61,029 nt of DNA, taken from positions 1 to 61,029 of IMG/VR virus record IMGVR_UViG_3300045257_000102. One strand, 5' to 3'. Below, piece by piece: positions 1-61,029 of this stretch. Each line of letters begins with the position of its first letter. Position 1 is the first letter of the stretch. The position numbers were made by a program, and so were the translations under genes. The notes below the pieces were generated by a model. The model searched no databases, had not been told where the DNA came from, and worked only from the letters and a program-made list of their open reading frames with translations. This DNA is from a virus.

Positions 1-127
1 CTTTAGCTGCTCGTGCTGACATTGACTCACGTTTTCGTCCGGTCCGGTCACGACATGCGATTTCCCAGTGGAGATTGAGAGGAGGAAGGCGACGTGATTC
101 ACATTCGTATCGACAACGAACGAAGGA
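1..127. repeat. Terminal direct repeat, left copy
   Basis: These 127 bases recur exactly at 60903-61029. An exact odd-length overlap at both contig ends is what a de Bruijn assembler leaves on a closed circle, so the unique genome is about 60,902 bp. A true direct terminal repeat is the other reading. The repeat contains the 3' end of the last gene and the start of the first, so no gene is broken by the cut. Confidence 0.95.
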
Positions 128-348
128 ACAGCCGCCGACGGTTCGCGTGCGGGATTGGGCCGGAGCTTCCACCGGGCGATACGTACTTTTTCAGCGGCGA
201 ATCAAGAGCGGAGCGCGCCGACTGTCCCGGCTGTAATCCGAGCGGGCCGCGACCTCTTGGGACGCCGTTATCTGAATTGTCGGGACGGCCTGGGCATCCT
301 GGATATGACCGATTTTGCGAGATCGCCAGATCATGGGGCTACGAATGA
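94..348 (+). CDS. Small early protein with CxxC motif
   Basis: An 84-residue protein of unknown function. It starts at a GTG preceded by GAGGAGG nine to fifteen bases upstream, a strong ribosome binding site. The N-terminal third is Arg-rich; a CPGC pair near residues 44-47 could bind metal but no second pair is obvious. Its stop overlaps the next start as ATGA, the first of a chain of coupled small genes. It is the first gene downstream of the circular junction, and the 75 bases before it are the likely place for an early promoter, although no clear one is visible. Confidence 0.75.
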   Translation: MIHIRIDNERRNSRRRFACGIGPELPPGDTYFFSGESRAERADCPGCNPSGPRPLGTPLSELSGRPGHPGYDRFCEIARSWGYE

Positions 349-548
349 GCGCCACAACCCGCTGGACGAATTCCGTGACTGTGACAATCGACTTGAGCGC
401 GGCCGAATACCGTTGGGTCTGCGAGTCGGCGGCTGACAACGACACGACAAAGGACGAGGTAATCGGCCTTGTCGCCCGCGTCGGAATCTGTGAGCAGATT
501 GAACGATTCGGAAGCGAAGAATTGAAACGCATGGAGGCCAACGCATGA
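345..548 (+). CDS. Small early protein, unknown
   Basis: A 67-residue protein of unknown function. The start at 345 was chosen over an in-frame start at 315 because it overlaps the upstream stop as ATGA. The sequence is predicted mainly helical, with a charged C-terminus. It sits second in the coupled early chain. No motif is recognised. Confidence 0.7.
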   Translation: MSATTRWTNSVTVTIDLSAAEYRWVCESAADNDTTKDEVIGLVARVGICEQIERFGSEELKRMEANA

Positions 549-814
549 CATTCGACGAAATTAGCTGGGCAGCGCCGATGAAAAGGGCCGTTGCTGAATG
601 CAAGCCAACACGCTGGTTTGTCTACGTCACAGCGGGACACCACTACCCGATCGAGTACGAGCTGACGAGCCGTGGCATCCTCAAAGCGGCACGAGCAGCG
701 TTTGAAATGGCGAAGCGGAACGACCTGCCGCTGTCGCTGGAGGACGCGGCGAAGATTTTTTTCTGTCTTGAGATCGAGTTGGCGGTTTACGAAGGATTGC
801 GAGGTGCGGCATGA
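545..814 (+). CDS. Small early protein, unknown
   Basis: An 89-residue protein coupled by ATGA to both neighbours. The first half has a beta-like stretch (WFVYVTAGHHYPIEYE) and the second half is helical (ARAAFEMAKR). No family is recognised. Its place in the early chain suggests host take-over or regulation, but that is inference only. Confidence 0.7.
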   Translation: MTFDEISWAAPMKRAVAECKPTRWFVYVTAGHHYPIEYELTSRGILKAARAAFEMAKRNDLPLSLEDAAKIFFCLEIELAVYEGLRGAA

Positions 815-996
815 GAATTGACGAGATGATGAACGGAATCTGGAGTGCCGCGTCGGCGGCCGAAGAAAACGAAATTATCGAATGGGTGCTTGAGGTGCTT
901 AGTGATCGCAGCAAGATTTCGCCGTCTCAAATCGACATGATTCGCGGGCTGGCGATTGAATGGACGGACTTGGATGCATCCGAAGGTGCCACATGA
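811..996 (+). CDS. Small acidic early protein
   Basis: A 61-residue acidic, helical protein of unknown function, coupled by ATGA at both ends. Small acidic early proteins are common as host-enzyme modulators or DNA mimics, but nothing in the sequence proves such a role here. Confidence 0.65.
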   Translation: MRIDEMMNGIWSAASAAEENEIIEWVLEVLSDRSKISPSQIDMIRGLAIEWTDLDASEGAT

Positions 997-1190
997 GCAA
1001 CCCCGAAATCCGCACCGTCGCCAAGTCGAGATTCGACGAGTGTTGCCCTCATTGTGGCACATGGCTGGCTGTTTATGACCAGTTCATTTCCCACAATTAC
1101 GAAACGAACTTCGACATGGAATGCACTCATTGCGGAAAACATATCACGGTAATTGTCCATACCGTGCCAGAATTCGAGTTGCGCACATGA
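993..1190 (+). CDS. Small zinc-ribbon protein
   Basis: A 65-residue protein with two metal-binding pairs, CPHC near residue 18 and CTHC near residue 45, the layout of a zinc ribbon. The start at 993 is the ATGA overlap, preferred to an in-frame codon at 960. Its N-terminus (MSNPEIRT) is almost the same as that of the next gene (MNPEIRT), so the two starts may share a duplicated origin. A nucleic-acid-binding role is inferred from the zinc ribbon. Confidence 0.75.
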   Translation: MSNPEIRTVAKSRFDECCPHCGTWLAVYDQFISHNYETNFDMECTHCGKHITVIVHTVPEFELRT

Positions 1191-1387
1191 ACCCCGAAAT
1201 TCGCACAGAATCAGTTTACGAAGAACACCGCAGCGAGTTCGAGCAGGCCCAGCACGACCGCTGCCGAGGGCACGTCAGCATCGTGCATCCGTGTCGGAAC
1301 CTGCCGCCGCTGCCTGAGAGCGAGAGTGTGACGGCGTGGCTGGAACGACGATTTGCGAACTGGAGTAACGATGAATTCCGCCCTTGA
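1187..1387 (+). CDS. Small early protein, unknown
   Basis: A 66-residue charged, helical protein. It starts in an ATGA overlap with the zinc-ribbon gene and repeats that gene's first residues (NPEIRT). Its last 17 bases overlap the nuclease gene that follows. No function is recognised. Confidence 0.65.
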   Translation: MNPEIRTESVYEEHRSEFEQAQHDRCRGHVSIVHPCRNLPPLPESESVTAWLERRFANWSNDEFRP

Positions 1388-2483
1388 AAACGCCCTAGCG
1401 GCCATACCGACAAGCGACAACCCAGGCCAGCAGCTTGTCGCCGCGAAGGTTCGCGGACTCATGCGTGGATACGATGCCCGCTGGTGTGATGCTGGCTACG
1501 TGCCGGTGGCCGTGGAGCAACTTGTCGAAGCCGATCTCGTCAACGTCGAGACCGGTCGCAAGAGCCGCACGTTTCGGATTGCCGGAAGGCTGGACGTAGT
1601 TTGCGAACATGAGGGACGGCGGTTGCTCTTGGATCACAAGACGACTAGCAGCGACATCGCCGATCCCAACGCTCCGTATTGGCGACAGCTTGTCGTGGAG
1701 GGCCAGCCGTCGCACTACATGTTGCTTGAATGGCTCAACGGACGCAAGCTCGATACGTGTGTTTGGGACGTGATTCGGAAACCGGGCATCAGGCCCAAGA
1801 AACTCGCGAAGGCCGAGCGAGCCGCTGCGGTCGCCAGCCGAAAGTATTTTGGCGATTTGCTTTCGATGGCCGAACTCGACCGGCTACAAACGGACGAGAC
1901 TGAATCACTCGCGATGTACGAGGCTCGGCTGGCTCACGAATGCACGATTGAATCGCCGGACAAGTATTTTCAACGGCGTGGCGTCCCTCGTCTCGATTCT
2001 GAGCTTCACGAATACGCTCGCGAGTTGTGGGACCACGCCGATGATATTCGCGAGTCCCGAGTAAATGAACGGCACGTCCGCAATTCCGGTGCCTGCATCC
2101 TCTACAACTCGCCGTGCAAGTTCTTAGGAATTTGCAGCGGCCACGATTCGGTTGATTCGGACAAGTGGGGCCGCAAGGCCAACGTCCACCGCGAGTTGCC
2201 TGAGTTGCAAGGTGACGGTCGCGATGTGTTGACAAATTCCAGAATTCGTTGCTTCCAAACGTGCCATCGGAAGCACCACTACGAATACGGTCTTGGACTG
2301 GAGCAAGTGGATGAAGAGGAGCGGGAGGCTTTGTATTTTGGGTCTGCGATGCACATTGCGTTGCAGAAATGGTGGGAGTTTTTCTTGAAAGGTTCATCAG
2401 ATGAGCACAGCGACACGACAGGTTGCGGGGCGAACGTCGTCCCCCAGCCAATCGCCGCCAGCGTCGAGAATGACGCTTGGTGA
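1371..2483 (+). CDS. PD-(D/E)XK nuclease, Cas4/RecB-like
   Basis: A 370-residue exonuclease-like protein. The core motif is visible as GRLD (Asp75) followed by LLLDHKTT (Asp88, Lys90), the PD-(D/E)XK arrangement of RecB/Cas4 nucleases. Cysteines around residues 240-260 (CILYNSPCKF, GIC) may form the iron-sulfur cluster seen in that family. The last 70 residues (SRIRCFQTCHRK, then ALYFGSAMHIAL) look like the start of a second such nuclease domain, broken where the next gene begins. The gene overlaps the ATPase gene by 83 bases. With the Sak4-like ATPase and SSB-like protein it makes a recombination module; it probably resects DNA ends. Confidence 0.85.
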   Translation: MNSALENALAAIPTSDNPGQQLVAAKVRGLMRGYDARWCDAGYVPVAVEQLVEADLVNVETGRKSRTFRIAGRLDVVCEHEGRRLLLDHKTTSSDIADPNAPYWRQLVVEGQPSHYMLLEWLNGRKLDTCVWDVIRKPGIRPKKLAKAERAAAVASRKYFGDLLSMAELDRLQTDETESLAMYEARLAHECTIESPDKYFQRRGVPRLDSELHEYARELWDHADDIRESRVNERHVRNSGACILYNSPCKFLGICSGHDSVDSDKWGRKANVHRELPELQGDGRDVLTNSRIRCFQTCHRKHHYEYGLGLEQVDEEEREALYFGSAMHIALQKWWEFFLKGSSDEHSDTTGCGANVVPQPIAASVENDAW

Positions 2484-3282
2484 GATCACTGGGAAAGGTT
2501 CGGGGTTGCCTAACCGCTACCTCGTACACGGCTGCGAGGGCTGCGGGAAAACATCGTGGGGAGCCTACACGCCGCGGCCGATCTTTATTCAGACAAAAGG
2601 CGAAACCGGATTGGATACGCTGATTGACAGCGGCCAGTTGCCCGAGACTCCGCACTTCCCTGAGATCCAGAATTTTCAGCTCGCGTTTCAGGCGATCGAG
2701 TGGCTAATCGAACAGCCGCACGAGTACGGTACGCTAGTTATCGACACGCTCAACGGCCTCGAGCGCCTTTGCCACGAAGAAGTCTGCCGCCGTGATTTCA
2801 ACGGCGACATGACAGACAAGGGATTCATGGGCTACATGCGTGGCTACGAGGTCTCGCTTGTGGATTGGCGGAACTTGCTGGCGGCGCTCGATACGCTCCG
2901 TGAGAAACGCCGCATGGCAATCGTGTGCCTCTGTCACACGAAGGTCAAGCCGTTCCGTAATCCGGTCGGCGCCGACTATGATCGCTACGCCCCGGACATG
3001 CACGACAAGACCTGGGGTCTGTCGCACAAGTGGGCCGACGCCGTGCTGTTCATTCAGTACGAGACGTTCAACACGGAAAAGGATTCCAAGAAAAAGGGGA
3101 AAGCTGTCGGCGGCCAGACGCGGATCATGTGTACCGAGCACCACGCCGCATACGACGCGAAGAATCGGATGGGCTTGCCCGGCGAGATCGACATGGGCAA
3201 CAGCGGCTTAGAGGCGTGGAACAACTTTAAGGCGGCACTCGTAGCCGCCAAACAAACCAACAACGGGAAGGAAGGTGCCTGA
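2401..3282 (+). CDS. Sak4-like phage recombination ATPase (AAA_24 type)
   Basis: A 293-residue RecA-fold ATPase. Walker A is GCEGCGKTS (residues 44-52) and Walker B is TLVIDT (111-116). Size and motifs match the phage nucleotide-binding/Sak4 family, single-strand annealing recombinases that work with an SSB. The N-terminal 23 residues are Ser/Thr-rich and overlap the nuclease gene. A start at 2470 would remove the overlap, but 2401 has AAAGG about seven bases upstream. It is followed by the SSB-like gene with a one-base stop-start overlap (TGATG), which supports a shared complex. Confidence 0.85.
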   Translation: MSTATRQVAGRTSSPSQSPPASRMTLGEITGKGSGLPNRYLVHGCEGCGKTSWGAYTPRPIFIQTKGETGLDTLIDSGQLPETPHFPEIQNFQLAFQAIEWLIEQPHEYGTLVIDTLNGLERLCHEEVCRRDFNGDMTDKGFMGYMRGYEVSLVDWRNLLAALDTLREKRRMAIVCLCHTKVKPFRNPVGADYDRYAPDMHDKTWGLSHKWADAVLFIQYETFNTEKDSKKKGKAVGGQTRIMCTEHHAAYDAKNRMGLPGEIDMGNSGLEAWNNFKAALVAAKQTNNGKEGA

Positions 3283-3875
3283 TGGCACGCGGACCATACT
3301 ACACGCCTGGCAAATACTGGGCGAAGATTATTAGTCAAGCACTTGGCCAAACTAAAACCGGCAAACCTCAATTCGTTCTTCGTTTTCAGGTTGTCGGAAA
3401 AGTCGATCCGGCAGACCCGGAGGGCCAGTTGCTCAGTTGCGGCGAGCAATATGAGAGAAACATCTACATGGTCATCACGGACAAAACGATTGATTTCGTT
3501 AGTCGCAACCTTGACAAGCTCGGGTTCCGCAAAGAGTCGTTTCGGTTCCTTGATCCGGCAACGGATGGCTTCGCGGACTTTACCGGTCAGGAATTGGCCG
3601 TCGAATGCTCGCACGATACCTACGAAGGAAATGTTGGCGAGAAATGGCGAATTGCCGGCGACGGCGGCGGGTTAGTCGTGACGCCGCTTGATTCCAAAGG
3701 CGTCCGCGAACTCGATGCACTCTATGGTAAATCGCTCAAGACAGCGACTAAGGCGGCCAATAGTCCCACAACGTCTTCTAAGACCAATGGCGCCAAGAAC
3801 GCGGCACGAGCGAACCAGGAGCTTGTGGAAGAGGCTAATGAGTATCAGCAGACCGGAAACGAAGTGCCTTTTTAG
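3282..3875 (+). CDS. SSB-like ssDNA-binding protein
   Basis: A 197-residue protein with a beta-rich first 140 residues, a Ser/Thr/Ala/Asn linker, and an acidic tail ending EVPF. That tail resembles the SSB C-terminal tip (DDDIPF), which recruits recombination and replication proteins. The folded part resembles the DUF669 group of phage proteins found beside Sak4-type ATPases. Coupling to the ATPase by a TGATG overlap fits the Sak4-SSB pairing. The SSB role is inferred from tail and context rather than from a clear OB-fold motif. Confidence 0.75.
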   Translation: MARGPYYTPGKYWAKIISQALGQTKTGKPQFVLRFQVVGKVDPADPEGQLLSCGEQYERNIYMVITDKTIDFVSRNLDKLGFRKESFRFLDPATDGFADFTGQELAVECSHDTYEGNVGEKWRIAGDGGGLVVTPLDSKGVRELDALYGKSLKTATKAANSPTTSSKTNGAKNAARANQELVEEANEYQQTGNEVPF

Positions 3876-3919
3876 GACTGAACCGTAGGGCGGCTCGTCG
3901 TCGCCCGATATACGCCGTG

Positions 3920-3953
3920 CCGGTTCACTCCCCTGAGCCGGCTGGCGCTTTTT
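3920..3953 (+). terminator. Rho-independent terminator after the recombination module
   Basis: An 8-bp stem, CCGGTTCA paired with TGAGCCGG with one G-U pair, and a 6-base loop, followed a few bases later by TTTTT. It lies in the 120-base gap after the SSB-like gene. Confidence 0.65.
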
Positions 3954-3995
3954 GACCACGGATGCCGGCGGAAGATTGCCGGGAAGGCGACCACG

Positions 3996-4745
3996 ATGGC
4001 CCGAGCGCGAAGCATCAAGCCGGGGTTTTTCGAGAACGAAGTTCTCTCGGAATGCTCACCTTACGCTCGCCTTCTCTTCATCGGTTTATGGATGTTGGCC
4101 GATCGCGAAGGCCGTCTCGAAGATCGGCCGAAACGCATCAAAGGTGCGCTGTTTGCGCACGAATGCGCTGAAACTATCCAGATTAACACAATTCTTGATG
4201 AATTGATGACTGCGGGATTCATTTTGCGATACACGACGGACGGCGTTTCTTGCATCGAAATCGTCAACTTCCTTAGGCATCAACGTCCGCACCACAACGA
4301 GGTTGCGTCAACTCTTCCGGCTCCATCAAAAACTTCTAACCAAGGTCGAAAGCACTTGCGACCAAAAAAACCGACAAGTGCTCTGCACGATAAGAGGGAT
4401 TCAGGAATCAATGAAGAGGGAATCAATGAAGAGGAACATAGCGTTCACGCGGAGCCGTTCGACGAGTTTTGGGAAATCTATCCGCCTCGCAAGGGACGCA
4501 AGGCTGGCAAGCGTGATACAAGACCGGTGTTCGCCAAGATCGACCCAAAAGACATCCCGTTGCTTTTGATCGCGACGGCGAACTATGCCGCATCGTGCGG
4601 CGAGTTCGCCAGAGACCCGATACGGTTCCTCAAAGGCGATTTCTGGCGCGATTTCATCGAGCCTGCGTCGGTTTCGGCGCCGAGCCGAAAATCTGTTTTC
4701 GAGACCGACCCATTTTGGAAGGAAGGCGAAAATGAACCGGCGTGA
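3996..4745 (+). CDS. Replication initiator-like protein
   Basis: A 249-residue protein. The first 100 residues (MARARSIKPGFF, then SPYARLLFIGLWMLADREGR and IEIVNFLRHQRP) match the winged-helix start of phage replisome-organiser proteins, which bind the phage origin. A low-complexity linker with repeated INEE leads to a C-terminal domain beginning FDEFWEIYPPRKG, typical of phage initiators that load the helicase. It overlaps the next gene by 14 bases. The terminator just upstream suggests its own promoter, not seen. An origin may lie in or near this gene, but no iteron array was found. Confidence 0.75.
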   Translation: MARARSIKPGFFENEVLSECSPYARLLFIGLWMLADREGRLEDRPKRIKGALFAHECAETIQINTILDELMTAGFILRYTTDGVSCIEIVNFLRHQRPHHNEVASTLPAPSKTSNQGRKHLRPKKPTSALHDKRDSGINEEGINEEEHSVHAEPFDEFWEIYPPRKGRKAGKRDTRPVFAKIDPKDIPLLLIATANYAASCGEFARDPIRFLKGDFWRDFIEPASVSAPSRKSVFETDPFWKEGENEPA

Positions 4746-5358
4746 ATTCAAGACTTGGTTCTCCGAGTTCCGAGCGGCCTTTGCGTCGGTGGATTCGTGG
4801 ATTACGAAACTCCCGGCGGCGGCTTCGGACGCCTACGACGGCGCAACGCAGGAGTCGCTGAGCCGGGCATGGTTTCTCGTGCTCGAAGATGTTCCGCTGG
4901 CCGATGCAAAGCGTGCGACCGCCGAAATGGCCCGCGGTGACATTCGCTCGCCGCTGGCCTTCCAGGACTACCCGCGGGAGATCAGGGCGGCCGTAAAGTC
5001 ATCCGGAACCGTCAAGAGACCGCCTGGCCCACGTCAGACCGCCGACGGAGAAGATACTTTCGAGTGCCGGGACTGTCGAGACTGGGGACACGTCCGCGTG
5101 TTCACGCCAGAGGCAGTCGCGGCAATGCGTGCTGGCGAGTATCAGCGAACTCGGCCGCCGATCCCGCGGTATCCGGCGATTGCGGTTCGCTGTCACTGCA
5201 AATGGGGAGACTTTTACCGCAGCTACGGAGCGCCGTTTGATTCGTCAAAACAGGTGTCGTTCTCTGGTGCGATGCCGGGTGAAGACGATGTAAAGCTACT
5301 AGCTGCGTTCGTCGAGCGCACTCCAGTTGCCGTACCTTACGACGAATGGAACCGTTGA
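4732..5358 (+). CDS. Zinc-binding replication-associated protein, possible helicase loader
   Basis: A 208-residue protein. The start at 4732 has GGAAGG six bases upstream and overlaps the initiator gene. The N-terminal half is helical (FKTWFSEFRAAF, then ARGDIRSPLAFQDYPREIR). A CRDC pair near residue 111 and CHC near residue 159 make a split zinc-binding site. This position, after a replisome organiser, is where helicase loaders or primase-like accessory proteins usually sit. No Walker motif is present, so it is not an ATPase loader of the DnaC type. Confidence 0.7.
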   Translation: MNRREFKTWFSEFRAAFASVDSWITKLPAAASDAYDGATQESLSRAWFLVLEDVPLADAKRATAEMARGDIRSPLAFQDYPREIRAAVKSSGTVKRPPGPRQTADGEDTFECRDCRDWGHVRVFTPEAVAAMRAGEYQRTRPPIPRYPAIAVRCHCKWGDFYRSYGAPFDSSKQVSFSGAMPGEDDVKLLAAFVERTPVAVPYDEWNR

Positions 5359-5431
5359 CGCAGCGCGAGTCCGTGAGCGAACGCAACACCGCGCTCGGCT
5401 CATTAGGGAAGCCAAGAGACGTTGAACAACG

Positions 5432-6082
5432 ATGAAACCGTATTACGAACATGCCGGGATAGTCATTTACCACGCGGATTGCCGCGAGGTGTTGCCGACA
5501 ATCCGGGTTGAGACGGTAATATTCGATCCTGTTTGGCCAAACACGAAAGTTGAGCTGCACGGATCAATAGACCCCTGGAAGAATCTTCGGAACGCTTTAG
5601 ATGCGCTCACAGAAACGACGACACGGATTGCAATCCATTTGGGATGCGACAGTGACCCGCGATTTCTCACGTCTGTTCCTGACCGGTGGGAATTCTTCGC
5701 AACAACATGGCTTGAATACACGAGGCCGCATTATCGCGGTCGCCTACTCTACAAGGCGGACGTGGCCTATCTCTTTGGCGAACCCCCACCATCGTCAGAC
5801 GGGAACCACGTTATTGGCGGCCGGCACTTAGATACTTCATCATGCGGTCGAGAATCGGATCATCCTTGCCCGCGAAAAATCCGTCATGTTCGCAAATTGG
5901 TTCACTGGTGGTCCGCAATGAACGACACAATTTGCGATCCCTTCATGGGGAGCGGAACAACTCTGGTCGCGGCCAAGATTCTCGGTCGAAAGGCAGTCGG
6001 CATTGAAATCGTCGAAGAGTACGCAGAAATGGCCGCACGTCGTCTCGACCAGGAAGTCCTCCAATTCACCCCAGAGCCGTGA
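5432..6082 (+). CDS. N4/N6 DNA methyltransferase, beta-class order
   Basis: A 216-residue SAM-dependent DNA methyltransferase. Catalytic motif IV appears as DPVWPN (32-37), where DPPY/DPPW is usual, and the SAM motif I as DPFMGSGTT (169-177), so the order is IV then I. It is short and has little room for a target-recognition domain. It methylates adenine N6 or cytosine N4; which one cannot be read from the sequence. The changed motif IV (Val in place of Pro, WPN in place of Y/W) is unusual but keeps Asp-Pro and an aromatic residue. Confidence 0.85.
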   Translation: MKPYYEHAGIVIYHADCREVLPTIRVETVIFDPVWPNTKVELHGSIDPWKNLRNALDALTETTTRIAIHLGCDSDPRFLTSVPDRWEFFATTWLEYTRPHYRGRLLYKADVAYLFGEPPPSSDGNHVIGGRHLDTSSCGRESDHPCPRKIRHVRKLVHWWSAMNDTICDPFMGSGTTLVAAKILGRKAVGIEIVEEYAEMAARRLDQEVLQFTPEP

Positions 6083-6118
6083 AGCTAGGAAACTGTGAAG
6101 CACGAACGGAGTGACATG

Positions 6119-6334
6119 ATGAGCGGAAAACCGAAATACGTAGTTCTGACGTGGGACATGGAAAAGCAAGACTTCACGCCGCAGCGTGGCGTTCGACGTG
6201 GGCCATACTCGCAGTTTGGCCTGCGTCGACCGCTGCGAATCCTGGAGGCGATGGGCTACGACATCAAGCGGTCTTTTGCCCCAAGCGTGCTCGTGAAGCG
6301 CGCAGACTTTGAATACGTAGGAAATTTGCCATGA
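6119..6334 (+). CDS. Small phage protein, unknown
   Basis: A 71-residue basic protein. Start 6119 is chosen because GGAG lies seven bases upstream; GTG at 6095 and ATG at 6116 are in frame. It carries aromatic and basic residues suited to nucleic-acid contact (RRGPYSQFGLRRPLRI) but no named domain. It is coupled by ATGA to the next gene. Confidence 0.65.
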   Translation: MSGKPKYVVLTWDMEKQDFTPQRGVRRGPYSQFGLRRPLRILEAMGYDIKRSFAPSVLVKRADFEYVGNLP

Positions 6335-6618
6335 CACGCACAGCCGCAGCGGAACTGCTCGATAACGAACTCGCTCAACTCAGAATTAAGGGCCGTTGCA
6401 TGAACTTCGATAAGCTGAACGAGAAGCAACAATACGTTCTAGGTTGCATCGCCTGCAATCAGGACGGCGGACATCATCCCGCAACGCTTCGCGTGCTGCT
6501 GCGACGTGGCCTGATTGAAGCCTATGACGTAATCGAGAGAAACTTTTGGACGACCCGTTATCGAATGCCATCAGCCGTGCATATCGCATGGTGCGCCTAC
6601 TGCGTAGGCCATCAATGA
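6331..6618 (+). CDS. Small protein, unknown
   Basis: A 95-residue protein with scattered cysteines (CIAC near residue 39, CAYC near 89). Two CxxC pairs about 50 residues apart could form a zinc site. It is coupled by ATGA to both neighbours, between a methyltransferase and an HNH-like gene. Confidence 0.65.
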   Translation: MTRTAAAELLDNELAQLRIKGRCMNFDKLNEKQQYVLGCIACNQDGGHHPATLRVLLRRGLIEAYDVIERNFWTTRYRMPSAVHIAWCAYCVGHQ

Positions 6619-7088
6619 GCACCACCACCGCCGAACTCGTAGATGGCACGGGCCGCAGCTTCGCCTATACCCGGCTGCTGCTGCCGTCGCGCGTATCAGA
6701 ATGGCCGACGGCTGAGCGAGAACACTTGAACGCCGGTCGCAGAGCCAAGTTCTTCAACGCGCTTCACAATGAATGGCATGTTTGCTTCGCCTGCGGCCGG
6801 GATGAACGTATCGACAAGAACATCTACATTCAGATTCACCATATTGGCCACGGCTTCCGACGTTGCGACTGTCGCTCGTGCGTCATGCCGCTGTGCATGG
6901 CCTGGAGAGGCCGAGGATGCCATGATGAGGTGCCTGGCAACTTGAACAAGGTCTTATGGGCCAAATGGCGTTGGGACGCGGCACACGTCAACTGGGAGCA
7001 TTTAACGCGGTGCAATGCCTCCTGGCTACCGGAACCGTTAGCGCCGCCCAGAGGCGACTATTGGCTGCCTGGATTTGATTACCCCTAA
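6615..7088 (+). CDS. HNH-like zinc endonuclease
   Basis: A 157-residue protein. Its centre has the spacing of an HNH/NinG-type nuclease: CFACG, then IQIHHIGHG with paired His, then CDCRSC and C-x10-CH. The start at 6615 (ATGA overlap) is preferred to an in-frame 6546 codon. A structure-specific or recombination nuclease is likely, since comparable zinc HNH proteins are found in phage recombination loci. The HNH reading rests on motif shape only. Confidence 0.65.
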   Translation: MSTTTAELVDGTGRSFAYTRLLLPSRVSEWPTAEREHLNAGRRAKFFNALHNEWHVCFACGRDERIDKNIYIQIHHIGHGFRRCDCRSCVMPLCMAWRGRGCHDEVPGNLNKVLWAKWRWDAAHVNWEHLTRCNASWLPEPLAPPRGDYWLPGFDYP

Positions 7089-7103
7089 CCCCCGGAGGAG
7101 AAC

Positions 7104-7445
7104 ATGATTAGCCGAGCCGAGTTGCAAGAGCGCGTGGATCGAGGTGTGGCGTACATGAACGACGTGAAGCCGGGATGGGTTGAAATGATCGACCTGAAAA
7201 CTTTCAACTTGTTCAGTTCAACCGATTGCGTTATCGGGCAGGTTTTTGGAACCTATTGCGGACACGTCAAAGATCGTGGGATTGACTTTGATGATTGGGT
7301 CGAAATGGGATTCAGCAGTATAGAGCCTGAGCTGAGTCAGCAAGTTTGGGTCGAAACCATCCGCGCCCTGCAAGAGTCCCACAAAGTCACTCTCCCCGTC
7401 TCGTCCACCACGGCGCCGGCGGCGGAGCTGGCACTGGCGAAGTGA
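7104..7445 (+). CDS. Conserved small protein, unknown
   Basis: A 113-residue protein preceded by CGGAGGAG, an almost ideal ribosome binding site. It has an acidic helical body (GIDFDDWVEMGFSSIE) and a Ser/Thr/Ala tail ending LALAK. The last 18 bases of the gene recur exactly after the next gene (8198-8215). No function is recognised. Confidence 0.7.
   Translation: MISRAELQERVDRGVAYMNDVKPGWVEMIDLKTFNLFSSTDCVIGQVFGTYCGHVKDRGIDFDDWVEMGFSSIEPELSQQVWVETIRALQESHKVTLPVSSTTAPAAELALAK
7428..7445 (+). repeat. 18-bp direct repeat, left copy
   Basis: CTGGCACTGGCGAAGTGA forms the last codons and stop of the gene ending at 7445. An identical copy at 8198-8215 follows the stop of the PAPS-reductase-like gene, so that gene is bracketed by the repeat. 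The arrangement suggests insertion by recombination, with duplication of the upstream gene's tail. Confidence 0.9.
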
Positions 7446-7446
7446 A

Positions 7447-8193
7447 ATGGAGATGCAACGCAGCTTCGATAGCATGACCGATGATTTCAGCACCGAAAGG
7501 CCGAGACTCGGCCTTTCGGGCGGGATCAATAGCGCCGCGCTGCTCTGTTACTTGGCGACCGAGCACGATGAGGCGAAGCGTCCGAAAACTCTGTTACTGT
7601 ACTACGCCCATCTACGCGAACACAGCCCGGGAACCGCGCGATTCGTGTTTGATTGCGTCCGCTATGCCAGAATGAAATTCCCCACCGTCGAGTTCGGGAT
7701 GCACCGTGCGAGCGTCGTGGATTTCTTCGAGGAAGAGAACTTCATTCCTCACCCGACCGTCAGCCCATGCACGCGGCACCTTAAGACGTTGCCGATGGAT
7801 AAATGGACCGAGGCCCACGGCGGCACAATGGACATCATCGGGTTCGTGCGTCACGAGCGCAAGAGAATCATTCGCACCAAGCGGTTAGCGAAGCATGTCG
7901 TCTGCTTTCCGATTGCCGCGATGAGCGAAGAGGAGTGCTTTAGAATCGTTGACCGGGAAATCGGCTGGCATCCGCCGATCTACGACATCAAGGACGAGAA
8001 CGGAAAGCGACTGTTCACGCATAACAACTGCCTGCCATGCAAGAACATGACGTTGGAACAAATCAGGAACGTCAAGCGACACTTCGGCCGATACTACGAC
8101 CGCGCGATTGCGATGGCCGAGCGGATCGACAACTACTGGGGAAGGCCGACTGAATATCCGTTCGACCCGTGCGCGAGTTGCGTGTTTGATTAG
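7447..8193 (+). CDS. PAPS-reductase-like PP-loop protein
   Basis: A 248-residue member of the adenine-nucleotide alpha-hydrolase superfamily, with the PP-loop signature LSGGINSA (residues 23-30). Conserved cysteines follow: SPCTRHLK near 107, NNCLPCKN near 195, and CASC at the end; they may hold an iron-sulfur cluster. Family members include sulfonucleotide reductases, DNA phosphorothioation protein DndC and 7-deazaguanine enzymes. With three DNA methyltransferases on this genome, DNA modification is a reasonable guess, but no partner dnd or preQ0 gene is visible. The gene lies between two copies of an 18-bp repeat, a sign of acquisition. Confidence 0.8.
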   Translation: MEMQRSFDSMTDDFSTERPRLGLSGGINSAALLCYLATEHDEAKRPKTLLLYYAHLREHSPGTARFVFDCVRYARMKFPTVEFGMHRASVVDFFEEENFIPHPTVSPCTRHLKTLPMDKWTEAHGGTMDIIGFVRHERKRIIRTKRLAKHVVCFPIAAMSEEECFRIVDREIGWHPPIYDIKDENGKRLFTHNNCLPCKNMTLEQIRNVKRHFGRYYDRAIAMAERIDNYWGRPTEYPFDPCASCVFD

Positions 8194-8197
8194 CCGA

Positions 8198-8215
8198 CTG
8201 GCACTGGCGAAGTGA
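8198..8215 (+). repeat. 18-bp direct repeat, right copy
   Basis: An exact copy of 7428-7445. Here it is not the end of a gene: the PAPS-reductase-like gene has already stopped at 8193. It lies just before the ribosome binding site of the C5 methyltransferase. Confidence 0.9.
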
Positions 8216-8223
8216 GGGAGACG

Positions 8224-8982
8224 ATGACCTTCGGGAGTTTGTTCGCGGGAATTGGCGGCTTCGATTTAGGTTTCGAGCGTGCGGGCATGACCTGCGCGTG
8301 GCAGGTGGAGATTGACGACTATGCAAGACGAGTGCTCGCAAAACACTGGCCCAACGTCCGACGATGGGATGACGTGCGAACCTTCCCGCCAGAGGGCGAC
8401 TGGGGAGTCGATCTCATCTGCGGAGGATTCCCCTGCCAAGACATTAGCTCACAAAACAGCTCCGGAGTCGGCCTCGATGGTGAGCGAAGCGGGTTATGGT
8501 TCGAGTTTGCAAAAATCATTCGCCTACTTCGACCGAGATTCGCAGTCGTGGAAAACGTCGCAGCGATCACTTTTCGAGGGCTTGGACGAGTTCTCAGCGA
8601 TCTTTCCGAAAGCGGGTACGATGCGGAATGGGACACTTTACCGGCGCAGGCGTTTGGCGCGCCGCACATCAGAGAAAGGCTTTTCATTGTGGCCCACCGC
8701 GCAGGCGACGGACGAGAAACGCATGAAGTTTTCGACCGCAGCGCATTTAAAGCAACAGGCACGAAACAGGAGAAACGGTCACGGTTCTGGCCCGGCAAGC
8801 AACAACATTGTTCTTCAGTTCCGAATCGAGTTAGATATGCTCCCGACAGCGAATTTCTACGAATGGCTCATGGGATACCCGATCAACTGGACCGCTATCG
8901 AGTCTGTGGAAACAGCGTCGTGCCCCAGATAGCCGAATGGATCGGTCGTAGAATCATGGAATCGGAGGAGCGACCATGCTGA
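8224..8982 (+). CDS. DNA cytosine-5 methyltransferase
   Basis: A 252-residue C5 methyltransferase. Motif I is SLFAGIGGFD (5-14), catalytic motif IV is GGFPCQDIS with nucleophile Cys71, motif VI is ENV (110-112), motif VIII is the HIRERLFIVA stretch, and the C-terminus carries GNSVVPQIAEWIG (motif X). The region between VIII and X, normally the target-recognition domain, is short (about 60 residues) and of low conservation, and it is dual-coding with the embedded gene at 8321-8932. ATG 8224 was preferred over GTG 8212 because GAGGGAG precedes it. It probably protects phage DNA from host restriction. Confidence 0.9.
   Translation: MTFGSLFAGIGGFDLGFERAGMTCAWQVEIDDYARRVLAKHWPNVRRWDDVRTFPPEGDWGVDLICGGFPCQDISSQNSSGVGLDGERSGLWFEFAKIIRLLRPRFAVVENVAAITFRGLGRVLSDLSESGYDAEWDTLPAQAFGAPHIRERLFIVAHRAGDGRETHEVFDRSAFKATGTKQEKRSRFWPGKQQHCSSVPNRVRYAPDSEFLRMAHGIPDQLDRYRVCGNSVVPQIAEWIGRRIMESEERPC
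8321..8932 (+). CDS. Embedded out-of-frame gene inside the C5 methyltransferase
   Basis: A 203-residue open frame entirely inside the methyltransferase gene, one frame away. It has its own start with AGGTGGAG ten bases upstream. Its sequence looks like a real protein: SWKTSQRSLFEGLDEF, then FPKAGTMRNGTLYRR, SLWPTAQATD and FYEWLMGYPINW. From memory these resemble stretches common to phage proteins that accompany or form part of C5 methyltransferases (for example WPRSGMMRNG and WLMGFPIGWT). This suggests overprinting, or displacement of the target-recognition part into another frame. Expression is unproven. Confidence 0.6.
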   Translation: MQDECSQNTGPTSDDGMTCEPSRQRATGESISSAEDSPAKTLAHKTAPESASMVSEAGYGSSLQKSFAYFDRDSQSWKTSQRSLFEGLDEFSAIFPKAGTMRNGTLYRRRRLARRTSEKGFSLWPTAQATDEKRMKFSTAAHLKQQARNRRNGHGSGPASNNIVLQFRIELDMLPTANFYEWLMGYPINWTAIESVETASCPR

Positions 8983-9134
8983 GCGACGAGCGGATTGAGG
9001 AGATGAGAAGAGCTGCGGAGCGTGGACAGTCGTGCTTTCCGAAGGATTTCGTTGCGCACAAGCTCGGCGCGATGATCCTGGAACTCTTAGCCGAGCGGGA
9101 ACAGACCAAGCCACGCGAGGAACCCAAGCCATGA
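8976..9134 (+). CDS. Small protein, unknown (52 aa)
   Basis: A 52-residue, helical, charged protein starting at 8976 with GGAGGAG seven bases upstream; it overlaps the methyltransferase stop. It ends LAEREQTKPREEPKP, a tail related to the AERLLA...P tails of the genes ending at 11968 and 12120. The next ATG (9131) opens only a 13-codon frame ending at 9172, probably a remnant cut by the HNH insertion. Confidence 0.65.
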   Translation: MLSDERIEEMRRAAERGQSCFPKDFVAHKLGAMILELLAEREQTKPREEPKP

Positions 9135-9213
9135 CTCAGACAGGACGACCGAAGCGGCCACGGAATGGGTGACGCGATGTTTCAATTGTGCGGCCAACCT
9201 GCTAGAATTAAAC

Positions 9214-9249
9214 GAACCGGCGCGAAGGCTGTTACCCTCCGGCCGGTTC
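9214..9249 (+). terminator. Hairpin before the HNH gene
   Basis: An 8-bp perfect inverted repeat, GAACCGGC and GCCGGTTC, with a 20-base loop. It sits in the 144-base gap ahead of the HNH gene, with no U-tract. It may stop read-through or shield the inserted gene's start. The rest of the gap (9135-9278) holds nothing else but the 13-codon remnant. Confidence 0.4.
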
Positions 9250-9278
9250 TAATCACAACGAACCCTAGGAGGTCCGTC

Positions 9279-9848
9279 ATGACTAAGCGCTATTCTAGCG
9301 ACACGTTGCCCCTGCTCCCACCTGAACAGAATGGCATCGTTTTCAGGAACGTCGGTGGACATCCGGGCTATGCGGTCAGCAATACCGGAGAAGTCCTGAC
9401 ATGCCTTGCGACTTCGCGTCTTGGACGATTTGGTTTCAGAAATTACTGGAAGCCGATGCGAACGTACATTTCCCATGGGTACAAGTGCCTAAAGATAAGG
9501 GGAATGGAGCGGACTAATTGCGCCATACATCGTCTGGTGCTCGAAGCGTTTGTCGGCCCATGTCCGAATGGATTCGAGGCGTGTCACAACGATGGCGACC
9601 GCCAGAACAACCGCCTTGAGAACTTACGGTGGGATACTCGCTCTGGAAATCATTCGGACAAAGAGCAACACGGAACGATGTTGCGAGGCGCAAGACACCC
9701 TAATGCAAAAATCACCTGGGAGATCGTCAGCGAGATTCGTAGGCGATCATTGAATGGAGAATCTCTTCTAAGATTGGCCCGCGAATTCGGAATTAGCAGG
9801 AGCAATGTGGGTTTGATTGCGGCGAGAAAGACATGGAATAAAGAATGA
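9279..9848 (+). CDS. NUMOD4-HNH homing endonuclease
   Basis: A 189-residue free-standing homing endonuclease. The NUMOD4-like start (GHPGYAVSNTGEV) is followed by an HNH_3 core (IHRLVLEAFVG, then ACHNDGDRQNNRLENLRWDT) and a C-terminal helix-turn-helix (SLLRLAREFGISRSNVGLIAA) for DNA contact. AGGAGG lies eight bases before the ATG, so the start is secure. Such genes are mobile and insert between phage genes. It overlaps the next gene by ATGA. Confidence 0.9.
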   Translation: MTKRYSSDTLPLLPPEQNGIVFRNVGGHPGYAVSNTGEVLTCLATSRLGRFGFRNYWKPMRTYISHGYKCLKIRGMERTNCAIHRLVLEAFVGPCPNGFEACHNDGDRQNNRLENLRWDTRSGNHSDKEQHGTMLRGARHPNAKITWEIVSEIRRRSLNGESLLRLAREFGISRSNVGLIAARKTWNKE

Positions 9849-10249
9849 GAGAGTCAAGAAAAGTGCTTGAACTGCCCGGTTCATTTAAGGCTAAGGCAGA
9901 ACAGCCCGATCTGGAGAGCGACTTCGAGCAGCTTTGGAAGCGCATGACTAAGAACTGGCCGATACCAGTACGGGAGTTTACATTCCACAAGACAAGGAAA
10001 TGGCGATTCGACTTCGCATGGACTCGGTGCCGGGTTGCCGTCGAGATTGAAGGCGCGATTCACTCACGCGGCCGTCACACGCGGGGCAAAGGCTATCAAG
10101 CGGACTTGGAAAAGTACAATGCGGCAACCGAAGCGGGCTGGGCGGTTCTTCGCTATAGCGCGACGGACTTGAAGAAATGGCCCATGTCGGTTATCGAGCA
10201 GATTCAAGCGGTGTTGTATCTCAAAGGCATTAAGCAGCACGGGCTTTGA
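9845..10249 (+). CDS. DUF559/Vsr-fold endonuclease
   Basis: A 134-residue nuclease of the DUF559/very-short-patch fold: RFDFAWTRC, then VAVEIEG, then a conserved block around GRHTRGKGY and WAVLRY. The Asp and the Glu pair are the usual catalytic positions. It is translated from an ATGA overlap with the homing endonuclease and lies two genes past the C5 methyltransferase. Vsr repairs T:G mismatches made by deamination of 5-methylcytosine, so a repair role is attractive, but a general phage nuclease is equally possible. Confidence 0.8.
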   Translation: MRESRKVLELPGSFKAKAEQPDLESDFEQLWKRMTKNWPIPVREFTFHKTRKWRFDFAWTRCRVAVEIEGAIHSRGRHTRGKGYQADLEKYNAATEAGWAVLRYSATDLKKWPMSVIEQIQAVLYLKGIKQHGL

Positions 10250-10273
10250 GGACCGACCGAAAGGAAAACGAGC

Positions 10274-11968
10274 ATGACCCAGCCCGACAAGTCCGCAATC
10301 AACGAACTCAATGAACTCGTCGAGATGCTACCCTGGCTCAAAGATTTTCAACAGCACTGGCAGGCTGGCACGGCCATCACTGGCGATGGTGTTGTTTGTA
10401 AAGCCGAGCCACCCGCAGCCGAGCGGCAGGAGACCACATCGCATAAGCCTTGTAAGAGATGTGGGAACTGGATTTATGAGTCGCTGAACGAAGAAGGAAT
10501 TTGCCCAGCGTGCGAAAAGCAGCTCTCCGAGCGGCAGGAGCAGCCGGCGGTGCGAAAGATCGACGCGGTTATGGAAGCCGTGCATGGGATCACCGAGCCG
10601 CCCGCCGCGCCCCAGCCGCTCAGCGTCGAGGAGGCGCGCCAGCGCGGAGTGTGTCGGATATGCGGTCGAACAACCTTATATCTTTCGACTGGTGTTAATT
10701 TCGGGGAGCAGGCTCACGTCGCGTGTCTCGACCGCGAGCGAGCGGCAGCCGAGCCGAACTGTGCGGTAGCCTGTCAAGCAGCTAAGGCTGACGGCATAAT
10801 CTGTCCAGATGACTCGTGCGACATTGAGGACGGGGTGAGAGCGGCAGCCGAGCCGCAGAAGATAGTTTCTGTAGTCTTGCCAAATGCCGAGGCGCTTTGT
10901 GCTGCTGGGCAAAAGGTGATGCAAGAGATGGCAACCGAGCCGCCCAGCGAGGGCGAGACGAAGCAAGTCGTGAAACTCAGCACGATCATTGCTGAACTCA
11001 ATGAGGACGTTGAGGCCAGTAAGGCGATGCGCCGTGTGGGTGCGAAGCTGGGCTTAATGCTCAACGAATACTATCGACGTGCCGAGCAAGCCGAACGCCA
11101 GCGGGACGAGGCACGGCGACAACTCGCGGCGGAAAAGCGGCGCGGCGAACAAGAAGTAAGAGAAGCCCAGAACGCAGGCAACGGTCTGTATGCCGAAATT
11201 ATCAAACGACTCAAACCGCTATTGGGAGATAAGAGCCGAGATCTAGACTGGGACGTGTTGCCTTCGACAATTGGCGGATTGGCGAAAGAGAACGCCGAAC
11301 TCAAGCAGCAACTCGCGGCGGAACAACTCGGACCTATGGGTGTGCTGCACGGTAAGAACATATCAGGCTGGTGGGAAGAAGCCACGCGACTCCAGGCCGA
11401 CAACGAGCGGCTGCGTGAGCGGATCGAGGAGATGCACGAATCCAATGCGAAGGCGGCTAAATGGAATGAGCAAGCCGACGACGGTTATCGGCGAGAGATC
11501 GAGCGACTTCGTGCGGCTGTGGCGGCGAGAGATGCTGAATTGCGATTATTGCCGATGCCCGCCGACGAGCTTCGTGATGGGCATGTTCTGCATATCGACG
11601 CTGGCACGGTACGCCGCTGTAAGGCCGCGACCGCCGACGACGCGGGCGACGAGATCGCGGCCGAGTTGGAGCGGCTGCGGAAAGAGAACGAATGTTTCAA
11701 GGAAGGTCTCGAACCTGGCAAAGCCAACGCGATCATTAACGGGATGTTCGAGTTAGCGCACCGATACGGACACCCGCGACATTCGGCCCGGCACGCGCTG
11801 ATATTCCTCAAGCAACAAATGGCAGCCTCGAAGGAGCGGATCGAGGCGTTGACCGAAGGCGTGAAAGAGATTCGTCGGTATATGCTAGAACATTATGCAA
11901 CCGATCATCCATGTTTTGAGATCGCCGAGCGGCTGCTGGCCGCACCACAAACCAAGGAGAAGCCATGA
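10274..11968 (+). CDS. Zinc-ribbon and coiled-coil mosaic protein
   Basis: A 564-residue protein of unknown function. The N-terminal 160 residues hold two zinc-binding segments (CKRCGNW with CPAC; CRICGRT with a later Cys) joined by recurring linkers (PPAAERQE, QLSERQE, ERAAAEP, VRAAAEP). From about residue 230 it is long charged helix with RDEARRQLAAEKRR and ENAELKQQLAAE coiled-coil periodicity. It ends AERLLAAPQTKEKP. The recurring linkers suggest a gene built by fusing several small frames. It could be a scaffold or a DNA-linked structural factor. Confidence 0.7.
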   Translation: MTQPDKSAINELNELVEMLPWLKDFQQHWQAGTAITGDGVVCKAEPPAAERQETTSHKPCKRCGNWIYESLNEEGICPACEKQLSERQEQPAVRKIDAVMEAVHGITEPPAAPQPLSVEEARQRGVCRICGRTTLYLSTGVNFGEQAHVACLDRERAAAEPNCAVACQAAKADGIICPDDSCDIEDGVRAAAEPQKIVSVVLPNAEALCAAGQKVMQEMATEPPSEGETKQVVKLSTIIAELNEDVEASKAMRRVGAKLGLMLNEYYRRAEQAERQRDEARRQLAAEKRRGEQEVREAQNAGNGLYAEIIKRLKPLLGDKSRDLDWDVLPSTIGGLAKENAELKQQLAAEQLGPMGVLHGKNISGWWEEATRLQADNERLRERIEEMHESNAKAAKWNEQADDGYRREIERLRAAVAARDAELRLLPMPADELRDGHVLHIDAGTVRRCKAATADDAGDEIAAELERLRKENECFKEGLEPGKANAIINGMFELAHRYGHPRHSARHALIFLKQQMAASKERIEALTEGVKEIRRYMLEHYATDHPCFEIAERLLAAPQTKEKP

Positions 11969-12120
11969 CGATACATGACATCGAGCCTATCATAGTTGCT
12001 CTCGTGATTTTCGATTCGGTTAAATGGCTTATGCGCAAGATAGACCGTTACGCACAAGCGGCAAGCATGAAAGCCGAGCGGCTGCTGGCCGACGCACAAC
12101 CGCAGGAGGAGAGGCCATGA
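11965..12120 (+). CDS. Small membrane-like protein with duplicated tail (51 aa)
   Basis: A 51-residue protein coupled by ATGA to the previous gene. It has a hydrophobic helix (IEPIIVALVIFDSVKWL) then a basic stretch. Its C-terminus (AERLLADAQPQEERP) repeats the end of the preceding protein (AERLLAAPQTKEKP), and the DNA shares 18 identical bases (GCCGAGCGGCTGCTGGCC). The tail therefore looks copied from the upstream gene. Confidence 0.65.
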   Translation: MTIHDIEPIIVALVIFDSVKWLMRKIDRYAQAASMKAERLLADAQPQEERP

Positions 12121-12398
12121 AGGTGAGTGACGAACGGCTGGCGGAACTACAAAAGAAGTATGCGGCCCTAAATCCAGCACTTGACAGAGACTCTTACGGA
12201 ACAAGAGCGGATACTTGCATCGCGCTTGCGGAACTTCGCGAGCGCCGCGCCGCCGAGGCGAAGGACGCGAAGCTGCTTGCGGCAATCGTGTCAGCATATA
12301 AGAGCGCACGTAAAGAGTTTTGCGATGAGGAATCATGGGCGGCATTCTCAGATCAGTTGCAGCAAGCCGCCCGCGATGCTGGCGTCTCTCTCGACTGA
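12117..12398 (+). CDS. Small helical protein, unknown
   Basis: A 93-residue, Ala- and Glu-rich helical protein. The start at 12117 overlaps the previous stop and has GGAGGAGAGG upstream. It begins KVSDERLAEL, like the small protein at 8976 (MLSDERIEEM), so the two may be related by duplication. Function unknown. Confidence 0.7.
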   Translation: MKVSDERLAELQKKYAALNPALDRDSYGTRADTCIALAELRERRAAEAKDAKLLAAIVSAYKSARKEFCDEESWAAFSDQLQQAARDAGVSLD

Positions 12399-12433
12399 CG
12401 AACACGCAAAGGACGGAAGGGACGCACGCACGG

Positions 12434-12649
12434 ATGCACCAAATCACAGCGACTTTCCGCCTTGGCGAGACGCGAGATGTCGAGATTGACGGGATTGCGC
12501 TGGCTGTGACGGTGTTTCACGGAAGGCGTGGGCAGGTGAAGATTATGCTGCGGTCCAAGGATGGGAGCCAGTTGCGGGTGATGAAGGCGAAGGCGTATCG
12601 ACCCCCGAATGACCGCGAAGATATTGACAAATCGAGCGGTGCGGCGTAG
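12434..12649 (+). CDS. CsrA-like small beta protein
   Basis: A 71-residue beta-rich protein. Its pattern (RLGETRDVEIDGIALAV, then GRRGQVKIMLRS) resembles the CsrA/RsmA fold, in which a GE..I stretch is followed by a short strand, a G-x-x-V turn and an I.A strand. CsrA binds GGA motifs near ribosome binding sites and controls translation. Several canonical CsrA residues are not conserved, so this is a suggestion. It lies just before a hairpin-rich noncoding stretch, a fitting place for an RNA-binding regulator. Confidence 0.5.
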   Translation: MHQITATFRLGETRDVEIDGIALAVTVFHGRRGQVKIMLRSKDGSQLRVMKAKAYRPPNDREDIDKSSGAA

Positions 12650-12652
12650 GTT
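12624..12652 (+). promoter_or_regulatory. Possible sigma-70 promoter before the noncoding/tRNA stretch
   Basis: TTGACA at 12624-12629, a 17-base spacer and TAGGTT at 12647-12652. The -35 box is perfect and the -10 box weak. It would drive the hairpin, tRNA-like gene and HNH gene downstream. Confidence 0.35.
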
Positions 12653-12680
12653 CAAGGGCAGTCAGACATTCCCTTGAACC
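12649..12680 (+). terminator. 10-bp perfect hairpin after the CsrA-like gene
   Basis: GGTTCAAGGG and CCCTTGAACC form a perfect 10-bp stem with a 12-base loop starting at the gene's stop codon. No U-tract follows directly; ATTTTT lies about 15 bases on. It may be a terminator, a processing signal or part of a structured RNA. Confidence 0.5.
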
Positions 12681-12731
12681 GATTTGCGAGTCACCATTTT
12701 TCTTAGAAGCGGGTAGGGGAAACCCGGACCC

Positions 12732-12806
12732 GCCAGGACCAGTGAGAAACGGTTTCCAGTCGGTCTCATAAGCCGACCTCCGCAGGTTCGACTCCTGCCG
12801 CTGGCA
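12732..12806 (+). tRNA. tRNA-Met(CAT)-like gene
   Basis: The 3' two-thirds is canonical: anticodon stem TCGGT/GCCGA with loop CTCATAA (anticodon CAT), a 5-base variable loop, T-stem GCAGG/CCTGC with loop TTCGACT, and 3' acceptor strand CGCTGGC plus A. The 5' acceptor GCCAG pairs with CTGGC, but the next two positions mismatch and no normal D-stem forms. No CCA is encoded. It may be a functional tRNA with an unusual D-arm or a decaying one. CAT could read Met, or Ile if the C is modified. Confidence 0.6.
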
Positions 12807-12891
12807 TTTGCGACCGATCCTAGGTTCCTGGCCTCTCATGGGGCTGGCGGTCGCAACCAACAACCTGAATCGGCGTTCTCTGCCGTCGCGG

Positions 12892-12934
12892 AAATCCGCG
12901 TTTAGAGTCGTTCCCTGACTCTGAGCGCGGATTT
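12892..12934 (+). terminator. Two-part hairpin downstream of the tRNA
   Basis: The outer stem AAATCCGCG/CGCGGATTT (9 bp, perfect) encloses an inner stem AGAGTC/GACTCT with a 7-base loop. It is very stable. It may end the tRNA transcript or be a structured RNA element. Confidence 0.55.
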
Positions 12935-12960
12935 TCGAATTTTGAAATGGAGACAAAACA

Positions 12961-12984
12961 ACCCGGTCGTTGAAGCGGCCGGGT
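12961..12984 (+). terminator. Third hairpin, just before the AP2-HNH gene
   Basis: ACCCGGTCG/CGGCCGGGT, 9 bp with one G-U pair and a 6-base loop, ending 17 bases before the ribosome binding site GAAGGAG of the next gene. No U-tract, so a role in translation control of the HNH gene is as likely as termination. Between the tRNA and this hairpin nothing else is seen. Confidence 0.45.
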
Positions 12985-13013
12985 CTAACCACGATTCCTG
13001 AGAAGGAGAAATC

Positions 13014-13532
13014 ATGGCTGCCGAGATTTTAACGGATGAATCGAATGCTGTCCAAGTTGAGCTTAGTCGCGGGATGTACGCAACAATCGACGCGGCCGAC
13101 CTGTCGATAGTCGAGCCGTACCGATGGATGACGATTGTGCACACGAGGGGGCGAAGGAGAAGTTTTTATGCTGGGTCGAATCTCGGAAAAGAAGGCATGT
13201 TGCTGATGCACCGACTAATCCTGTCGGCACCAGATGGCATGGAGATTGACCATCGAGATCACGACGGTCTCAACAATCGACGAACCAATTTAAGGCTGGC
13301 GACTCACGCACAAAATCTATTCAACAAAAGACCACAAAAAGGACGTGCTTCGTGGTTCAAAGGCGTAATGAGGAGCGAGAACGTAAATCGACCTTGGACA
13401 GCAATAATCACCCTGAATGGAAAACACCGCCGCCTCGGAACTCACCTGACCGAAGAAGAAGCTGCCGTGGCTTACGACGGAGCGGCTGCTGAATTGTTCG
13501 GCGAATTCGCATATCTGAACTTTCCAACCTAA
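13014..13532 (+). CDS. HNH-AP2 homing endonuclease
   Basis: A 172-residue homing endonuclease. An HNH_3 core (LLMHRLI, then EIDHRDHDGLNNRRTNLRLA) is followed by an AP2 DNA-binding domain (FKGVMRS, PWTAIITLNGKHRRLGT, EEEAAVAYDGAA, FGEFAYLNF). GAAGGAG precedes the ATG. It is the second of three homing-type nucleases here and marks the border between the tRNA stretch and the cargo island. It is probably a selfish insertion rather than part of phage metabolism. Confidence 0.92.
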   Translation: MAAEILTDESNAVQVELSRGMYATIDAADLSIVEPYRWMTIVHTRGRRRSFYAGSNLGKEGMLLMHRLILSAPDGMEIDHRDHDGLNNRRTNLRLATHAQNLFNKRPQKGRASWFKGVMRSENVNRPWTAIITLNGKHRRLGTHLTEEEAAVAYDGAAAELFGEFAYLNFPT

Positions 13533-13557
13533 CACGTCTCGCACAGGAGAACCAAAG

Positions 13558-13920
13558 ATGACCTTGTTGCAAATCCTCCAAACTCTGCTCGCCAACATCG
13601 GCAAGGCCCCGGCAATCCTCGCATTCATTCAAGCCCTGATCGCGGCGTTCAACACCCTACTCGCCGCCTTGGGCCAGACGCCTCCGCCAGCCATCGCCCA
13701 CGCGGCCGGCTCGCCGGAAGCCCTAGCGATTGACCAGCTCGCCGCAGCTCTGAAATCGCACGGCACGGCCGAAGCGAAGGTGTTCGGCGACGGAACGATT
13801 CTCAAGACGCTGTTCGGGTTGTTTGGCGGTTTGCTCTCGAATCCTACTTTCGGCCCGATCATCGCGGGACTATTGCAAAAGCTGCTGGGCGGCTTCCTGA
13901 ATCCGGTTCCGACACCCTAA
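13558..13920 (+). CDS. Small hydrophobic protein, possible membrane protein
   Basis: A 120-residue protein with hydrophobic helices at the N-terminus (LLQILQTLLANIG, ILAFIQALIAAFNTLLAAL) and near the C-terminus (LFGLFGGLLS, IIAGLLQKLLGG). A Pro/Ala stretch lies between. It may associate with membranes; a holin-like role is conceivable, but there is no standard holin pattern. It opens the cargo island. Confidence 0.65.
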   Translation: MTLLQILQTLLANIGKAPAILAFIQALIAAFNTLLAALGQTPPPAIAHAAGSPEALAIDQLAAALKSHGTAEAKVFGDGTILKTLFGLFGGLLSNPTFGPIIAGLLQKLLGGFLNPVPTP

Positions 13921-13934
13921 CCCTGGAGGTTGTG

Positions 13935-14078
13935 GTGGCACAAACCCCAGACGACATCTGGCAATCGCGAACCGACGAAGCGATTGCACAGCTTCAGGTT
14001 GACGTTGAGCTGCTCAAGCGGCAGATGGCCGAGATCATGGAAGCGCTACAAAAGCTCGCGGGAGGAAAGACGCCATGA
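13935..14078 (+). CDS. Short coiled-coil protein (47 aa)
   Basis: A 47-residue helical protein starting at a GTG (13935) with GGAGG five bases upstream. Heptad-like leucines and isoleucines (IAQLQVDVELLKRQMAEIMEAL) predict a coiled coil. Its stop overlaps the next start by ATGA. Function unknown. Confidence 0.6.
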   Translation: MAQTPDDIWQSRTDEAIAQLQVDVELLKRQMAEIMEALQKLAGGKTP

Positions 14079-14242
14079 AGATGAGCGAATTTGTTGAGGT
14101 TCTGAAGCATTACGCGCCGCCGTTCTCCACGGAAGATCCAGAACTTTATGCGGACGGCAAAGAGGTAATGAGCATCGCCGTGACTCAGGAAACGAAATCC
14201 GGCGCCCTGCAAATCGAGTTCAACACGAAGGCCGCCGAATAA
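14075..14242 (+). CDS. Small protein, unknown (55 aa)
   Basis: A 55-residue protein in an ATGA overlap with the coiled-coil gene and 12 bases before the S53 peptidase gene. It has a helical start and a beta-like end (GALQIEFNTKAAE). Conserved coupling to the peptidase could mean a partner or inhibitor; this is speculation. Confidence 0.6.
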   Translation: MKMSEFVEVLKHYAPPFSTEDPELYADGKEVMSIAVTQETKSGALQIEFNTKAAE

Positions 14243-14253
14243 ATGGAGTTGCG

Positions 14254-15909
14254 ATGCCGCTCGATAAGACTCAGACGATTACCGTCTCGCTGTTTCTAAA
14301 GCCGATGACGCCAATCGCGCCGCCGGTCGCCGGCGCGCCGCCAATGGACGCGGAGACGTTCGCCGCTCAGCATTCTGCCGACCCAGCGGACATCGAGAAC
14401 ATCAAGCAAATGGCCGCTGCCAAGGGCCTTACCGTCGAAGGCGTTCATCCCGTCCAGCGGATCGTCAACGTCTCAGGCACGATCGACCAGCTCGAAGCGG
14501 CCTTTGGCGCCGAGGTCGAACAGCGCCCGACGCCCCAGGGTGAGCATCGCTTCCTCGCACGAGCAGCCGATCCGATGCCGCACTTGGGCATCGTGAAGAC
14601 GCTGGGATGGGAGTCGGCGCCGTTTGCGCAGCCGCACTTTCGCAGGCGACACAAGCACGCCGGAGCCGGTATCAGAGCCGAAGGGGTTGAACCGCACGCA
14701 ATGAAGCCGCTCGGGCCAGTCGCTACGGCTAAGCTCTACGGCGTCACGACGCGCCCCGCAGGAATCTACCGGACCTGTCACGGCTCGATCCTCTGTCTCG
14801 GCGGCGGCTATACGGCCAGCGATGTTGCCGCAAGCTGCCAGCTCAACGCAATCCCGGTTCCGACGATCATCGACGAATCTGTCCTCGGGGCCACCAATGC
14901 CCCTGGAAACGACGCCGATGTGGAGTTGATGCTGGACATCATCCAGCAGGCTGGGGCGTACTACGCACGCACAGGGAAGGCACAGACTATCCACGTCATT
15001 TTCACGCCGAATACCGACGCCGGTTATGTCGGCGGCTGCTCTTTCGCGGCTCACCTAGCAAACATGGCGGCCATGTCAACGTCGTGGGGGTCGCCAGAGA
15101 ACAACTGGTCCCAATCGGCCAGCACGTTTGATTCGACGGCCAAGGGCGCGGCCACGCTCGGCGTGACGTTTACTGCGGCAAGCGGCGATGGCGGTTCGAC
15201 AGACGGAACCGGCTCGAACGTCGTGGACTTCCCGGCGGCTTCGCCCTATGTGCTTGGCATGGGCGGAACGAACCTGAGCGATGTCGGCGAAGTCGTTTGG
15301 AACGATCCTGGCGGCGGGGCCGGCGGTGGCGGATTCTCACAAGTTGAGACTCCGCAGCCGCCTTGGCAGAGCGACTACCCGGCGACGGGCGGCCGCTGCG
15401 TACCGGACTTGGCGGCGAACTCGGCTCCGGCGACGTGCGGAACAATCGTCGTGCAGGGCCAGCACCTCGATATAGGCGGTACGTCTGCCGCTGCGCCTTG
15501 GATGGCCGGCATGATTTGCGCCCTGTCGGAAGAGTTGCCGCACAATATCGGCTATCTCAATCCGCTGCTAAAGATGATGCCGGCGACGTGCTTTGAGGAC
15601 ATCGTTCGCGGGGATAACGGCGGCTACAGCGCGAAGCCGGGTCCGGACCTGTGCACGGGCCGTGGATCTCCGCGACCGCTCGAGATGCTCAAGGCGCTCG
15701 GCGGGGCAATTGTAATTGATCCGCCTCCTCCTCCACCACCACCGCCGCCTCCCACCCTGACCGTCGCACAATTCCAAGCCAATCTCCGCGTGAGTGCCCG
15801 CAAGAAATACGCGGATGACTTGAAAAAAGAGAGTCGCATCGAGCATTGGACCAACGGCTATTACGCGCTCTTGACGGATAACATTATCGCTTCGGAGCCG
15901 ACCACGTGA
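14254..15909 (+). CDS. S53 serine-carboxyl peptidase (sedolisin/kumamolisin-like)
   Basis: A 551-residue acid-type peptidase. The propeptide domain spans about 1-140. The catalytic set is visible: Glu224 and Asp228 in DADVELMLD, the oxyanion Asp312 in ASGDGG, and nucleophile Ser411 in GGTSAAAP. A C-terminal calcium site is suggested by CFEDI and PDLCTGRGSP. A polyproline run (about 490-500) links to a 50-residue tail. No classical signal peptide is seen although family members are usually secreted. GGAG lies five bases before the start. Such enzymes are rare in phages; roles could be host envelope degradation, lysis, or a lysogenic conversion trait. Confidence 0.9.
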   Translation: MPLDKTQTITVSLFLKPMTPIAPPVAGAPPMDAETFAAQHSADPADIENIKQMAAAKGLTVEGVHPVQRIVNVSGTIDQLEAAFGAEVEQRPTPQGEHRFLARAADPMPHLGIVKTLGWESAPFAQPHFRRRHKHAGAGIRAEGVEPHAMKPLGPVATAKLYGVTTRPAGIYRTCHGSILCLGGGYTASDVAASCQLNAIPVPTIIDESVLGATNAPGNDADVELMLDIIQQAGAYYARTGKAQTIHVIFTPNTDAGYVGGCSFAAHLANMAAMSTSWGSPENNWSQSASTFDSTAKGAATLGVTFTAASGDGGSTDGTGSNVVDFPAASPYVLGMGGTNLSDVGEVVWNDPGGGAGGGGFSQVETPQPPWQSDYPATGGRCVPDLAANSAPATCGTIVVQGQHLDIGGTSAAAPWMAGMICALSEELPHNIGYLNPLLKMMPATCFEDIVRGDNGGYSAKPGPDLCTGRGSPRPLEMLKALGGAIVIDPPPPPPPPPPPTLTVAQFQANLRVSARKKYADDLKKESRIEHWTNGYYALLTDNIIASEPTT

Positions 15910-16010
15910 CTTGGGATTGGGCCAGCTTTGCAATCGGTCTTACGGCGGGAATCCTCTGCACTGTTGGAGCATATGTGATCGCGGCTTATCTCATTTTTGG
16001 CAGGGACTAG
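15906..16010 (+). CDS. Single-pass membrane microprotein, copy 1 (34 aa)
   Basis: A 34-residue protein starting at a GTG that overlaps the peptidase stop. It reads MTWDWASFAIG then a hydrophobic helix of about 20 residues. A close relative with the same start (MTWDWATFAIG) lies at 16338. Both are almost pure membrane segments. Confidence 0.6.
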   Translation: MTWDWASFAIGLTAGILCTVGAYVIAAYLIFGRD

Positions 16011-16017
16011 GTGACTC

Positions 16018-16338
16018 ATGGACCCTCTTGCTGCATTTTTTATCGGTGCTGTCCTTGGCGGTGTGCTGGCCTACGTGGCGGGAACTCTTCTCGCAAGCGA
16101 TTCGAGTAGCGAACTCAAGTCGGCTCAGGAGCGAATCCTCGACCTGGAAAAGCAGCGCGACGAACTCACAGCCGAGACTCAGCAGGCCCATGAGCTGATC
16201 GCTCAGGTTAAAGATGCTGCGTCGAAGGACCACGACATCGCGGCGAGCTCACAATCGGAAACAGCGCGGCTGCTGGCGAAGTACGAGCCGCCGAAACGCT
16301 CGCACCACAAAAGCAAGGAGCGTGGAGGCTCAGGCTGA
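16018..16338 (+). CDS. Membrane-anchored coiled coil, Rz/spanin-like candidate
   Basis: A 106-residue protein with one N-terminal membrane helix (AAFFIGAVLGGVLAYVAGTLLA), then a long charged helix with coiled-coil character (ELKSAQERILDLEKQRDELTAETQQ) and a basic tail. This is the layout of an inner-membrane spanin (Rz). No lipoprotein partner is embedded in another frame that I can see. It lies between the two MTWDWA microproteins, so a small envelope/lysis cassette is possible. Confidence 0.6.
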   Translation: MDPLAAFFIGAVLGGVLAYVAGTLLASDSSSELKSAQERILDLEKQRDELTAETQQAHELIAQVKDAASKDHDIAASSQSETARLLAKYEPPKRSHHKSKERGGSG

Positions 16339-16457
16339 TGACTTGGGACTGGGCTACTTTTGCGATCGGTTGCGTGGTTGGGCCAGTTTTACTCCTATTC
16401 GTGTTTCCATTCCTATATGTCGTCTTGCTGGTTGTGATGGGTAAGGGAGACCAATGA
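16338..16457 (+). CDS. Single-pass membrane microprotein, copy 2 (39 aa)
   Basis: A 39-residue protein starting in a TGATG overlap with the spanin-like gene. The start MTWDWATFAIG matches that of the microprotein at 15906. The following hydrophobic run is about 25 residues. The pair flanks the spanin-like gene, suggesting duplication. Confidence 0.6.
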   Translation: MTWDWATFAIGCVVGPVLLLFVFPFLYVVLLVVMGKGDQ

Positions 16458-16567
16458 TGAGCGGGCATATCGGCGAACTAATCATGGACGTGGTTCTCTG
16501 GTCGCTGGCAGTCGGCTTGATTGCGTTTGTCGTGGTTTGCGCGGTGAGGGTGCTGGGGAGCGTTTAA
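16454..16567 (+). CDS. Membrane microprotein (37 aa)
   Basis: A 37-residue protein with one hydrophobic helix (DVVLWSLAVGLIAFVVVCAV). Start 16454 or 16457 are both possible, overlapping the previous stop. Third small membrane protein in a row; candidate holin, pinholin or envelope modifier. Confidence 0.5.
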   Translation: MMSGHIGELIMDVVLWSLAVGLIAFVVVCAVRVLGSV

Positions 16568-16569
16568 CC

Positions 16570-16770
16570 GTGAGTACGAACGACTACGGACCACCGCAAT
16601 GCGGCTACTGCGGAGCGTATCACGTCGGAATATGTCCTCGCATCGAAGAGATCGAAAGGTATCCAGACGGAACCGCAAAGCGAATTAAGTTCCGACCGCA
16701 GGGAAACGATGCTCAGACGATCGAATTCAACTTCTCGAAAGAATTTCATTCAGCGCCGTACTACGGTTGA
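16570..16770 (+). CDS. Small zinc-knuckle protein
   Basis: A 66-residue protein beginning at GTG 16570. CGYCGAYHVGICPR gives three cysteines and a histidine, a zinc-knuckle layout, followed by a beta-like end with basic residues. It probably binds nucleic acid. It starts two bases after the preceding stop. Confidence 0.6.
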   Translation: MSTNDYGPPQCGYCGAYHVGICPRIEEIERYPDGTAKRIKFRPQGNDAQTIEFNFSKEFHSAPYYG

Positions 16771-16776
16771 ATTTCC

Positions 16777-17046
16777 GTGACCGACCCCGAAATAGAAGTC
16801 GAAGCGAAACGTCTACTGGCTCGCGGTATGACTCAGCGGGAAGTGGCGCGGCGATGCCATCTAGGGCGCGGAACTGTCCAGCGGATCGACCGAGGGGAAC
16901 CGTTGAAACAAGACGGACATACGACGAGGAACGGGGAGTTTGCACTCGTAGGAATTTGGCGTTGCCCATCATGTGGCGGCCGGATCAAAACTCGCAAATG
17001 TCTGGCGTGCGGAATTAGGAAGCCGCGAACGACGGTAGTTGTATGA
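16777..17046 (+). CDS. Helix-turn-helix and zinc-ribbon regulator
   Basis: An 89-residue protein beginning at a GTG. Residues 8-40 form a resolvase-type helix-turn-helix (LLARGMTQREVARRCHLGRGTVQRI). The second half is a zinc ribbon (CPSC and CLAC). It probably binds DNA as a small regulator. It is the clearest transcription-factor-like gene on the genome besides the excisionase; its target is unknown. Confidence 0.7.
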   Translation: MTDPEIEVEAKRLLARGMTQREVARRCHLGRGTVQRIDRGEPLKQDGHTTRNGEFALVGIWRCPSCGGRIKTRKCLACGIRKPRTTVVV

Positions 17047-17174
17047 TGGGACCATTTGCCCTACTTGACTGGATCGTGCTGAAGCTGTGGCAGGCGATTA
17101 CGTTCCTGCCGCTCGTGTGGATGGCGGCGCATAAGCCGGGAGCGGAACAGTTCGGCGAGGATTTGAAGCGATGA
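17043..17174 (+). CDS. Small membrane-like protein (43 aa)
   Basis: A 43-residue protein coupled at both ends by ATGA. It has an amphipathic or membrane helix (LLDWIVLKLWQAITFLPLVWM) and a polar tail. Function unknown. Confidence 0.55.
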   Translation: MMGPFALLDWIVLKLWQAITFLPLVWMAAHKPGAEQFGEDLKR

Positions 17175-17440
17175 AGTTCCGAAAAAAACCAATCGTAGTC
17201 GAGGCCGAGCAATACTGCGGCCCGGAAACAATCTATATCGAGGCCGAGAAACCGGTGCTTCCGAGTGGTGTTGAATGGTCATTCTGCGGCGGTCAAGATT
17301 TTCGATTGTGGCCAGCCATCACCACACTTGAAGGCAAAATGATCGTCAGTCCGAATGATTGGGTAATTACTGGCGTCAAAGGCGAAGTCTATCCGTGTAA
17401 GCCGGATATTTTCGAGGCGACTTACGAAGCGGCCGAATGA
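17171..17440 (+). CDS. Conserved phage protein, PGDYI-like
   Basis: An 89-residue protein of a family widespread in phages: MKFRKKPIVVEA at the start, then LEGKMIVSPNDWVITGVKGE and YPCKPDIFEATYE at the end. In relatives the middle reads PGDYIITG or PGDWIITG. The function is unknown; it is usually an early or middle gene. ATGA overlaps on both sides. Confidence 0.8.
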   Translation: MKFRKKPIVVEAEQYCGPETIYIEAEKPVLPSGVEWSFCGGQDFRLWPAITTLEGKMIVSPNDWVITGVKGEVYPCKPDIFEATYEAAE

Positions 17441-18432
17441 AACTCGCCTACGAAACGCTCGAAAGCAGATTGATGCTCTCACACCACCACCATCACCCGC
17501 ACCCGCCGATTCCACAGCCGCCTCCGGTTGTGCCGCCGCCGATCGTCTCGCCGCCTGTGGTGCCGCCCGTGACGATTGGCGCTAAGCCCATGGGCTATCA
17601 GACGTTCTATCAAGCTGGAGCGGACGCGAACGCGGGATTGCATTCGACGCAGGCTTACTACAGGTACGATTGGAATACCGTTGAGAGTGCGCCGGGAGTA
17701 TTTCAATTCGGCGCGATGGATGCCGACTACAATGCGGCGGTTAAGGCTGGCCAGAAGTTCAACTTCCGCATAATGCCATTCGAGGATGGGAATACTGGCC
17801 CAATTGGGCTTGTCTCGCTCGGCGGAAACTGGGTCACTTTTCAAGGCGTTAAAACATGGCAGCCCGACCTCAATTTGTCCGCCGTACAAGCCGACCTGGA
17901 TTTGTTGCTGAAATCTCTTGGAAGCAGATACGCAACGCAAACGGCGACGGTAGACATCGGCTGGTGGGGACCGTACGGCGAGTGGTCGAATTACGGGATG
18001 CCCGCACCCCCACCGCTGCCGACAATCTCGACTATGAAGTGGCTTATTGGTGAAACGCAAAGGTATTTCCCTAATTCAATTGCGGTCACGCAAGCCGTGG
18101 TGGATTACGAATGGGGAACTACTGGCTATCTCAACGCAGCAATGGCTGCTGGATGCTGGCAGCGCATGGATAGTTGGGGCAAAGCCGACTCGTGGGACAT
18201 GCAGGCCGACAAAGCGGTCTTAAACGCCATGCAGCAGTCTCCGTACTGGACAAAGATTTGCACGATTGGCGAACCATTCGATACGAACTCATGGTCTGCG
18301 GCTGATTGGCAGTCGGCAGTCGCGTTCGCCAAGTCGGCCAGAATGGCTCTCTGGTCTACCAAGGGGAACGCAATCCCGCCCAGCGAAATGTCGCTGGTTG
18401 AGCAATTGATCGCGTTTGAGAAGACGTTATGA
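17437..18432 (+). CDS. Secreted glycoside-hydrolase-like protein with LEPR-XLL-like start
   Basis: A 331-residue protein. Residues 1-15 (YETLESRLMLS) resemble the planctomycete LEPR-XLL motif at the N-terminus of exported proteins, followed by a His/Pro-rich linker to about residue 48. The body looks like a TIM-barrel glycosidase of the GH42/DUF4832 kind (YYRYDWNTVESAPGVFQF, AGQKFNFRIMPFE, GWWGPYGEWS, IGEPFD). The Glu in GEWS or GEPF may be catalytic. Its last residues (SLVEQLIAFEKTL) are echoed by a remnant at 19118-19162. It may degrade host surface polysaccharide or peptidoglycan. Confidence 0.7.
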   Translation: MKLAYETLESRLMLSHHHHHPHPPIPQPPPVVPPPIVSPPVVPPVTIGAKPMGYQTFYQAGADANAGLHSTQAYYRYDWNTVESAPGVFQFGAMDADYNAAVKAGQKFNFRIMPFEDGNTGPIGLVSLGGNWVTFQGVKTWQPDLNLSAVQADLDLLLKSLGSRYATQTATVDIGWWGPYGEWSNYGMPAPPPLPTISTMKWLIGETQRYFPNSIAVTQAVVDYEWGTTGYLNAAMAAGCWQRMDSWGKADSWDMQADKAVLNAMQQSPYWTKICTIGEPFDTNSWSAADWQSAVAFAKSARMALWSTKGNAIPPSEMSLVEQLIAFEKTL

Positions 18433-18641
18433 ACGGCTGCCCATTACATGGCGATGCGTGGTGTACGTGCAAGAAAGACCGCGATCCGACACCAGAAGAG
18501 ATTGCATTAGCCGGTGCGCGGCTCGCGGCGGCGATTCGGATTCTTGAGGGCTTTTCGGAAGACACGGAAGCTGACAGACAAAGACGGCTTGAACAGGCGC
18601 GGCTCGCCGACGATGCGCGTCATAGAGGGCCATTGCTATGA
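18429..18641 (+). CDS. Small protein with N-terminal Cys/His cluster
   Basis: A 70-residue protein. The start holds CPLHGDAWCTC, a compact metal-binding group, followed by an acidic-basic helix. Coupled by ATGA to both neighbours. It is the first of three genes lying between the glycosidase-like gene and its ghost tail. Confidence 0.65.
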   Translation: MNGCPLHGDAWCTCKKDRDPTPEEIALAGARLAAAIRILEGFSEDTEADRQRRLEQARLADDARHRGPLL

Positions 18642-18862
18642 CCAAGAAGTACAAATATTTCGTTGTTGAGGACATTCCAGAGGATGATTGCGTAATCTAT
18701 TCGGCTATGTCAATCCGAGAAGCAAAACGACTCCGGGTGAAATTAGCATATGAGGATCGCGATGGTCCGGCGCTTGGCATTACGAAATGGAATGGAACTA
18801 TCGAAGACTTTGAAAACCGCGCAGTATTGCGGGCGAAAAATCCAAAACCTATAGGAATCTGA
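18638..18862 (+). CDS. Small protein, unknown
   Basis: A 74-residue mixed alpha/beta protein starting TKKYKYFVVEDIPEDD. It is coupled by ATGA to the previous gene and ends one base before the next start. No family recognised. Confidence 0.65.
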   Translation: MTKKYKYFVVEDIPEDDCVIYSAMSIREAKRLRVKLAYEDRDGPALGITKWNGTIEDFENRAVLRAKNPKPIGI

Positions 18863-18863
18863 T

Positions 18864-19118
18864 ATGCACTATCGAAACGGCCGCGAGGCCAAGAATGGCG
18901 ACAAAGTAGTTCAACTCATGGCTTGGGGTGAACCAATGATTACCGCAGTCGGTATTTTGCACGATGCGAAGCCCGGCAACGACCTTTGTAATGGCAGCAT
19001 CGCCCCGACGACTTCGGCCGGTGTCACCGGGGCTTGCCTGTGCGACTGCCTCCATGCTGACGACTTGGCGGCACTGCTCAAGGAAAAGGGACTCGATAAA
19101 CGGCCTGCTGGAAAGTAA
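18864..19118 (+). CDS. Conserved small phage protein
   Basis: An 84-residue protein. The start MHYRNGREAKNGDKV is familiar from small phage proteins of soil and planctomycete-type genomes. A CLCDC cluster near residue 58 may bind metal. AGGA lies a few bases upstream. Function unknown. Confidence 0.65.
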   Translation: MHYRNGREAKNGDKVVQLMAWGEPMITAVGILHDAKPGNDLCNGSIAPTTSAGVTGACLCDCLHADDLAALLKEKGLDKRPAGK

Positions 19119-19162
19119 CGCCCCTGGTCGATCAACTGCTGGCGTTTGAGAAAACCCTGTAA
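19118..19162 (+). pseudogene. Ghost 3' tail of the glycosidase-like gene
   Basis: The frame here reads PLVDQLLAFEKTL then stop, matching the end of the glycosidase-like protein at 18432 (SLVEQLIAFEKTL then stop). No start or upstream coding sequence belongs to it; the previous gene stops at 19118. It is probably what is left of a duplicated or displaced copy of that gene's 3' end. Confidence 0.7.
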
Positions 19163-19178
19163 CGGAGGAGATTCACCG

Positions 19179-19862
19179 ATGAGAAACTTTGCCCTATTGC
19201 TGGTTGTCACGATGGCCTCGATGACGCTTATAGCGGCTGATGCGCCGCACGGCGGACAATCCACCATTCCGCCGCAAGGTCATGTTGTGCAACCCGGCCC
19301 AGCGGTCCATGCGCTTCCCGGTCCTGTCACGCCGGAGCAGCCACACCTAGCGCCGGCCGGACCACCCCATGTCGAACCGCACTTTCGCCCTGAATTATCC
19401 CGAGAATCGACACGCGAAGTCCCTCACAAGTCGAGTAGCGAAGTGATTCGGGAATCGAGTCGAGAATTCTCTCATTCCGCGATCCGACCGGGCGATATTG
19501 GCCGCGCTCGGATGCGCTGGGATGGCGCGCGTTGGTGGAATCTGTCCTTGGGCAATGCCTGGTCCTACTACGACGGAGCCGCTTGGGTTGCCTACCAGCC
19601 GGGAGTCGTTGAGTTTGCGCCGCCGCTTTTGGTTCAAGAGGATGCCGTTGAACAACCCGCAGTTGTCGAGCAAGCTCCGGCGATTGTGCAACCGCTGGTC
19701 GTGCCGCAAGGCTACCAGTATTACGACTCTCACTGGTGGTATCAATCGAACGGCGCATGGGTCGTTCACAACGGTAGTGCGTGGGTTGCGCCGCGAGCGT
19801 TCTATAGCGGCAGATCGTACTTTTACGAGCGGCCGGGCGTTCGTATTTCGATCGGGAGGTAG
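19179..19862 (+). CDS. Secreted Trp-repeat protein
   Basis: A 227-residue exported protein. A signal peptide covers about residues 1-20 (MRNFALLLVV, cleavage near IAA-DAP). A Pro/His/Ser-rich region follows, then two Trp/Tyr repeats (RWDGARWWNLSLGNAWSYYD and QYYDSHWWYQSNGAWVVHN), each ending in AWVA. GGAGGAG precedes the start. Such Trp-repeat modules may bind surfaces or sugars. It lies four bases before the di-heme peroxidase-like gene, so the two are probably co-expressed in the envelope. Confidence 0.75.
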   Translation: MRNFALLLVVTMASMTLIAADAPHGGQSTIPPQGHVVQPGPAVHALPGPVTPEQPHLAPAGPPHVEPHFRPELSRESTREVPHKSSSEVIRESSREFSHSAIRPGDIGRARMRWDGARWWNLSLGNAWSYYDGAAWVAYQPGVVEFAPPLLVQEDAVEQPAVVEQAPAIVQPLVVPQGYQYYDSHWWYQSNGAWVVHNGSAWVAPRAFYSGRSYFYERPGVRISIGR

Positions 19863-19866
19863 GGCT

Positions 19867-20946
19867 ATGAGCCATCGCATCTATCGAGCCATGAACGATG
19901 TGCTTTCGCTTCTGCTCATCTTTGCGCTGGCGTTCATGCTTGGCCTTGGACTCGCCACGTTCGTTCGTGGGCAGGAAGTCCAAACCGCCGACATTGACGC
20001 TAACCCGACGCCGGAGCAACTGGCGCTGGGCAACATGCTGATTCACGAGAAGCACTTAAGCACGACCGGCGAGAAGTCGTGCATCAGTTGTCACGATCCG
20101 GGCCGCGCCTTTACCGACGGTTTCGCGGCTTCAACCGGCGTCAATCGACAAGTCGGCACGCGAACGTCAATGACGATGGAGGACGCCGTATTCAAGCCGG
20201 ACATCTTTTGGGACGGCCGGGCAAGGTTCCTCGAAGGACAGGCTACGCAGCCGATCGTCGCCGCGAAGGAGATGGGCCAGCAGACGTTGCAACAGGCGTT
20301 CAATCGCATCGCCCAGAGCCAAGGCTACCAGGGGGCCTTCGAACGTGCTTTCGGCCGCGGCGTGAACGTCCAGGACGGCATCCGAGCTATCGCCATGATT
20401 GAACGCACGATTGTCCACGGCGAAGCGCCGATCGACCGCTACGAGAAAGGCGAACATTGGGTATTCAACGCGGAGCAGAATCGCGGCCGGGAAATCTTTT
20501 TCGGCAGCGGGAAATGCACGCAATGCCATTTCGGGCCGTCGCTCAGCGACCACGAATTCCACGTCGTACTCGGACGGACGCAAGATCGTAACGGCCAGCT
20601 TGACAGAGGCCGGGGAGCAATCACGAATCGCCGTGAAGACAATTTCAAGTTCGCGACACCTACCTTGCGGGACATCGGCAAGCGTGGGCCGTTCTTCCAT
20701 GCCGGGCAGGCACGCGACCTAGATGGCGTTGTGGACCTGCTCGATAACCCGCCGCAAGGGAGCGAACTGAGGCGGCTTAACTTGTCGGACGACGACAAAA
20801 AGGCGCTCGTCACGTTCCTTTCAACGGCGTTTGAGTCGTATGTGGCTCCGACGCTGGCGGAAGTCAGTTTGCCGAACGATTTTCCAGGAGAACAGAGACA
20901 AGCAAGGGGGCAGCAACGGAACCAGGGACAACGGAGGCAGCGATAA
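19867..20946 (+). CDS. Di-heme cytochrome c peroxidase-like protein
   Basis: A 359-residue exported protein. A membrane/signal segment covers about 10-34 (VLSLLLIFALAFMLGLG). Two c-type heme motifs are intact, CISCH (72-76) and CTQCH (217-221), with typical family landmarks: WDGR (115-118), TLRDI (266-270) and GPFFHAG (274-280). This is the CcpA/MauG family, which reduces peroxide or oxidises partners in the periplasm. The start at 19867 replaces a longer frame because it gives a signal segment. The C-terminus is Gln/Arg-rich. Such proteins are almost unknown in phages and point to a cargo gene acting in the host envelope. Confidence 0.9.
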   Translation: MSHRIYRAMNDVLSLLLIFALAFMLGLGLATFVRGQEVQTADIDANPTPEQLALGNMLIHEKHLSTTGEKSCISCHDPGRAFTDGFAASTGVNRQVGTRTSMTMEDAVFKPDIFWDGRARFLEGQATQPIVAAKEMGQQTLQQAFNRIAQSQGYQGAFERAFGRGVNVQDGIRAIAMIERTIVHGEAPIDRYEKGEHWVFNAEQNRGREIFFGSGKCTQCHFGPSLSDHEFHVVLGRTQDRNGQLDRGRGAITNRREDNFKFATPTLRDIGKRGPFFHAGQARDLDGVVDLLDNPPQGSELRRLNLSDDDKKALVTFLSTAFESYVAPTLAEVSLPNDFPGEQRQARGQQRNQGQRRQR

Positions 20947-20975
20947 CCCAATCCTTTTGTCAGGAGACCCAGACA

Positions 20976-21191
20976 ATGGCAGTTCCAAAAGTTGACGGCA
21001 TTTTATCATTGTACGACACGCACCGCGACAACATGGAGAAGCAAGCCCAGCGAGTGCGGGAATTGAACAAAAAGCACACTTCGCAGCAGGAAGAACTCAC
21101 GGCCACAGAGACAGAGATTACCGAGGGGTGCCGCAAACTCACGGCGCTCCTCAATTGCGCACCGCAAGGCGTAACGAGTTCCAGCCCGTAA
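20976..21191 (+). CDS. Small coiled-coil protein
   Basis: A 71-residue helical protein (MEKQAQRVRELNKKHTSQQEE) with a TCAGGAG ribosome site upstream. One Cys pair region (EGCRKLTALLNC). Coupled to the next gene by a TAATG overlap. Function unknown. Confidence 0.65.
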   Translation: MAVPKVDGILSLYDTHRDNMEKQAQRVRELNKKHTSQQEELTATETEITEGCRKLTALLNCAPQGVTSSSP

Positions 21192-22318
21192 TGACCGCAG
21201 ACCGGCTTAACACGATTGACGATTGCTACCGGCAATGGCAGGGCCGCTTCGCTCTGCCTGCGCCGGTTCGTCGGCGGGGACGTACCGTCCTAATCATCTG
21301 CGGGATTGGGCTGGTTTGTACCACGGCGATTGTGCTTGCGGCTGGCCCGACTCCGTATCCCAAGGAAGCGTCCGTAATGGTGCCGGCGAAGCCAGTCGTC
21401 AAGCCGCAGCCAATTACGATTGAAATCCCCACCAAGGAACTCGCGGAAAAGATCGGCGGTCTCGGCAGCACGCTCACGGCTATTACTGATGAATTGAAAA
21501 GCGCGGCTGCGAGACCGCCCATCGAACATGTTGCTCAGGCGACACCGCCGCCAGCACCCGTGGAGGATAAGGGACCGCCGCCGGGACCGGACAAGCCACA
21601 GCAGCCAGTTAAGTTTTTTCCAGGGCCCGCATCAGTCGCTCAGCCGGTTGATCCGGTCATTCGCGTCGAAGCGCCGACAAGTCGCCCGCTCGGAAAGATC
21701 ATCGTAGTTCGCTGCTCGCAATCCATGAACGTCCAGAAAATGCTTGTGGACATCGAGCCGGCGATCCCGGTCGATGACGTGTATCAAAGCGATGACGGCA
21801 AGGATTTTGTGTTCAGCGTGCCGGACGAGGGGACGTGGACAGTTCGCGTTACGGCCAGTAGCCCTACCGGCGGCCTGGATCGCGTTGTGCGGCAGGTGAC
21901 AGTCGGAGAAGGGGTGGCCGGTTCGGCATCATCGAGACAGGTTGCAACTGTCCGCAGTACTGAATTCGGGCCGACGGATTATGTCAAATGGATTAGCCGG
22001 AACGCCAACCTGATTAAAAGCCCGAACCGCAAAGGCGACTTGGCAGCCTTGGCAGGGGCCTACAAAGCCGCTGAGACGTTGATTCGCACGAATGGCATTA
22101 GATCGGTTGACGAACTCGGACGCTTCGTAGACGGGCAGGCTGACGCTGCGTTGGGGCTTTACCCCGACGGTCGCGCTGGCCCTGAGATGGAAGCGTGCGT
22201 AGAGTTTCGCAATGCGTTGAATCTACTGACAAAGAATGACTTCCGCTTCCACGATTTGGCCGGCGTGGGATCGGGTCTGAATGAGATTGTTTCCGGCTTA
22301 CTGAAAGCATCGAGGTAA
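21191..22318 (+). CDS. Membrane protein with Ig-like extracellular part
   Basis: A 375-residue protein. A membrane helix (about 31-52, TVLIICGIGLVCTTAIVLAA) follows a cytoplasmic start. Outside it are a Lys/Pro-rich stretch, an amphipathic helix (IPTKELAEKIGGLG), a proline-rich linker and an Ig-like beta domain (about 165-240). The C-terminal part is helical. Layout and neighbours suggest an envelope-anchored protein working with the secreted cargo. No enzymatic motif. Confidence 0.7.
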   Translation: MTADRLNTIDDCYRQWQGRFALPAPVRRRGRTVLIICGIGLVCTTAIVLAAGPTPYPKEASVMVPAKPVVKPQPITIEIPTKELAEKIGGLGSTLTAITDELKSAAARPPIEHVAQATPPPAPVEDKGPPPGPDKPQQPVKFFPGPASVAQPVDPVIRVEAPTSRPLGKIIVVRCSQSMNVQKMLVDIEPAIPVDDVYQSDDGKDFVFSVPDEGTWTVRVTASSPTGGLDRVVRQVTVGEGVAGSASSRQVATVRSTEFGPTDYVKWISRNANLIKSPNRKGDLAALAGAYKAAETLIRTNGIRSVDELGRFVDGQADAALGLYPDGRAGPEMEACVEFRNALNLLTKNDFRFHDLAGVGSGLNEIVSGLLKASR

Positions 22319-22330
22319 GGAGTACGGGTT

Positions 22331-22651
22331 ATGAAGAGGATCGTTTATGGATTGTTGCTCGCGTCTTTGTTGATCGTTCCGTCGTCCGCCAAGGCCAGCG
22401 AGGCAACCGACGCCGCGATTCTGGCGCAGTTGAAGGCCCTGAATGACACGATCGTTACGCTCAACATGCGCAGCGAGGCGTTCAGTTCGCGGCTGGACAA
22501 GATCGAGAAGGGACAGCAGACGGCCGCGACGAATCAGGTTCGCACGGCGTTGAACCGCGTCCCGCAGCCGAATAACTCGGCCAGCCTGAATCAGGCGCTG
22601 AATCAGACTCAGGGGCAATGTGCCTCGGGCAAGTGCGGCCAGAGCCGCTAG
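22331..22651 (+). CDS. Secreted small helical protein
   Basis: A 106-residue exported protein with a clear signal peptide (MKRIVYGLLLASLLIVPSSA, cleaved before KASE). A helical segment with coiled-coil spacing is followed by an Asn/Gln-rich tail ending CASGKCG. Likely periplasmic; partner unknown. Confidence 0.7.
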   Translation: MKRIVYGLLLASLLIVPSSAKASEATDAAILAQLKALNDTIVTLNMRSEAFSSRLDKIEKGQQTAATNQVRTALNRVPQPNNSASLNQALNQTQGQCASGKCGQSR

Positions 22652-22695
22652 TTAGAACACAGTAACCACACTGTAAATCATTGAAAGGAGTTTCT

Positions 22696-23340
22696 ATGTA
22701 CAAGCATGTTCTAGCGACGATCTTCGGTCGTCGCCATCACGGGGGCGGCCACTGCGGCGCTCTCATCGCAGCCGTCGCGATTCTGACGGCCGGCACGTCT
22801 GACGCTTGTAATTGCGGTAGCAAGGCAGCGGTTGCGGTCGCTCCAGCGGCTACGGCTGTTTGTGCCCATGCGGTCACGATGACCGTCGTGCAGCCGATGG
22901 TCGTTCAGAGGCTCGTGACCGTCATGCAGCCGATGTTCGTTCAGGCCTTTCAACCGGCGACTGTCGCCTGTGCGCCAGCGGTTGTGCAGCAACAGGCCGT
23001 AGTTCAACAGCAAGCGGTTGTCCAGGCTCCGGCCATTGCTCAGAGCGTCGTTGCTCCGCCGGAACCGCCTCAGTCCTTCACTGGCCCTCCGGCGGCGCCT
23101 ATGGCCGTCCAGGGCGTTCAGACGGAGGCGGTTGCGACTGAAGCCGTGGGATTGGCGACCGTCGAAGCTCGCAAGCTGGGATTCTTTGAGCGATTCCGTC
23201 TCGCTCGCGAGGAGCGAAAGGCGCTCAAGGAATCGGTCGTGCTGGTTCCGGCACAGCAGCAAGTTGCTGTAGTCCAGCAGCAAGCGGTTGTCAGCCAAGC
23301 CGTCACGGTCAGGAGCCGAATGCGGCTGCGTTGTTTGTAA
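22696..23340 (+). CDS. Secreted Val/Gln-repeat, Cys-bearing protein
   Basis: A 214-residue protein starting after AAAGGAG. A His-rich start (RRHHGGGHCG) precedes a hydrophobic export segment (LIAAVAILTAG) and CNCG. The middle has repeated VVQQQAVV units and VQPMVVQRLVTVMQPMFVQ stretches, and a charged helix (LGFFERFRLAREERKALK) lies near 165-185. This low-complexity style is common among exported planctomycete proteins. It ends the cargo island and is followed by a strong terminator. Confidence 0.7.
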   Translation: MYKHVLATIFGRRHHGGGHCGALIAAVAILTAGTSDACNCGSKAAVAVAPAATAVCAHAVTMTVVQPMVVQRLVTVMQPMFVQAFQPATVACAPAVVQQQAVVQQQAVVQAPAIAQSVVAPPEPPQSFTGPPAAPMAVQGVQTEAVATEAVGLATVEARKLGFFERFRLAREERKALKESVVLVPAQQQVAVVQQQAVVSQAVTVRSRMRLRCL

Positions 23341-23380
23341 GTGTCTGCCGTTCCTCCCCCACGGACGGCCTTCCGTTGGG

Positions 23381-23419
23381 CCGGTCGCCGGCTACTGGGT
23401 CGGTCGGCGGCCGGCTTTT
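23381..23419 (+). terminator. Strong terminator at the end of the cargo island
   Basis: CCGGTCGCCG pairs with CGGCGGCCGG (10 bp, one G-U) around a 14-base loop and is followed by CTTTT. It lies between the Val/Gln-repeat gene and the next small gene. Confidence 0.75.
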
Positions 23420-23430
23420 AAGGAGAGACC

Positions 23431-23640
23431 ATGATTCGCTACTGGAGCGGGAAAAAGTGCGCGATGATTGCAGAGGGAGAGAATGTATCAATTATTCGAG
23501 ACTGCGCGTGGCCTCAGTTTATTCCGTCCGAAGAAATCAGAATCGGCGATCTCGGCATATCACAACCAGAAAACTTCCCAGAAATTGATCGTAAAGAATT
23601 GGCGACTCTTTACCCAATTACAAGGGTCGAACGAATTTGA
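23431..23640 (+). CDS. Small protein, unknown
   Basis: A 69-residue mixed protein starting after AAGGAGAGACC, so the ribosome site follows directly on the terminator. Its motifs (RYWSGKKCAMIAEGENV) are not recognised. The stop overlaps a possible 27-codon frame. Confidence 0.65.
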   Translation: MIRYWSGKKCAMIAEGENVSIIRDCAWPQFIPSEEIRIGDLGISQPENFPEIDRKELATLYPITRVERI

Positions 23641-23723
23641 TGAATCGCGTTCCGAGCTTGTGGCTTGCGAAGCGCATCGGCCGCCGATTATCCCGTCGGG
23701 TGGTCTGGTGGCCGATGCTTTGA
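23640..23723 (+). CDS. Possible basic Trp-rich micropeptide (27 aa)
   Basis: A 27-codon frame beginning in a TGATG overlap with the previous gene. The peptide (MNRVPSLWLAKRIGRRLS, then RRVVWWPML) is strongly basic and amphipathic, like membrane-active peptides. It may simply be chance; the 112-base gap contains nothing else besides the ribosome site of the next gene. Confidence 0.3.
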   Translation: MNRVPSLWLAKRIGRRLSRRVVWWPML

Positions 23724-23755
23724 TAAACCGGCACGCGCTTTTTGAGGAGCAGATG

Positions 23756-24124
23756 ATGAGCGACGAACATTCGCGGGTGCGACGAACTTGCTTCGCCTGT
23801 AACAAGGAACTGTTCTCGTCGTTCGAGAAAGGCGAGTCGCCAATGGAGTTCAGCGATCCGCCGGATAACGCCGTTTGTTGGCACACAAGCGGGAACTGGG
23901 GAAGCCGGACGATGGATTCAAGTCCCTATGAACCGCATTACGAAATCTCGATTTGCGACGATTGTATTATCGAGCGTGGAGACAGGATCATCGTCTATGA
24001 ACGGATGGCACCAAGCCAACACCATACAAGCGTCTTGGGAACTTTCCACAAGCACGAAGAGACTTCGCTGACTCGGGCGATGCGTGATTTGTGTGCCGAA
24101 AAGAAAACGTCACAGCAGCGATAA
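23756..24124 (+). CDS. Zinc-binding small protein
   Basis: A 122-residue protein with CFAC near residue 13 and CDDC near 71, a split zinc site. Start 23756 (or 23753) is chosen because GAGGAG is upstream; a longer in-frame extension to 23468 overlaps other genes. Function unknown. Confidence 0.65.
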   Translation: MSDEHSRVRRTCFACNKELFSSFEKGESPMEFSDPPDNAVCWHTSGNWGSRTMDSSPYEPHYEISICDDCIIERGDRIIVYERMAPSQHHTSVLGTFHKHEETSLTRAMRDLCAEKKTSQQR

Positions 24125-24177
24125 ACCGGGCCGCGCAAGACGCGCGGTAAAGGATGACGGAGAAGATTGGCCAAGGA

Positions 24178-24216
24178 GGCGTTCGACTGATCGCGGTGGG
24201 CCTTCAGTCGAACGCC
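24178..24216 (+). terminator. 13-bp perfect hairpin
   Basis: GGCGTTCGACTGA and TCAGTCGAACGCC form a perfect 13-bp stem with a 13-base loop, followed by AGTTTT. It is the strongest inverted repeat in this part and sits 20 bases before the start of the next gene. Terminator is likely; a translation-control hairpin or a dyad operator is possible. Confidence 0.65.
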
Positions 24217-24236
24217 AGTTTTGTACGGAGGCGGTT

Positions 24237-24515
24237 ATGGACGTTAGCACGCTTAACGAAGCGTTTCTCATCGAAGTCGGGCGGGCGGTCATGGATTTAA
24301 ACGAGTGGCGCCGCCGTGGAGATGATCGCGAGTTTTCCCTGATGACCGACCCCAACGATAACAATCTAGTCGAGTGCAACTTGATGGAAGGCACTCGGCA
24401 CGAATGGGCGATCGAGGGGAAAATTCACAACGGCAAAACGCTAGAGACGGTTTACGACGTGCTCAAAGCGGCGCAGGAAAAATGGAACAGAGGCAAAGAG
24501 CAGGCCGATGGATGA
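24237..24515 (+). CDS. Small protein, unknown
   Basis: A 92-residue protein with GGAGG before the start. It is acidic-helical at the start and mixed later (EWAIEGKIHNGKTLETVYDVLKAAQ). It overlaps the next gene by 8 bases. No family recognised. Confidence 0.65.
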   Translation: MDVSTLNEAFLIEVGRAVMDLNEWRRRGDDREFSLMTDPNDNNLVECNLMEGTRHEWAIEGKIHNGKTLETVYDVLKAAQEKWNRGKEQADG

Positions 24516-25026
24516 CAACCCCTCGCCACGAGTATCGTGCGGTCATACCGTCGGCACCCTCTTCGATTTAATGGATGAGCGCGAACGCTTCCAAATGGAG
24601 CGTATCGGAAAGCTGGAAGCGGTTGGAACCGAACGCGATTTGCGATACAAGGAGAAGTTCGACGCCCAAGAAAAAGCCGTCAAGATTTCCTTCGATTCGT
24701 CTGAAAAAGCTGTGCAGAAAGCCGAGGACGCCCAGAAGGAATACAACGTCCGAAGCAATGAATTCCGCTCCGCGTTGGACGACCAACAGAAAACATTGCT
24801 GACTCGGAACGAGGCTGACACGCGATTTACACAGATTCGTGAACTGGTCGATGCGCAAGGCGCGATGATTGGCACGATTCAGAATGTGCTTAGTCGGACG
24901 GAGGGAATAGCCAGGACAATAGATGGCGGCAAGGCAAATAACCTCGTTGTGTTTGCTCTGTTGGCGACTTTGGCTTTAGTAGTGATCGAAGGCGTGGGGT
25001 TGTTGTTTGTGATTTTGAGGCATTAG
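24508..25026 (+). CDS. Coiled-coil protein with C-terminal membrane anchor
   Basis: A 172-residue protein of a type common in phage lysis regions: LMDERERFQMERIGKLE, then YKEKFDAQEKAVKISF, a long coiled coil, and one membrane helix at the end (VVFALLATLALVVIEGVGLLFVIL). It would sit with the coil in the cytoplasm. Its neighbour at 25040 is a two-helix membrane protein, so the pair may be holin-like. Confidence 0.75.
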   Translation: MDDNPSPRVSCGHTVGTLFDLMDERERFQMERIGKLEAVGTERDLRYKEKFDAQEKAVKISFDSSEKAVQKAEDAQKEYNVRSNEFRSALDDQQKTLLTRNEADTRFTQIRELVDAQGAMIGTIQNVLSRTEGIARTIDGGKANNLVVFALLATLALVVIEGVGLLFVILRH

Positions 25027-25039
25027 AAAGGCGGCGGTT

Positions 25040-25279
25040 ATGTTATTGCGTCGAGCATTATTCGGACTCATTTCCCTGTCTGGAGTCGTCCAGTTGATGG
25101 TCTATCTGATCGTTGCCGGGCTGATCTTCTGGCTGTTGTACTTCCTCGTGAATTACATCAACCCACCGGAACCGTTCAAGAAGATTGCGATGGTGATCCT
25201 CATGGTCTGTGCGGTTCTCATTTGCATCGGCGTGCTGCTGAGTTTCGCGGGCGTCAACGTCGTACAGTTTGGACCGTAG
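25040..25279 (+). CDS. Two-helix membrane protein, holin candidate
   Basis: A 79-residue protein with two membrane helices (LMVYLIVAGLIFWLLYFLV and MVILMVCAVLICIGVLLSFAG) joined by INPPEPFKK. The form matches the Thivi_2564-like small membrane proteins often found as phage holin candidates. No endolysin gene is adjacent, so a holin role rests on topology only. Confidence 0.65.
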   Translation: MLLRRALFGLISLSGVVQLMVYLIVAGLIFWLLYFLVNYINPPEPFKKIAMVILMVCAVLICIGVLLSFAGVNVVQFGP

Positions 25280-25284
25280 CAAAA

Positions 25285-25539
25285 ATGATTGTGACGTTCC
25301 TTTCCGCCGATGGCTTAGACAACCTCGTAAAAGCTACCGGCTTTGATCTATCGAACGCTACCTACGAGTATAAGTATTCCTGGTTGCTCGAACGGATCGG
25401 GATGCTCCGAAAAGATTCGGAAGCGGCGGCAATCCTCCATGACAATCCCGACAAACAGGATTTAATATCCGTCATCCAAAAAGAGCGGGAGTGGAGTCGA
25501 AAGCTTCAAGAAACCATCAACGCCTTGCAAACTCGATGA
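25285..25539 (+). CDS. Small protein, unknown
   Basis: An 84-residue protein of mixed charge. ATG 25285 is chosen over an in-frame upstream codon inside the holin candidate. Overlaps the next gene by ATGA. Function unknown. Confidence 0.65.
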   Translation: MIVTFLSADGLDNLVKATGFDLSNATYEYKYSWLLERIGMLRKDSEAAAILHDNPDKQDLISVIQKEREWSRKLQETINALQTR

Positions 25540-25745
25540 GAGAGTATCCGATGATTGACGACTTGGATTGGGGCAAAGCAAAGGATCACTTCGATGAGGT
25601 TCGCGAGATGTATCAAGAGCTTGAGGGAGCGCCCGGAGTTAATACGACCTTTGCCCTACGAATGGTTTTTGATCCACTCGCTGTTCGATACAACGCTGGC
25701 GAACGGACATCCGACCTTCATAGAGAAATGATGTCAGTCGAATGA
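25536..25745 (+). CDS. Conserved small phage protein
   Basis: A 69-residue protein resembling a recurring phage family: DWGKAKDHFDEVREMY, then LEGAPGVNTTFALRMVFDPLAVRYNAGERT. Its conserved NTTFAL and GERT segments are recognisable, but its function is unknown. Coupled by ATGA to the previous gene. Confidence 0.75.
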   Translation: MREYPMIDDLDWGKAKDHFDEVREMYQELEGAPGVNTTFALRMVFDPLAVRYNAGERTSDLHREMMSVE

Positions 25746-25746
25746 C

Positions 25747-26133
25747 ATGGGCGAAGAACACACAGCCCGAGAGTGGCTCGAAGCGATCTACCACCGCTTG
25801 GGCAAGGTTCAGAACAATCAGGCCATCGAGACGAACAACCAACATTTACTCGGCGACCAATTCAGCGAATTGAGGCAATTTGTGACTACAGAAATGCAGC
25901 AACTAAAAGACCTCATCGTCAAGATTCGCGACGACTGCGGCACGATCCAAACGCTTCGAGCTAAGATTGTCGCGCTTGAAGCTCAGCTTGCCAACACAGA
26001 CGCACCTGCCGACGTGCAAGCCCGGATCGACGAACTCAAGCAGATTGACAATTTGATCCTGGCTGCGGAGGGCGGCGGGACCGTCGCAGGAATACAGATC
26101 GAACACGGAACACCAACAGAGCGCACCCAATAG
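25747..26133 (+). CDS. Coiled-coil protein
   Basis: A 128-residue helical protein starting one base after the preceding stop. A coiled coil (LKDLIVKIRDDCGTIQTLRA, then IVALEAQL) is followed by a short Gly-rich turn and polar tail. It is the last gene before the terminator that separates it from the structural genes. Confidence 0.65.
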   Translation: MGEEHTAREWLEAIYHRLGKVQNNQAIETNNQHLLGDQFSELRQFVTTEMQQLKDLIVKIRDDCGTIQTLRAKIVALEAQLANTDAPADVQARIDELKQIDNLILAAEGGGTVAGIQIEHGTPTERTQ

Positions 26134-26159
26134 GAGAAGAGACGATTCGGCAGTTTGTT

Positions 26160-26195
26160 CCGCGCGGCACTTCGCCACGCGGGTTGTTTTCTTTT
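26160..26195 (+). terminator. Terminator before the structural region
   Basis: CCGCGCGGC and GCCACGCGG form a 9-bp stem with one mismatch and a 5-base loop, followed by GTTGTTTTCTTTT. A good intrinsic terminator. Confidence 0.75.
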
Positions 26196-26211
26196 GCAAA
26201 GGAATCTTGTT

Positions 26212-26631
26212 ATGGCAACAGTAAAAACCGTCAAGGCAAGTGCAATGAAGGCGCGGGCCTCGGGCCAAAAGGCCGGTAAGGCATCCGATTTCCTCTTGGC
26301 ACTTCCTGACAATGTGGACGATCCCGTTACGGTCGTCGTCGTCGATATGGCTGGAGTCGCTATCACCGATCCAGCCGTATTGGCGAACGTGACGTTGACC
26401 GCCGTTTCGGCCGATCCGACCAAGGCAACAGTTGATACGATCGTCGGATTGACGGCGATCGAGCACCTGCTTGCTCCGACCGATCCAGCGACGCCTGTCG
26501 TGGTCAGCTTCACGGCGACTTGGAGCGATTCAAGTTTCGGGCCGTTCACGATTGACGATCCGCTCAATATCACGACCAGTGGCCCCGGCGGCTTGGCTGT
26601 GAATCACGGTCCTTCGGTCGTTCGCCCGTAA
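26212..26631 (+). CDS. Ig-like small structural protein
   Basis: A 139-residue beta-rich protein. After a Lys/Ala-rich start it has an Ig-like pattern (DPVTVVVVDMAGVAITDP, then VVSFTATWSDSSFGPF). Similar small phage proteins decorate capsids or tails. AAGGA is present upstream. It lies between two terminators, so it may be transcribed alone at a high level. Confidence 0.6.
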   Translation: MATVKTVKASAMKARASGQKAGKASDFLLALPDNVDDPVTVVVVDMAGVAITDPAVLANVTLTAVSADPTKATVDTIVGLTAIEHLLAPTDPATPVVVSFTATWSDSSFGPFTIDDPLNITTSGPGGLAVNHGPSVVRP

Positions 26632-26659
26632 AGTTGTCGGTGCAGGAGGTTCTTCGCAC

Positions 26660-26687
26660 GGCAGCGCCGGGGCAACTCGGCGCTGCC
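26660..26687 (+). terminator. 10-bp perfect hairpin
   Basis: GGCAGCGCCG/CGGCGCTGCC with an 8-base loop, 29 bases after the Ig-like gene. It is followed by CATTAAAAC and not by a U-tract. It is the first of two strong hairpins in a 196-base noncoding gap. Confidence 0.55.
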
Positions 26688-26755
26688 CATTAAAACATAC
26701 AACTCGACCGGCGACATTCGCGGCTGATCCCCGCGGGTGAAACCAGCGCAATTAG

Positions 26756-26790
26756 GCCACGTGACTGGTCACGCAGTTACGTGGCTTTTT
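26756..26790 (+). terminator. 12-bp intrinsic terminator
   Basis: GCCACGTGACTG pairs with CAGTTACGTGGC (12 bp, one G-U) around a 6-base loop and is followed directly by TTTTT. It is the most convincing intrinsic terminator in the window. No promoter is clear in the 37 bases between it and the next start. Confidence 0.85.
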
Positions 26791-26827
26791 CGTTGCGCTC
26801 GCCGGAGAGGATACAGCAGGAACGACC

Positions 26828-26974
26828 ATGTTCGCGATGATGTCCAACACGTTTTTGTGCCCTCGCAAGAGCGGCAGCGGCGGTGCTCCTAGCGGCAAAA
26901 GCTACGTCGCCGAAGACAACACTACGTTCTACGTTGCCGAAGACGGTACGACCTTCTACGTCCAAGAAAGCTAA
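26828..26974 (+). CDS. Small repeat protein (48 aa)
   Basis: A 48-residue protein made mostly of a short tandem repeat: YVAEDNTTF, YVAEDGTTF, YVQES. Small phage structural proteins often carry such units. It ends two bases before the next start. Probably virion-linked. Confidence 0.6.
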   Translation: MFAMMSNTFLCPRKSGSGGAPSGKSYVAEDNTTFYVAEDGTTFYVQES

Positions 26975-26976
26975 CA

Positions 26977-27810
26977 ATGGCCGTCTTAAAGCTCAGCGGT
27001 ATTGCCGGGGTCCGAGACCATACGAGCCTGCTCACGACGGACCCGTTAATCGTGCCGTTGGCTGCGGGCGATTGCTTGATTACAGTTGCCGAGTTCTTGC
27101 AAGCGGCTCAGTTACTCGGCTCGCTGGCCCAAGGCACGACGTTGACGCACGGCACTTCTCCGGTTGGCACTCCGCTGACAACGGTTGCGGGAACAGTTGT
27201 ACCTATCAATACAAGCGCGGGCACAGTTGAAGCGAAACTACCGACTCCCGCTCTGGGCATCTCGGTTTCATTCCTTGATCTCAACTCAACATGGGACGCC
27301 AACACGTTCAAGCTGACTCCCAACGGGGGCGAGTCGATCAATGGAGCCGCGGCGAGCCTCATTTGCAATCAGCGGTCAGGGTTTGGTGGGGCATACTGCT
27401 TCGATGGTACGAACTGGACGACGTTCGGGAATCTGCTGATACCGGGGGTCAAGATTCTAACCGACGCGGACTACACGCTCACGCTTGCAGATGCCGGGCG
27501 GATGCTCTTGTTCCCATCAGGACAAACCGCTGATCGACAGCTTTTGATTGACACAGATGCCAACGTCAACTTTCAGGTCGGCGGCGCGGCAATTATGGTA
27601 GGAACGCTCAATACTGCTCATCGCTTCTCGATTGCGGCGACGACAGGAGCGACGACCAAAATTGGTAGCAGTATCGGCGGTGTCTCAGCGGACAATCAAG
27701 TGATGAAGGTCGGCAAATCGACTTATACAAACTGGAATAATATCCCCCTCACCGTCAAAAAGACTGACGTGAATAGGTGGTGGGCCGTCGGAGACATGTC
27801 AACGACCTAA
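26977..27810 (+). CDS. Tail-fibre-like structural protein
   Basis: A 277-residue beta-rich, Thr/Gly/Ala-rich protein. The middle repeats TVAGTVVPINTSAGTVEAKLP and ILTDADYTLTLADAGRMLLFPS, typical of beta-structured phage fibre segments. The C-terminus (WWAVGDMSTT) resembles the end of receptor-binding proteins. It heads a row of three surface proteins. Confidence 0.65.
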   Translation: MAVLKLSGIAGVRDHTSLLTTDPLIVPLAAGDCLITVAEFLQAAQLLGSLAQGTTLTHGTSPVGTPLTTVAGTVVPINTSAGTVEAKLPTPALGISVSFLDLNSTWDANTFKLTPNGGESINGAAASLICNQRSGFGGAYCFDGTNWTTFGNLLIPGVKILTDADYTLTLADAGRMLLFPSGQTADRQLLIDTDANVNFQVGGAAIMVGTLNTAHRFSIAATTGATTKIGSSIGGVSADNQVMKVGKSTYTNWNNIPLTVKKTDVNRWWAVGDMSTT

Positions 27811-27812
27811 CC

Positions 27813-30392
27813 ATGCCCACCGCTCTCCTATCCTCTGCGCGAGTTTCGCAACGGCCCTCGGTGCCGTTACTGACGAGCATCAGCCCGTCGTCGGTTGCGG
27901 CTGGCGCTACTGATACGACGATCACGCTCACGGGGAACTACTTCGATTCTGGCGCAGTTGTTTACTACAACGGCGGAGCACTGGCGACAACTCACGTCAG
28001 CTATACATCTCTCACGGCGGTTATTCCCACTGCTTCGCTAGCGAGCGCTGGCACGGCGGTTATATGGGTTGCGAATACGAATAGATCAAGTGCCAGCGTC
28101 GTATTCACGATCACGGCCGCCTCTACTGTTACGTCAATCTCGCCGACGAGTGTTGTCGCTGGTGCTGGCGATACGACAATTACGATCACCGGCACGGGCT
28201 TTAGTAATCCAGAGGTTGCCAAGGCCAACGCGACTTCGCTTACCCAAGTCAGCTTCATCGGCTCTACGTCCTTCACGGCGAAGATTCTCGCGGCTCAACT
28301 TACCGCTGCCGGGACGCTGGCGATTACGGTCGTCGGCAGCAACGGTTCAGTGACGTTTACGATTCAAGCTTCTTCGACGACGTTCGATGACTCGTCCTTG
28401 CTGCCGACGCAGTTCGCCAGCCAGTTCGCACTGGATACGACCAAGACGGTCTACAACGTCAAGACTGGATACTCGGCAGTTGGTGATGGTGTTACTGACG
28501 ATACGGTTCCGATCCGCAATGCGATTGCTGCGGCCAAGGCGAACGGCAGCGGAATAATCTATTTGCCAACTGGAACATATAAATGTTGTCCACAAGCAGG
28601 AGATACTGGTGACGCACAAGGTACAGGAGCACAAAAAGGACCGTACAACGTCACGATCTCCGGCACGACCGTTACTGGCTCGTCAGCAGCTACAGGGTTT
28701 GCAAATTCCGATAATAGCGGTGGGAGTGCCAAGGGCCAATCTGTCTACTTCGTCAACACTGGCACGTTGCCGCAGGTCAGTGGCGTCAATGTCTCGACCG
28801 GCGTAGGCAACTGGTACTACGTTGGCAACATCAACACTGGCGCAGGCACGTTCAACCTCTACACGACGAACGCCAACGCTCTCGCTAATACCAGCCCGAT
28901 TACGTTCTCTTCGGCTGGGTCTGGCGTGCAACTCACATTTCCACCGTTCGGCCCAGTATTCATGGTCAACCATAGTGACCTAATATTCATCGGTGACGGC
29001 CCGACAAACACGATCATTAAGGGATGTACTACAGGGCTGCTTGATCCGGCGGCCAACTGGGTTGTAACTGGCAGTGGCTACGGTAGAACTGCTCGTGGTA
29101 TCTTGTTTTTCGTCGATTCGCACCCGGCTGCTGTTTCAGGCGTTCAGTTCCGTAGCCTGAAGCTCGACGGTCAGTGTACTACGACTGGAAATTCTGGGTC
29201 AGGCGGTGGGGCTGGTGGAGGCTATGGAAACGTCCTTAATGGCGACGGTTGGGATTTGTACCATAAATGTATCAATCTCAATGGGACGCATCTGATAGAT
29301 AACACGCTTATCCATAACTGCGACTGCTTCAACTGGAGAGGCGAGATACTCTATTCCGGTGGCAACCTGATCGGGACAGCCGCGATCATAAACTGTACGC
29401 TCCACGGCACGAACGCCGATGCCGTTTCGATGTCCGCCGGAATGACATGTGCCAACAACACAATTGGAGGCCCAGGTGTAAACGACCGTTGCTATAACGG
29501 TTTCGAGAACCAAAGCTATAGCGGACAGGTGAGCGTCATTCAAGACTGCATCATCCAGATTGATCCCTCGCCTCTCAATACCATTAACGACCATTATGGC
29601 GCAGTCATTCAGGGGCGAGTCGGATCGACGTGGACTGTCCAGCGAAACACGTTCAAGTGTGGTGGACCAGGACTCTACGTTAGCGAAGCGTGCAACACGT
29701 TGTTGATTGACAGCAATATCTTTGTAGATACCTACTACGCGATGTTCGTTAGTCGTCTTGGCTTGTATGGCGATATGCCCGCCGGCTGGAACGATTGGAC
29801 GATCAGCAACAATCAGTATTCCTGCACCCAAGCGACTGGCGCTCTGCTAATCATCGAGGGAATTTGGCCAGTGCATAACTGTGCCTTGTCGAACAATACG
29901 GTTCAGGGCGATGCGAGCCACGCATGTAGCGTTGGAGGATCAGGTTCTCAGGTTCCTGCGGGGCTGGCTGCATGGGGAACCTTCACGATCGACGGATCAA
30001 CGATCAACGGACTCGGCGGTCGCGACGGCGGCACGAATCCTAATCGTGCCTTGTGGACGAACACGAATCGAGGCGGCAAGAGAACAGCCCAGAAGTTCGA
30101 CTCGTTTTCACGACCCGGCGGAGACATTTACGACATCACAGATTACGTGAACTCCGATCAATGCTGGATCAACTCGAATGCAACGCCGGGTGGGACTCAC
30201 GCACTCGCCATAATTCGTTCCGCCGACCTCGCGAACTTCCCGACAAACTTCACGGTTACGTTCGTCACCACGGCGAGCAACTGGTATCTGAAAGCCGACG
30301 CGACTTGGAATACGTGGGTGTCGGATATTCCTGTGGTCGATGGTGTGACGAAGATTCAATACAACGGCAGCAAGTTCGTTCAACTCGCTTAG
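27813..30392 (+). CDS. Tailspike: IPT/TIG repeats plus right-handed beta-helix
   Basis: An 859-residue receptor-binding or depolymerase protein. Two IPT/TIG domains (about 20-105, ISPSSVAAGATDTTITLTG; and about 106-186, ISPTSVVAGAGDTTITITG) precede a pectate-lyase-type beta-helix beginning TVYNVKTGYSAVGDGVTDDT, with IYLPTGTYK. The start at 27813 is two bases past the previous stop. Tailspikes of this build bind and often cleave surface polysaccharide. Catalytic residues cannot be fixed by eye. Confidence 0.85.
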   Translation: MPTALLSSARVSQRPSVPLLTSISPSSVAAGATDTTITLTGNYFDSGAVVYYNGGALATTHVSYTSLTAVIPTASLASAGTAVIWVANTNRSSASVVFTITAASTVTSISPTSVVAGAGDTTITITGTGFSNPEVAKANATSLTQVSFIGSTSFTAKILAAQLTAAGTLAITVVGSNGSVTFTIQASSTTFDDSSLLPTQFASQFALDTTKTVYNVKTGYSAVGDGVTDDTVPIRNAIAAAKANGSGIIYLPTGTYKCCPQAGDTGDAQGTGAQKGPYNVTISGTTVTGSSAATGFANSDNSGGSAKGQSVYFVNTGTLPQVSGVNVSTGVGNWYYVGNINTGAGTFNLYTTNANALANTSPITFSSAGSGVQLTFPPFGPVFMVNHSDLIFIGDGPTNTIIKGCTTGLLDPAANWVVTGSGYGRTARGILFFVDSHPAAVSGVQFRSLKLDGQCTTTGNSGSGGGAGGGYGNVLNGDGWDLYHKCINLNGTHLIDNTLIHNCDCFNWRGEILYSGGNLIGTAAIINCTLHGTNADAVSMSAGMTCANNTIGGPGVNDRCYNGFENQSYSGQVSVIQDCIIQIDPSPLNTINDHYGAVIQGRVGSTWTVQRNTFKCGGPGLYVSEACNTLLIDSNIFVDTYYAMFVSRLGLYGDMPAGWNDWTISNNQYSCTQATGALLIIEGIWPVHNCALSNNTVQGDASHACSVGGSGSQVPAGLAAWGTFTIDGSTINGLGGRDGGTNPNRALWTNTNRGGKRTAQKFDSFSRPGGDIYDITDYVNSDQCWINSNATPGGTHALAIIRSADLANFPTNFTVTFVTTASNWYLKADATWNTWVSDIPVVDGVTKIQYNGSKFVQLA

Positions 30393-30399
30393 GTGAACT

Positions 30400-32112
30400 A
30401 TGGCGTCATTTCCAGCGGGTACTGTGTGGGAGGTGAGGCCAACCTCCGGAAGCGATTTGAATGGTGGTGCGTTCACGCCAGCGGTTGGCACAAAGACCGT
30501 CACGGCCGCCGCCAATCTCACGATCAATGCCTCGAATGCACTCAGTGTCTCGGCTACGCACTTATTCGTCACTGGCGATCAGATGAAATTCCTGATGGTC
30601 ACGGCCGGAACCGGCTGGATTGTCGGACTATATCAGGTCATTACGTGCGACGGAACAAACGCAATTCTTGATCGTTCTCCAGTCACGAGCATTGCAGCGG
30701 CAACCGGCCATAGCGGCACCTATGACCTCTATGACGGGATCGACTACAGCCAGCAAAACGCGGCGCAGGTTGTTCTCGATAACTCAACGATTACGACTTC
30801 CGTAACAACAAACGTCATCACATTCACCGGCAGCACCCATGCCACTGTCGCAACAGAAGTGGGAAACTTCGTGCATCTCGCTACCGGAACCAACGTGGCT
30901 CCAGGCTGGTATCAAATTACAGCGGTGTCGGTCGCCGCAAATAACGGAACCTGGACACTCAACGGAAACGCCGTATCGAGCGGCACGTCTACCGATTTCG
31001 TTGGCAAGATGGGCGGGGCACTCCAAACGATCGCGCAGGCCGCTTCGATCTACGTCTCCTCGAATAAAATCTTTGTAAAAGCCGAAGCGACGATTGTTAA
31101 AACGGCAACGATAACCTTTTCCGTCGGAACCGCCGTCGCTCCTGGAGTGCCTTTCACGCGACTCATCGGGTACACTTCTGCGAGAACGGATAACGGCAAG
31201 GTCACGATTCAACTCTCGACGAATACCGGCCTTACCGGACTGTCACTGACAGGAGCCGGTCTGTCTGTCGAAAACTTCATTGTTGACTGCAATACGCTGG
31301 GCACGTCAACAGGAATCAGTCTCGCCGGAAACGAGAATCGCGCAATAAATTGCGTAGCCAAGAACGCAACCACAGCCGGAATAGCGTGCGTGACGACTGG
31401 CGCTTGCACGGTCTATAAGTGCGAAGTCACGGGATGCACTTCGGCTGCGACGGCAGCGATCAATGTCACGATCACTTCGCAGTATATCTACGGGTGCAAC
31501 ATCCACGATAATGCGTGCCCTGGAATCGTCACGACTGCTCAACTCAACATCCTCAACAATCTCATCACCAACAATACAGGCGCTTCGTCTGACGGAATCA
31601 ACATCGGAACCTCAGGCACAGCGGGCAGCTACATTGTCAGCGGGAATACCATTTACGGCAGCGGCCGTGACGGCATTCGCTCTGCTAGTGGTCGTGCGAA
31701 CGCGGCGGCGTTAATTACCAACAACATTCTGGCCTCGAATGTCGGTTACGGCTGTAATTTTTCCAGTGCCGCGGGCATACCCTCTGACGTTGAGTGGGAC
31801 GGCAACGCCTACTACAACAACACGACCGGAACTCGGCATTTCATGGATGACGCTGGAGGTACGAACGTCATTAACGGCGTGTCGCCTTATCTCAATCCGC
31901 TGGACATCCTCGTCACTGCTGGCTCGCCGTTCACGAACGCAGCCGGTGGTGACTTCACGCTGAACAGCACGGCTAACCAAGGGGCATTGATCCGCGGTGT
32001 CGGCGTACCAGCGAGTTATCCGAACGCAACCGGCACGAACAATCGCGACATGGGCGCATTTCAGCACGCCGATCCGGCCGCAACTGGCGGCGGTTCGTCA
32101 CTGATGCTTTAA
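30400..32112 (+). CDS. Second beta-helix tail protein
   Basis: A 570-residue protein with a virion-type N-terminal part (VWEVRPTSGSDLNGGAF), a right-handed parallel beta-helix from about 240 to 460 with many Asn/Thr turns (NTIYGSGRDGIRSASG), and the C-terminal NRDMGAFQH that often closes such helices. A surface-binding or polysaccharide-degrading fibre is likely. Confidence 0.75.
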   Translation: MASFPAGTVWEVRPTSGSDLNGGAFTPAVGTKTVTAAANLTINASNALSVSATHLFVTGDQMKFLMVTAGTGWIVGLYQVITCDGTNAILDRSPVTSIAAATGHSGTYDLYDGIDYSQQNAAQVVLDNSTITTSVTTNVITFTGSTHATVATEVGNFVHLATGTNVAPGWYQITAVSVAANNGTWTLNGNAVSSGTSTDFVGKMGGALQTIAQAASIYVSSNKIFVKAEATIVKTATITFSVGTAVAPGVPFTRLIGYTSARTDNGKVTIQLSTNTGLTGLSLTGAGLSVENFIVDCNTLGTSTGISLAGNENRAINCVAKNATTAGIACVTTGACTVYKCEVTGCTSAATAAINVTITSQYIYGCNIHDNACPGIVTTAQLNILNNLITNNTGASSDGINIGTSGTAGSYIVSGNTIYGSGRDGIRSASGRANAAALITNNILASNVGYGCNFSSAAGIPSDVEWDGNAYYNNTTGTRHFMDDAGGTNVINGVSPYLNPLDILVTAGSPFTNAAGGDFTLNSTANQGALIRGVGVPASYPNATGTNNRDMGAFQHADPAATGGGSSLML

Positions 32113-32124
32113 TAAGGACCAACC

Positions 32125-32295
32125 ATGAAATCCGAACAGTGGATCGAAGCCGTAGTTGAGGCTTTCAATAAATCGGCCAAGGAGAAATACGATGAGTGCA
32201 AGTGGGGAGACTTGATCGATGCCTTGCGATCCCACGAGCTACTCGATGTGAGCCAAGAACAATCCTTCATGCTTAAACGACCGGACCAATCGTAG
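32125..32295 (+). CDS. Small protein, unknown (56 aa)
   Basis: A 56-residue acidic helical protein starting after AAGGACC. It has a single Cys and no recognised motif. It lies between two beta-helix genes. Confidence 0.6.
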   Translation: MKSEQWIEAVVEAFNKSAKEKYDECKWGDLIDALRSHELLDVSQEQSFMLKRPDQS

Positions 32296-32306
32296 AGACT
32301 AAATCA

Positions 32307-33398
32307 ATGAAACGCTTACTCGCAATCCTGATTCTCTTAGCGGCCAATGTCGCGACAGCGCAGCAGCCGCCTCCGTACCCGGCTCCGCTGCCTCCGACCG
32401 TCCAGCCAGCCGAGCCGATCTTCGACGCAAAACTCTACCACGAAGGCGTGATGGTCGCTCGGTTTGTTGGCGCCGATCGAACGGCTCCGCAAAAGGCAAA
32501 CGCTCTGCGGTCGGCGTTTTCATTGGCGAAGCCCGGCGACCTGCTTCTGATCGGACTCGGCACGTTCGACTTCGGGCCGAACAAGGAAGGGCACGTCATC
32601 TTGCCGGACAAGGTGACAGTACGCGGCATGGGGCGCGAGAACACGACTCTGACGAGTTCGATCATCTCTGACACGTTCGGAACGAGCTTCGCCTTGCAAA
32701 ATACCGTCGTCGAAGATTTGACGCTCAAGAATGACTGCTGGTACGACTCTGAGGATGGACGTTGTGTCGGCTTCGACAACGGCGCGTTCGGCGTTCCGGC
32801 CGGTCCTTTCACGGCCACGATTAGGCGATGCAATCTCTGGTGCCGTGATTGGTGCTGCTACTGCTGGTCTCCAGGAAACGTGTGGATGCTCGACGATTGC
32901 GACATCACGACCGGAAGGGTAGGGATCGCAGCAGAGAATTCAGGTAACGGGCAGGACATCACTTTGCATCGTTGTCGAATCTTCGGCGACGCTTCACTGT
33001 CGAAAAGCCGTGGTGAGACAAGCAACCAGACCAATGGCGGAGTATTCGGTTGTATCGCCAGAGGCGGCCCGCTACGGCTGTACGATTGCGAAATCAACAT
33101 CAAGGGCAAGAAGTCGGAATATCCCAGTTACACTCCGCGAGCATGTGGGATCGTAGACCGTGGCGGCGGCGGGGATGCGGCTGGCCGCGCCGTGATCTCG
33201 CTCTACAACCTTCGTTGTACTGTTAATCCGAATGGAGCCGATCCGACGATGTGCTGGGACTTGAATCTTGAATTTCCCTACGTGCAGCAAGCCGTCAAAT
33301 GTAACTGGGCGAACTGCTGGGGATCAAATCCCGCAGATGGCTCACTGACAAAGAGTTGGCCGGACGCTGCTCCAGCGAAGGCCAAAGCGGCGAAATAA
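32307..33398 (+). CDS. Secreted pectate-lyase-like beta-helix protein
   Basis: A 363-residue protein with a signal peptide (MKRLLAILILLAANVATA, cleaved before QQPP) and a Pro-rich linker. It then has a right-handed beta-helix (SAFSLAKPGDLLLIGLGTFDFG, ILPDKVTVRGMGRENTTL, DITTGRVGIAAENSG) with many cysteines in the middle (CRDWCCYCW). The signal peptide means export from the infected cell rather than virion assembly, which is unusual for a gene placed just before terminase. It may be a moron enzyme acting on the host surface. Confidence 0.75.
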   Translation: MKRLLAILILLAANVATAQQPPPYPAPLPPTVQPAEPIFDAKLYHEGVMVARFVGADRTAPQKANALRSAFSLAKPGDLLLIGLGTFDFGPNKEGHVILPDKVTVRGMGRENTTLTSSIISDTFGTSFALQNTVVEDLTLKNDCWYDSEDGRCVGFDNGAFGVPAGPFTATIRRCNLWCRDWCCYCWSPGNVWMLDDCDITTGRVGIAAENSGNGQDITLHRCRIFGDASLSKSRGETSNQTNGGVFGCIARGGPLRLYDCEINIKGKKSEYPSYTPRACGIVDRGGGGDAAGRAVISLYNLRCTVNPNGADPTMCWDLNLEFPYVQQAVKCNWANCWGSNPADGSLTKSWPDAAPAKAKAAK

Positions 33399-33400
33399 CG

Positions 33401-33901
33401 ATGATCGCCAAAGTAAACAATAATGGGCACGGTAAAAAGGCGGCTTTCCTCAAAGCGTATGCGCGTTGCGGCGTTATTACGCGAGCGGCAGTCATGGCGA
33501 AATGCGATCGCAATTCCCACTATCAATGGATGCGTGTCGATCCCGAATATCCAGCCCGATTCGAGCAAGCCCACAAAGAAGCCTGCGACGTACTCGTGGA
33601 AGAAGCTCGGCGCCGGGCCGTCGAGGGCTGTACGAAAACGATTTACTACCAGGGCAAGAAATGCGGGGCGATGAAGGAATTTAGCGATACGCTGCTGATC
33701 TTCCTAATGAAAGGCGCGATGCCGGAAACGTATCGCGAGCGGTTCGAGCATAGCGGCAGCGTCGATCACAATCTGACGGCTTCACCGGAAGTCATCGCGG
33801 CGGCCTCGGTCGCTCGATTGGAGTTATTGCAGGAGCGGAAACACCTGGCGAATGGTAGCAACGGCAACGGACATTCTGAGACAAACGGCCTCACCGGCTG
33901 A
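33401..33901 (+). CDS. terS: Terminase small subunit
   Basis: A 166-residue DNA-packaging protein. A helix-turn-helix (FLKAYARCGVITRAAVMAKC then NSHYQWM) recognises phage DNA, followed by helices for ring assembly and an Asn/Gly-rich tail. It overlaps the large subunit by 50 bases, the classical terS-terL order. Confidence 0.85.
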   Translation: MIAKVNNNGHGKKAAFLKAYARCGVITRAAVMAKCDRNSHYQWMRVDPEYPARFEQAHKEACDVLVEEARRRAVEGCTKTIYYQGKKCGAMKEFSDTLLIFLMKGAMPETYRERFEHSGSVDHNLTASPEVIAAASVARLELLQERKHLANGSNGNGHSETNGLTG

Positions 33902-35255
33902 GTTCGCTGAATATGCGAGCGGCGGCTGGTGGAAGCGGACGCGACACCTCGATTACGTCAACGAGGCAGTCTTGGACGTGGCGGCCGGTTCGTGTCGTCA
34001 GCTCATCATCGAAATGCCGCCGGGAACCGGAAAGAGCGAAATGATTGGCCGCTGGTTTCCCTCGTGGTATCTGGGCACGTTCCCGGATCACACAATCGCC
34101 TATGTGAGTCACGAAGCGGACCAGGCGGCAAAATATGGCCGCAGCGCAAGGGACTGCTTGACGGAATTCGGCGGCATGTTCGGCGTGGGAATCCGCGATG
34201 ACTCATCGGCGGCCAAGCGGTGGAATATCGCCGTCCGCCGCGGCGGGATGCACGCCGTTGGTATCGGCGGCCCAATTATGGGCAAGCGGCTCAACGGCCT
34301 GATTCTCGACGATCCGATTAAAGACCACAAAAATGCGTTCAGTCAGTTGGAACGCGATAGCCTCTGGGAATGGATTCAATCGAGCGGTCTGCGTCGCCTT
34401 GAGCCGGGGGCATGGTTCATTTCGATCATGCATCGCTGGCATCAAGACGATATTACGGCTCGGCTGAAAAAGCTCTACCCGCAAGCCCGCGTCATTACGC
34501 TGCCGTTCGAGGCGAAGATCGGCGACCAGCTTGGAAGGAAGCCCGGCGCAGTGTTGTGGCCCGAACGCTGGTCGGATGACTTCGCCGAAGTGAAGCGGTC
34601 GGCCGAAGGCTACTGGTGGAGTTGCCTATACCAGCAAGAGCCGATTGGGCAGGGCATGGCGGCTTTCCCATCAACCTACTTTGATTGCGACGGCTTTTGG
34701 TTTGACGACTGGCCGCATACGTCTCCGCGTGTCGTGTCGCTTGATCCCAGCTTGGGGAGAACCGACCGATCCGACTACTCGGCCTTCATTCGACTCGGTG
34801 CCGGCGAAGATGGGCATTTATACGTCCAGGCGGACATCAAACGCCGACCAACCCCGCGAATCCTGGACGACGCCATTCAACACATGCTGGACTTTGATCC
34901 AACAGCAATCAGCATCGAGTCGGATTTCTATCAAGAGCTGCTCGTGCCTCTGCTTGAGGAGAAGATGCAACGTGGCGAGATTCCATTCCCTGAACGGTTC
35001 GGCGGTCTCTCGACGTGCGGGATTCGCAAAGAGATTCGGATATGGAGATTGGCGCCGTGGTTGAAAGAGCGGCTGATTCACTTCCACGATGATCCGGAGA
35101 CGCAGTTGCTCGTGCAACAGCTCAAAGAATTCCCGCTTGGGACGCACGACGACGGCCCGGACGCTTTAGAGCAAGCGATTCGGCTCATGCAGGAAGTGGG
35201 CGATGGATTCGAGCCACAGGGCCGCGTGCCGCAAGTGCCGCTGGAGTACCGATGA
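33852..35255 (+). CDS. terL: Terminase large subunit
   Basis: A 467-residue packaging motor and nuclease. Walker A is MPPGTGKSE (55-63) and Walker B LILDDP (150-155). The nuclease domain has SLDPS (Asp298), SIESDF (Glu356) and HDDGPDALE (near 432-440). It follows terS and is coupled to the next gene by ATGA. Which packaging strategy (cos or headful) is used cannot be told from the protein by eye; the circular assembly with no coverage information allows both. Confidence 0.95.
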   Translation: MVATATDILRQTASPAEFAEYASGGWWKRTRHLDYVNEAVLDVAAGSCRQLIIEMPPGTGKSEMIGRWFPSWYLGTFPDHTIAYVSHEADQAAKYGRSARDCLTEFGGMFGVGIRDDSSAAKRWNIAVRRGGMHAVGIGGPIMGKRLNGLILDDPIKDHKNAFSQLERDSLWEWIQSSGLRRLEPGAWFISIMHRWHQDDITARLKKLYPQARVITLPFEAKIGDQLGRKPGAVLWPERWSDDFAEVKRSAEGYWWSCLYQQEPIGQGMAAFPSTYFDCDGFWFDDWPHTSPRVVSLDPSLGRTDRSDYSAFIRLGAGEDGHLYVQADIKRRPTPRILDDAIQHMLDFDPTAISIESDFYQELLVPLLEEKMQRGEIPFPERFGGLSTCGIRKEIRIWRLAPWLKERLIHFHDDPETQLLVQQLKEFPLGTHDDGPDALEQAIRLMQEVGDGFEPQGRVPQVPLEYR

Positions 35256-35494
35256 GCGACTTGGATCGGCTTATTTACGAGGGTATGGAGGCTTTCAATC
35301 TCGCTAACGATGACGATGCGATTGAGGCAGCCCGGATTGAGTTTCTAAGCGTTCGCGGCCGGTTGAATTCCCTCATGGGCCCGAGTCGTCGATGGTTAGA
35401 AGCTCGAACAGCTTTGATGTGTGCATTTGACTTGGCGTTATACCGACAAAATATCAGGAACCGACCACAACCGTTTATTGCGGCCGGGATATGA
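35252..35494 (+). CDS. Small protein between terminase and portal
   Basis: An 80-residue helical protein (EAFNLANDDDAIEAARIEFLSVR), coupled to terL by ATGA. Small proteins in this place are sometimes head-tail joining factors (gpW-like), but no motif shows that here. Confidence 0.65.
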   Translation: MSDLDRLIYEGMEAFNLANDDDAIEAARIEFLSVRGRLNSLMGPSRRWLEARTALMCAFDLALYRQNIRNRPQPFIAAGI

Positions 35495-35506
35495 CTTGGA
35501 GGCAGT

Positions 35507-37324
35507 ATGGGATGGTGGGCAGCCCGCAAACAACGCCGCGAATTCGCCGAACGGCAGCATCGCCTCAACTTGGCCCAAGCTCAGCTTGAGTACCAAATCA
35601 CCGAGGCCCAGCTACGGATGCAGACACAAGCCGTCGCCGGCCCGTTCTACGGCGATAAGCAGTTCGTTAAGGGTATGAAATCGCTTATCGAATCTGAGGG
35701 CGATTTTCCAGACCGCCAGCGCGTCTTGGAAGGCTTGGACTACTTCGATTCGCTCGTGGACCCCTACGACGCCTACCGCGGCGAGAATGGCGAACTGTGG
35801 GATCAAATCGCATCGGCCATGTATGGGGCAAGCGAGCCGTTCCTGGGGCTATTGGGCTTCCGCAATGAGATGGAATTACGCATGGCCCGCAACCTGTCGC
35901 GGACGCTGTGCAAAGAAAATCCGTGGTGCCACTGCATCCTGGAAAACCTCGTCAACTACATCGTCGGTTCGCAGCATACCTATCAGGTCGCGGCTAAAGA
36001 CGGCGAACAGATTCCGCCGGCTATCGTCGCTCGGATTCAACAGTGTCTCGACGAATGGACAAAGAACGTCAAGTGGGGCAAGCAGCAAGCCGACTGCGAG
36101 AAGCGGCAGAACATGGACGGCGAATGTATCCGCCGGTTCTTCAACACGAACAACGGCCTGGAAGTCCGGTTCGTCGAGCCGTGGCAACTGGCGACGCCTT
36201 CGAGCCACACGGTTGCAACTCATGCTTGGGGTGTGCAGGTGGACTTGGAAGATGCCCAGACAATCATCGCCTTTTGGATCGACGGCCAGCCGGTGAACCC
36301 GAACGACGTCGACCACCGCAAGCGGAATGTCTATCTGAACGTCCGTCGCGGCATCCCGACGTTTTACCCGATCCGCTACAACCTGCGCCGGGCTGAAAAC
36401 CTGCTCAAGAACATGGGCCTCGTGGCTCAGACGCAAGCCTCGATTGCGTTCATTCGCTCGCACGCCAGCGGTACCACAAGCGGACAGATTGCCGGCTTCA
36501 AGTCGAGTCTATCGGACGTTCAGTACACGCCGCAGACGACCGGCATTACGCGTAACTTCCAGCGGTTCAGACCCGCCACGATTATCGACAAGCGGGCTAA
36601 CATGGACATCAGCGGTTTCCGCGATACGATCGACGCCCCGGCTTTCGTAGACGTGCTACAAGCCGAGCTACGGACGATTGCCGCTCGGATCAATATGCCC
36701 GAGTTCATGGTGAGCGCGGACGCGAGCAATGCAAACTATTCGAGCACGATGGTTGCCGAAGGGCCGTCCGTGCGTAGCTTCGAGCGCTGGCAATCAGAGA
36801 CGGAAGAGTCCGACTTGCCGATCCTTTACGCTGCCTTGGCTTGGCACGCTGGCCGCGTCAATCCGCCGTTCCCGCCGGAGGCGCTCAAGAGCATCGAGAT
36901 CATCGTCGGCAAGCCGCGTATCACGGCCAGAGACCGCCTGCAAGAGACTCAGGCGAATCAAATCCTCAATGCGGCTGGCGTGCTATCCACGCAAACGTGG
37001 AGCACTAAGGAAGACCTCGACTACCAGCAAGAGCAAGCCAACGTCGAGGACCACTTCGACCGCTTCGGTGGCCGGCCGGAATTCGACCTACCTTACGCAG
37101 ATGGTGTTGAACCGCAAGCCGCGACGAACGGACAGGCTGTCAGTCCTGGCGGGCAGCAGACGCCCGGCACGCCGCAATCGCCGGAAGATAACGTGCCGAT
37201 GCGGAACATGCTCGACCTGCACGCCGATGAGGTTGTGGACCGGCCGAACAAGCGGCACAAGGCCGGGCTGCCGGTAGAACTTCCCGATGACTTAAGCCGG
37301 ACAACGCTCCAGGCCATTTCTTGA
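35507..37324 (+). CDS. Portal protein, lambda family
   Basis: A 605-residue portal. After a charged N-terminal helix it has the family's core (RNLCKENPWC-like segment as TLCKENPWCHCILENLVNY, then IVGSQHTYQVAA; CIRRFFNTNNGLEVRFVEP; NVRRGIPTFYPIRYNLRRAE). GGAGG is five bases before the ATG. The C-terminal region is Gln/Pro-rich. The portal forms the dodecameric ring through which DNA enters and to which the tail attaches. Confidence 0.9.
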   Translation: MGWWAARKQRREFAERQHRLNLAQAQLEYQITEAQLRMQTQAVAGPFYGDKQFVKGMKSLIESEGDFPDRQRVLEGLDYFDSLVDPYDAYRGENGELWDQIASAMYGASEPFLGLLGFRNEMELRMARNLSRTLCKENPWCHCILENLVNYIVGSQHTYQVAAKDGEQIPPAIVARIQQCLDEWTKNVKWGKQQADCEKRQNMDGECIRRFFNTNNGLEVRFVEPWQLATPSSHTVATHAWGVQVDLEDAQTIIAFWIDGQPVNPNDVDHRKRNVYLNVRRGIPTFYPIRYNLRRAENLLKNMGLVAQTQASIAFIRSHASGTTSGQIAGFKSSLSDVQYTPQTTGITRNFQRFRPATIIDKRANMDISGFRDTIDAPAFVDVLQAELRTIAARINMPEFMVSADASNANYSSTMVAEGPSVRSFERWQSETEESDLPILYAALAWHAGRVNPPFPPEALKSIEIIVGKPRITARDRLQETQANQILNAAGVLSTQTWSTKEDLDYQQEQANVEDHFDRFGGRPEFDLPYADGVEPQAATNGQAVSPGGQQTPGTPQSPEDNVPMRNMLDLHADEVVDRPNKRHKAGLPVELPDDLSRTTLQAIS

Positions 37325-37338
37325 AAGGACCATGAACG

Positions 37339-37476
37339 ATGCCACTCAGCCACGGTAAATCGAACGCCTCTGTATCGAAGAACGTGAAGGCAGAAGTTGC
37401 CGCTGGCAAGCCTCAAAAGCAGGCCGTCGCTATCGCGCTCAACACTCAGCGGCAGGCGAAGAAAGGCAAGAAATGA
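37339..37476 (+). CDS. Small basic phage protein (45 aa)
   Basis: A 45-residue very basic protein: PLSHGKSNASVSKNVKAE, then PQKQAVAIAL. This pattern recurs in many phages (HGKSxKxxSKN, KQAVAIAL) and in DUF6496-type proteins. Overlaps the next gene by ATGA. Function unknown; may bind DNA inside the head. Confidence 0.7.
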   Translation: MPLSHGKSNASVSKNVKAEVAAGKPQKQAVAIALNTQRQAKKGKK

Positions 37477-37823
37477 CGCCTCGCGAGTCGGAACTATTGA
37501 ACCGTCTGAAATCCAACCCGCAAGTGTTCGGCGGCTTGCCGATCCTCGTCGGACCGATGCGCCACGTGCTGTTGAACGGTACGCCGGAAGCTGGCCCGCA
37601 GCAGGACATTGCAGCCGTGTTCGGAATCTTGGGGCAGCTTTCGCTGGGCACGACGAACGTCGAGATCAAGTCCAACATCCCCTGGATAACAGACGACGAC
37701 ATCGAGGCGTGCAAGCTGTGGTGGCGGAAGATGGTCGCTGTCGCTGATACGGAGACGGTCAAGGCATATTGGGTTGACGGTGAGCGAATAGATCCCGGCG
37801 ACGTTCAGCAGATCATGGAGTGA
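37473..37823 (+). CDS. Small protein, unknown
   Basis: A 116-residue protein with a helical C-terminal half (DDIEACKLWWRKMVAVADTE). Coupled by ATGA to the basic protein. It lies in the portal-head block, where a minor virion or assembly role is likely. Confidence 0.65.
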   Translation: MTPRESELLNRLKSNPQVFGGLPILVGPMRHVLLNGTPEAGPQQDIAAVFGILGQLSLGTTNVEIKSNIPWITDDDIEACKLWWRKMVAVADTETVKAYWVDGERIDPGDVQQIME

Positions 37824-37826
37824 GCG

Positions 37827-37943
37827 ATGCGGTCAGTTCTCTTCGACAGCTTTTGGATTTGTGCGGCAATTCTCGCGGGAGCCGTCGTGTCGGCAATCAT
37901 TGTTTCTGTCCTAGCCGCGTTGGCGATCCGATGTTGGTTGTAA
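37827..37943 (+). CDS. Single-pass membrane microprotein (38 aa)
   Basis: A 38-residue, nearly all hydrophobic protein (FWICAAILAGAVVSAIIVSV) three bases after the previous stop and four before the head gene. A membrane protein in the packaging block is odd; superinfection exclusion is one possibility. Confidence 0.55.
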   Translation: MRSVLFDSFWICAAILAGAVVSAIIVSVLAALAIRCWL

Positions 37944-37947
37944 GCTG

Positions 37948-39213
37948 ATGCCCACCAAGCCCCACAAACTCGATCCAGTGAGCAACCGCCTTCGCGCTAA
38001 GCTGCACCAAAAGAGCATTGACGCGATTGACTACCAAGAGGCGGCGGCCGAAGCGTGCAAGCGTGTCGCGGCCCGATATGCCAAGCGGGTTATCAATGCC
38101 CTGCCGTTCGACGACATTGGCCATACGTTGACGCTGCACCGCATCAAAGCCATTGCCAAGGGATTCTGGCCGGAGGTGGCTCGGACGATCTACAACCGCT
38201 TGCTGGCCATGCACAAGTGGAGCGCGGCCGAGACGAAAGACATTCTGTTGGACGTAGTGCCGCCGCACTGGTGGCGTAAGGTCGTGCCGCAGTTGCCGCG
38301 GCTGAAAGAGGCCACGCCGGACGAGGAACCAGACAAGAAACCCGAGCCGGTCATCCCGGTTATGTCCGACGACGAATGGCAGGAGATTGCCAGCCAAGTG
38401 CTATTCCCGCCGCCAAGCGAACAGGCGTTGCGGGACATCATCTTCAGCCAAGGCGCTCGAGGCCAGCAGTCGGTTCCGTGGCCGGCCCGTCTCGAGCGCA
38501 TGTCGAAGCAGTTTGCCGACCCGGATCAAGTCGCCAACACGATTGCGACCGGACTATCACAAGGCCAAGACCTGAAGTCGCTGGCCAAGAATATCAAAGA
38601 CACCTATCAAGTCGCCAGCTCGAGCGCGGCCCGTGTCGCACGCACAGAGGCCCATCGCGTGAATCTCGCCACGCAAGACCGCAGCTTTATGTCGCTGGGG
38701 GAATTGCAGACAGGGCAAATGTATCAAGCCACTTTGGACATGAACGTCAGGCCTTGGCACGCGATTCACCACGGGCAGGTCTTTGCGGAAGGCGAACCGT
38801 TGCCGGATACCCTCGACGAATTTAACTGCCGTTGCCTAATGGTTCCTGTCCTCGGGTCGCCGGAAGAGATTGAAACCGACCCCGAACTAGCGGCCGACTT
38901 CGCCAACGCAGCCGACGAAGAGATACCCGATCCCTCTGTGTACTCCGACTGGTTCTCACAAGCCAGCGAGCAAGAGCGACGCCTAGCCGTTGGCGGCAAC
39001 CGCTATCGAGCCGTATCGAACATGCTGGACCGCGAACCGCAATGGACGGACTTTCTTAGCGGTGACAGCGGGAACCTTGCGAGCGTGGCACAGTTGCAAG
39101 CCGAGACAGCCGCTCAGCGTGAGGCCCGCAAGGCGAGCGTCGATGCGCTGATTCAGACGCGGGCGAAGGCATATCGGCAGGTTCGCAACGTAGGATTTCA
39201 ACTAGGCGTCTAA
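37948..39213 (+). CDS. Minor head protein, SPP1 gp7/Mu F-like
   Basis: A 421-residue phage head morphogenesis protein. The family block is visible: ARVARTEAHRVNLATQ, then TLDMNVRPWHAIHHGQVF, and LDEFNCRCLMVPVL. In Mu and SPP1 such proteins enter the procapsid with the portal. The N-terminal third is a helical region. It follows the portal as expected. Confidence 0.85.
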   Translation: MPTKPHKLDPVSNRLRAKLHQKSIDAIDYQEAAAEACKRVAARYAKRVINALPFDDIGHTLTLHRIKAIAKGFWPEVARTIYNRLLAMHKWSAAETKDILLDVVPPHWWRKVVPQLPRLKEATPDEEPDKKPEPVIPVMSDDEWQEIASQVLFPPPSEQALRDIIFSQGARGQQSVPWPARLERMSKQFADPDQVANTIATGLSQGQDLKSLAKNIKDTYQVASSSAARVARTEAHRVNLATQDRSFMSLGELQTGQMYQATLDMNVRPWHAIHHGQVFAEGEPLPDTLDEFNCRCLMVPVLGSPEEIETDPELAADFANAADEEIPDPSVYSDWFSQASEQERRLAVGGNRYRAVSNMLDREPQWTDFLSGDSGNLASVAQLQAETAAQREARKASVDALIQTRAKAYRQVRNVGFQLGV

Positions 39214-39233
39214 CTCTTCACGGATGGGATTCA

Positions 39234-39461
39234 ATGATCCGCATGGCCGACAAGCATCACCCGCTCCGCAAGTTCCACAAGCAGCAGACGAAGCCGCGGC
39301 GGACGGCATTTAATCTGATTCGTTACTTCTGCATCAAGTGCGGAGAAAGAATGGTTGCGCAGAATAGCGCCCAGTCTCTTACCTCTTTCAAATGCTCGAA
39401 TCCGTTATGCGGGCGGACTAAGAAGTTGAGCCGCGGGGATAATCCAGAAGTCCTGATTTGA
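39234..39461 (+). CDS. Small zinc-ribbon protein
   Basis: A 75-residue basic protein with a zinc ribbon (CIKC near 33, CSNPLC near 54). Its 3' end overlaps the minus-strand gene at 39418-39717. Probably binds nucleic acid. Confidence 0.65.
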   Translation: MIRMADKHHPLRKFHKQQTKPRRTAFNLIRYFCIKCGERMVAQNSAQSLTSFKCSNPLCGRTKKLSRGDNPEVLI

Positions 39462-39717
39462 TCGGCTTGCTCTCTACCCAAACGCGGATCGTCTCGGCGA
39501 ACCAGTTGGTGTTCATGCAACATAGGACTATCCACGAACGAGAGTCCGGCATTGAATGAGCTTCAATGCCCCAGTATTCACCTATCGCCGATCCGGGATG
39601 TACTGGAATTGCCTGCATGGCCTCATGAATAGCCAATGCTGAATCGCACTCGACAATAAACCGCCGAACGTCCGGCTCTGTGTAGTCGCTGCGATCAATT
39701 TCGTAGCATCGAATCAT
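39418..39717 (-). CDS. Minus-strand protein, possible moron
   Basis: A 99-residue protein read opposite to the whole head block. No plus-strand gene occupies 39462-39796, which supports it. It begins MIRCYEIDRSDYTEPDV and has a compact alpha/beta look. A longer frame to 39744 starts with a weaker codon. It overlaps the zinc-ribbon gene tail to tail by 44 bases. Isolated opposite-strand genes in a structural operon are often independently expressed morons. Function unknown. Confidence 0.55.
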   Translation of the reverse strand: MIRCYEIDRSDYTEPDVRRFIVECDSALAIHEAMQAIPVHPGSAIGEYWGIEAHSMPDSRSWIVLCCMNTNWFAETIRVWVESKPIKSGLLDYPRGSTS

Positions 39718-39796
39718 GGGCTCTATTCTAACCGCTCTTTCCAACGGTTGGAACTCTGTTATTCGCTAATTGCTTGCCGTGCCTTCTTTTAGAGGC

Positions 39797-41059
39797 ATGG
39801 GAACGGCTCTCCAGCGACAGAAGCGCAAACGCAACCGACTCCAAGAGCAACGCAAGCCAGCAACTCCAGCCGGGCCAAAGCTCGTCACGATCGTTGAGTC
39901 CGTTGACAATCGCGGCAAGAAACTAATCGTTGATCGCGAGAAAGGAATAATTCCTGACGTCCGAGTTCTCGGACTTCATTCGGTTAACGGCCGCGAATAC
40001 TTGCCCGAGGCCGTCCGAAAGGCCGCGCCGCTCTATGAAGGCGCGAAGGTCAATAAGAACCATCCGAAAGGGCAGGCGACGCAACCACGTGACTATGACG
40101 ATCGCATGGGCAAAATCGTCAATGTCCGTGTGGATTCCGACGGCGGACTGTCCGGAGACCTCCACTTCAATCCGAAGCACGCATTAGCCGAACAGCTCTG
40201 CTGGGATGCCGAGCACGCGCCCGAAAATGTTGGGCTTTCTCATAACGTCTCGGCCAAAACGAGGATGGACGGCGATCTACTCGTCGTCGAGGAAATCACA
40301 GCCGTTACCAGCGTTGACATCGTGGCAGATTCCGGCACTACGAAGTCACTTTTCGAGTACGACTCCGGCCAAGGGAGCGCAGCACGTATGCCCGATTCCA
40401 ACTTTCCACCGCAACATCCGGCCACGCCGATGGACGCTCCTGCCCCCGCCAAGCCGCTCAAGGAAGACGATCCGCTTGACGCTGGCGATGGCGGCGATCC
40501 GCACTCCGCGATTTGCAAAGCCTACAACGACAAAATCAACGCCCTCGTGAGCGACGAGACAGCCGATCCGATGGAAACTTCGGCGCAAGTCAAGCAACTG
40601 CTTGCGGCCCGTGCGAAGTCGCTCAAGCAACTCGACGACGCTCTGGGCGGCGATGACAGCGACGAAGCGGACGACGGCGAAGACGCGGCGGAGCATTTGC
40701 GCCGCCGACAAGCACAAGGAACCCGAACCGTGACTGAACAAGCCGAATTCACCAAGGTCAAAGCCGAACTCGACGCGCTCAAGCGGAAGGACTCGGCCCG
40801 CAAGCTCTTGGAGGCCGCAAATCTGCCACCGCTGTTGTGCGATGACCTTTTGATTGAGGAACTCGCCAACGCCGATACGGCGAAGCAGAAGAAGCTCATC
40901 GACCGGCAATTGCTCTTGGCCGAACAGCTTCGGATTCAGCGGCCGAAGTCACGTGACGACTCGATGCAAGAGGGCTTCGACATCAATGCGGCCAATCGCA
41001 AGGGTCCGGCGAAGAACGTCAAAGAACTGGTCGAGTCAATCAGCCTCGCCAAGCGCTAA
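39797..41059 (+). CDS. Prohead protease fused to scaffold
   Basis: A 420-residue capsid-assembly protein. The protease domain covers about 28-190 (VLGLHSVNGREYL, KVNKNHP with His89, DGGLSGDLHF, VGLSHNVSAK with Ser148, VEEITAVTSVDIVADSGTT). His89 and Ser148 are likely catalytic. The C-terminal 230 residues are charged and helical (AQVKQLLAARAKSLKQLDD, EFTKVKAELDALKRK), typical of an internal scaffold. The start is uncertain: 39770 (TTG) or 39797 (ATG). It precedes the decoration and capsid genes as expected. Confidence 0.8.
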   Translation: MGTALQRQKRKRNRLQEQRKPATPAGPKLVTIVESVDNRGKKLIVDREKGIIPDVRVLGLHSVNGREYLPEAVRKAAPLYEGAKVNKNHPKGQATQPRDYDDRMGKIVNVRVDSDGGLSGDLHFNPKHALAEQLCWDAEHAPENVGLSHNVSAKTRMDGDLLVVEEITAVTSVDIVADSGTTKSLFEYDSGQGSAARMPDSNFPPQHPATPMDAPAPAKPLKEDDPLDAGDGGDPHSAICKAYNDKINALVSDETADPMETSAQVKQLLAARAKSLKQLDDALGGDDSDEADDGEDAAEHLRRRQAQGTRTVTEQAEFTKVKAELDALKRKDSARKLLEAANLPPLLCDDLLIEELANADTAKQKKLIDRQLLLAEQLRIQRPKSRDDSMQEGFDINAANRKGPAKNVKELVESISLAKR

Positions 41060-41088
41060 ACACCATTCTCTAACGCAAAGAGTTTGCT

Positions 41089-41877
41089 ATGTCCTCGAAA
41101 CTGATTGACTCCGGCCTCATCATGCGAGAGCGGTTGGCCTCGCGTAATCGCGGCTTCCACGAGCGGTTCTCGTCAGCCTATACGCTCGGTGCAACGACCA
41201 CGTTGAACTCGACGCTCACTGGCTCCACGCCAACGGCTACGATTGCGGCGAATGCGACTGGCGGAGGCAAGCTGACGCTGTTTACCGATACGACCGTGAA
41301 CAACGAAGCCTATGCCTTCTCGGCGTTGAAGCTGTTCATCATGGCGGCTAATCAGCCGGTCGTCGTCGAAGGACAAATGTCGTGGACTGAGGCTAATACA
41401 AACAAGGCTGGCGTTGTATTCGGGCTGGCGTCCGCTTCTCCTGCCGGGCTACTCGTTGACACGACCGGCGCCCCGATCGCGACAACCAACAGCGCCGCGT
41501 ACTTCTATAAGAAGCAAGGCACGCTGAACTGGCATACCGTCGTCCAGGTCGGAACAACGCAAGTCGATACGGACCTGACGACACTCAACAACTTCCCCGG
41601 CGTTGCGGCGACCGGCGTTGTCCCGCAAGCGACGAGCGATGCGAACCAGCACATCTACACGGTCTCGCTGGTGCCGCAGAACTCGACGCAGATGGAGGCG
41701 ACGTTCCAAATCGACGGCGCCTTTATGAATCGGGTGCTATTCACCTACACCGGCGCGGTCGCGATGGCTGCGGTCGCGGGGATCAAGAATCTCAACGGCA
41801 CCAATGCGGAAACGCTGGTCGTATCCGATCTCTTCGCCCTTCAGCAGTGCTTGCCGCCGGCGGCGCTTCAGGTCTAA
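41089..41877 (+). CDS. Putative capsid decoration protein
   Basis: A 262-residue protein. After a short helical start it is beta-rich and Thr/Ala-rich (TATIAANATGGGKLTLFTDT, then VTGVVPQATSDANQHIYTVSL). Between the protease-scaffold and major capsid genes, a head decoration or minor capsid role is most likely. No family motif recognised. Confidence 0.6.
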   Translation: MSSKLIDSGLIMRERLASRNRGFHERFSSAYTLGATTTLNSTLTGSTPTATIAANATGGGKLTLFTDTTVNNEAYAFSALKLFIMAANQPVVVEGQMSWTEANTNKAGVVFGLASASPAGLLVDTTGAPIATTNSAAYFYKKQGTLNWHTVVQVGTTQVDTDLTTLNNFPGVAATGVVPQATSDANQHIYTVSLVPQNSTQMEATFQIDGAFMNRVLFTYTGAVAMAAVAGIKNLNGTNAETLVVSDLFALQQCLPPAALQV

Positions 41878-41895
41878 CTCAAAAGGACGCTTTCA

Positions 41896-43113
41896 ATGTA
41901 TCGCCCAAGTTTTTACCGCGACCTGCGCCGGCAATACCAGTCTTGCGGACGCGATTACGACAAGATCGAGGAATTGAATTCAATCCTCGTAGAAGCGTTC
42001 CGCACGAAGCAAATCGACCCGCGGGAAGTGTCGATCCAAAAGGCGTTCGTCAACTTGATCGAAGGCGGCCAAGAATTGCTCGAACTGTGCGACCCGCGCA
42101 ATCAGTCACGGCTGTTGACCGAGGCGATGGACACGGTCGATACAACTCAGTTCTCAAACATCATCGGCCAGCTCGTCATCAACAAGGTCTTGGAAGGCTA
42201 CCAGGCCGACGAATTCACGCTGAGCAACGAAGTCGAGACGATCGACACGAAGTTCAGCGGCGAGCGTATCCCCGGCATCGGCGGCATCGGCGACAACGCC
42301 GAAGAGGTCGCGGAAGGACATCCGTATCCGACCGTCGGGCTGAACGAGGATTACATCGACACGCCGGCTACCACGAAGGAAGGCTTGATCGTGCCGGTCA
42401 CGAAGGAAGCCATTTTCTTCGACCGGACGCAGCTCGTCTTGCAACGGGCCGGCGAGGTCGGTCACTTCCTCGGGCTGCGAAAAGAGAAGCGGCTCTGGGA
42501 CTGCTTCCTCGACGCGAACGAAACGAAATTCCGCTACAAGTGGAAGGGCACGGTCTACGGCACGTACCAAGCGACATCGCCGTGGGTCAACGTCAAGACG
42601 GCGAACGGTCTGTCTGATTGGACGAGCATCCAAGCAGCCGAATTGCTCCTCGCTCAAATGCTTGATCCGAACACCGGCGAGGTCATCACGATCCTACCGG
42701 ATACGATCGTCGTGCCACCGGCACTCTGGCATACGGCCTTGCAGAACACGCGGGCAACCGAAGTCCGCCGCGTCAATATCAGTGCCGCCGGTACTTCCCA
42801 GACCTGGACCGACGGTCCGAGTCCGTTGGAAGCGAACCCGCTGGCGATGGCCGGCCAGTACAAGGTCATCTCGTCGCGGATCATGCGGCAGCAGGCTTTC
42901 AAGGCCAACACCGGCACGGCTGATACGAATTGGTACGTGACCAATCTCAAGAAGCATATCGCGTACTTCCAGAACTGGCCGATCACGGTCGTCCAGGCTC
43001 CGCAGAACAGCGAAGCGGAATTCACGCAGGACATCGTGGTGCGGTTCAAGGCTTCCGAGCGCGGTTCGCCGGCCACGCTTGATCCGCGTTACACGGTGCA
43101 GAGTCAGGCGTAA
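41896..43113 (+). CDS. Major capsid protein
   Basis: A 405-residue protein assigned as the HK97-fold major capsid by position, size and pattern: a helical N-terminal arm (EVSIQKAFVNLIEGGQEL), an E-loop-like strand region, and a C-terminal P-domain (DTIVVPPALWHTALQNTRAT, NPLAMAGQYKVISSRIM). AAAGGACG precedes it. It would form the icosahedral shell after the upstream protease trims it or the scaffold. Confidence 0.8.
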   Translation: MYRPSFYRDLRRQYQSCGRDYDKIEELNSILVEAFRTKQIDPREVSIQKAFVNLIEGGQELLELCDPRNQSRLLTEAMDTVDTTQFSNIIGQLVINKVLEGYQADEFTLSNEVETIDTKFSGERIPGIGGIGDNAEEVAEGHPYPTVGLNEDYIDTPATTKEGLIVPVTKEAIFFDRTQLVLQRAGEVGHFLGLRKEKRLWDCFLDANETKFRYKWKGTVYGTYQATSPWVNVKTANGLSDWTSIQAAELLLAQMLDPNTGEVITILPDTIVVPPALWHTALQNTRATEVRRVNISAAGTSQTWTDGPSPLEANPLAMAGQYKVISSRIMRQQAFKANTGTADTNWYVTNLKKHIAYFQNWPITVVQAPQNSEAEFTQDIVVRFKASERGSPATLDPRYTVQSQA

Positions 43114-43403
43114 TGGGCAACCCAGCTAACAAACAGAAAACGGCGCAGTCCGGAACAGCGGTCGCTCCGGCGACAGCCACGCTGGAGCGACCGGCGCCGC
43201 TTAGCAACGTACTGCCGAATCCGCCGGCCCCCGGCGCTAAGACTCCGTGGGGCTATCGGGTAACGCTGCAATGCCCTACGCCGATCGCCAATAACGGAAT
43301 CGAGATTACGGCCAAGTCCGAGACCGAGGCTTGGGCGAAGTTCTGCGACCGCAACGGGATCACTGGCAGCGAACATCCAAAGCAAATCGAGCCGCTCTAC
43401 TAA
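43113..43403 (+). CDS. Small protein after the capsid gene
   Basis: A 96-residue protein sharing one base with the capsid stop (TAATG). A Pro/Ala-rich start leads to a compact beta segment (YRVTLQCPTPIANNGIEITAKS). Likely a minor virion protein. Confidence 0.6.
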   Translation: MGNPANKQKTAQSGTAVAPATATLERPAPLSNVLPNPPAPGAKTPWGYRVTLQCPTPIANNGIEITAKSETEAWAKFCDRNGITGSEHPKQIEPLY

Positions 43404-43423
43404 AGGGCGGGAATGGCCGCCCT

Positions 43424-43801
43424 ATGTTTCAGCGAATTCGCCGCTGGTCCGAATCAATCGGGTCGTTCGCTCTAACGACCTCGCTCGCTACGACGGCTGA
43501 GATTCCGTATGCGAATGCCGCGAGCGGGACGATCTTTCTGCCCTCTGGCTTGACGATGGCCTCGATGACGTTCTACGGCGCTCCGTGGAATGGCGTTGAT
43601 GAGCCCGGCCGCTTGGGCAACCCGCCGCTGGCCGCGAATCAATACACCTATCTTGCGCTCCAGGATAACACTGGGGCGGCCGTGGTTCTGACTGTTGCCG
43701 TCAGCAAGTGTTATCCGTTCCCCGATGCCTGTTTCGGCTGCCGCGGTATCAAAATCGTCGTGGACGTGGCTGGCAGCGTTGACATCTCACTCAAGGGATA
43801 A
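43424..43801 (+). CDS. Small structural protein
   Basis: A 125-residue beta-rich protein (AASGTIFLPSGLTMASMTFYG). It resembles small head or decoration proteins. Start 43424 chosen since an upstream in-frame codon lies inside the previous gene. Function not established. Confidence 0.55.
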   Translation: MFQRIRRWSESIGSFALTTSLATTAEIPYANAASGTIFLPSGLTMASMTFYGAPWNGVDEPGRLGNPPLAANQYTYLALQDNTGAAVVLTVAVSKCYPFPDACFGCRGIKIVVDVAGSVDISLKG

Positions 43802-43806
43802 GTTCT

Positions 43807-44724
43807 ATGGCTTCTACAAGATTGCAAAACGCCCTCAACATTCTGCTCGGCGATAACGTACTCGGTGCGGAATTGGCTGGGTTCGGATCAAGCTCCAACG
43901 TGCAGCTTTTCAGCGCCAATGGAAATTACACCGTACCGGCTAACGCCAAGAGCTTTGACGTGCTCGTAGTAGCCGGCGGCGGCGGTGGTGGGGCCGGAAT
44001 GTGCAATGTCTCCGGTCAAGCCTCGTCAGGCGGATGCGGCGGTGGCGGCGGCGGAGTTAGCACAGCTAAATTCTTCGGTAGCGATTTGTCCGGAAACGTC
44101 ACGGTAGTAGTCGGCGCTGGCGGGGCTGGTGGTGTTGCGGCAAATACAACCGGGAACGGGAATGCCGGAGCCAATGGGGCTAACAGCAGCTTCGGTTCTC
44201 TCATAGCGATCGGTGGCAAGCTCGGTCCAGGTGGTGCCACGGCTGGCGCAACTGGCGGCGTGGGTGGCAACGGAAGCAATTCGACTGGCGGAAATGGCGG
44301 CAACGCGACCGCCGCAGGGGCGGCAGGAAACGCCGGCATTGCTGCGACCACGACATTGACAACGACCGGCGGCGGCGCTGGCGGCGGCGTCACAACTGGC
44401 CCGGCGTTTACTGCGGGCGGGGCCGGCGGCAATCAATCGCTCGGTGCCAATGGCGGCGTGGGCGGTGCGGCGGCTGTCAGCGGCACGGTCGCGGCCTCGC
44501 CTGGCATCATCGGCAACACGCTCTCGGCCAATACGCAGGGCTGTGGCGGCGGCGGCGGCGGTTCGTCGAACAACGGGGCCAGCAACAACCTCGGCGGAGG
44601 CATCGGCGGGGCCGGAATCAACGGCGGCGGCGGTGGTGGTGGTGGTGCTTGTATCACCGGATCGAACTCGGGAGCAGGCGGGGCCGGCGGCAATGGCTTG
44701 GTGGTGGTGACGGCGTATTTCTAA
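43807..44724 (+). CDS. Glycine-rich tail or fibre protein
   Basis: A 305-residue protein. The start (SNVQLFSANGNYTVPANAKSF, then VLVVAGGGGGG) is the usual opening of glycine-rich phage tail-fibre domains. About 200 residues of Gly, Ala, Asn and Thr follow, likely a polyglycine-II sandwich, ending GGNGLVVVTAYF. Such domains lie at the tip of fibres and bind host surface. The high GC makes long mirror frames on the minus strand, which are not genes. Confidence 0.8.
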   Translation: MASTRLQNALNILLGDNVLGAELAGFGSSSNVQLFSANGNYTVPANAKSFDVLVVAGGGGGGAGMCNVSGQASSGGCGGGGGGVSTAKFFGSDLSGNVTVVVGAGGAGGVAANTTGNGNAGANGANSSFGSLIAIGGKLGPGGATAGATGGVGGNGSNSTGGNGGNATAAGAAGNAGIAATTTLTTTGGGAGGGVTTGPAFTAGGAGGNQSLGANGGVGGAAAVSGTVAASPGIIGNTLSANTQGCGGGGGGSSNNGASNNLGGGIGGAGINGGGGGGGGACITGSNSGAGGAGGNGLVVVTAYF

Positions 44725-45569
44725 TGGGCGCGAAAACAATCTACACCCTGAACATCGGCAACTTTGCCCCAACGGTTACGGAGATTACGTATCCACTGAT
44801 GCGTCACTACGCGCGCAAGATCGGGGCCGCCTTTCACATCATCACCGAAAGAAAGTTTCCGGGCTTTCCAATCCCCTACGAGAAGATCCAGATTCACGAC
44901 CTCGCTCGCGAGCATGGCGACTCCTGGGCAATGTTCCTAGACGCTGATGCGATGGTTCACCCGGAGTGCATCGACTTCACAAACTATCTGCCCAAGGACA
45001 CGGTTGCCCACAACGGTCGCGACTTCGCCGCAGTTCGCTGGAAGTACGATAAGTATTTTCTCCGTGACGGCCGCAATATCGGCTCATGCAACTGGCTGGC
45101 TATCGCCTCCGATTGGTGTCTCGACCTCTGGAAGCCGCTGGATGACCTCACGTTAGAAGAGGCTGTCGAGAATATCACAATCACCGTGAGCGAAAGCCGC
45201 AGCGGCGTTATCGATCGCGAGCATCTTCTTGACGATTACACGCTCTCGCGGAACATCGCCCGCTACGGGTTAAAGCATACGACCGTCATGGACCTGACGG
45301 CCAAGATGTTCAATCGCGAGATAGCTTGCTTCTGGCACGCCTATACGCTGCCGATCGCGGACAAGACGGCGCAAATGCGGCGGGTCGTCAAGCGAATCGT
45401 GGACGCAGACGGCAAGCCGAACGGCTGGGGTATCCGCGATATTCTCCGTGACTTGAGCCACGACGAATTGCCGTGGCTGGATGAACCGGATGACATGGGG
45501 CCGATCGACGGGACAACGCGAGAGTGCCAGTGGAAGCCGAGCGAGCCGGAACTCGCGGAGGTGGCCTAA
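44724..45569 (+). CDS. GT-A glycosyltransferase
   Basis: A 281-residue enzyme with the GT-A fold of galactosyl-/mannosyltransferases (GMA12/MNN10-like): YTLNIGNFAPTVTEIT start, metal-binding DAD (73-75, FLDADAMV), and CFWHAY near 205. It starts in a TAATG overlap with the glycine-rich protein gene. Its place among head and tail genes suggests it glycosylates a virion protein, perhaps that fibre; another option is modification of host polysaccharide to block superinfection. Confidence 0.75.
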   Translation: MGAKTIYTLNIGNFAPTVTEITYPLMRHYARKIGAAFHIITERKFPGFPIPYEKIQIHDLAREHGDSWAMFLDADAMVHPECIDFTNYLPKDTVAHNGRDFAAVRWKYDKYFLRDGRNIGSCNWLAIASDWCLDLWKPLDDLTLEEAVENITITVSESRSGVIDREHLLDDYTLSRNIARYGLKHTTVMDLTAKMFNREIACFWHAYTLPIADKTAQMRRVVKRIVDADGKPNGWGIRDILRDLSHDELPWLDEPDDMGPIDGTTRECQWKPSEPELAEVA

Positions 45570-45785
45570 ATGGCCCTCAACGAAACCAGCCTCGTGACGC
45601 AACGCGATGCGCTCGTGACGCTCATTGGGAACGTCCTAGCGAATCCCAAACCAACGTACACAATCGAAGGCCGCACGGTGCAATGGACGCAATACCTAGC
45701 AGAGTTGCGGAACCAATTCAACTGGTTGAATGAAGCGATTGACCTGGCCGGGGGTCCGCTCGAAATCCATTCTGAGGCGTTTTGA
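45570..45785 (+). CDS. Small conserved structural-region protein
   Basis: A 71-residue protein (TSLVTQRDALVTLIGNVLAN, then TYTIEGRTVQWTQYLAEL). Small proteins like this are found between capsid and connector genes in related phages. It begins directly after the preceding stop. Confidence 0.65.
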   Translation: MALNETSLVTQRDALVTLIGNVLANPKPTYTIEGRTVQWTQYLAELRNQFNWLNEAIDLAGGPLEIHSEAF

Positions 45786-45786
45786 T

Positions 45787-46089
45787 ATGAGCCGATACGA
45801 CCGAATCTTGGAAGCGTGGCCGCATAAGGGCACGACACCCGCTTATGCCGCGACGCCCGACGAAGCGAGCAAGACCGCTGCGGCCGTGAGTCATTCCCAA
45901 GGACCGCAGAGCGAAGGCATGGCCAGCGCCGTCAAGGCGATGGCGGCCAGTGATGCCGGAAACCATGTAGCGGCAGCCGCTCACCACGTCAATGCGGCGA
46001 TGGCCCACAACGACGCCGGCCACGATAAAGCCACTACGGCTCATCTCAACGCTGCGAAGTCTCACCTTGCCGAGTGCATGGGGCAATAA
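45787..46089 (+). CDS. Ala/His-rich helical protein
   Basis: A 100-residue protein rich in Ala and His (AASDAGNHVAAAAHHVNAAMAHNDAGHDKA). The repeats suggest a helical bundle of TPR-like hairpins. Stop overlaps the next start by TAATG. Function unknown. Confidence 0.6.
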   Translation: MSRYDRILEAWPHKGTTPAYAATPDEASKTAAAVSHSQGPQSEGMASAVKAMAASDAGNHVAAAAHHVNAAMAHNDAGHDKATTAHLNAAKSHLAECMGQ

Positions 46090-47210
46090 TGCCGGCTGAT
46101 GTAACCGTAGACGCGATGACGCCCTTGACTCACGCAACAATCGTTGCGGGTGACAAGTTCTACGTCTCGCAATCTGCCGGGCCGCATGATCGAAGTATTA
46201 CGTTCGCCGAGCTTCAAGCCACATTTGGTGTTGTTACGTCCGTTGCCGACGTAGCCCATACCTTGTCGGCCTCTGATGATATTGTCACATATACGTCGCT
46301 GTCGTCAGAACGCACTGTCACGGTCAATCCGGCGATTCTGACACTCAATAAAATTTACACGGTTAGGGATGGGTCTGGAAATATCGCTGATCCCGTAACA
46401 GGCTCGGCGACTGGTTTTCTTATCCGCGTTACTAAAGACGGCATGACGCTCGTCTTCAATAAGATTTCCGACACGATTCTGCTGAACAACAACTATGCCT
46501 CGACGAGCTTCTATACACCCGATGGCGTGAATCTCGTTTGCGTTGACCTCTATCCCAATTTCTCATTCTCGAACATCGGCGGCCAGTCATATACGGGCGG
46601 CATCTTGAACATTGGCGCCCTAGCAGGGACTCTTAAAGGGATCACACAATTTATTCCCGGCGGTATCCCTAGCTTCAGTGACATCAACCAAGCATTGTTC
46701 TTTTCCGTAATAGACGGTGCTGCGTTTGGATTCTACGTTTGCAATAGCGGTATCTTTACAGGAGCGCCGGCGGGCGGGAATTTCCCGGTTCTTGACATCA
46801 ATGCTGCATCGCTTGTCAATTGCACGTCGATTGTAAACGCCAGTCAGAAGGAAGTCATCGCGCTTGCCGCAGGCGTAGCGGTCAACGGACAGTTGAGTCT
46901 CGCGGGCCAGCCCACAGACACATTCTCGGGCACAATGACGATTGACGTAACGAAAAGTTCGCACGTCATTGCCGCTAATCACAGCACGTCTGCGACGGTG
47001 ACGTTCACGCCATCGGCTGCTGGCACCAAGGGCGATTTTCTCGAAATCATCACGGAAGCTAGCAATGGGACTGTGACGGCCACGTTCGCAAGCACGTTTC
47101 ATCCGGTGACGGCCACTCAAGCTACCACGACAGGAGCATTTAGCACAATCGCCTTTCGTAGTGATGGTGTTAGATGGATAGAACTTCGGCGGACAACATC
47201 GGTCGCATGA
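46089..47210 (+). CDS. Beta-rich structural protein
   Basis: A 373-residue Thr/Ser/Gly-rich protein. It begins TVDAMTPLTHATIVAGDKFYVSQ and has repeated strands (TVNPAILTLNKIYTV, SGTMTIDVTKSSHVIA). Similar proteins are tail fibres or virion-surface fibres. It sits just ahead of the head-tail connector genes. Exact role unknown. Confidence 0.55.
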   Translation: MPADVTVDAMTPLTHATIVAGDKFYVSQSAGPHDRSITFAELQATFGVVTSVADVAHTLSASDDIVTYTSLSSERTVTVNPAILTLNKIYTVRDGSGNIADPVTGSATGFLIRVTKDGMTLVFNKISDTILLNNNYASTSFYTPDGVNLVCVDLYPNFSFSNIGGQSYTGGILNIGALAGTLKGITQFIPGGIPSFSDINQALFFSVIDGAAFGFYVCNSGIFTGAPAGGNFPVLDINAASLVNCTSIVNASQKEVIALAAGVAVNGQLSLAGQPTDTFSGTMTIDVTKSSHVIAANHSTSATVTFTPSAAGTKGDFLEIITEASNGTVTATFASTFHPVTATQATTTGAFSTIAFRSDGVRWIELRRTTSVA

Positions 47211-47211
47211 T

Positions 47212-47967
47212 ATGACATTCGTTTTTGATCCATCAACGGATTTCGTCGCAGTCGTCGATGATTTCGTATCGCTGCGGCTCGTACCGCCGCCGGATTTGGT
47301 GGGCTTTGCGATTGCGGATACGAGCGGCGGCGAAGTGTTGGCGGCGGATTCTTCCGGTGGCCTGCCGTTGGCCGATATTGTTGGCGACTACTACGAATAC
47401 GGGAATGCCCCGTCGCTCGGCACAACGATCACACACGCCGTCCGGCAATCGGTAAGCACCAAGGAAGCCGCGGAATCGTTCGGACGCTATCAGTTGGGTG
47501 ACGTGCATTTTAGCTGGCCAATCAGCGAAGGTACGCCACAGCTCGGCGGGGTACTCGTCGATTCTGCTAATGCCGAATGGACGATTCTGGACGTGAACTA
47601 CGAAAGCTTGATGGCGTTGTATCGCGTCACGGCTCGCGACCTGGCAATCACTGGCGGCTTGAATGAACTGGTCACGATCAATCGGCTCGCGACATCCAAG
47701 GACAGCGAAGGGGCAGTCGTCAAGACGCCGATTCTCTACCAGGCCGATGTCAAGGCCAGACTCCAAGAGGAATCGAGCGAACGTGGTCCGCAGTTCGGCC
47801 GGCAATCGGGAACCGTCAACGCCAAATGCTATTTGGCTCAGCAGCTTCTCTTGGACAACAGTTTTCAGATCGTTCGGGCGGACGGCAAGGTTTACGAAGT
47901 CGTGGGCTACGAGTCGCCGGACTCCATTGGCTCGCTTACGGTCATCAACTGCATGAGGCGTCAATAA
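47212..47967 (+). CDS. Head-tail connector-type protein
   Basis: A 251-residue protein. The second half (PQLGGVLVDSANAEWTILDVN, then VTINRLATSKDSEG) resembles phage head-completion/stopper proteins (rough matches to SPP1 gp16-like beta barrels). The first part is hydrophobic-beta. It starts one base after the preceding stop and shares one base with the next gene. Confidence 0.55.
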   Translation: MTFVFDPSTDFVAVVDDFVSLRLVPPPDLVGFAIADTSGGEVLAADSSGGLPLADIVGDYYEYGNAPSLGTTITHAVRQSVSTKEAAESFGRYQLGDVHFSWPISEGTPQLGGVLVDSANAEWTILDVNYESLMALYRVTARDLAITGGLNELVTINRLATSKDSEGAVVKTPILYQADVKARLQEESSERGPQFGRQSGTVNAKCYLAQQLLLDNSFQIVRADGKVYEVVGYESPDSIGSLTVINCMRRQ

Positions 47968-48368
47968 TGGCCGTCGAATGGCACGATCAACGATTCAAGC
48001 AGCTTGTCGCGAAAGCGGCGGCCGAAGGCGTTGCGCGCTGTACGGTGCTCTATCACACGCTCTGCCAGCAGTACGTCGGCAAGAGCAATCCACGCAACCG
48101 CAAGTCTGGCGAATACGATCAGCCCAGCAAGCCGGGAGAACCGCCGCGGAAGCGAACCGGATTCGGCCAGCTCAACGTGGCGATGGAGTTCGACGCTAGC
48201 AAGCCTCGCGGGCGGATCGGCGAAACGGCCAATGCGGCCTACATGATTTACCTGCAATTCAGCACGAAGCATATCGCGGCCCGTCCGTGGCTTGAGCTAC
48301 CGTTGCAACGCGACCGAGCAAACCTCGAACGTGTAGCCCTCTTGGGAATGAAAGAGAAGTTTCAATGA
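47967..48368 (+). CDS. HK97 gp10-like neck or tail-completion protein
   Basis: A 133-residue protein. Its pattern (FKQLVAKAAAEGVARCTVLYH, a charged loop with PGEPPRKRTG, then AAYMIYLQFSTKHIAARPWLELPLQ) matches the HK97 gp10/tail-completion group (GT..I..RPFL). It lies in the expected place before the tail terminator. Coupled by ATGA to the next gene. Confidence 0.75.
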   Translation: MAVEWHDQRFKQLVAKAAAEGVARCTVLYHTLCQQYVGKSNPRNRKSGEYDQPSKPGEPPRKRTGFGQLNVAMEFDASKPRGRIGETANAAYMIYLQFSTKHIAARPWLELPLQRDRANLERVALLGMKEKFQ

Positions 48369-48715
48369 ATAATGCCCATCCCGGACAAGTCGTAGCTTGG
48401 CTCAGTCGCCTCGATGGCGAAGATGCCGCGAAGGTTTATCGAGCGGCCGGCGAAGGCAACGACGCCGATTTACTCGCCGTGGTCAAAGACAAGCTGGCCG
48501 AATTCCCGCCTGTCGATCATCCCGACTCATCCGATCCGTTGGTTCAACACGCATTGATCTCGGACCTGACGGCCCAAGGCTGCGATATGGCGAATTCCAA
48601 TTGGTCGGCGGCAATCTTGCGAATCGGCCGACTCATCAGAAAGCTCGCCGATGAGCAAGAGTCGCCGCCCGAAGCGCCCAAGGAAGAACCGCCGAAAGCC
48701 GAGGCCGCCGTATGA
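48365..48715 (+). CDS. Small helical neck-region protein
   Basis: A 116-residue acidic protein (QVVAWLSRLDGEDAAKVYRA) with a Glu/Pro/Lys-rich tail. It is between two connector genes and coupled to both by ATGA, but no motif is recognised. Confidence 0.6.
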   Translation: MNNAHPGQVVAWLSRLDGEDAAKVYRAAGEGNDADLLAVVKDKLAEFPPVDHPDSSDPLVQHALISDLTAQGCDMANSNWSAAILRIGRLIRKLADEQESPPEAPKEEPPKAEAAV

Positions 48716-49143
48716 GCGCCATCGCCGCGATTCAACAATTCTGGTCCTCGTGCGGGACGCTTACGACGCTCGTTCCGGCGGATCGCGTTTACAGCGGCTC
48801 GCCGCCGTTGAAAGACGAGAACAATGTTGCGATCACGCGGCCTTACGTCAGCATCATGGTTCAGAGCGAATCGGATTGCCAACGCACATCGAGCGGCCGG
48901 CAGGTTTACCGCGAGCAAGTGAAAATCTCGACCTGGCATGATCGCTACGACAAAGCCGTCGAGATTGACGCCGTGATTCGCGACCAGTTCAACCGCCGTG
49001 ACTTTCATTTCGACCGTGGGCGCGTGCTCGATATGAAAAGCAGCGAACGCGAGGACACGCAGGATTCCGACACGCTGATTTGGCAGATTGCCCGGACGTT
49101 TAGCGTCTTGATCGACCTACTTCCCGATAGGGTACTCGTCTAA
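48712..49143 (+). CDS. Tail terminator-like protein
   Basis: A 143-residue protein. The pattern (IQQFWSSCGTLTTLVPADRVYSG start, then YVSIMVQSES, REQVKISTWHDRYDKAVEID) fits the tail-terminator or minor tail protein U/DUF3168 group, which caps the tail tube. It ends with a shared base before the next gene. Confidence 0.7.
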   Translation: MSAIAAIQQFWSSCGTLTTLVPADRVYSGSPPLKDENNVAITRPYVSIMVQSESDCQRTSSGRQVYREQVKISTWHDRYDKAVEIDAVIRDQFNRRDFHFDRGRVLDMKSSEREDTQDSDTLIWQIARTFSVLIDLLPDRVLV

Positions 49144-49658
49144 TGGCCTCGACATTTTCGGGAACGATCAAGAACGTCGTGAGCTGGATCAATACCCAGC
49201 CGCTCAACCCGAGCGGCACGACGGTCGTTGACCAGAATAGCTTTCAATTCTTGGAAGCCTTGACGGACGGTTCTGCCAGCAATCAGGCCCACCAGATTTA
49301 CTACAACACGTACACGACGGCGACGACGGCGAACAACGATCTTGACTTGACCTCGCTATCGCAAACGGTATTCGGCGGAACGCTGACGGTTACGTTCAGC
49401 AAGCTAAGCCTGATTTGGATTGCCAACGCCAACGCCGTCAGCCTCGATCGAGTCGTGTTGCTGGCGAGTGCGACGAACGGCTTCGCGGCATGGGGCAACG
49501 GCGTCACGACTTCGGCGGCTGTCTGCGGCCCCAGCAGCAATTTGCAACTCTCGAATTTCTACGATCCGTGGACCGTGGATGGCACGCACAAGATTTTGCG
49601 AATCAATGTCCCCGGCGCGAACAGCGTCACCTACAACGTCATTTTGATCGGAAGCTAA
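49143..49658 (+). CDS. Tail-region structural protein
   Basis: A 171-residue beta-rich protein (ASTFSGTIKNVVSWINTQP, LSLIWIANANAVSLDRVVLLAS). It directly precedes the tail-tube candidate and may be a second tail protein or a tube adaptor. No family recognised. Confidence 0.55.
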   Translation: MASTFSGTIKNVVSWINTQPLNPSGTTVVDQNSFQFLEALTDGSASNQAHQIYYNTYTTATTANNDLDLTSLSQTVFGGTLTVTFSKLSLIWIANANAVSLDRVVLLASATNGFAAWGNGVTTSAAVCGPSSNLQLSNFYDPWTVDGTHKILRINVPGANSVTYNVILIGS

Positions 49659-49661
49659 GCT

Positions 49662-50048
49662 ATGACCGCGACACTCGAATCCGGCAAAGGCGGCGACGTT
49701 AAGATCGCCTCGACCACGATCGGCGAAGTTCTCCGCTGGACGTTCACCAAGCGAGTGAATTCCAATCGCTTCGGTACATCCGCCTCGGGCGGGTTCAAAC
49801 GCAGCATCGGCGGCGTCAAGGAAGGCAGCGGCACGATTTCCATGAAGTACGACGTTGCCGCCGCAAATACGATTGCCGAAGGTTCGGCGGTTACGCTCAA
49901 GCTCTATCTCGACGCGACGCACTTCTATTCGGTGCCGTCTCTCGTGACCTCATGTCAGGCGATGGTTGACATGGATACCGGGGATGCCATCGGTTCCGAG
50001 TTCTCATTCGACACGGACGGGGCTTGGGCAGAACCCACGTTGCCATAA
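49662..50048 (+). CDS. Tail tube protein, candidate
   Basis: A 128-residue protein: ATLESGKGGDVKIASTTIGEV, then GTISMKYDVAAANTIAEGSAVTL and a C-terminal strand. The size and the location just upstream of the tail chaperone indicate the major tail tube subunit, a beta-sandwich. It is short for a tail-tube protein, so a minor tube role is possible. Confidence 0.6.
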   Translation: MTATLESGKGGDVKIASTTIGEVLRWTFTKRVNSNRFGTSASGGFKRSIGGVKEGSGTISMKYDVAAANTIAEGSAVTLKLYLDATHFYSVPSLVTSCQAMVDMDTGDAIGSEFSFDTDGAWAEPTLP

Positions 50049-50067
50049 TGGTAGGGACAATGCGCGC

Positions 50068-50604
50068 ATGGATAATCTTCTCGACTTGCTGCCGCCGTCG
50101 AAATCCTTCACGGTCGAAGGACGTACCTTCTCTCTGACCGCGCTCCGCGTCAAAGACTACGCGGCGATGAGCGCCCATCTCTTAGAAACGCGGCCACGAC
50201 TGGAAGATGTCTTGCCGAAGATTTTGGCGGCCTGCCCGGACCAAGAGACGAAGAATCACGTCGCCGGCGCCGCGTTCGTCAAAGCTCTTCGCGGGCATTG
50301 CGTGCCGCACGAGGAAGTCATGGAGTGGATCGCCTTGACGCACGAGGGGCGGGCGTGGTCGTGGTGGCTGGGCATGAAGCACGGTACGCCGGACATGACG
50401 CTAGAGCAAGCCGAAACGATTCTGGCCCATCTCGACGAACGCGACCGCTTGGAAGCTCAGCGGATTAAAGACGCGGTGCCCGAGACCCCCTTGGGAAACT
50501 CCCCTGGGCCGGGAGCGGAGAACGACGCCCCTGGCCCTGGCGAAAAATCTTCCGCAAGCTCGGCAAGGAATTCGGATTCACAGCCGGAGAGATCGGCGGC
50601 ATGA
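50068..50604 (+). CDS. Tail assembly chaperone, short form
   Basis: A 178-residue helical protein (LDLLPPSKSFTVEGRTFSLTALRV, VAGAAFVKALRGHCVPHEEV) in the usual place of lambda gpG between tube and tape measure. Its C-terminus is low-complexity (SPGPGAENDAPGPGEKSS). The -1 frame beyond 50547 stays open and reads like a conserved chaperone extension. Slippery candidates are CCCCC (50486-50490) and AAAAA (50543-50547). Confidence 0.75.
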   Translation: MDNLLDLLPPSKSFTVEGRTFSLTALRVKDYAAMSAHLLETRPRLEDVLPKILAACPDQETKNHVAGAAFVKALRGHCVPHEEVMEWIALTHEGRAWSWWLGMKHGTPDMTLEQAETILAHLDERDRLEAQRIKDAVPETPLGNSPGPGAENDAPGPGEKSSASSARNSDSQPERSAA

Positions 50605-50759
50605 CGCTCGGGCAAGTCGTCGTCTATTACTCCGAACTGGCCGATAGCGGGGACCGCGTGGCAATGAGCGACTCGGATCAAAAGGCATTCAGTGCCAGAC
50701 GCAAGGGCGAACGGCGGCGGTGGACTCAATACGCAATGGAGAGGTGGGGAAATGGCTGA
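50547..50759 (+). CDS. Tail chaperone -1 frameshift extension (gpGT-like)
   Basis: The -1 frame reads IFRKLGKEFGFTAGEIGG, then MTLGQVVVYYSELADSGD to a stop at 50759. This matches the helical T domain of gpGT proteins, which bridges chaperone and tape measure. Fusion to the upstream frame by slippage at AAAAA (after GAA AAA) is the likeliest route; an independent start at ATG 50601 (ATGA overlap with the short form) is the alternative. It overlaps the tape measure gene by 8 bases. Confidence 0.7.
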   Translation: MFRKLGKEFGFTAGEIGGMTLGQVVVYYSELADSGDRVAMSDSDQKAFSARRKGERRRWTQYAMERWGNG

Positions 50760-51954
50760 CCAGAAGATTGCCGGCGCCTACGTCGAAATCTACCAGAAGG
50801 GCGCTGAGAAAGTCGCTCCTGTTGTCCAGCGAATGAAGGAAGACGTAAATCGCGTCTTGCCAGTAGAAGACACCGGCCATCTCGAAAAGGTTCTCTTCGG
50901 TAGACATGGCAGCGCGGGCATCGAGCGCAGTCTACTTCACACGGTCGGCCACCTGGGCCGAATGTTTGGGTCTGGCGGCTTGTTCGCTCTCGGTGCTGGG
51001 CTAGGAATCCAGCTTGGCGAGTCTCTATTCAAGACGGCCATTGGCTTCGACAAAACGGCGGCAGCGGCAGACTTAGCGGCCAAGAAATTAGAAACATTTA
51101 ATAAGACGAATGAAAAGGCCATCGAACTATCTCAACAGGCTGAGAGAGCGTCCGTTGCCGCAAAAGGCGCTCTGTTATTCGGTGGAAGCCCAAGTGCCGT
51201 GGACAAAACGACCGAAGCAATCAATAAGAAAATGGCGACCGCCGAAGAGCTTAGATCGTCGGCGGCACGAGTGAGATCTACGCCCGAAGAAATAGAAAGA
51301 ATGCTTACAGGAGTACAAAAAGGTGAGTTCGGGCCGGGAGCGGAAGGCGCTCGCAAGGGCATCCAATCGTTGCAAGAGGGATTAGGCCAGCGTCAGAAGC
51401 AACTCCGAGACCAAGCTGATGAAGAAGAACACAAGGCCCGCGTGCTCCGCAATCAACAGGTAATTAGAGAATTGATACCGCCGATCGGTGGACTCGGCAG
51501 CGTCGCTGGTAGCATGGCTGATTTTGGCCAACGATTGTTCGGTGCTGCTCATGGTCCGGTAGCTCTCGGCATAAACGCCTTACAGAATCAACTCGGCGGC
51601 AATCCCTTGCAACAACAGTTAAACGCCGCTCGGCTACCGAATCTGGCCGCCGGCTTTGATCGCCGAAATGTATTTGATATTCAGAAACTATCCGTAGATG
51701 AATTAGAAAAGCGAGGTGCACAACTTCAGGCAAGAACTTTTAACTTGTCAGAACGAGAGCACAACTTTCAAGGTCGTTCTGGCGGCGCGACGGATATCGG
51801 CAGTATCGGTGCTCAGATTCAGGCGGCTATTCTCGATTCGCCGTTTGAGCGTGAATGGATGGAAATCGACAAAGAGCAGAGAGACCTGCTCAAAGAAATC
51901 GCTAGACGTGGACCCGGCGCACCAGCCGTCGCTGTCGTGGCCCCGAACCGATGA
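50752..51954 (+). CDS. Tail tape measure protein
   Basis: A 400-residue protein with a hydrophobic glycine-rich segment (about 62-90, GRMFGSGGLFALGAGLGIQLG) and long helices (LGQRQKQLRDQADEEEHKARVL). At about 0.15 nm per residue a straight helix gives a tail near 60 nm, short for a siphovirus. It starts inside the frameshift frame's end and stops one base before a minus-strand gene. The length prediction is established practice for tape measure proteins; the value is an estimate. Confidence 0.75.
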   Translation: MADQKIAGAYVEIYQKGAEKVAPVVQRMKEDVNRVLPVEDTGHLEKVLFGRHGSAGIERSLLHTVGHLGRMFGSGGLFALGAGLGIQLGESLFKTAIGFDKTAAAADLAAKKLETFNKTNEKAIELSQQAERASVAAKGALLFGGSPSAVDKTTEAINKKMATAEELRSSAARVRSTPEEIERMLTGVQKGEFGPGAEGARKGIQSLQEGLGQRQKQLRDQADEEEHKARVLRNQQVIRELIPPIGGLGSVAGSMADFGQRLFGAAHGPVALGINALQNQLGGNPLQQQLNAARLPNLAAGFDRRNVFDIQKLSVDELEKRGAQLQARTFNLSEREHNFQGRSGGATDIGSIGAQIQAAILDSPFEREWMEIDKEQRDLLKEIARRGPGAPAVAVVAPNR

Positions 51955-51955
51955 A

Positions 51956-52237
51956 TCAGTTTTTAGGTTTTGTGTCGCTGAAGTATTCCTGTATTTCCTT
52001 GTCCGTTTTTGGCGGCTGAGCATGCAACAATCTCTCGCTTCCCTCCAGATATTTTCGACTCTCTTCGGCCGCCATAGATGCCTTGTCGGCGGCCTCGCTC
52101 GCTTCCTTGTAGCGTTGCAGCCCACGCTCTTCAGCAGTCGGCTGATGAGGCGGAGACGTATTGACCGCGATGACGATCCCCACAACCAGCAACGCTGCGA
52201 GCAGGGCCGCGACAGACGCGAGTAGGATTTTGTTCAT
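51956..52237 (-). CDS. Minus-strand membrane-anchored protein, moron candidate
   Basis: A 93-residue protein with one membrane helix near the start (ILLASVAALLAALLVVGIVIAV) and a charged helical exterior (YKEASEAADKASMAAEESRKYL). Start 52237 has AAAGG nine bases upstream; 52246 is in frame. It lies opposite in strand to all its tail-gene neighbours, ends convergent to the tape measure gene, and is divergent from 52288. This is the typical arrangement of a moron expressed in the lysogen; superinfection exclusion is a reasonable guess. No matching promoter is clear. Confidence 0.65.
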   Translation of the reverse strand: MNKILLASVAALLAALLVVGIVIAVNTSPPHQPTAEERGLQRYKEASEAADKASMAAEESRKYLEGSERLLHAQPPKTDKEIQEYFSDTKPKN

Positions 52238-52287
52238 GTTTTCCATGCCTTTAGCCTAAGCCTGCCCAAGTTACGCCCGCAAGCTGT

Positions 52288-53202
52288 ATGTCCATATACC
52301 TAGAGGAAGTCTTTGCCAAGCTCTCAGTAGACGACGGAGGTGTCGTCGGGCAAAGGGTTTTCATCATGGCCTGGACCGACGTTTCGGACTTTTTCGCGCT
52401 CATGTACGGGGCTTATACGAACAACAGCGGGCAGGTCGTCGTCACGGCCCCGCAGCATTGGCCGGGAATCAACGGCCTCTACGTTCGCGGGCTGGACGCC
52501 GAACCGCAAGACCCCAGCTCGCCGTTCGGCAATCAGACCTATCAGCAAATCACGTCTAACCAGGTCGTAGACTTCACGCTGCCGACCTTCCCAAATCAGG
52601 GCTACACCGGCAAGCCGTGCGGTGCGCGCGTCACGGTCATCTACCGGCCGTTTGCGCCCAACGGTACGCCGGACGGCAAACCAGACGTGCCCAATGGGAC
52701 GTTCTTGGATTACGAAAGCGAATCGACCGAGACGGCGTTGCCCGTGCCGGGACGGTATCTGGAGTGGTCCGCCGATCATGTCCAACTACCGCATGACGTG
52801 ACCGCGCCCGTGCCGATCTACAACGAAGAAATTAGGCTAACGTGGCATCGCGTGACGAAGCCGCCATTCACGGCCATGCGAGCACTCAAGGGTTGCGTCA
52901 ATGAAAATCTGTTCTGCAATCACAAACAGCAAAACGTGATTTATCTTGGCGGGAACGTCGCGCAGGAATTCCAAATCGGCAACACGATTCTCTACACCGT
53001 ATCGCACCGCTTTCGCGCCGAAGAGAAACCAGGCACGGCCTCCGGCGGTCACGTCTATGGTCCAAACTTCATGTATCGCAAAGACGTGACGGGCGAGAAT
53101 TGGCAGATAGCTCAAAACGTAGGAAGCCACAAAGTCATCTTTCCCTACGACACGGACCAGACGACCAACGGCTTCGATGACCTCTTTGCCTACGAGCCGT
53201 AA
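52288..53202 (+). CDS. Distal tail structural protein
   Basis: A 304-residue beta-rich protein placed directly after the tape measure, where distal-tail proteins sit. Elements include SIYLEEVFAKLSV, FALMYGAYTNNSGQVVV and RYLEWSADHVQLPHD. The sequence is not recognised further. It ends where the next gene starts with no gap. Confidence 0.6.
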   Translation: MSIYLEEVFAKLSVDDGGVVGQRVFIMAWTDVSDFFALMYGAYTNNSGQVVVTAPQHWPGINGLYVRGLDAEPQDPSSPFGNQTYQQITSNQVVDFTLPTFPNQGYTGKPCGARVTVIYRPFAPNGTPDGKPDVPNGTFLDYESESTETALPVPGRYLEWSADHVQLPHDVTAPVPIYNEEIRLTWHRVTKPPFTAMRALKGCVNENLFCNHKQQNVIYLGGNVAQEFQIGNTILYTVSHRFRAEEKPGTASGGHVYGPNFMYRKDVTGENWQIAQNVGSHKVIFPYDTDQTTNGFDDLFAYEP

Positions 53203-55221
53203 ATGCCCCTGCGACCGCTCAAAGCCGGCGAACCGATTACCGAAGATTGGATTGCCGACCTCGTAGACGCCGTGGCGCAGGCGCTGACCGTCCGCGGGGC
53301 TGGCGGTCTCGCCGTTACCCGCAGCGGCAACGGCATCACGATCCGCAACGACAAGCCGACGGAATTTGCGCTCGTCGAATTGAACGATACGATCGAGGAG
53401 AACGACAAGGACAAAGAAGCCGACCTCTTCACTTACGACCACACAATGACCGATCCGTGGAGCGACACGAACGACGTGCTGCCGCTGATTAGCGACCCGG
53501 ATCAAGGACTGCGGCTGGAAGGCGAGCGGCATCTACTCTACCACAATCCGTCGGCTGGGCAGTGGCATCCGATTCCCGACAACCAGCTCCAGTTCGGGAA
53601 AATCTATGCCCAGCCCGGCGGCGCCGGCCAAGCCTACGACATCGAAGTTTGGAAAGTCACTTCGACGAATACGCCACCCGCTTCACAGACCACGGCGACT
53701 TCGACCTATCACGTCTACGCCTACCAGTGGGGCAATCAAAGCCTACAGAACGGAACGCAGGTATTTATTTGGAAACATCGGCAATCGAAGCTGTGGGTCT
53801 TCGCACCGGGCGGAACGGGTACAACAGCACTCGGGACCGTCACAACTAAGATTACCGCCGGGACCGGCTTCGGCGGCACGAACGGCACGGGCGTCGTTGA
53901 ACTCTACAACATCAACGGTGTTGACCTTACTACGAATGTCACGGTCACAAACCCCCAGCCATACCCTTACGAGGTTGGCAGTACGATCCGTTTGCTGTTT
54001 GATTCGGCAACGAGTCAATGGTATCCGCTCGACTGGCAAATCCCGATGTTGGGGTACTACATCGGTACTTCGCTGCCAGTCGGAACGACCGGCACGTTTA
54101 CGCTTCTCGACGATCAATTCAACACGCTCAGTACGCTTGCCGGCGTCCGCGCACTCTCGACGATTGCCCGCAAGCAAATGTGCATCATCTTTGGGAGTTT
54201 TCCCAACGCCGAGTTTGTTGCCGTACCATTTAACACTCCACTCATCGCGCAAGCGACCGCGGCAATCGTCTATCAGACGACGGGCACGGTCAACGTCAAG
54301 CGGTCGGACTTGACCGATCCGACCGGCGGCGTCACGGGCATTACGGCCCTGGCGTTCTATCGGACGATTGCCAAGAACGAATACTGTTTGGTGTGGTGGG
54401 ATTATTACGAGGGGGTATTCTACGCTTCGCCGCTGAACGCCGTACTGCTCGGCCAGTTCACGGCGTCGATTTCCGTGTCTGCCGGCTCAACGGGAACTGT
54501 CGAGTTGTTCAAGCCAAATACGGCTGGCGCTGCCCCCGTCGATCTCTCAACCTCGATCTCCAACGTCCGGGCCGTTGTCGATTGGTCGAAGTATGATTTT
54601 CTGTGGCTCGTATGGGACTCGAATAATAGCGAGTTCTACGGGCTACCACTCGACCGACCGTTACGGGGAAAGCCGACCGCAAATATTCTCCTTGGAAACA
54701 CGGGGAGCGTCGCAATCTACGATTCGACCACAGGCGCGCCGGTTGCAACCGGAGATAGCGTTACCGTATCGGCAGCCTTTTGCGATTTGTATAAAACTCA
54801 ATTCTGCCTGGTCGCTTGGGATTGGAAGCTACACCATTTCTACGCAACTCCAATCTCGCCGACAAAAGCACGCTTCGTTTGGGTTCGTTTACTCGGCACA
54901 CTGGATGCGGATACTTCCACCTTCAGTTGCAGTAGTACACTTGAAGATTTTGGAGATGGAAGTCAGCCTAGTGGTCCGACCATCATCCTGCCACCTCCAG
55001 GAGACATGAAAGGCAGTGCCGATGACTATTGCTTTGCTGTCTATGATCCGGCGAACGATCAATATGTGGCCGCAGTTATCTTGACGTTGCAAACTGTCGT
55101 CACGGACGTTCAATGGGACGGGACTGCGCACAAGCTACAGAAAAAAACGAGACAAGTAGCTGTTTGTCAGTTTGGCGCGGTATCCGCTTGGACGGACATC
55201 GACGCCGCGACGACGTGTTGA
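53203..55221 (+). CDS. Repeat-built tail fibre or baseplate protein
   Basis: A 672-residue protein. The N-terminal part (KAGEPITEDWIADLVDAV, then ITIRND) is typical of phage proteins that attach to the tail. From about residue 187 it carries six similar units of about 65-75 residues, each with a hydrophobic strand, a W/F, and FYA/SP-like end: VFIWKHRQSKLWVF, LLFDSATSQWYP, IIFGSFPNAEFVAVP, LVWWDYYEGVFYASP, LVWDSNNSEFYGLP and LVAWDWKLHHFYATP. This looks like a beta-repeat shaft or adhesin. Confidence 0.7.
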   Translation: MPLRPLKAGEPITEDWIADLVDAVAQALTVRGAGGLAVTRSGNGITIRNDKPTEFALVELNDTIEENDKDKEADLFTYDHTMTDPWSDTNDVLPLISDPDQGLRLEGERHLLYHNPSAGQWHPIPDNQLQFGKIYAQPGGAGQAYDIEVWKVTSTNTPPASQTTATSTYHVYAYQWGNQSLQNGTQVFIWKHRQSKLWVFAPGGTGTTALGTVTTKITAGTGFGGTNGTGVVELYNINGVDLTTNVTVTNPQPYPYEVGSTIRLLFDSATSQWYPLDWQIPMLGYYIGTSLPVGTTGTFTLLDDQFNTLSTLAGVRALSTIARKQMCIIFGSFPNAEFVAVPFNTPLIAQATAAIVYQTTGTVNVKRSDLTDPTGGVTGITALAFYRTIAKNEYCLVWWDYYEGVFYASPLNAVLLGQFTASISVSAGSTGTVELFKPNTAGAAPVDLSTSISNVRAVVDWSKYDFLWLVWDSNNSEFYGLPLDRPLRGKPTANILLGNTGSVAIYDSTTGAPVATGDSVTVSAAFCDLYKTQFCLVAWDWKLHHFYATPISPTKARFVWVRLLGTLDADTSTFSCSSTLEDFGDGSQPSGPTIILPPPGDMKGSADDYCFAVYDPANDQYVAAVILTLQTVVTDVQWDGTAHKLQKKTRQVAVCQFGAVSAWTDIDAATTC

Positions 55222-55245
55222 CATAGAAAACAGTCGTAGTATGCT
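55218..55245 (+). promoter_or_regulatory. Sigma-70-like promoter for the AP2-HNH gene
   Basis: A perfect TTGACA (55218-55223), a 16-base spacer and TATGCT (55240-55245). It lies across the stop of the tail gene and 35 bases before the start at 55280. Confidence 0.65.
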
Positions 55246-55279
55246 ATAGCCATTCACCTTTAAACTAGGAGTAATGGCT

Positions 55280-55942
55280 ATGAAGTTTATTGCAGGCGGA
55301 AAACCACCAACAAATGATTTGACCGGGCGGCGGTTCGGTAGATTGGTCGTTGTTGGATTTGCGGGACGTAGTTGTCACGGCCACATTTATTTCGACGCAA
55401 TTTGCGACTGCGGGGAAAAAACCGTATCGCTGGCTAACACATTGCGGAACGGACAGTCCCAGTCGTGCGGGTGTCTTAGGCTCGAACGGATAACTACGCA
55501 TGACGGTACACAGACGCCGGAATTTGCCGTGTGGTGTGGAATGCTCAACCGTTGCCGAAATTCGAATGCCGCGAATTTTGACCGCTATGGTGGCAAAGGA
55601 ATCCGCGTATGCGAGCGATGGGATTTGTTTGAGACTTTTCTTGCGGACATGGGACCGCGACCATCGCCGAGACATTCGATAGATCGGTTTCCAGATGCGA
55701 ATGGAAACTACGAGCCCGGCAATTGCAGATGGGCGACTCCTAGCGAGCAAGCCGAAAACAGAAGTACAACAAAACGCTTTGTCATCGACGGCATCGAAAG
55801 AACATTGCCCAGTTTAATTCGAGAACGCGGCCTGAGTCGCGATATGGTTTACAATCGCCTTCGCCGAGGCGAGTCGATTGAAATGGCCCTCAGACCGCAG
55901 GAGCGTCTAGCACGGCGCAAAGGCCAGAAGGTGACATGCTAG
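55280..55942 (+). CDS. AP2/HNH-type mobile nuclease in the tail region
   Basis: A 220-residue protein of a widespread phage family: DLTGRRFGRLVVVG start, CDCGEKTVSL and SCGCL metal sites, then AVWCGMLNRCRNS, YGGKGIRVCERW, a DMGPRPSPRHSIDRF block and NCRWATPSEQAENR. The last part resembles an HNH-like core. Start 55280 is preferred over 55274 because AGGAG then lies 8 bases upstream. It has its own promoter and interrupts the tail genes, which suggests a mobile insertion. Confidence 0.75.
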   Translation: MKFIAGGKPPTNDLTGRRFGRLVVVGFAGRSCHGHIYFDAICDCGEKTVSLANTLRNGQSQSCGCLRLERITTHDGTQTPEFAVWCGMLNRCRNSNAANFDRYGGKGIRVCERWDLFETFLADMGPRPSPRHSIDRFPDANGNYEPGNCRWATPSEQAENRSTTKRFVIDGIERTLPSLIRERGLSRDMVYNRLRRGESIEMALRPQERLARRKGQKVTC

Positions 55943-56490
55943 CCATCCCACGAAGAGACTGGCGACTGTGGCAACCGAGCAGCCCGCTGCGCCGGCTTAA
56001 AGACAATGTCGTCTGGATGGCGGATCACCTGAAGTACACCGGGGCGCATCTCACTTATAAGACCGTCGGAGGCACTAGCCATCTGGCATACTGCGGGCTT
56101 CCTCCCTGCTCGAATTGCAACGCCGGCACGATTAAATCTTCGTATTCCACGACGCTGGCCGGATTTGCCGACGTTGGCTGCGATTGCAGTTGGTTGAATG
56201 GCCGCACGTTCGTTATTACCCAAGATTTAGTCGATGGATGCGCTTTCTTGTATACAGGGACCACAGCCGGCGGGTGTGCTGCCGCGATCAATTTCCGCTT
56301 TAACCCGACTCAAATTTTCTGTGAGATCAGCGTTGTAACGGGGGCATTTACGTCCGCGTTCGATTACGTCCTAGCAAAGACCACCCCCTATGATTGCAGT
56401 GGTCCATTCACGCTGACATTCTCTACTACGGTCGGCGGTGCTGTCCCATGCAATCTCGCTATACATCCCGCCAGCGTTACGTTTAGCTGA
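55936..56490 (+). CDS. Cys-rich tail-region protein
   Basis: A 184-residue protein with about ten cysteines (CGLPPCSNCNAG, CDCSWL, CAFLY). The layout suggests a disulfide-rich beta protein at the tail tip. It overlaps the mobile nuclease by 7 bases and shares its stop base with the next start (TGATG). Confidence 0.6.
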   Translation: MLAIPRRDWRLWQPSSPLRRLKDNVVWMADHLKYTGAHLTYKTVGGTSHLAYCGLPPCSNCNAGTIKSSYSTTLAGFADVGCDCSWLNGRTFVITQDLVDGCAFLYTGTTAGGCAAAINFRFNPTQIFCEISVVTGAFTSAFDYVLAKTTPYDCSGPFTLTFSTTVGGAVPCNLAIHPASVTFS

Positions 56491-56783
56491 TGCACTCGTG
56501 GCCCGATAAACCTTGGCCAAACCGAATTGTCTGCAAAGCCTGCGGCTTAGAAGTTTCTCCGCACGATCCGAACTTTGATCCGGCGAAAGTCGAACCGCCA
56601 TGCGGCAAGCCCGGCCTCGGCGACCGCGTAGCGCGGTTTATCTACCGCTGGATTCGGAGCAAGCCGTGTGCGGGCTGTCGGAAACGGCAAGCGTGGCTCA
56701 ACCGCCATCCACGGCTCGCGATGGCTGTCTCAATCGCGGGCGCGGCGTTTATCGCCTGGACCGTGCTGCGAATGCTGTGGTAG
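56490..56783 (+). CDS. Zinc-finger protein with C-terminal membrane helix
   Basis: A 97-residue protein. CKACGLEVS and a later CGKP make one metal site; CAGCRKRQAWLNRH is a recurring phage motif; one membrane helix closes it (AMAVSIAGAAFIAWTVL). Similar zinc-plus-helix proteins appear in phages near distal tail genes. Function unknown. Confidence 0.65.
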   Translation: MHSWPDKPWPNRIVCKACGLEVSPHDPNFDPAKVEPPCGKPGLGDRVARFIYRWIRSKPCAGCRKRQAWLNRHPRLAMAVSIAGAAFIAWTVLRMLW

Positions 56784-56811
56784 AATCAGCGCGAGCCAAG
56801 CAGTAAAAGCC

Positions 56812-56997
56812 ATGAAAATTCAACTTTGGGCTAACGGCGATTCGCAAGTCGCGACCTGTTGCTGTGAAGAGGGCAATGAGGTTGCACGCTGTGATATGGA
56901 CGATCCTCGCCTTTTGCTAGAATTCGAGGCGGACAGCTACCGAGAGGCGTTTTCTAAGATGCACGAATTCAACGGCTGGGAACCGTGGGAAGAATGA
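56812..56997 (+). CDS. Small acidic protein
   Basis: A 61-residue acidic protein with CCC near residue 17. Start 56812 is the first good ATG after the preceding gene. It may be a small regulator; unknown. Confidence 0.6.
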   Translation: MKIQLWANGDSQVATCCCEEGNEVARCDMDDPRLLLEFEADSYREAFSKMHEFNGWEPWEE

Positions 56998-57001
56998 CGC
57001 C

Positions 57002-57157
57002 ATGAACGAAACCGAAGCGACAATCGACGGACAGACGATTACCGTCTACAACGACCCCGAATGGACTGGCCGAGATGTCAGCCAAGGTGAGAGAGTCTAC
57101 GTCATGCTTGAACCGGGCGAAGGCCAATGGGTCATCGTGTCGGCCGACCAGGATTAG
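57002..57157 (+). CDS. Small acidic protein (51 aa)
   Basis: A 51-residue acidic beta-like protein (ATIDGQTITVYNDPEW, then RVYVMLEPGEGQWVIV). Its end overlaps the minus-strand operon tail to tail by four bases. It is the last of the plus-strand structural series. Confidence 0.6.
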   Translation: MNETEATIDGQTITVYNDPEWTGRDVSQGERVYVMLEPGEGQWVIVSADQD

Positions 57158-57417
57158 CCGCTGATCGGCTGACTTCTCTGTTTCGCCACGTAAGCGGCAA
57201 TCTTCGCGTCGCGTTCGGCTCTTTCGCTTTCGCGCTTCTCGTGGTCAGCCTGGCACGCAGCTATCGCCAATTCCAGCGTCTCGTGCTTACCGAGGTCCAG
57301 GTCGCAGCAGTCGCGTCGAATCGCATAGAAGCTGCGAGGCTCAAGCGTCTCGATTATCTCGTAGTCTCGCGCATGCCAAATCGTTCTATGCCAGTTGAGT
57401 GCCATCATGGTGGGCAT
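57154..57417 (-). CDS. Minus-strand small protein, third of integrase operon
   Basis: An 87-residue protein (NWHRTIWHARDYEIIETLEP, then a helical Glu/Arg-rich end). Starts 57417, 57408 and 57405 are possible. It begins two bases after the preceding minus-strand stop. Unrecognised; its placement suggests prophage-state expression. Confidence 0.6.
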   Translation of the reverse strand: MPTMMALNWHRTIWHARDYEIIETLEPRSFYAIRRDCCDLDLGKHETLELAIAACQADHEKRESERAERDAKIAAYVAKQRSQPISG

Positions 57418-57418
57418 T

Positions 57419-57598
57419 CTACGGTCCCGTGATTGGCGGCGGAAGAGGCACCTGGCGCCATTCAGCTTGGTCCTTTTTTTCAGCCTTGCGGCGGTTGATT
57501 AGCTCTTGAGCCATGCTTTCAACTTCGATCGGCCGGGCCTCAGTACCATCTAAGAGGATATGATAAAGCCGTTTGATACTGACTGGCTTGGGTTCCAT
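57419..57598 (-). CDS. Minus-strand small protein, second of integrase operon (59 aa)
   Basis: A 59-residue protein (SIKRLYHILLDGTEA, then ESMAQELINRRKAEKKD). It ends WRQVPLPPPITGP, echoing the end of the integrase-like protein (RSVPLPPPIS). The shared tail suggests duplication. Function unknown. Confidence 0.6.
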   Translation of the reverse strand: MEPKPVSIKRLYHILLDGTEARPIEVESMAQELINRRKAEKKDQAEWRQVPLPPPITGP

Positions 57599-57631
57599 TG
57601 CCGTTATCCTACCGACCGATCTCGGGCCGCG

Positions 57632-57958
57632 TCAAGAAATCGGTGGCGGTAGTGGCACCGACCGCCGCGTAATCCTGGCCACGTCATAGCTGCGGGCAAA
57701 GACGGTTGAACCTGCTGCCCCCGTCTCAAAAGCATCCCGCCAGAGCATGAGAATCGACGTGCGATTCCCCCGTACAGTATCCGGCCTTAGCCCGCATTCC
57801 TTCCGGTAGAACAGCCAGCCATTGAGCAGGTCGTCGCAGAGCGGCACATCGCCGGCCCACCTGTCGAACAGCTTAGCCGCGTTGCGAAGTTGCTGGATTG
57901 TCGAATCGGCCAGGTCGTGGCTGAGCACGTAGCGATCGACATAAGAGGTGAAATGCAC
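57632..57958 (-). CDS. Integrase core-binding (SAM-like) domain only
   Basis: A 108-residue protein starting at a GTG with AGAGGG upstream. It matches the N-terminal core-binding domain of tyrosine recombinases: YVDRYVLSHDLADSTIQQLR, DRWAGDVPLCDDL, LRPDTVRGNRTSILMLWRDA. It stops at the interdomain linker (VPLPPPIS), where an integrase would continue into the catalytic domain with its R-H-R-Y residues. No catalytic domain is found anywhere in the window. It lies just downstream of the tRNA-Pro-like attP and opposite the excisionase-like gene. Either a broken integrase or a domain-only regulator of recombination. Confidence 0.75.
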   Translation of the reverse strand: MHFTSYVDRYVLSHDLADSTIQQLRNAAKLFDRWAGDVPLCDDLLNGWLFYRKECGLRPDTVRGNRTSILMLWRDAFETGAAGSTVFARSYDVARITRRSVPLPPPIS

Positions 57959-58036
57959 GGCCGACCCTCTGGTTTGGTCTCCGTGCGGTGTTTCACAACA
58001 TGCTAGTTAGAGGGGGTTTAGGATGCAAATAGTCCA

Positions 58037-58083
58037 CCACGTTCGGGACGTAGAGGTCGCATGTTCGAATCATGTCGCCCCGA
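58037..58083 (+). other. Putative attP: 3' half of a tRNA-Pro(CGG) gene
   Basis: The 47 bases fold as the 3' part of a tRNA: anticodon arm CCACG/CGTAG (one mismatch) with loop TTCGGGA (anticodon CGG), a 5-base variable loop, T-stem GCATG/CATGT with loop TTCGAAT, and acceptor strand CGCCCCG plus A. No matching 5' acceptor strand CGGGGCG or D-arm is present. Phage attP sites often copy the 3' end of the tRNA gene used as attB. Flanked by integrase-like and excisionase-like genes. Confidence 0.75.
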
Positions 58084-58168
58084 CTGACAGGCGGCAGATG
58101 CGTCATTCCGCGAGGTCTGACGGCGGCTGAGCAATTCGGGCCGTTTTGAACATCTGCCGTTTGTCGTA

Positions 58169-58196
58169 TTGAAAACCCTAGGCAATACAGTACACT
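58169..58196 (+). promoter_or_regulatory. Promoter of the excisionase-like gene
   Basis: TTGAAA (58169-58174), 16 bases, then TACACT (58191-58196). Transcription would start near 58203, at or next to the ATG at 58204, so the message may be leaderless. AAAACCCTAGG overlaps the spacer; a related copy lies at 58430 (CAAAACCCTAGACG). Confidence 0.55.
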
Positions 58197-58203
58197 AAGG
58201 GCC

Positions 58204-58443
58204 ATGTCCGTGGCAATAGGCGACTATCTGACGTGCAAGGAAGTGGCTGAACGGCTGAACGTGAGCCGTTGCCGAGTCCACCAGTTCGTGGCCGAAAAGC
58301 GGCTCAAAGGCGAAATCGTCGCCGGGACCATCTTTTTTCACGTCAAGGAAGTCGCGAAATTCGAGAAATCCCCTAGGAAAAACGGCCGCCCGAGAAAATC
58401 TGAAAAATCTCGGAAACGGGGCTTGCAAAACCCTAGACGATAG
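58204..58443 (+). CDS. Excisionase-like helix-turn-helix protein
   Basis: A 79-residue protein with a winged helix of the excisionase/HTH_17 type (YLTCKEVAERLNVSRCRVHQFVAEKRLKG shared over two segments, then IVAGTIFFHVKEV) and a very basic tail. Excisionases (Xis) bend DNA at attachment sites and can also repress. It is right next to attP and reads away from the integrase-like gene, so directional control is likely. Its promoter places the start at the first base of the message. Confidence 0.75.
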   Translation: MSVAIGDYLTCKEVAERLNVSRCRVHQFVAEKRLKGEIVAGTIFFHVKEVAKFEKSPRKNGRPRKSEKSRKRGLQNPRR

Positions 58444-58542
58444 ATTAGCCTTGCATCTTGTTGATTGAACGCTCGGCCATGCGGCTTCAAAACCGCTGGA
58501 CAGCATTTACCACGAATTGCCTTCTTACGCGGCATCTCTCCG
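58444..58542 (+). other. 99-base gap before the MT-A70 gene
   Basis: No gene is supported here. An in-frame extension of the methyltransferase to 58465 has no ribosome site. A stretch (GCGGCTTCAAAACCGCT) looks like a tRNA-Sec anticodon arm by chance but lacks any T-arm or acceptor strand. Confidence 0.5.
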
Positions 58543-59526
58543 ATGGCCACCGCAATCGCCAAGCGCGACCCACGCGACTTTTCATTTCCGGGGTTCACTC
58601 TCTCGGCAACCGGAATGCAGGTCGAGGGCGACCCGACTTTCGACGAATGGCTTCGTGTCGGGCATCTCCTGGAGCGGATTGAGGGCGCTGCCCAATGGTG
58701 GGTCGGAGATTGGCTAAACTTCGGCGATGGCCGTCCGCAATGGGGCGACAAGTATGAGCAGGCGATAAGCATATTCAATCGTTCTTACGACACGATTGCT
58801 CAATACAAATGGGTTGCTAAGAACGTCGAATTTTGTAGCCGGCTACAAAATTTGTCGTGGTCCCACCATCAAGAGGTCGCCGACCTGGACCCCGAAGAGC
58901 AAAAAGAACTACTTGCAGCCGCCGCTCCCGAGGCTCCAGACAAGCCGCCACGGATGACCCGCGAAGAATTGCGCCGCGAAGTGCGGCAACGCCGCCTCGC
59001 TCAACGTCCCGATGCGCCACCGCTTCCAAAATCAAAGTTCAATCTAATCTACGCGGACCCGCCTTGGCGTTACGACTACAGCAAATCCGACAGCCGAAAA
59101 ATCGAAAACCAATATCCCACGCTGGAGGTTGACGAGATTTGCGAACTACCGATTGCCAAGTCGTGCGCCGATGACTGCGTTCTCTTCCTCTGGGCGACCA
59201 GTCCGAAACTTCCAGAGGCGATGCGAGTCGTGGTGTCGTGGGGATTCACCTACCGAACGTGCATGGTTTGGGTGAAGGACAAAATCGGCATGGGCTACTA
59301 CGCCCGGCAGCGACATGAACTTCTCTTGATCGCCACGACTGGCGAGCCGTCGGTTCCCGATGAGAGTGTTCGCCCAGATTCAGTCATTCAGGCCCCGCGA
59401 GGAGAGCACAGTCGCAAGCCAGATTCTGTCTATGCAATGTTGGAGAGCATGTATCCCAAGAGCAAATACCTCGAATTATTTTGCCGCACGCCCCGCAAGG
59501 GCTGGAAGGCATGGGGGAACGAATGA
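58543..59526 (+). CDS. MT-A70-type adenine-N6 methyltransferase
   Basis: A 327-residue protein. The catalytic motif is ADPPWRYDY (171-179), followed by the MT-A70 hallmarks LFLWATSPKLPEAM and FCRTPRKGWKAWGNE. The first 130 residues are helical (HLLERIEGAAQWWVGDWLNFGD, then HHQEVADLDPEEQKELL) and may bind DNA. Phage MT-A70 enzymes make N6-methyladenine in DNA. ATG 58543 was selected; 58465 is in frame but unlikely. It overlaps the next gene by ATGA, coupling it to a probable nuclease. Confidence 0.9.
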   Translation: MATAIAKRDPRDFSFPGFTLSATGMQVEGDPTFDEWLRVGHLLERIEGAAQWWVGDWLNFGDGRPQWGDKYEQAISIFNRSYDTIAQYKWVAKNVEFCSRLQNLSWSHHQEVADLDPEEQKELLAAAAPEAPDKPPRMTREELRREVRQRRLAQRPDAPPLPKSKFNLIYADPPWRYDYSKSDSRKIENQYPTLEVDEICELPIAKSCADDCVLFLWATSPKLPEAMRVVVSWGFTYRTCMVWVKDKIGMGYYARQRHELLLIATTGEPSVPDESVRPDSVIQAPRGEHSRKPDSVYAMLESMYPKSKYLELFCRTPRKGWKAWGNE

Positions 59527-60062
59527 GCTTCACGGATGATCTCGAAATGTCTCACTCGTATTCAGACGCCCCGTGGTGGGAGGAAGTCTATCGCGCAGCC
59601 TTCCCGACGTTCAGCAGCATGACAGATCACAGGCAGAATGGAGAACACCAAAGAGCGGGAATCGACCGCTCGATCACCCTGGCGAATGCCAAACAACTTT
59701 TGATCGATGAGAAGGTGAGAGGCCGCAACAGAAAAACAGGGCGCGTCTATGAGGACATTGCCCTGGAATATCTGAGCGACCGAGACCGAGGCGCGCCGGG
59801 CTGGGTTTGCAAACCGCTTCGCGCTGACTTCATTGCCTATGCAATCGCGCCGCTTGGGCGTTGCTACTTACTGCCAGTCATTCAATTGCAGGCGGCATGG
59901 GACCGCCGCAAGGACGAATGGTTGTCGGAATATCGAACTATTGAAGCGCAAAACGATTGGTGGGTGACGCTCTCGCTTTGTGTTCCCGTCGAGGTGCTTT
60001 TCCCGGCAATTGGATCATGCCTTCGCGTTGAATTCACGCCCGCAGAAGTTCAGGACATTTAA
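59523..60062 (+). CDS. PD-(D/E)XK-like protein coupled to MT-A70
   Basis: A 179-residue protein. The pattern GIDRSITLANAKQLLIDEKVRGR, then YEDIALEYLSDRDRGAPGWV and LRADFIAYAI resembles a restriction-endonuclease fold (Asp in GID, Glu-x-Lys in DEK). Proteins of this look recur in phages without a fixed name. ATGA overlap with the methyltransferase hints at a modification-nuclease pair, or that the nuclease targets unmodified host DNA. Activity unproven. Confidence 0.65.
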   Translation: MSFTDDLEMSHSYSDAPWWEEVYRAAFPTFSSMTDHRQNGEHQRAGIDRSITLANAKQLLIDEKVRGRNRKTGRVYEDIALEYLSDRDRGAPGWVCKPLRADFIAYAIAPLGRCYLLPVIQLQAAWDRRKDEWLSEYRTIEAQNDWWVTLSLCVPVEVLFPAIGSCLRVEFTPAEVQDI

Positions 60063-60086
60063 CCCACAGAACCGAAGGACCGACCC

Positions 60087-60377
60087 ATGAACAAGTATCA
60101 GATCACTTTCAAGGACCGCACCGAGCAGCGCCAGTACGTCATCGAAGCCCGCACCTTCGACGACGCACGCGACTGTGCCGACGACCTACCGCACAGCGAT
60201 TGGGAGATTGTGTCGATTTTGCGCGTGCGGGATTCCGAGGCCCGCAACGGAAGCCTTGCGATTGTGGAGAACTGGCGGCGGGAGCAGGTTTTCGTCCGGG
60301 AGCTGGAGAGGCGAAATCACCCATCAATCCCCGAGGTGTTAAATGCCGCAGGAAGTAATCCTTGGCCTGTTGATTGA
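60087..60377 (+). CDS. Small acidic protein, unknown
   Basis: A 96-residue protein (KYQITFKDRTEQRQYVIEARTFDDARDC) of alpha/beta look, starting after GAAGGACC. It overlaps the next gene by 35 bases. Confidence 0.7.
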   Translation: MNKYQITFKDRTEQRQYVIEARTFDDARDCADDLPHSDWEIVSILRVRDSEARNGSLAIVENWRREQVFVRELERRNHPSIPEVLNAAGSNPWPVD

Positions 60378-60921
60378 CGGCGAAGCAAAACGCGATGCAA
60401 TCCACGTAGCGGTCGCTCCAGCGATCGCTGACGACTTCATGGCACCGGGCGCTGAAGTCGGATTTGTCGCGCCCGGTGACTGCTCCCGTGTCGGATTCGC
60501 AGAGAAGAAGATTGGCATCGTCGATCCTTTTCTTAAAAAGGCCGTCAGGCCTGGAGAGCGATTCTGGATACTGCTTTTTCAGAAGTCCGTCACGTCTCTG
60601 CGACACGCCTGGACGCACCCGGCTTTTCCCGACGAAGCGGTTTCCGAATCGGTGGCGATGGCGAGCGATCCCGGCGACGGAGAAAAGGCCAAGAGGCGAA
60701 TCGAAACTATTGCCGCTGCGCTTGACCTCACCTACACGGCACTGATGCGTGGGGCAAAGGAATGGCTCGACTATGAAGAATATCAGACGGAGATTGGCCG
60801 CGAGCACTGGCGCGACACGTTTCCTATTTACTGCGAGGAGTTTTGGAAGTGTTACGAGATCGTGACAGGAACGCCAGTGCCAGAGGAAAAACGCCAACAG
60901 TTCTTTAGCTGCTCGTGCTGA
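60343..60921 (+). CDS. Conserved phage protein of unknown function
   Basis: A 192-residue protein of a recurring phage type: the start ends in AKRDAIHVAVAPAIA, then GIVDPFL and PGERFWILLFQKSVTSLRHAWTHPAF, followed by a helical C-terminal half (AALDLTYTALMRGAKEWLDYEEY). It closes the genome and ends inside the terminal repeat, so it continues across the circular junction unbroken. Function unknown. Confidence 0.75.
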   Translation: MPQEVILGLLIDGEAKRDAIHVAVAPAIADDFMAPGAEVGFVAPGDCSRVGFAEKKIGIVDPFLKKAVRPGERFWILLFQKSVTSLRHAWTHPAFPDEAVSESVAMASDPGDGEKAKRRIETIAAALDLTYTALMRGAKEWLDYEEYQTEIGREHWRDTFPIYCEEFWKCYEIVTGTPVPEEKRQQFFSCSC

Positions 60922-61029
60922 CATTGACTCACGTTTTCGTCCGGTCCGGTCACGACATGCGATTTCCCAGTGGAGATTGAGAGGAGGAAGGCGACGTGAT
61001 TCACATTCGTATCGACAACGAACGAAGGA
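60903..61029. repeat. Terminal direct repeat, right copy
   Basis: Exact copy of bases 1-127. It contains the stop of the last gene and the start of the first gene; in the closed genome it is present once. Confidence 0.95.

Follow-up and report, generated by a model that had tools for sequence, protein, structure and literature searches.

A conserved S53 peptidase unit next to a replaceable cassette of predicted exported proteins in a phage with a likely planctomycete host

Position and borders of the locus

Why would a tailed phage carry a row of genes for exported and membrane proteins, and do these genes form one system? The question arises from positions 13558–23340 of a 61,029-nt window, the whole of IMG/VR record IMGVR_UViG_3300045257_000102, which an initial annotation described as one coherent island of exported or membrane cargo between two HNH/terminator borders. 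The ends of the window overlap by 127 bp, and the genome is therefore complete. It is that of a caudovirus. A PD-(D/E)XK exonuclease, a Sak4-like protein and a replication initiator mark its replication/recombination region; tail-spike and baseplate-like genes lie at 27–30 kb, the genes for terminase, portal, head morphogenesis and capsid at 33.8–43 kb, and tail genes beyond. Nearly all genes of the window, and every feature of the locus given below, lie on the + strand; the shared strand to which the annotation pointed is thus real and nothing special to the block.

We took genes from a simple codon-based caller and scored hydrophobic segments by hydropathy, a heuristic (not SignalP) applied to all genes alike. 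Such a segment was found in 11 of 20 predicted proteins in 13558–23340 versus 8 of 79 elsewhere in the window (Fisher 4.4e-5), and a second phage, G413, displays the same enrichment (13/22 vs 8/69, p=2e-5). The concentration of exported and membrane proteins therefore holds, but not the claim that all products are exported: some nine genes appear to encode cytoplasmic proteins, such as that at 17171 (phrog_419, a common phage family), and a signal peptide is missing from the S53 protein. As initially stated, no gene of the block has a convincing match to a virion PHROG.

The proposed borders fared less well. An HNH endonuclease gene with an AP2-like domain adjoins the block on the left (13014–13532; PF13392, E 4e-10; phrog_99, E 5e-34), while the right border has no HNH gene. 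Terminator-like sites in the region occur at chance level (16 found vs 16.0 expected from shuffles), as do promoter-like sites, and the strongest terminator-like stem of the region (26754–26787; 14-bp stem and T run) lies outside the block, at what is likely the end of a longer arm. Extension of the block to 26.74 kb strengthens the enrichment (14/29 proteins with a hydrophobic segment vs 5/70, p=9e-6), so the border at 23340 is arbitrary, and the real unit reaches past it to about 26.7 kb. In our best overall explanation, to which we give roughly an even chance, an accessory arm at 13.5–26.7 kb separates the early from the tail genes and holds two adjacent modules.

Three further features were seen to the left of the locus: a single tRNA-Met (CAT) just outside it at 12738–12806, barely over the Rfam threshold; a PAPS reductase-type protein at 7447–8193 (phrog_424, E 9e-17); and, at 8212–9848, a C-5 cytosine methylase gene that matches only the first half of its family profile, has an HNH gene next to it and is possibly interrupted by a homing endonuclease.

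The three-gene unit around the S53 peptidase

A search with the S53 protein led to G413 (L168), a complete circular phage of 51,177 bases. Alignments of hyd120 (the first gene of the block), portal, flank genes and S53 among viral contigs placed the block in G413 only, the single relative on which the two-module model rests. Gene order is kept on the left (hyd120, 71% identical; S53, 80%; a transmembrane (TM) and coiled-coil protein, 61%) and on the right (genes at 24237, 25747 (58%) and 26212). The conserved right flank spans 24237–26631 and comprises 24237–24515, TM proteins at 24508 and 25097, 25747–26133 and 26212–26631, of which the first and the last two are syntenic with G413. Between these flanks, 16.34–23.75 kb of the window is wholly replaced in G413 (29.9–34.3 kb), with nothing in common between the two versions. 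The comparison thus resolves the block into a conserved three-gene unit (module 1) and a replaceable cassette (module 2), and leaves a single coherent island, or one coherent system, unsupported; conservation of the block in relatives, which the initial annotation had named as its check, extends to the order of the left part and not to the right part, a mixed outcome.

Module 1 begins with hyd120 (13558–13920), a small hydrophobic protein whose AlphaFold model is all helical at moderate confidence (pLDDT 74). It has no family match in Pfam or PHROG and no fold match, and hence none to a holin family or fold; we treat it as a holin candidate. The S53 peptidase of the initial annotation is firmly borne out. 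The product of 14254–15909 is a kumamolisin-like zymogen (PDB 1t1e, E 3.7e-71) in which the catalytic set Glu224, Asp228, Asp312 and Ser411 aligns with kumamolisin and is present in both phages, and its Pro-kuma_activ domain (PF09286) scores 25.6 bits against a cut-off of 23.5. The likeness to kumamolisin covers propeptide and catalytic residues, with similarity at the 36–40% level across both domains. The phage protein differs in its shortened propeptide, in its lack of a signal peptide, such that the N-terminus is directly the propeptide, and in an additional Pro-rich linker and conserved C-terminal tail. Between window and G413 the gene has a dN/dS of 0.15, and by this measure it is under strong purifying selection. 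It is followed by a 34-aa TM microprotein (15906–16010), whose N-terminus (MTWDWASFAIG) resembles that of the microprotein at 16338–16457, and by the TM and coiled-coil protein (16018–16338). The "spanin-like coil" of the annotation is real as a TM coil and spanin-like at most, its match to the Rz-like spanin profile phrog_214 being insignificant (E 0.018); no o-spanin was identified. The terms holin-like and spanin-like denote resemblance only. Among the matches listed (in one list, 25 of 32 families), Pfam and PHROG recognised no peptidoglycan hydrolase in the window; this endolysin search covered the window and part of G413, and a divergent endolysin may escape such profiles.

The locus as a whole may be a candidate protease-based exit unit (module 1) joined to a replaceable cassette of exported accessory genes (module 2), a reading that we believe and doubt in about equal measure; the timing, location and functions of all its proteins are what we infer. 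Module 1 would most likely serve cell exit. The S53 protein would be made as a leaderless zymogen, inactive inside the cell, and small membrane proteins such as hyd120 would open the inner membrane, letting it reach the envelope; there it would mature and digest protein of the host's protein-rich envelope, with the TM-coil protein acting in a spanin-like manner. Known holin-endolysin-spanin cassettes of tailed phages likewise run from a small hydrophobic protein through a leaderless enzyme to a TM-coil protein, and that enzyme, too, would depend on a membrane lesion for access to the envelope. Module 1 departs from them in encoding an S53 protease zymogen where they have a peptidoglycan hydrolase, and in that its holin and spanin are putative. 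A lysis module, as proposed in the annotation, is thus a possible reading of these three conserved genes on the left. Characterised kumamolisins work best in acid, which counts against an exit role. Planctomycetes have cysteine-rich wall proteins (PMC8567305) and also peptidoglycan (PMC4432640), so that a protease alone might not lyse them. That some planctomycete phages exit by protease, a leaderless S53 zymogen freed by a small membrane protein replacing the peptidoglycan-cleaving endolysin and being suited to a protein-rich envelope, we regard as rather unlikely.

The same protein could instead belong to the virion, as part of the tail or as an ejected protein that removes surface protein at entry, with hyd120 and the TM-coil protein as neighbors of other roles. 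The block lies just upstream of the baseplate and tail-spike genes, and the Pro-rich linker and C-terminal tail could anchor the protein. Virion PHROGs, however, gave no match, and G413 has the S53 unit even though its tail-spike genes are not those of the window and its head genes are only distantly related (portal 21%), unlike those of contigs L001, L174 and L175, which share the head genes of the window phage. The S53 gene therefore does not follow the virion module, and a virion role seems somewhat unlikely to us. Since the head genes of G413 are so distant, these phages are mosaics in which the S53 unit moves independently of the head.

Two observations concern the structural genes themselves. 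Relative to 33.8–37.3 kb of the window, the portal of L001, L174 and L175 is 71–95% identical and the terminase 43 to 82%, a pattern that points to recombination inside the head module. A beta-helix-like protein (window 32307–33398, with a signal peptide; L174:1049–2134; L175:5661–6443; G413 5149–6093; 52–96% identity) occurs in all relatives found; its gene is upstream of the terminase in three contigs, and elsewhere and on the opposite strand in G413.

The cassette between the conserved flanks

Module 2 opens with TM microproteins of 39 aa (16338–16457), 37 aa (16454–16567) and 43 aa (17043–17174); with the one at 15906–16010 the block has four, where three had been counted. The large products broadly agree with the initial annotation. 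A glycosidase-like protein of DUF4832/GH42 type (17437–18432), with planctomycete relatives carrying DUF4832/GH42, is followed by a signal-peptide protein with Trp/Tyr repeats (19179–19862), which has marginal relatives in 2 of 304 planctomycete genomes. A di-heme CCP/MauG-type protein with an N-terminal signal or anchor (19867–20946; PF03150, E 5e-39, 134.6 bits vs a cut-off of 25.6) comes next. The membrane protein at 21191–22318, for which the annotation had proposed an Ig-like fold, has a single TM segment and a Pro-rich stalk and found no match in Pfam or the PDB. Two more proteins with signal peptides complete the row, one a coiled coil (22331–22651) and the other rich in Ala/Val/Gln repeats (22696–23340), which has a counterpart of similar style in the corresponding position of G413. 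An AlphaFold model of the glycosidase-like protein, made without an alignment, was unusable (pLDDT 39).

The CCP-type protein shares with bacterial CCP/MauG proteins (PF03150) the two CxxCH motifs (CISCH and CTQCH) and the Gln/Glu active-site loop. It differs in the column of the distal ligand of the second heme, where it has Leu, CCP has Met, and MauG and the planctomycete relatives have Tyr, and in its long branch. No CCP occurs in G413. Its cassette contains TM microproteins, an HNH gene, the Ala/Val/Gln-rich signal-peptide protein and two further proteins with signal peptides, one of 126 aa and one of 211 aa, the latter scoring over cut-off for PSCyt1 ("planctomycete cytochrome c"). It also encodes an exported protein of 572 aa (G413 30478–32196, equivalent to L170:13478–15193) that carries HEWEH and CxxCH motifs. 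This 572-aa protein has a homologue in the 595-kb metagenomic phage LR756511 (L197:3001–4368) that keeps the CxxCH, which is therefore probably a true heme site. Together, these two proteins appear to be an unnamed heme protein family common to phages. Judged by motifs, exported c-type heme proteins are present in module 2 of either phage, two of them in G413.

Module 2 may consist of accessory genes of host-like types. Sec-type signals, or an N-terminal motif of planctomycete type, would direct their products out of the cytoplasm, to act in the periplasm or at the surface of the infected cell. The di-heme peroxidase-type protein could serve redox or peroxide handling, or the oxidation of another protein; besides the glycosidase-like protein, the remaining products would be structural or adhesive. 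Moron and auxiliary cassettes are similar in that host-type accessory genes occupy a fixed syntenic place and are replaced between relatives. They differ from module 2 in that nearly all of its large products are exported and c-type heme proteins occur in both versions.

Alternatively, the cassette could be a neutral collection that hitchhikes with homing endonucleases and brings no benefit, given that HNH genes adjoin the block of the window and occur within the G413 cassette, and that the two phages share none of the contents. Against this, all large genes have open reading frames, exported and c-type heme proteins are the theme in either phage, and despite its long branch the CCP-type protein retains its heme and active-site loop motifs. 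We consider neutral hitchhiking quite improbable. An assembly chimera of phage and planctomycete DNA, as the host-like genes of module 2 and their presence in one genome only might suggest, is extremely improbable, and we reject it: the contig closes on itself through its 127-bp overlap, the gene order of both flanks agrees with that of an independent complete phage, genes in the block overlap by 4 bp and GC is even.

Host, origin and relation to known systems

A planctomycete host, as initially proposed, is likely because of the export motif on the glycosidase-like gene, PSCyt1 at the same place in G413 and the planctomycete relatives of block proteins. The glycosidase-like protein begins MKLAYETLESRLMLS, and its N-terminus (LESRLMLS) is similar to RRLxxExLExRxLLA, the export motif of planctomycetes (Studholme et al., as given in PMC8567305). 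A search for LExRxLL in a small sample of planctomycete contigs, which held too little DNA, gave no match, and a search with PF07595 (planctomycete extracellular motif) was used instead. The sole match in the window is at 17440–17478 (14 bits, E 0.0055; cut-off 25.5), and in the eight planctomycete chromosomes searched alongside every match was likewise below cut-off.

Relatives of the CCP-type protein were found in 27 of 30 planctomycete genomes. The phage copy forms a long branch at 33–41% identity and so is not a recent capture; its placement in the tree was discarded as unreliable. More generally, and contrary to the unrelated recent transfers that the annotation had named as refuting it, no gene of the block could be traced to a recent transfer, the best cellular relatives reaching at most 41% identity. 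The glycosidase-like protein has relatives in 13 of 294 planctomycete genomes, S53 in 2 of 343 planctomycete chromosomes, and the Trp-repeat and TM (21191–22318) proteins have marginal planctomycete relatives only. An apparent C-terminal S53 match in one planctomycete genome proved to be proline-rich low complexity. S53 is absent from 50,697 phage records, neither the glycosidase-like nor the PSCyt1 protein matches any phage record, and the CCP query found no relative among viral contigs. Only one other real phage record has a di-heme CCP relative, C48C1 (23% identity); Salmonella and Escherichia "phage" matches look like bacterial chromosome DNA and were set aside. In C48C1 (OQ984149.1, Kyanoviridae) the relative is a 473-aa "hypothetical protein" with both CxxCH motifs in a tRNA-rich region (L003:7740–9161). 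A search for TerL in genome contigs confirmed none, and planctomycete loci with a related TerL carry none of the block genes.

Lysogenic conversion, in which the exported proteins would alter the envelope of a lysogen, had been the other proposal of the initial annotation. Host-like exported genes of moron type would fit it, as would two genes near the right end of the window: a 108-aa ORF (57632–57958, − strand) that by eye looks like a tyrosine integrase cut down to its N-terminal part, the catalytic domain missing, and an excisionase-like HTH protein (58204–58443, + strand), for which only HTH/excisionase profiles matched in a pooled scan. The two are possibly the remnant of a temperate ancestor. 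Against this, no intact integrase was found in the window genome, and none of 392 planctomycete genomes contains a prophage with the block. The proposal does not stand in its initial form, and lysogenic conversion is very improbable.

The literature, as far as our incomplete search went, describes one planctomycete phage in culture, and its auxiliary genes encode cytoplasmic proteins. This Phage-ZRK32 of a deep-sea planctomycete (21.9 kb, chronic release, nitrogen-metabolism genes) is similar in being a planctomycete phage with auxiliary genes and dissimilar in that the accessible text of its description (PMC10945688) reports no exported heme or protease genes. Within the same scope we found no report of S53 in phages or of a CCP as a phage auxiliary gene, and S53 in phages and the swapping of cytochromes at one phage locus appear to be unreported. 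An accessory cassette and a possible lysis unit are known kinds of system; the genes that fill them here are unusual.

Planctomycete phages are hardly known, and a conserved unit with a leaderless protease in a phage with no recognizable endolysin makes the question of how such phages break out of an unusual envelope directly testable. The exchange of exported heme protein sets at one locus, in turn, suggests that control of the host's periplasmic redox chemistry pays during infection.
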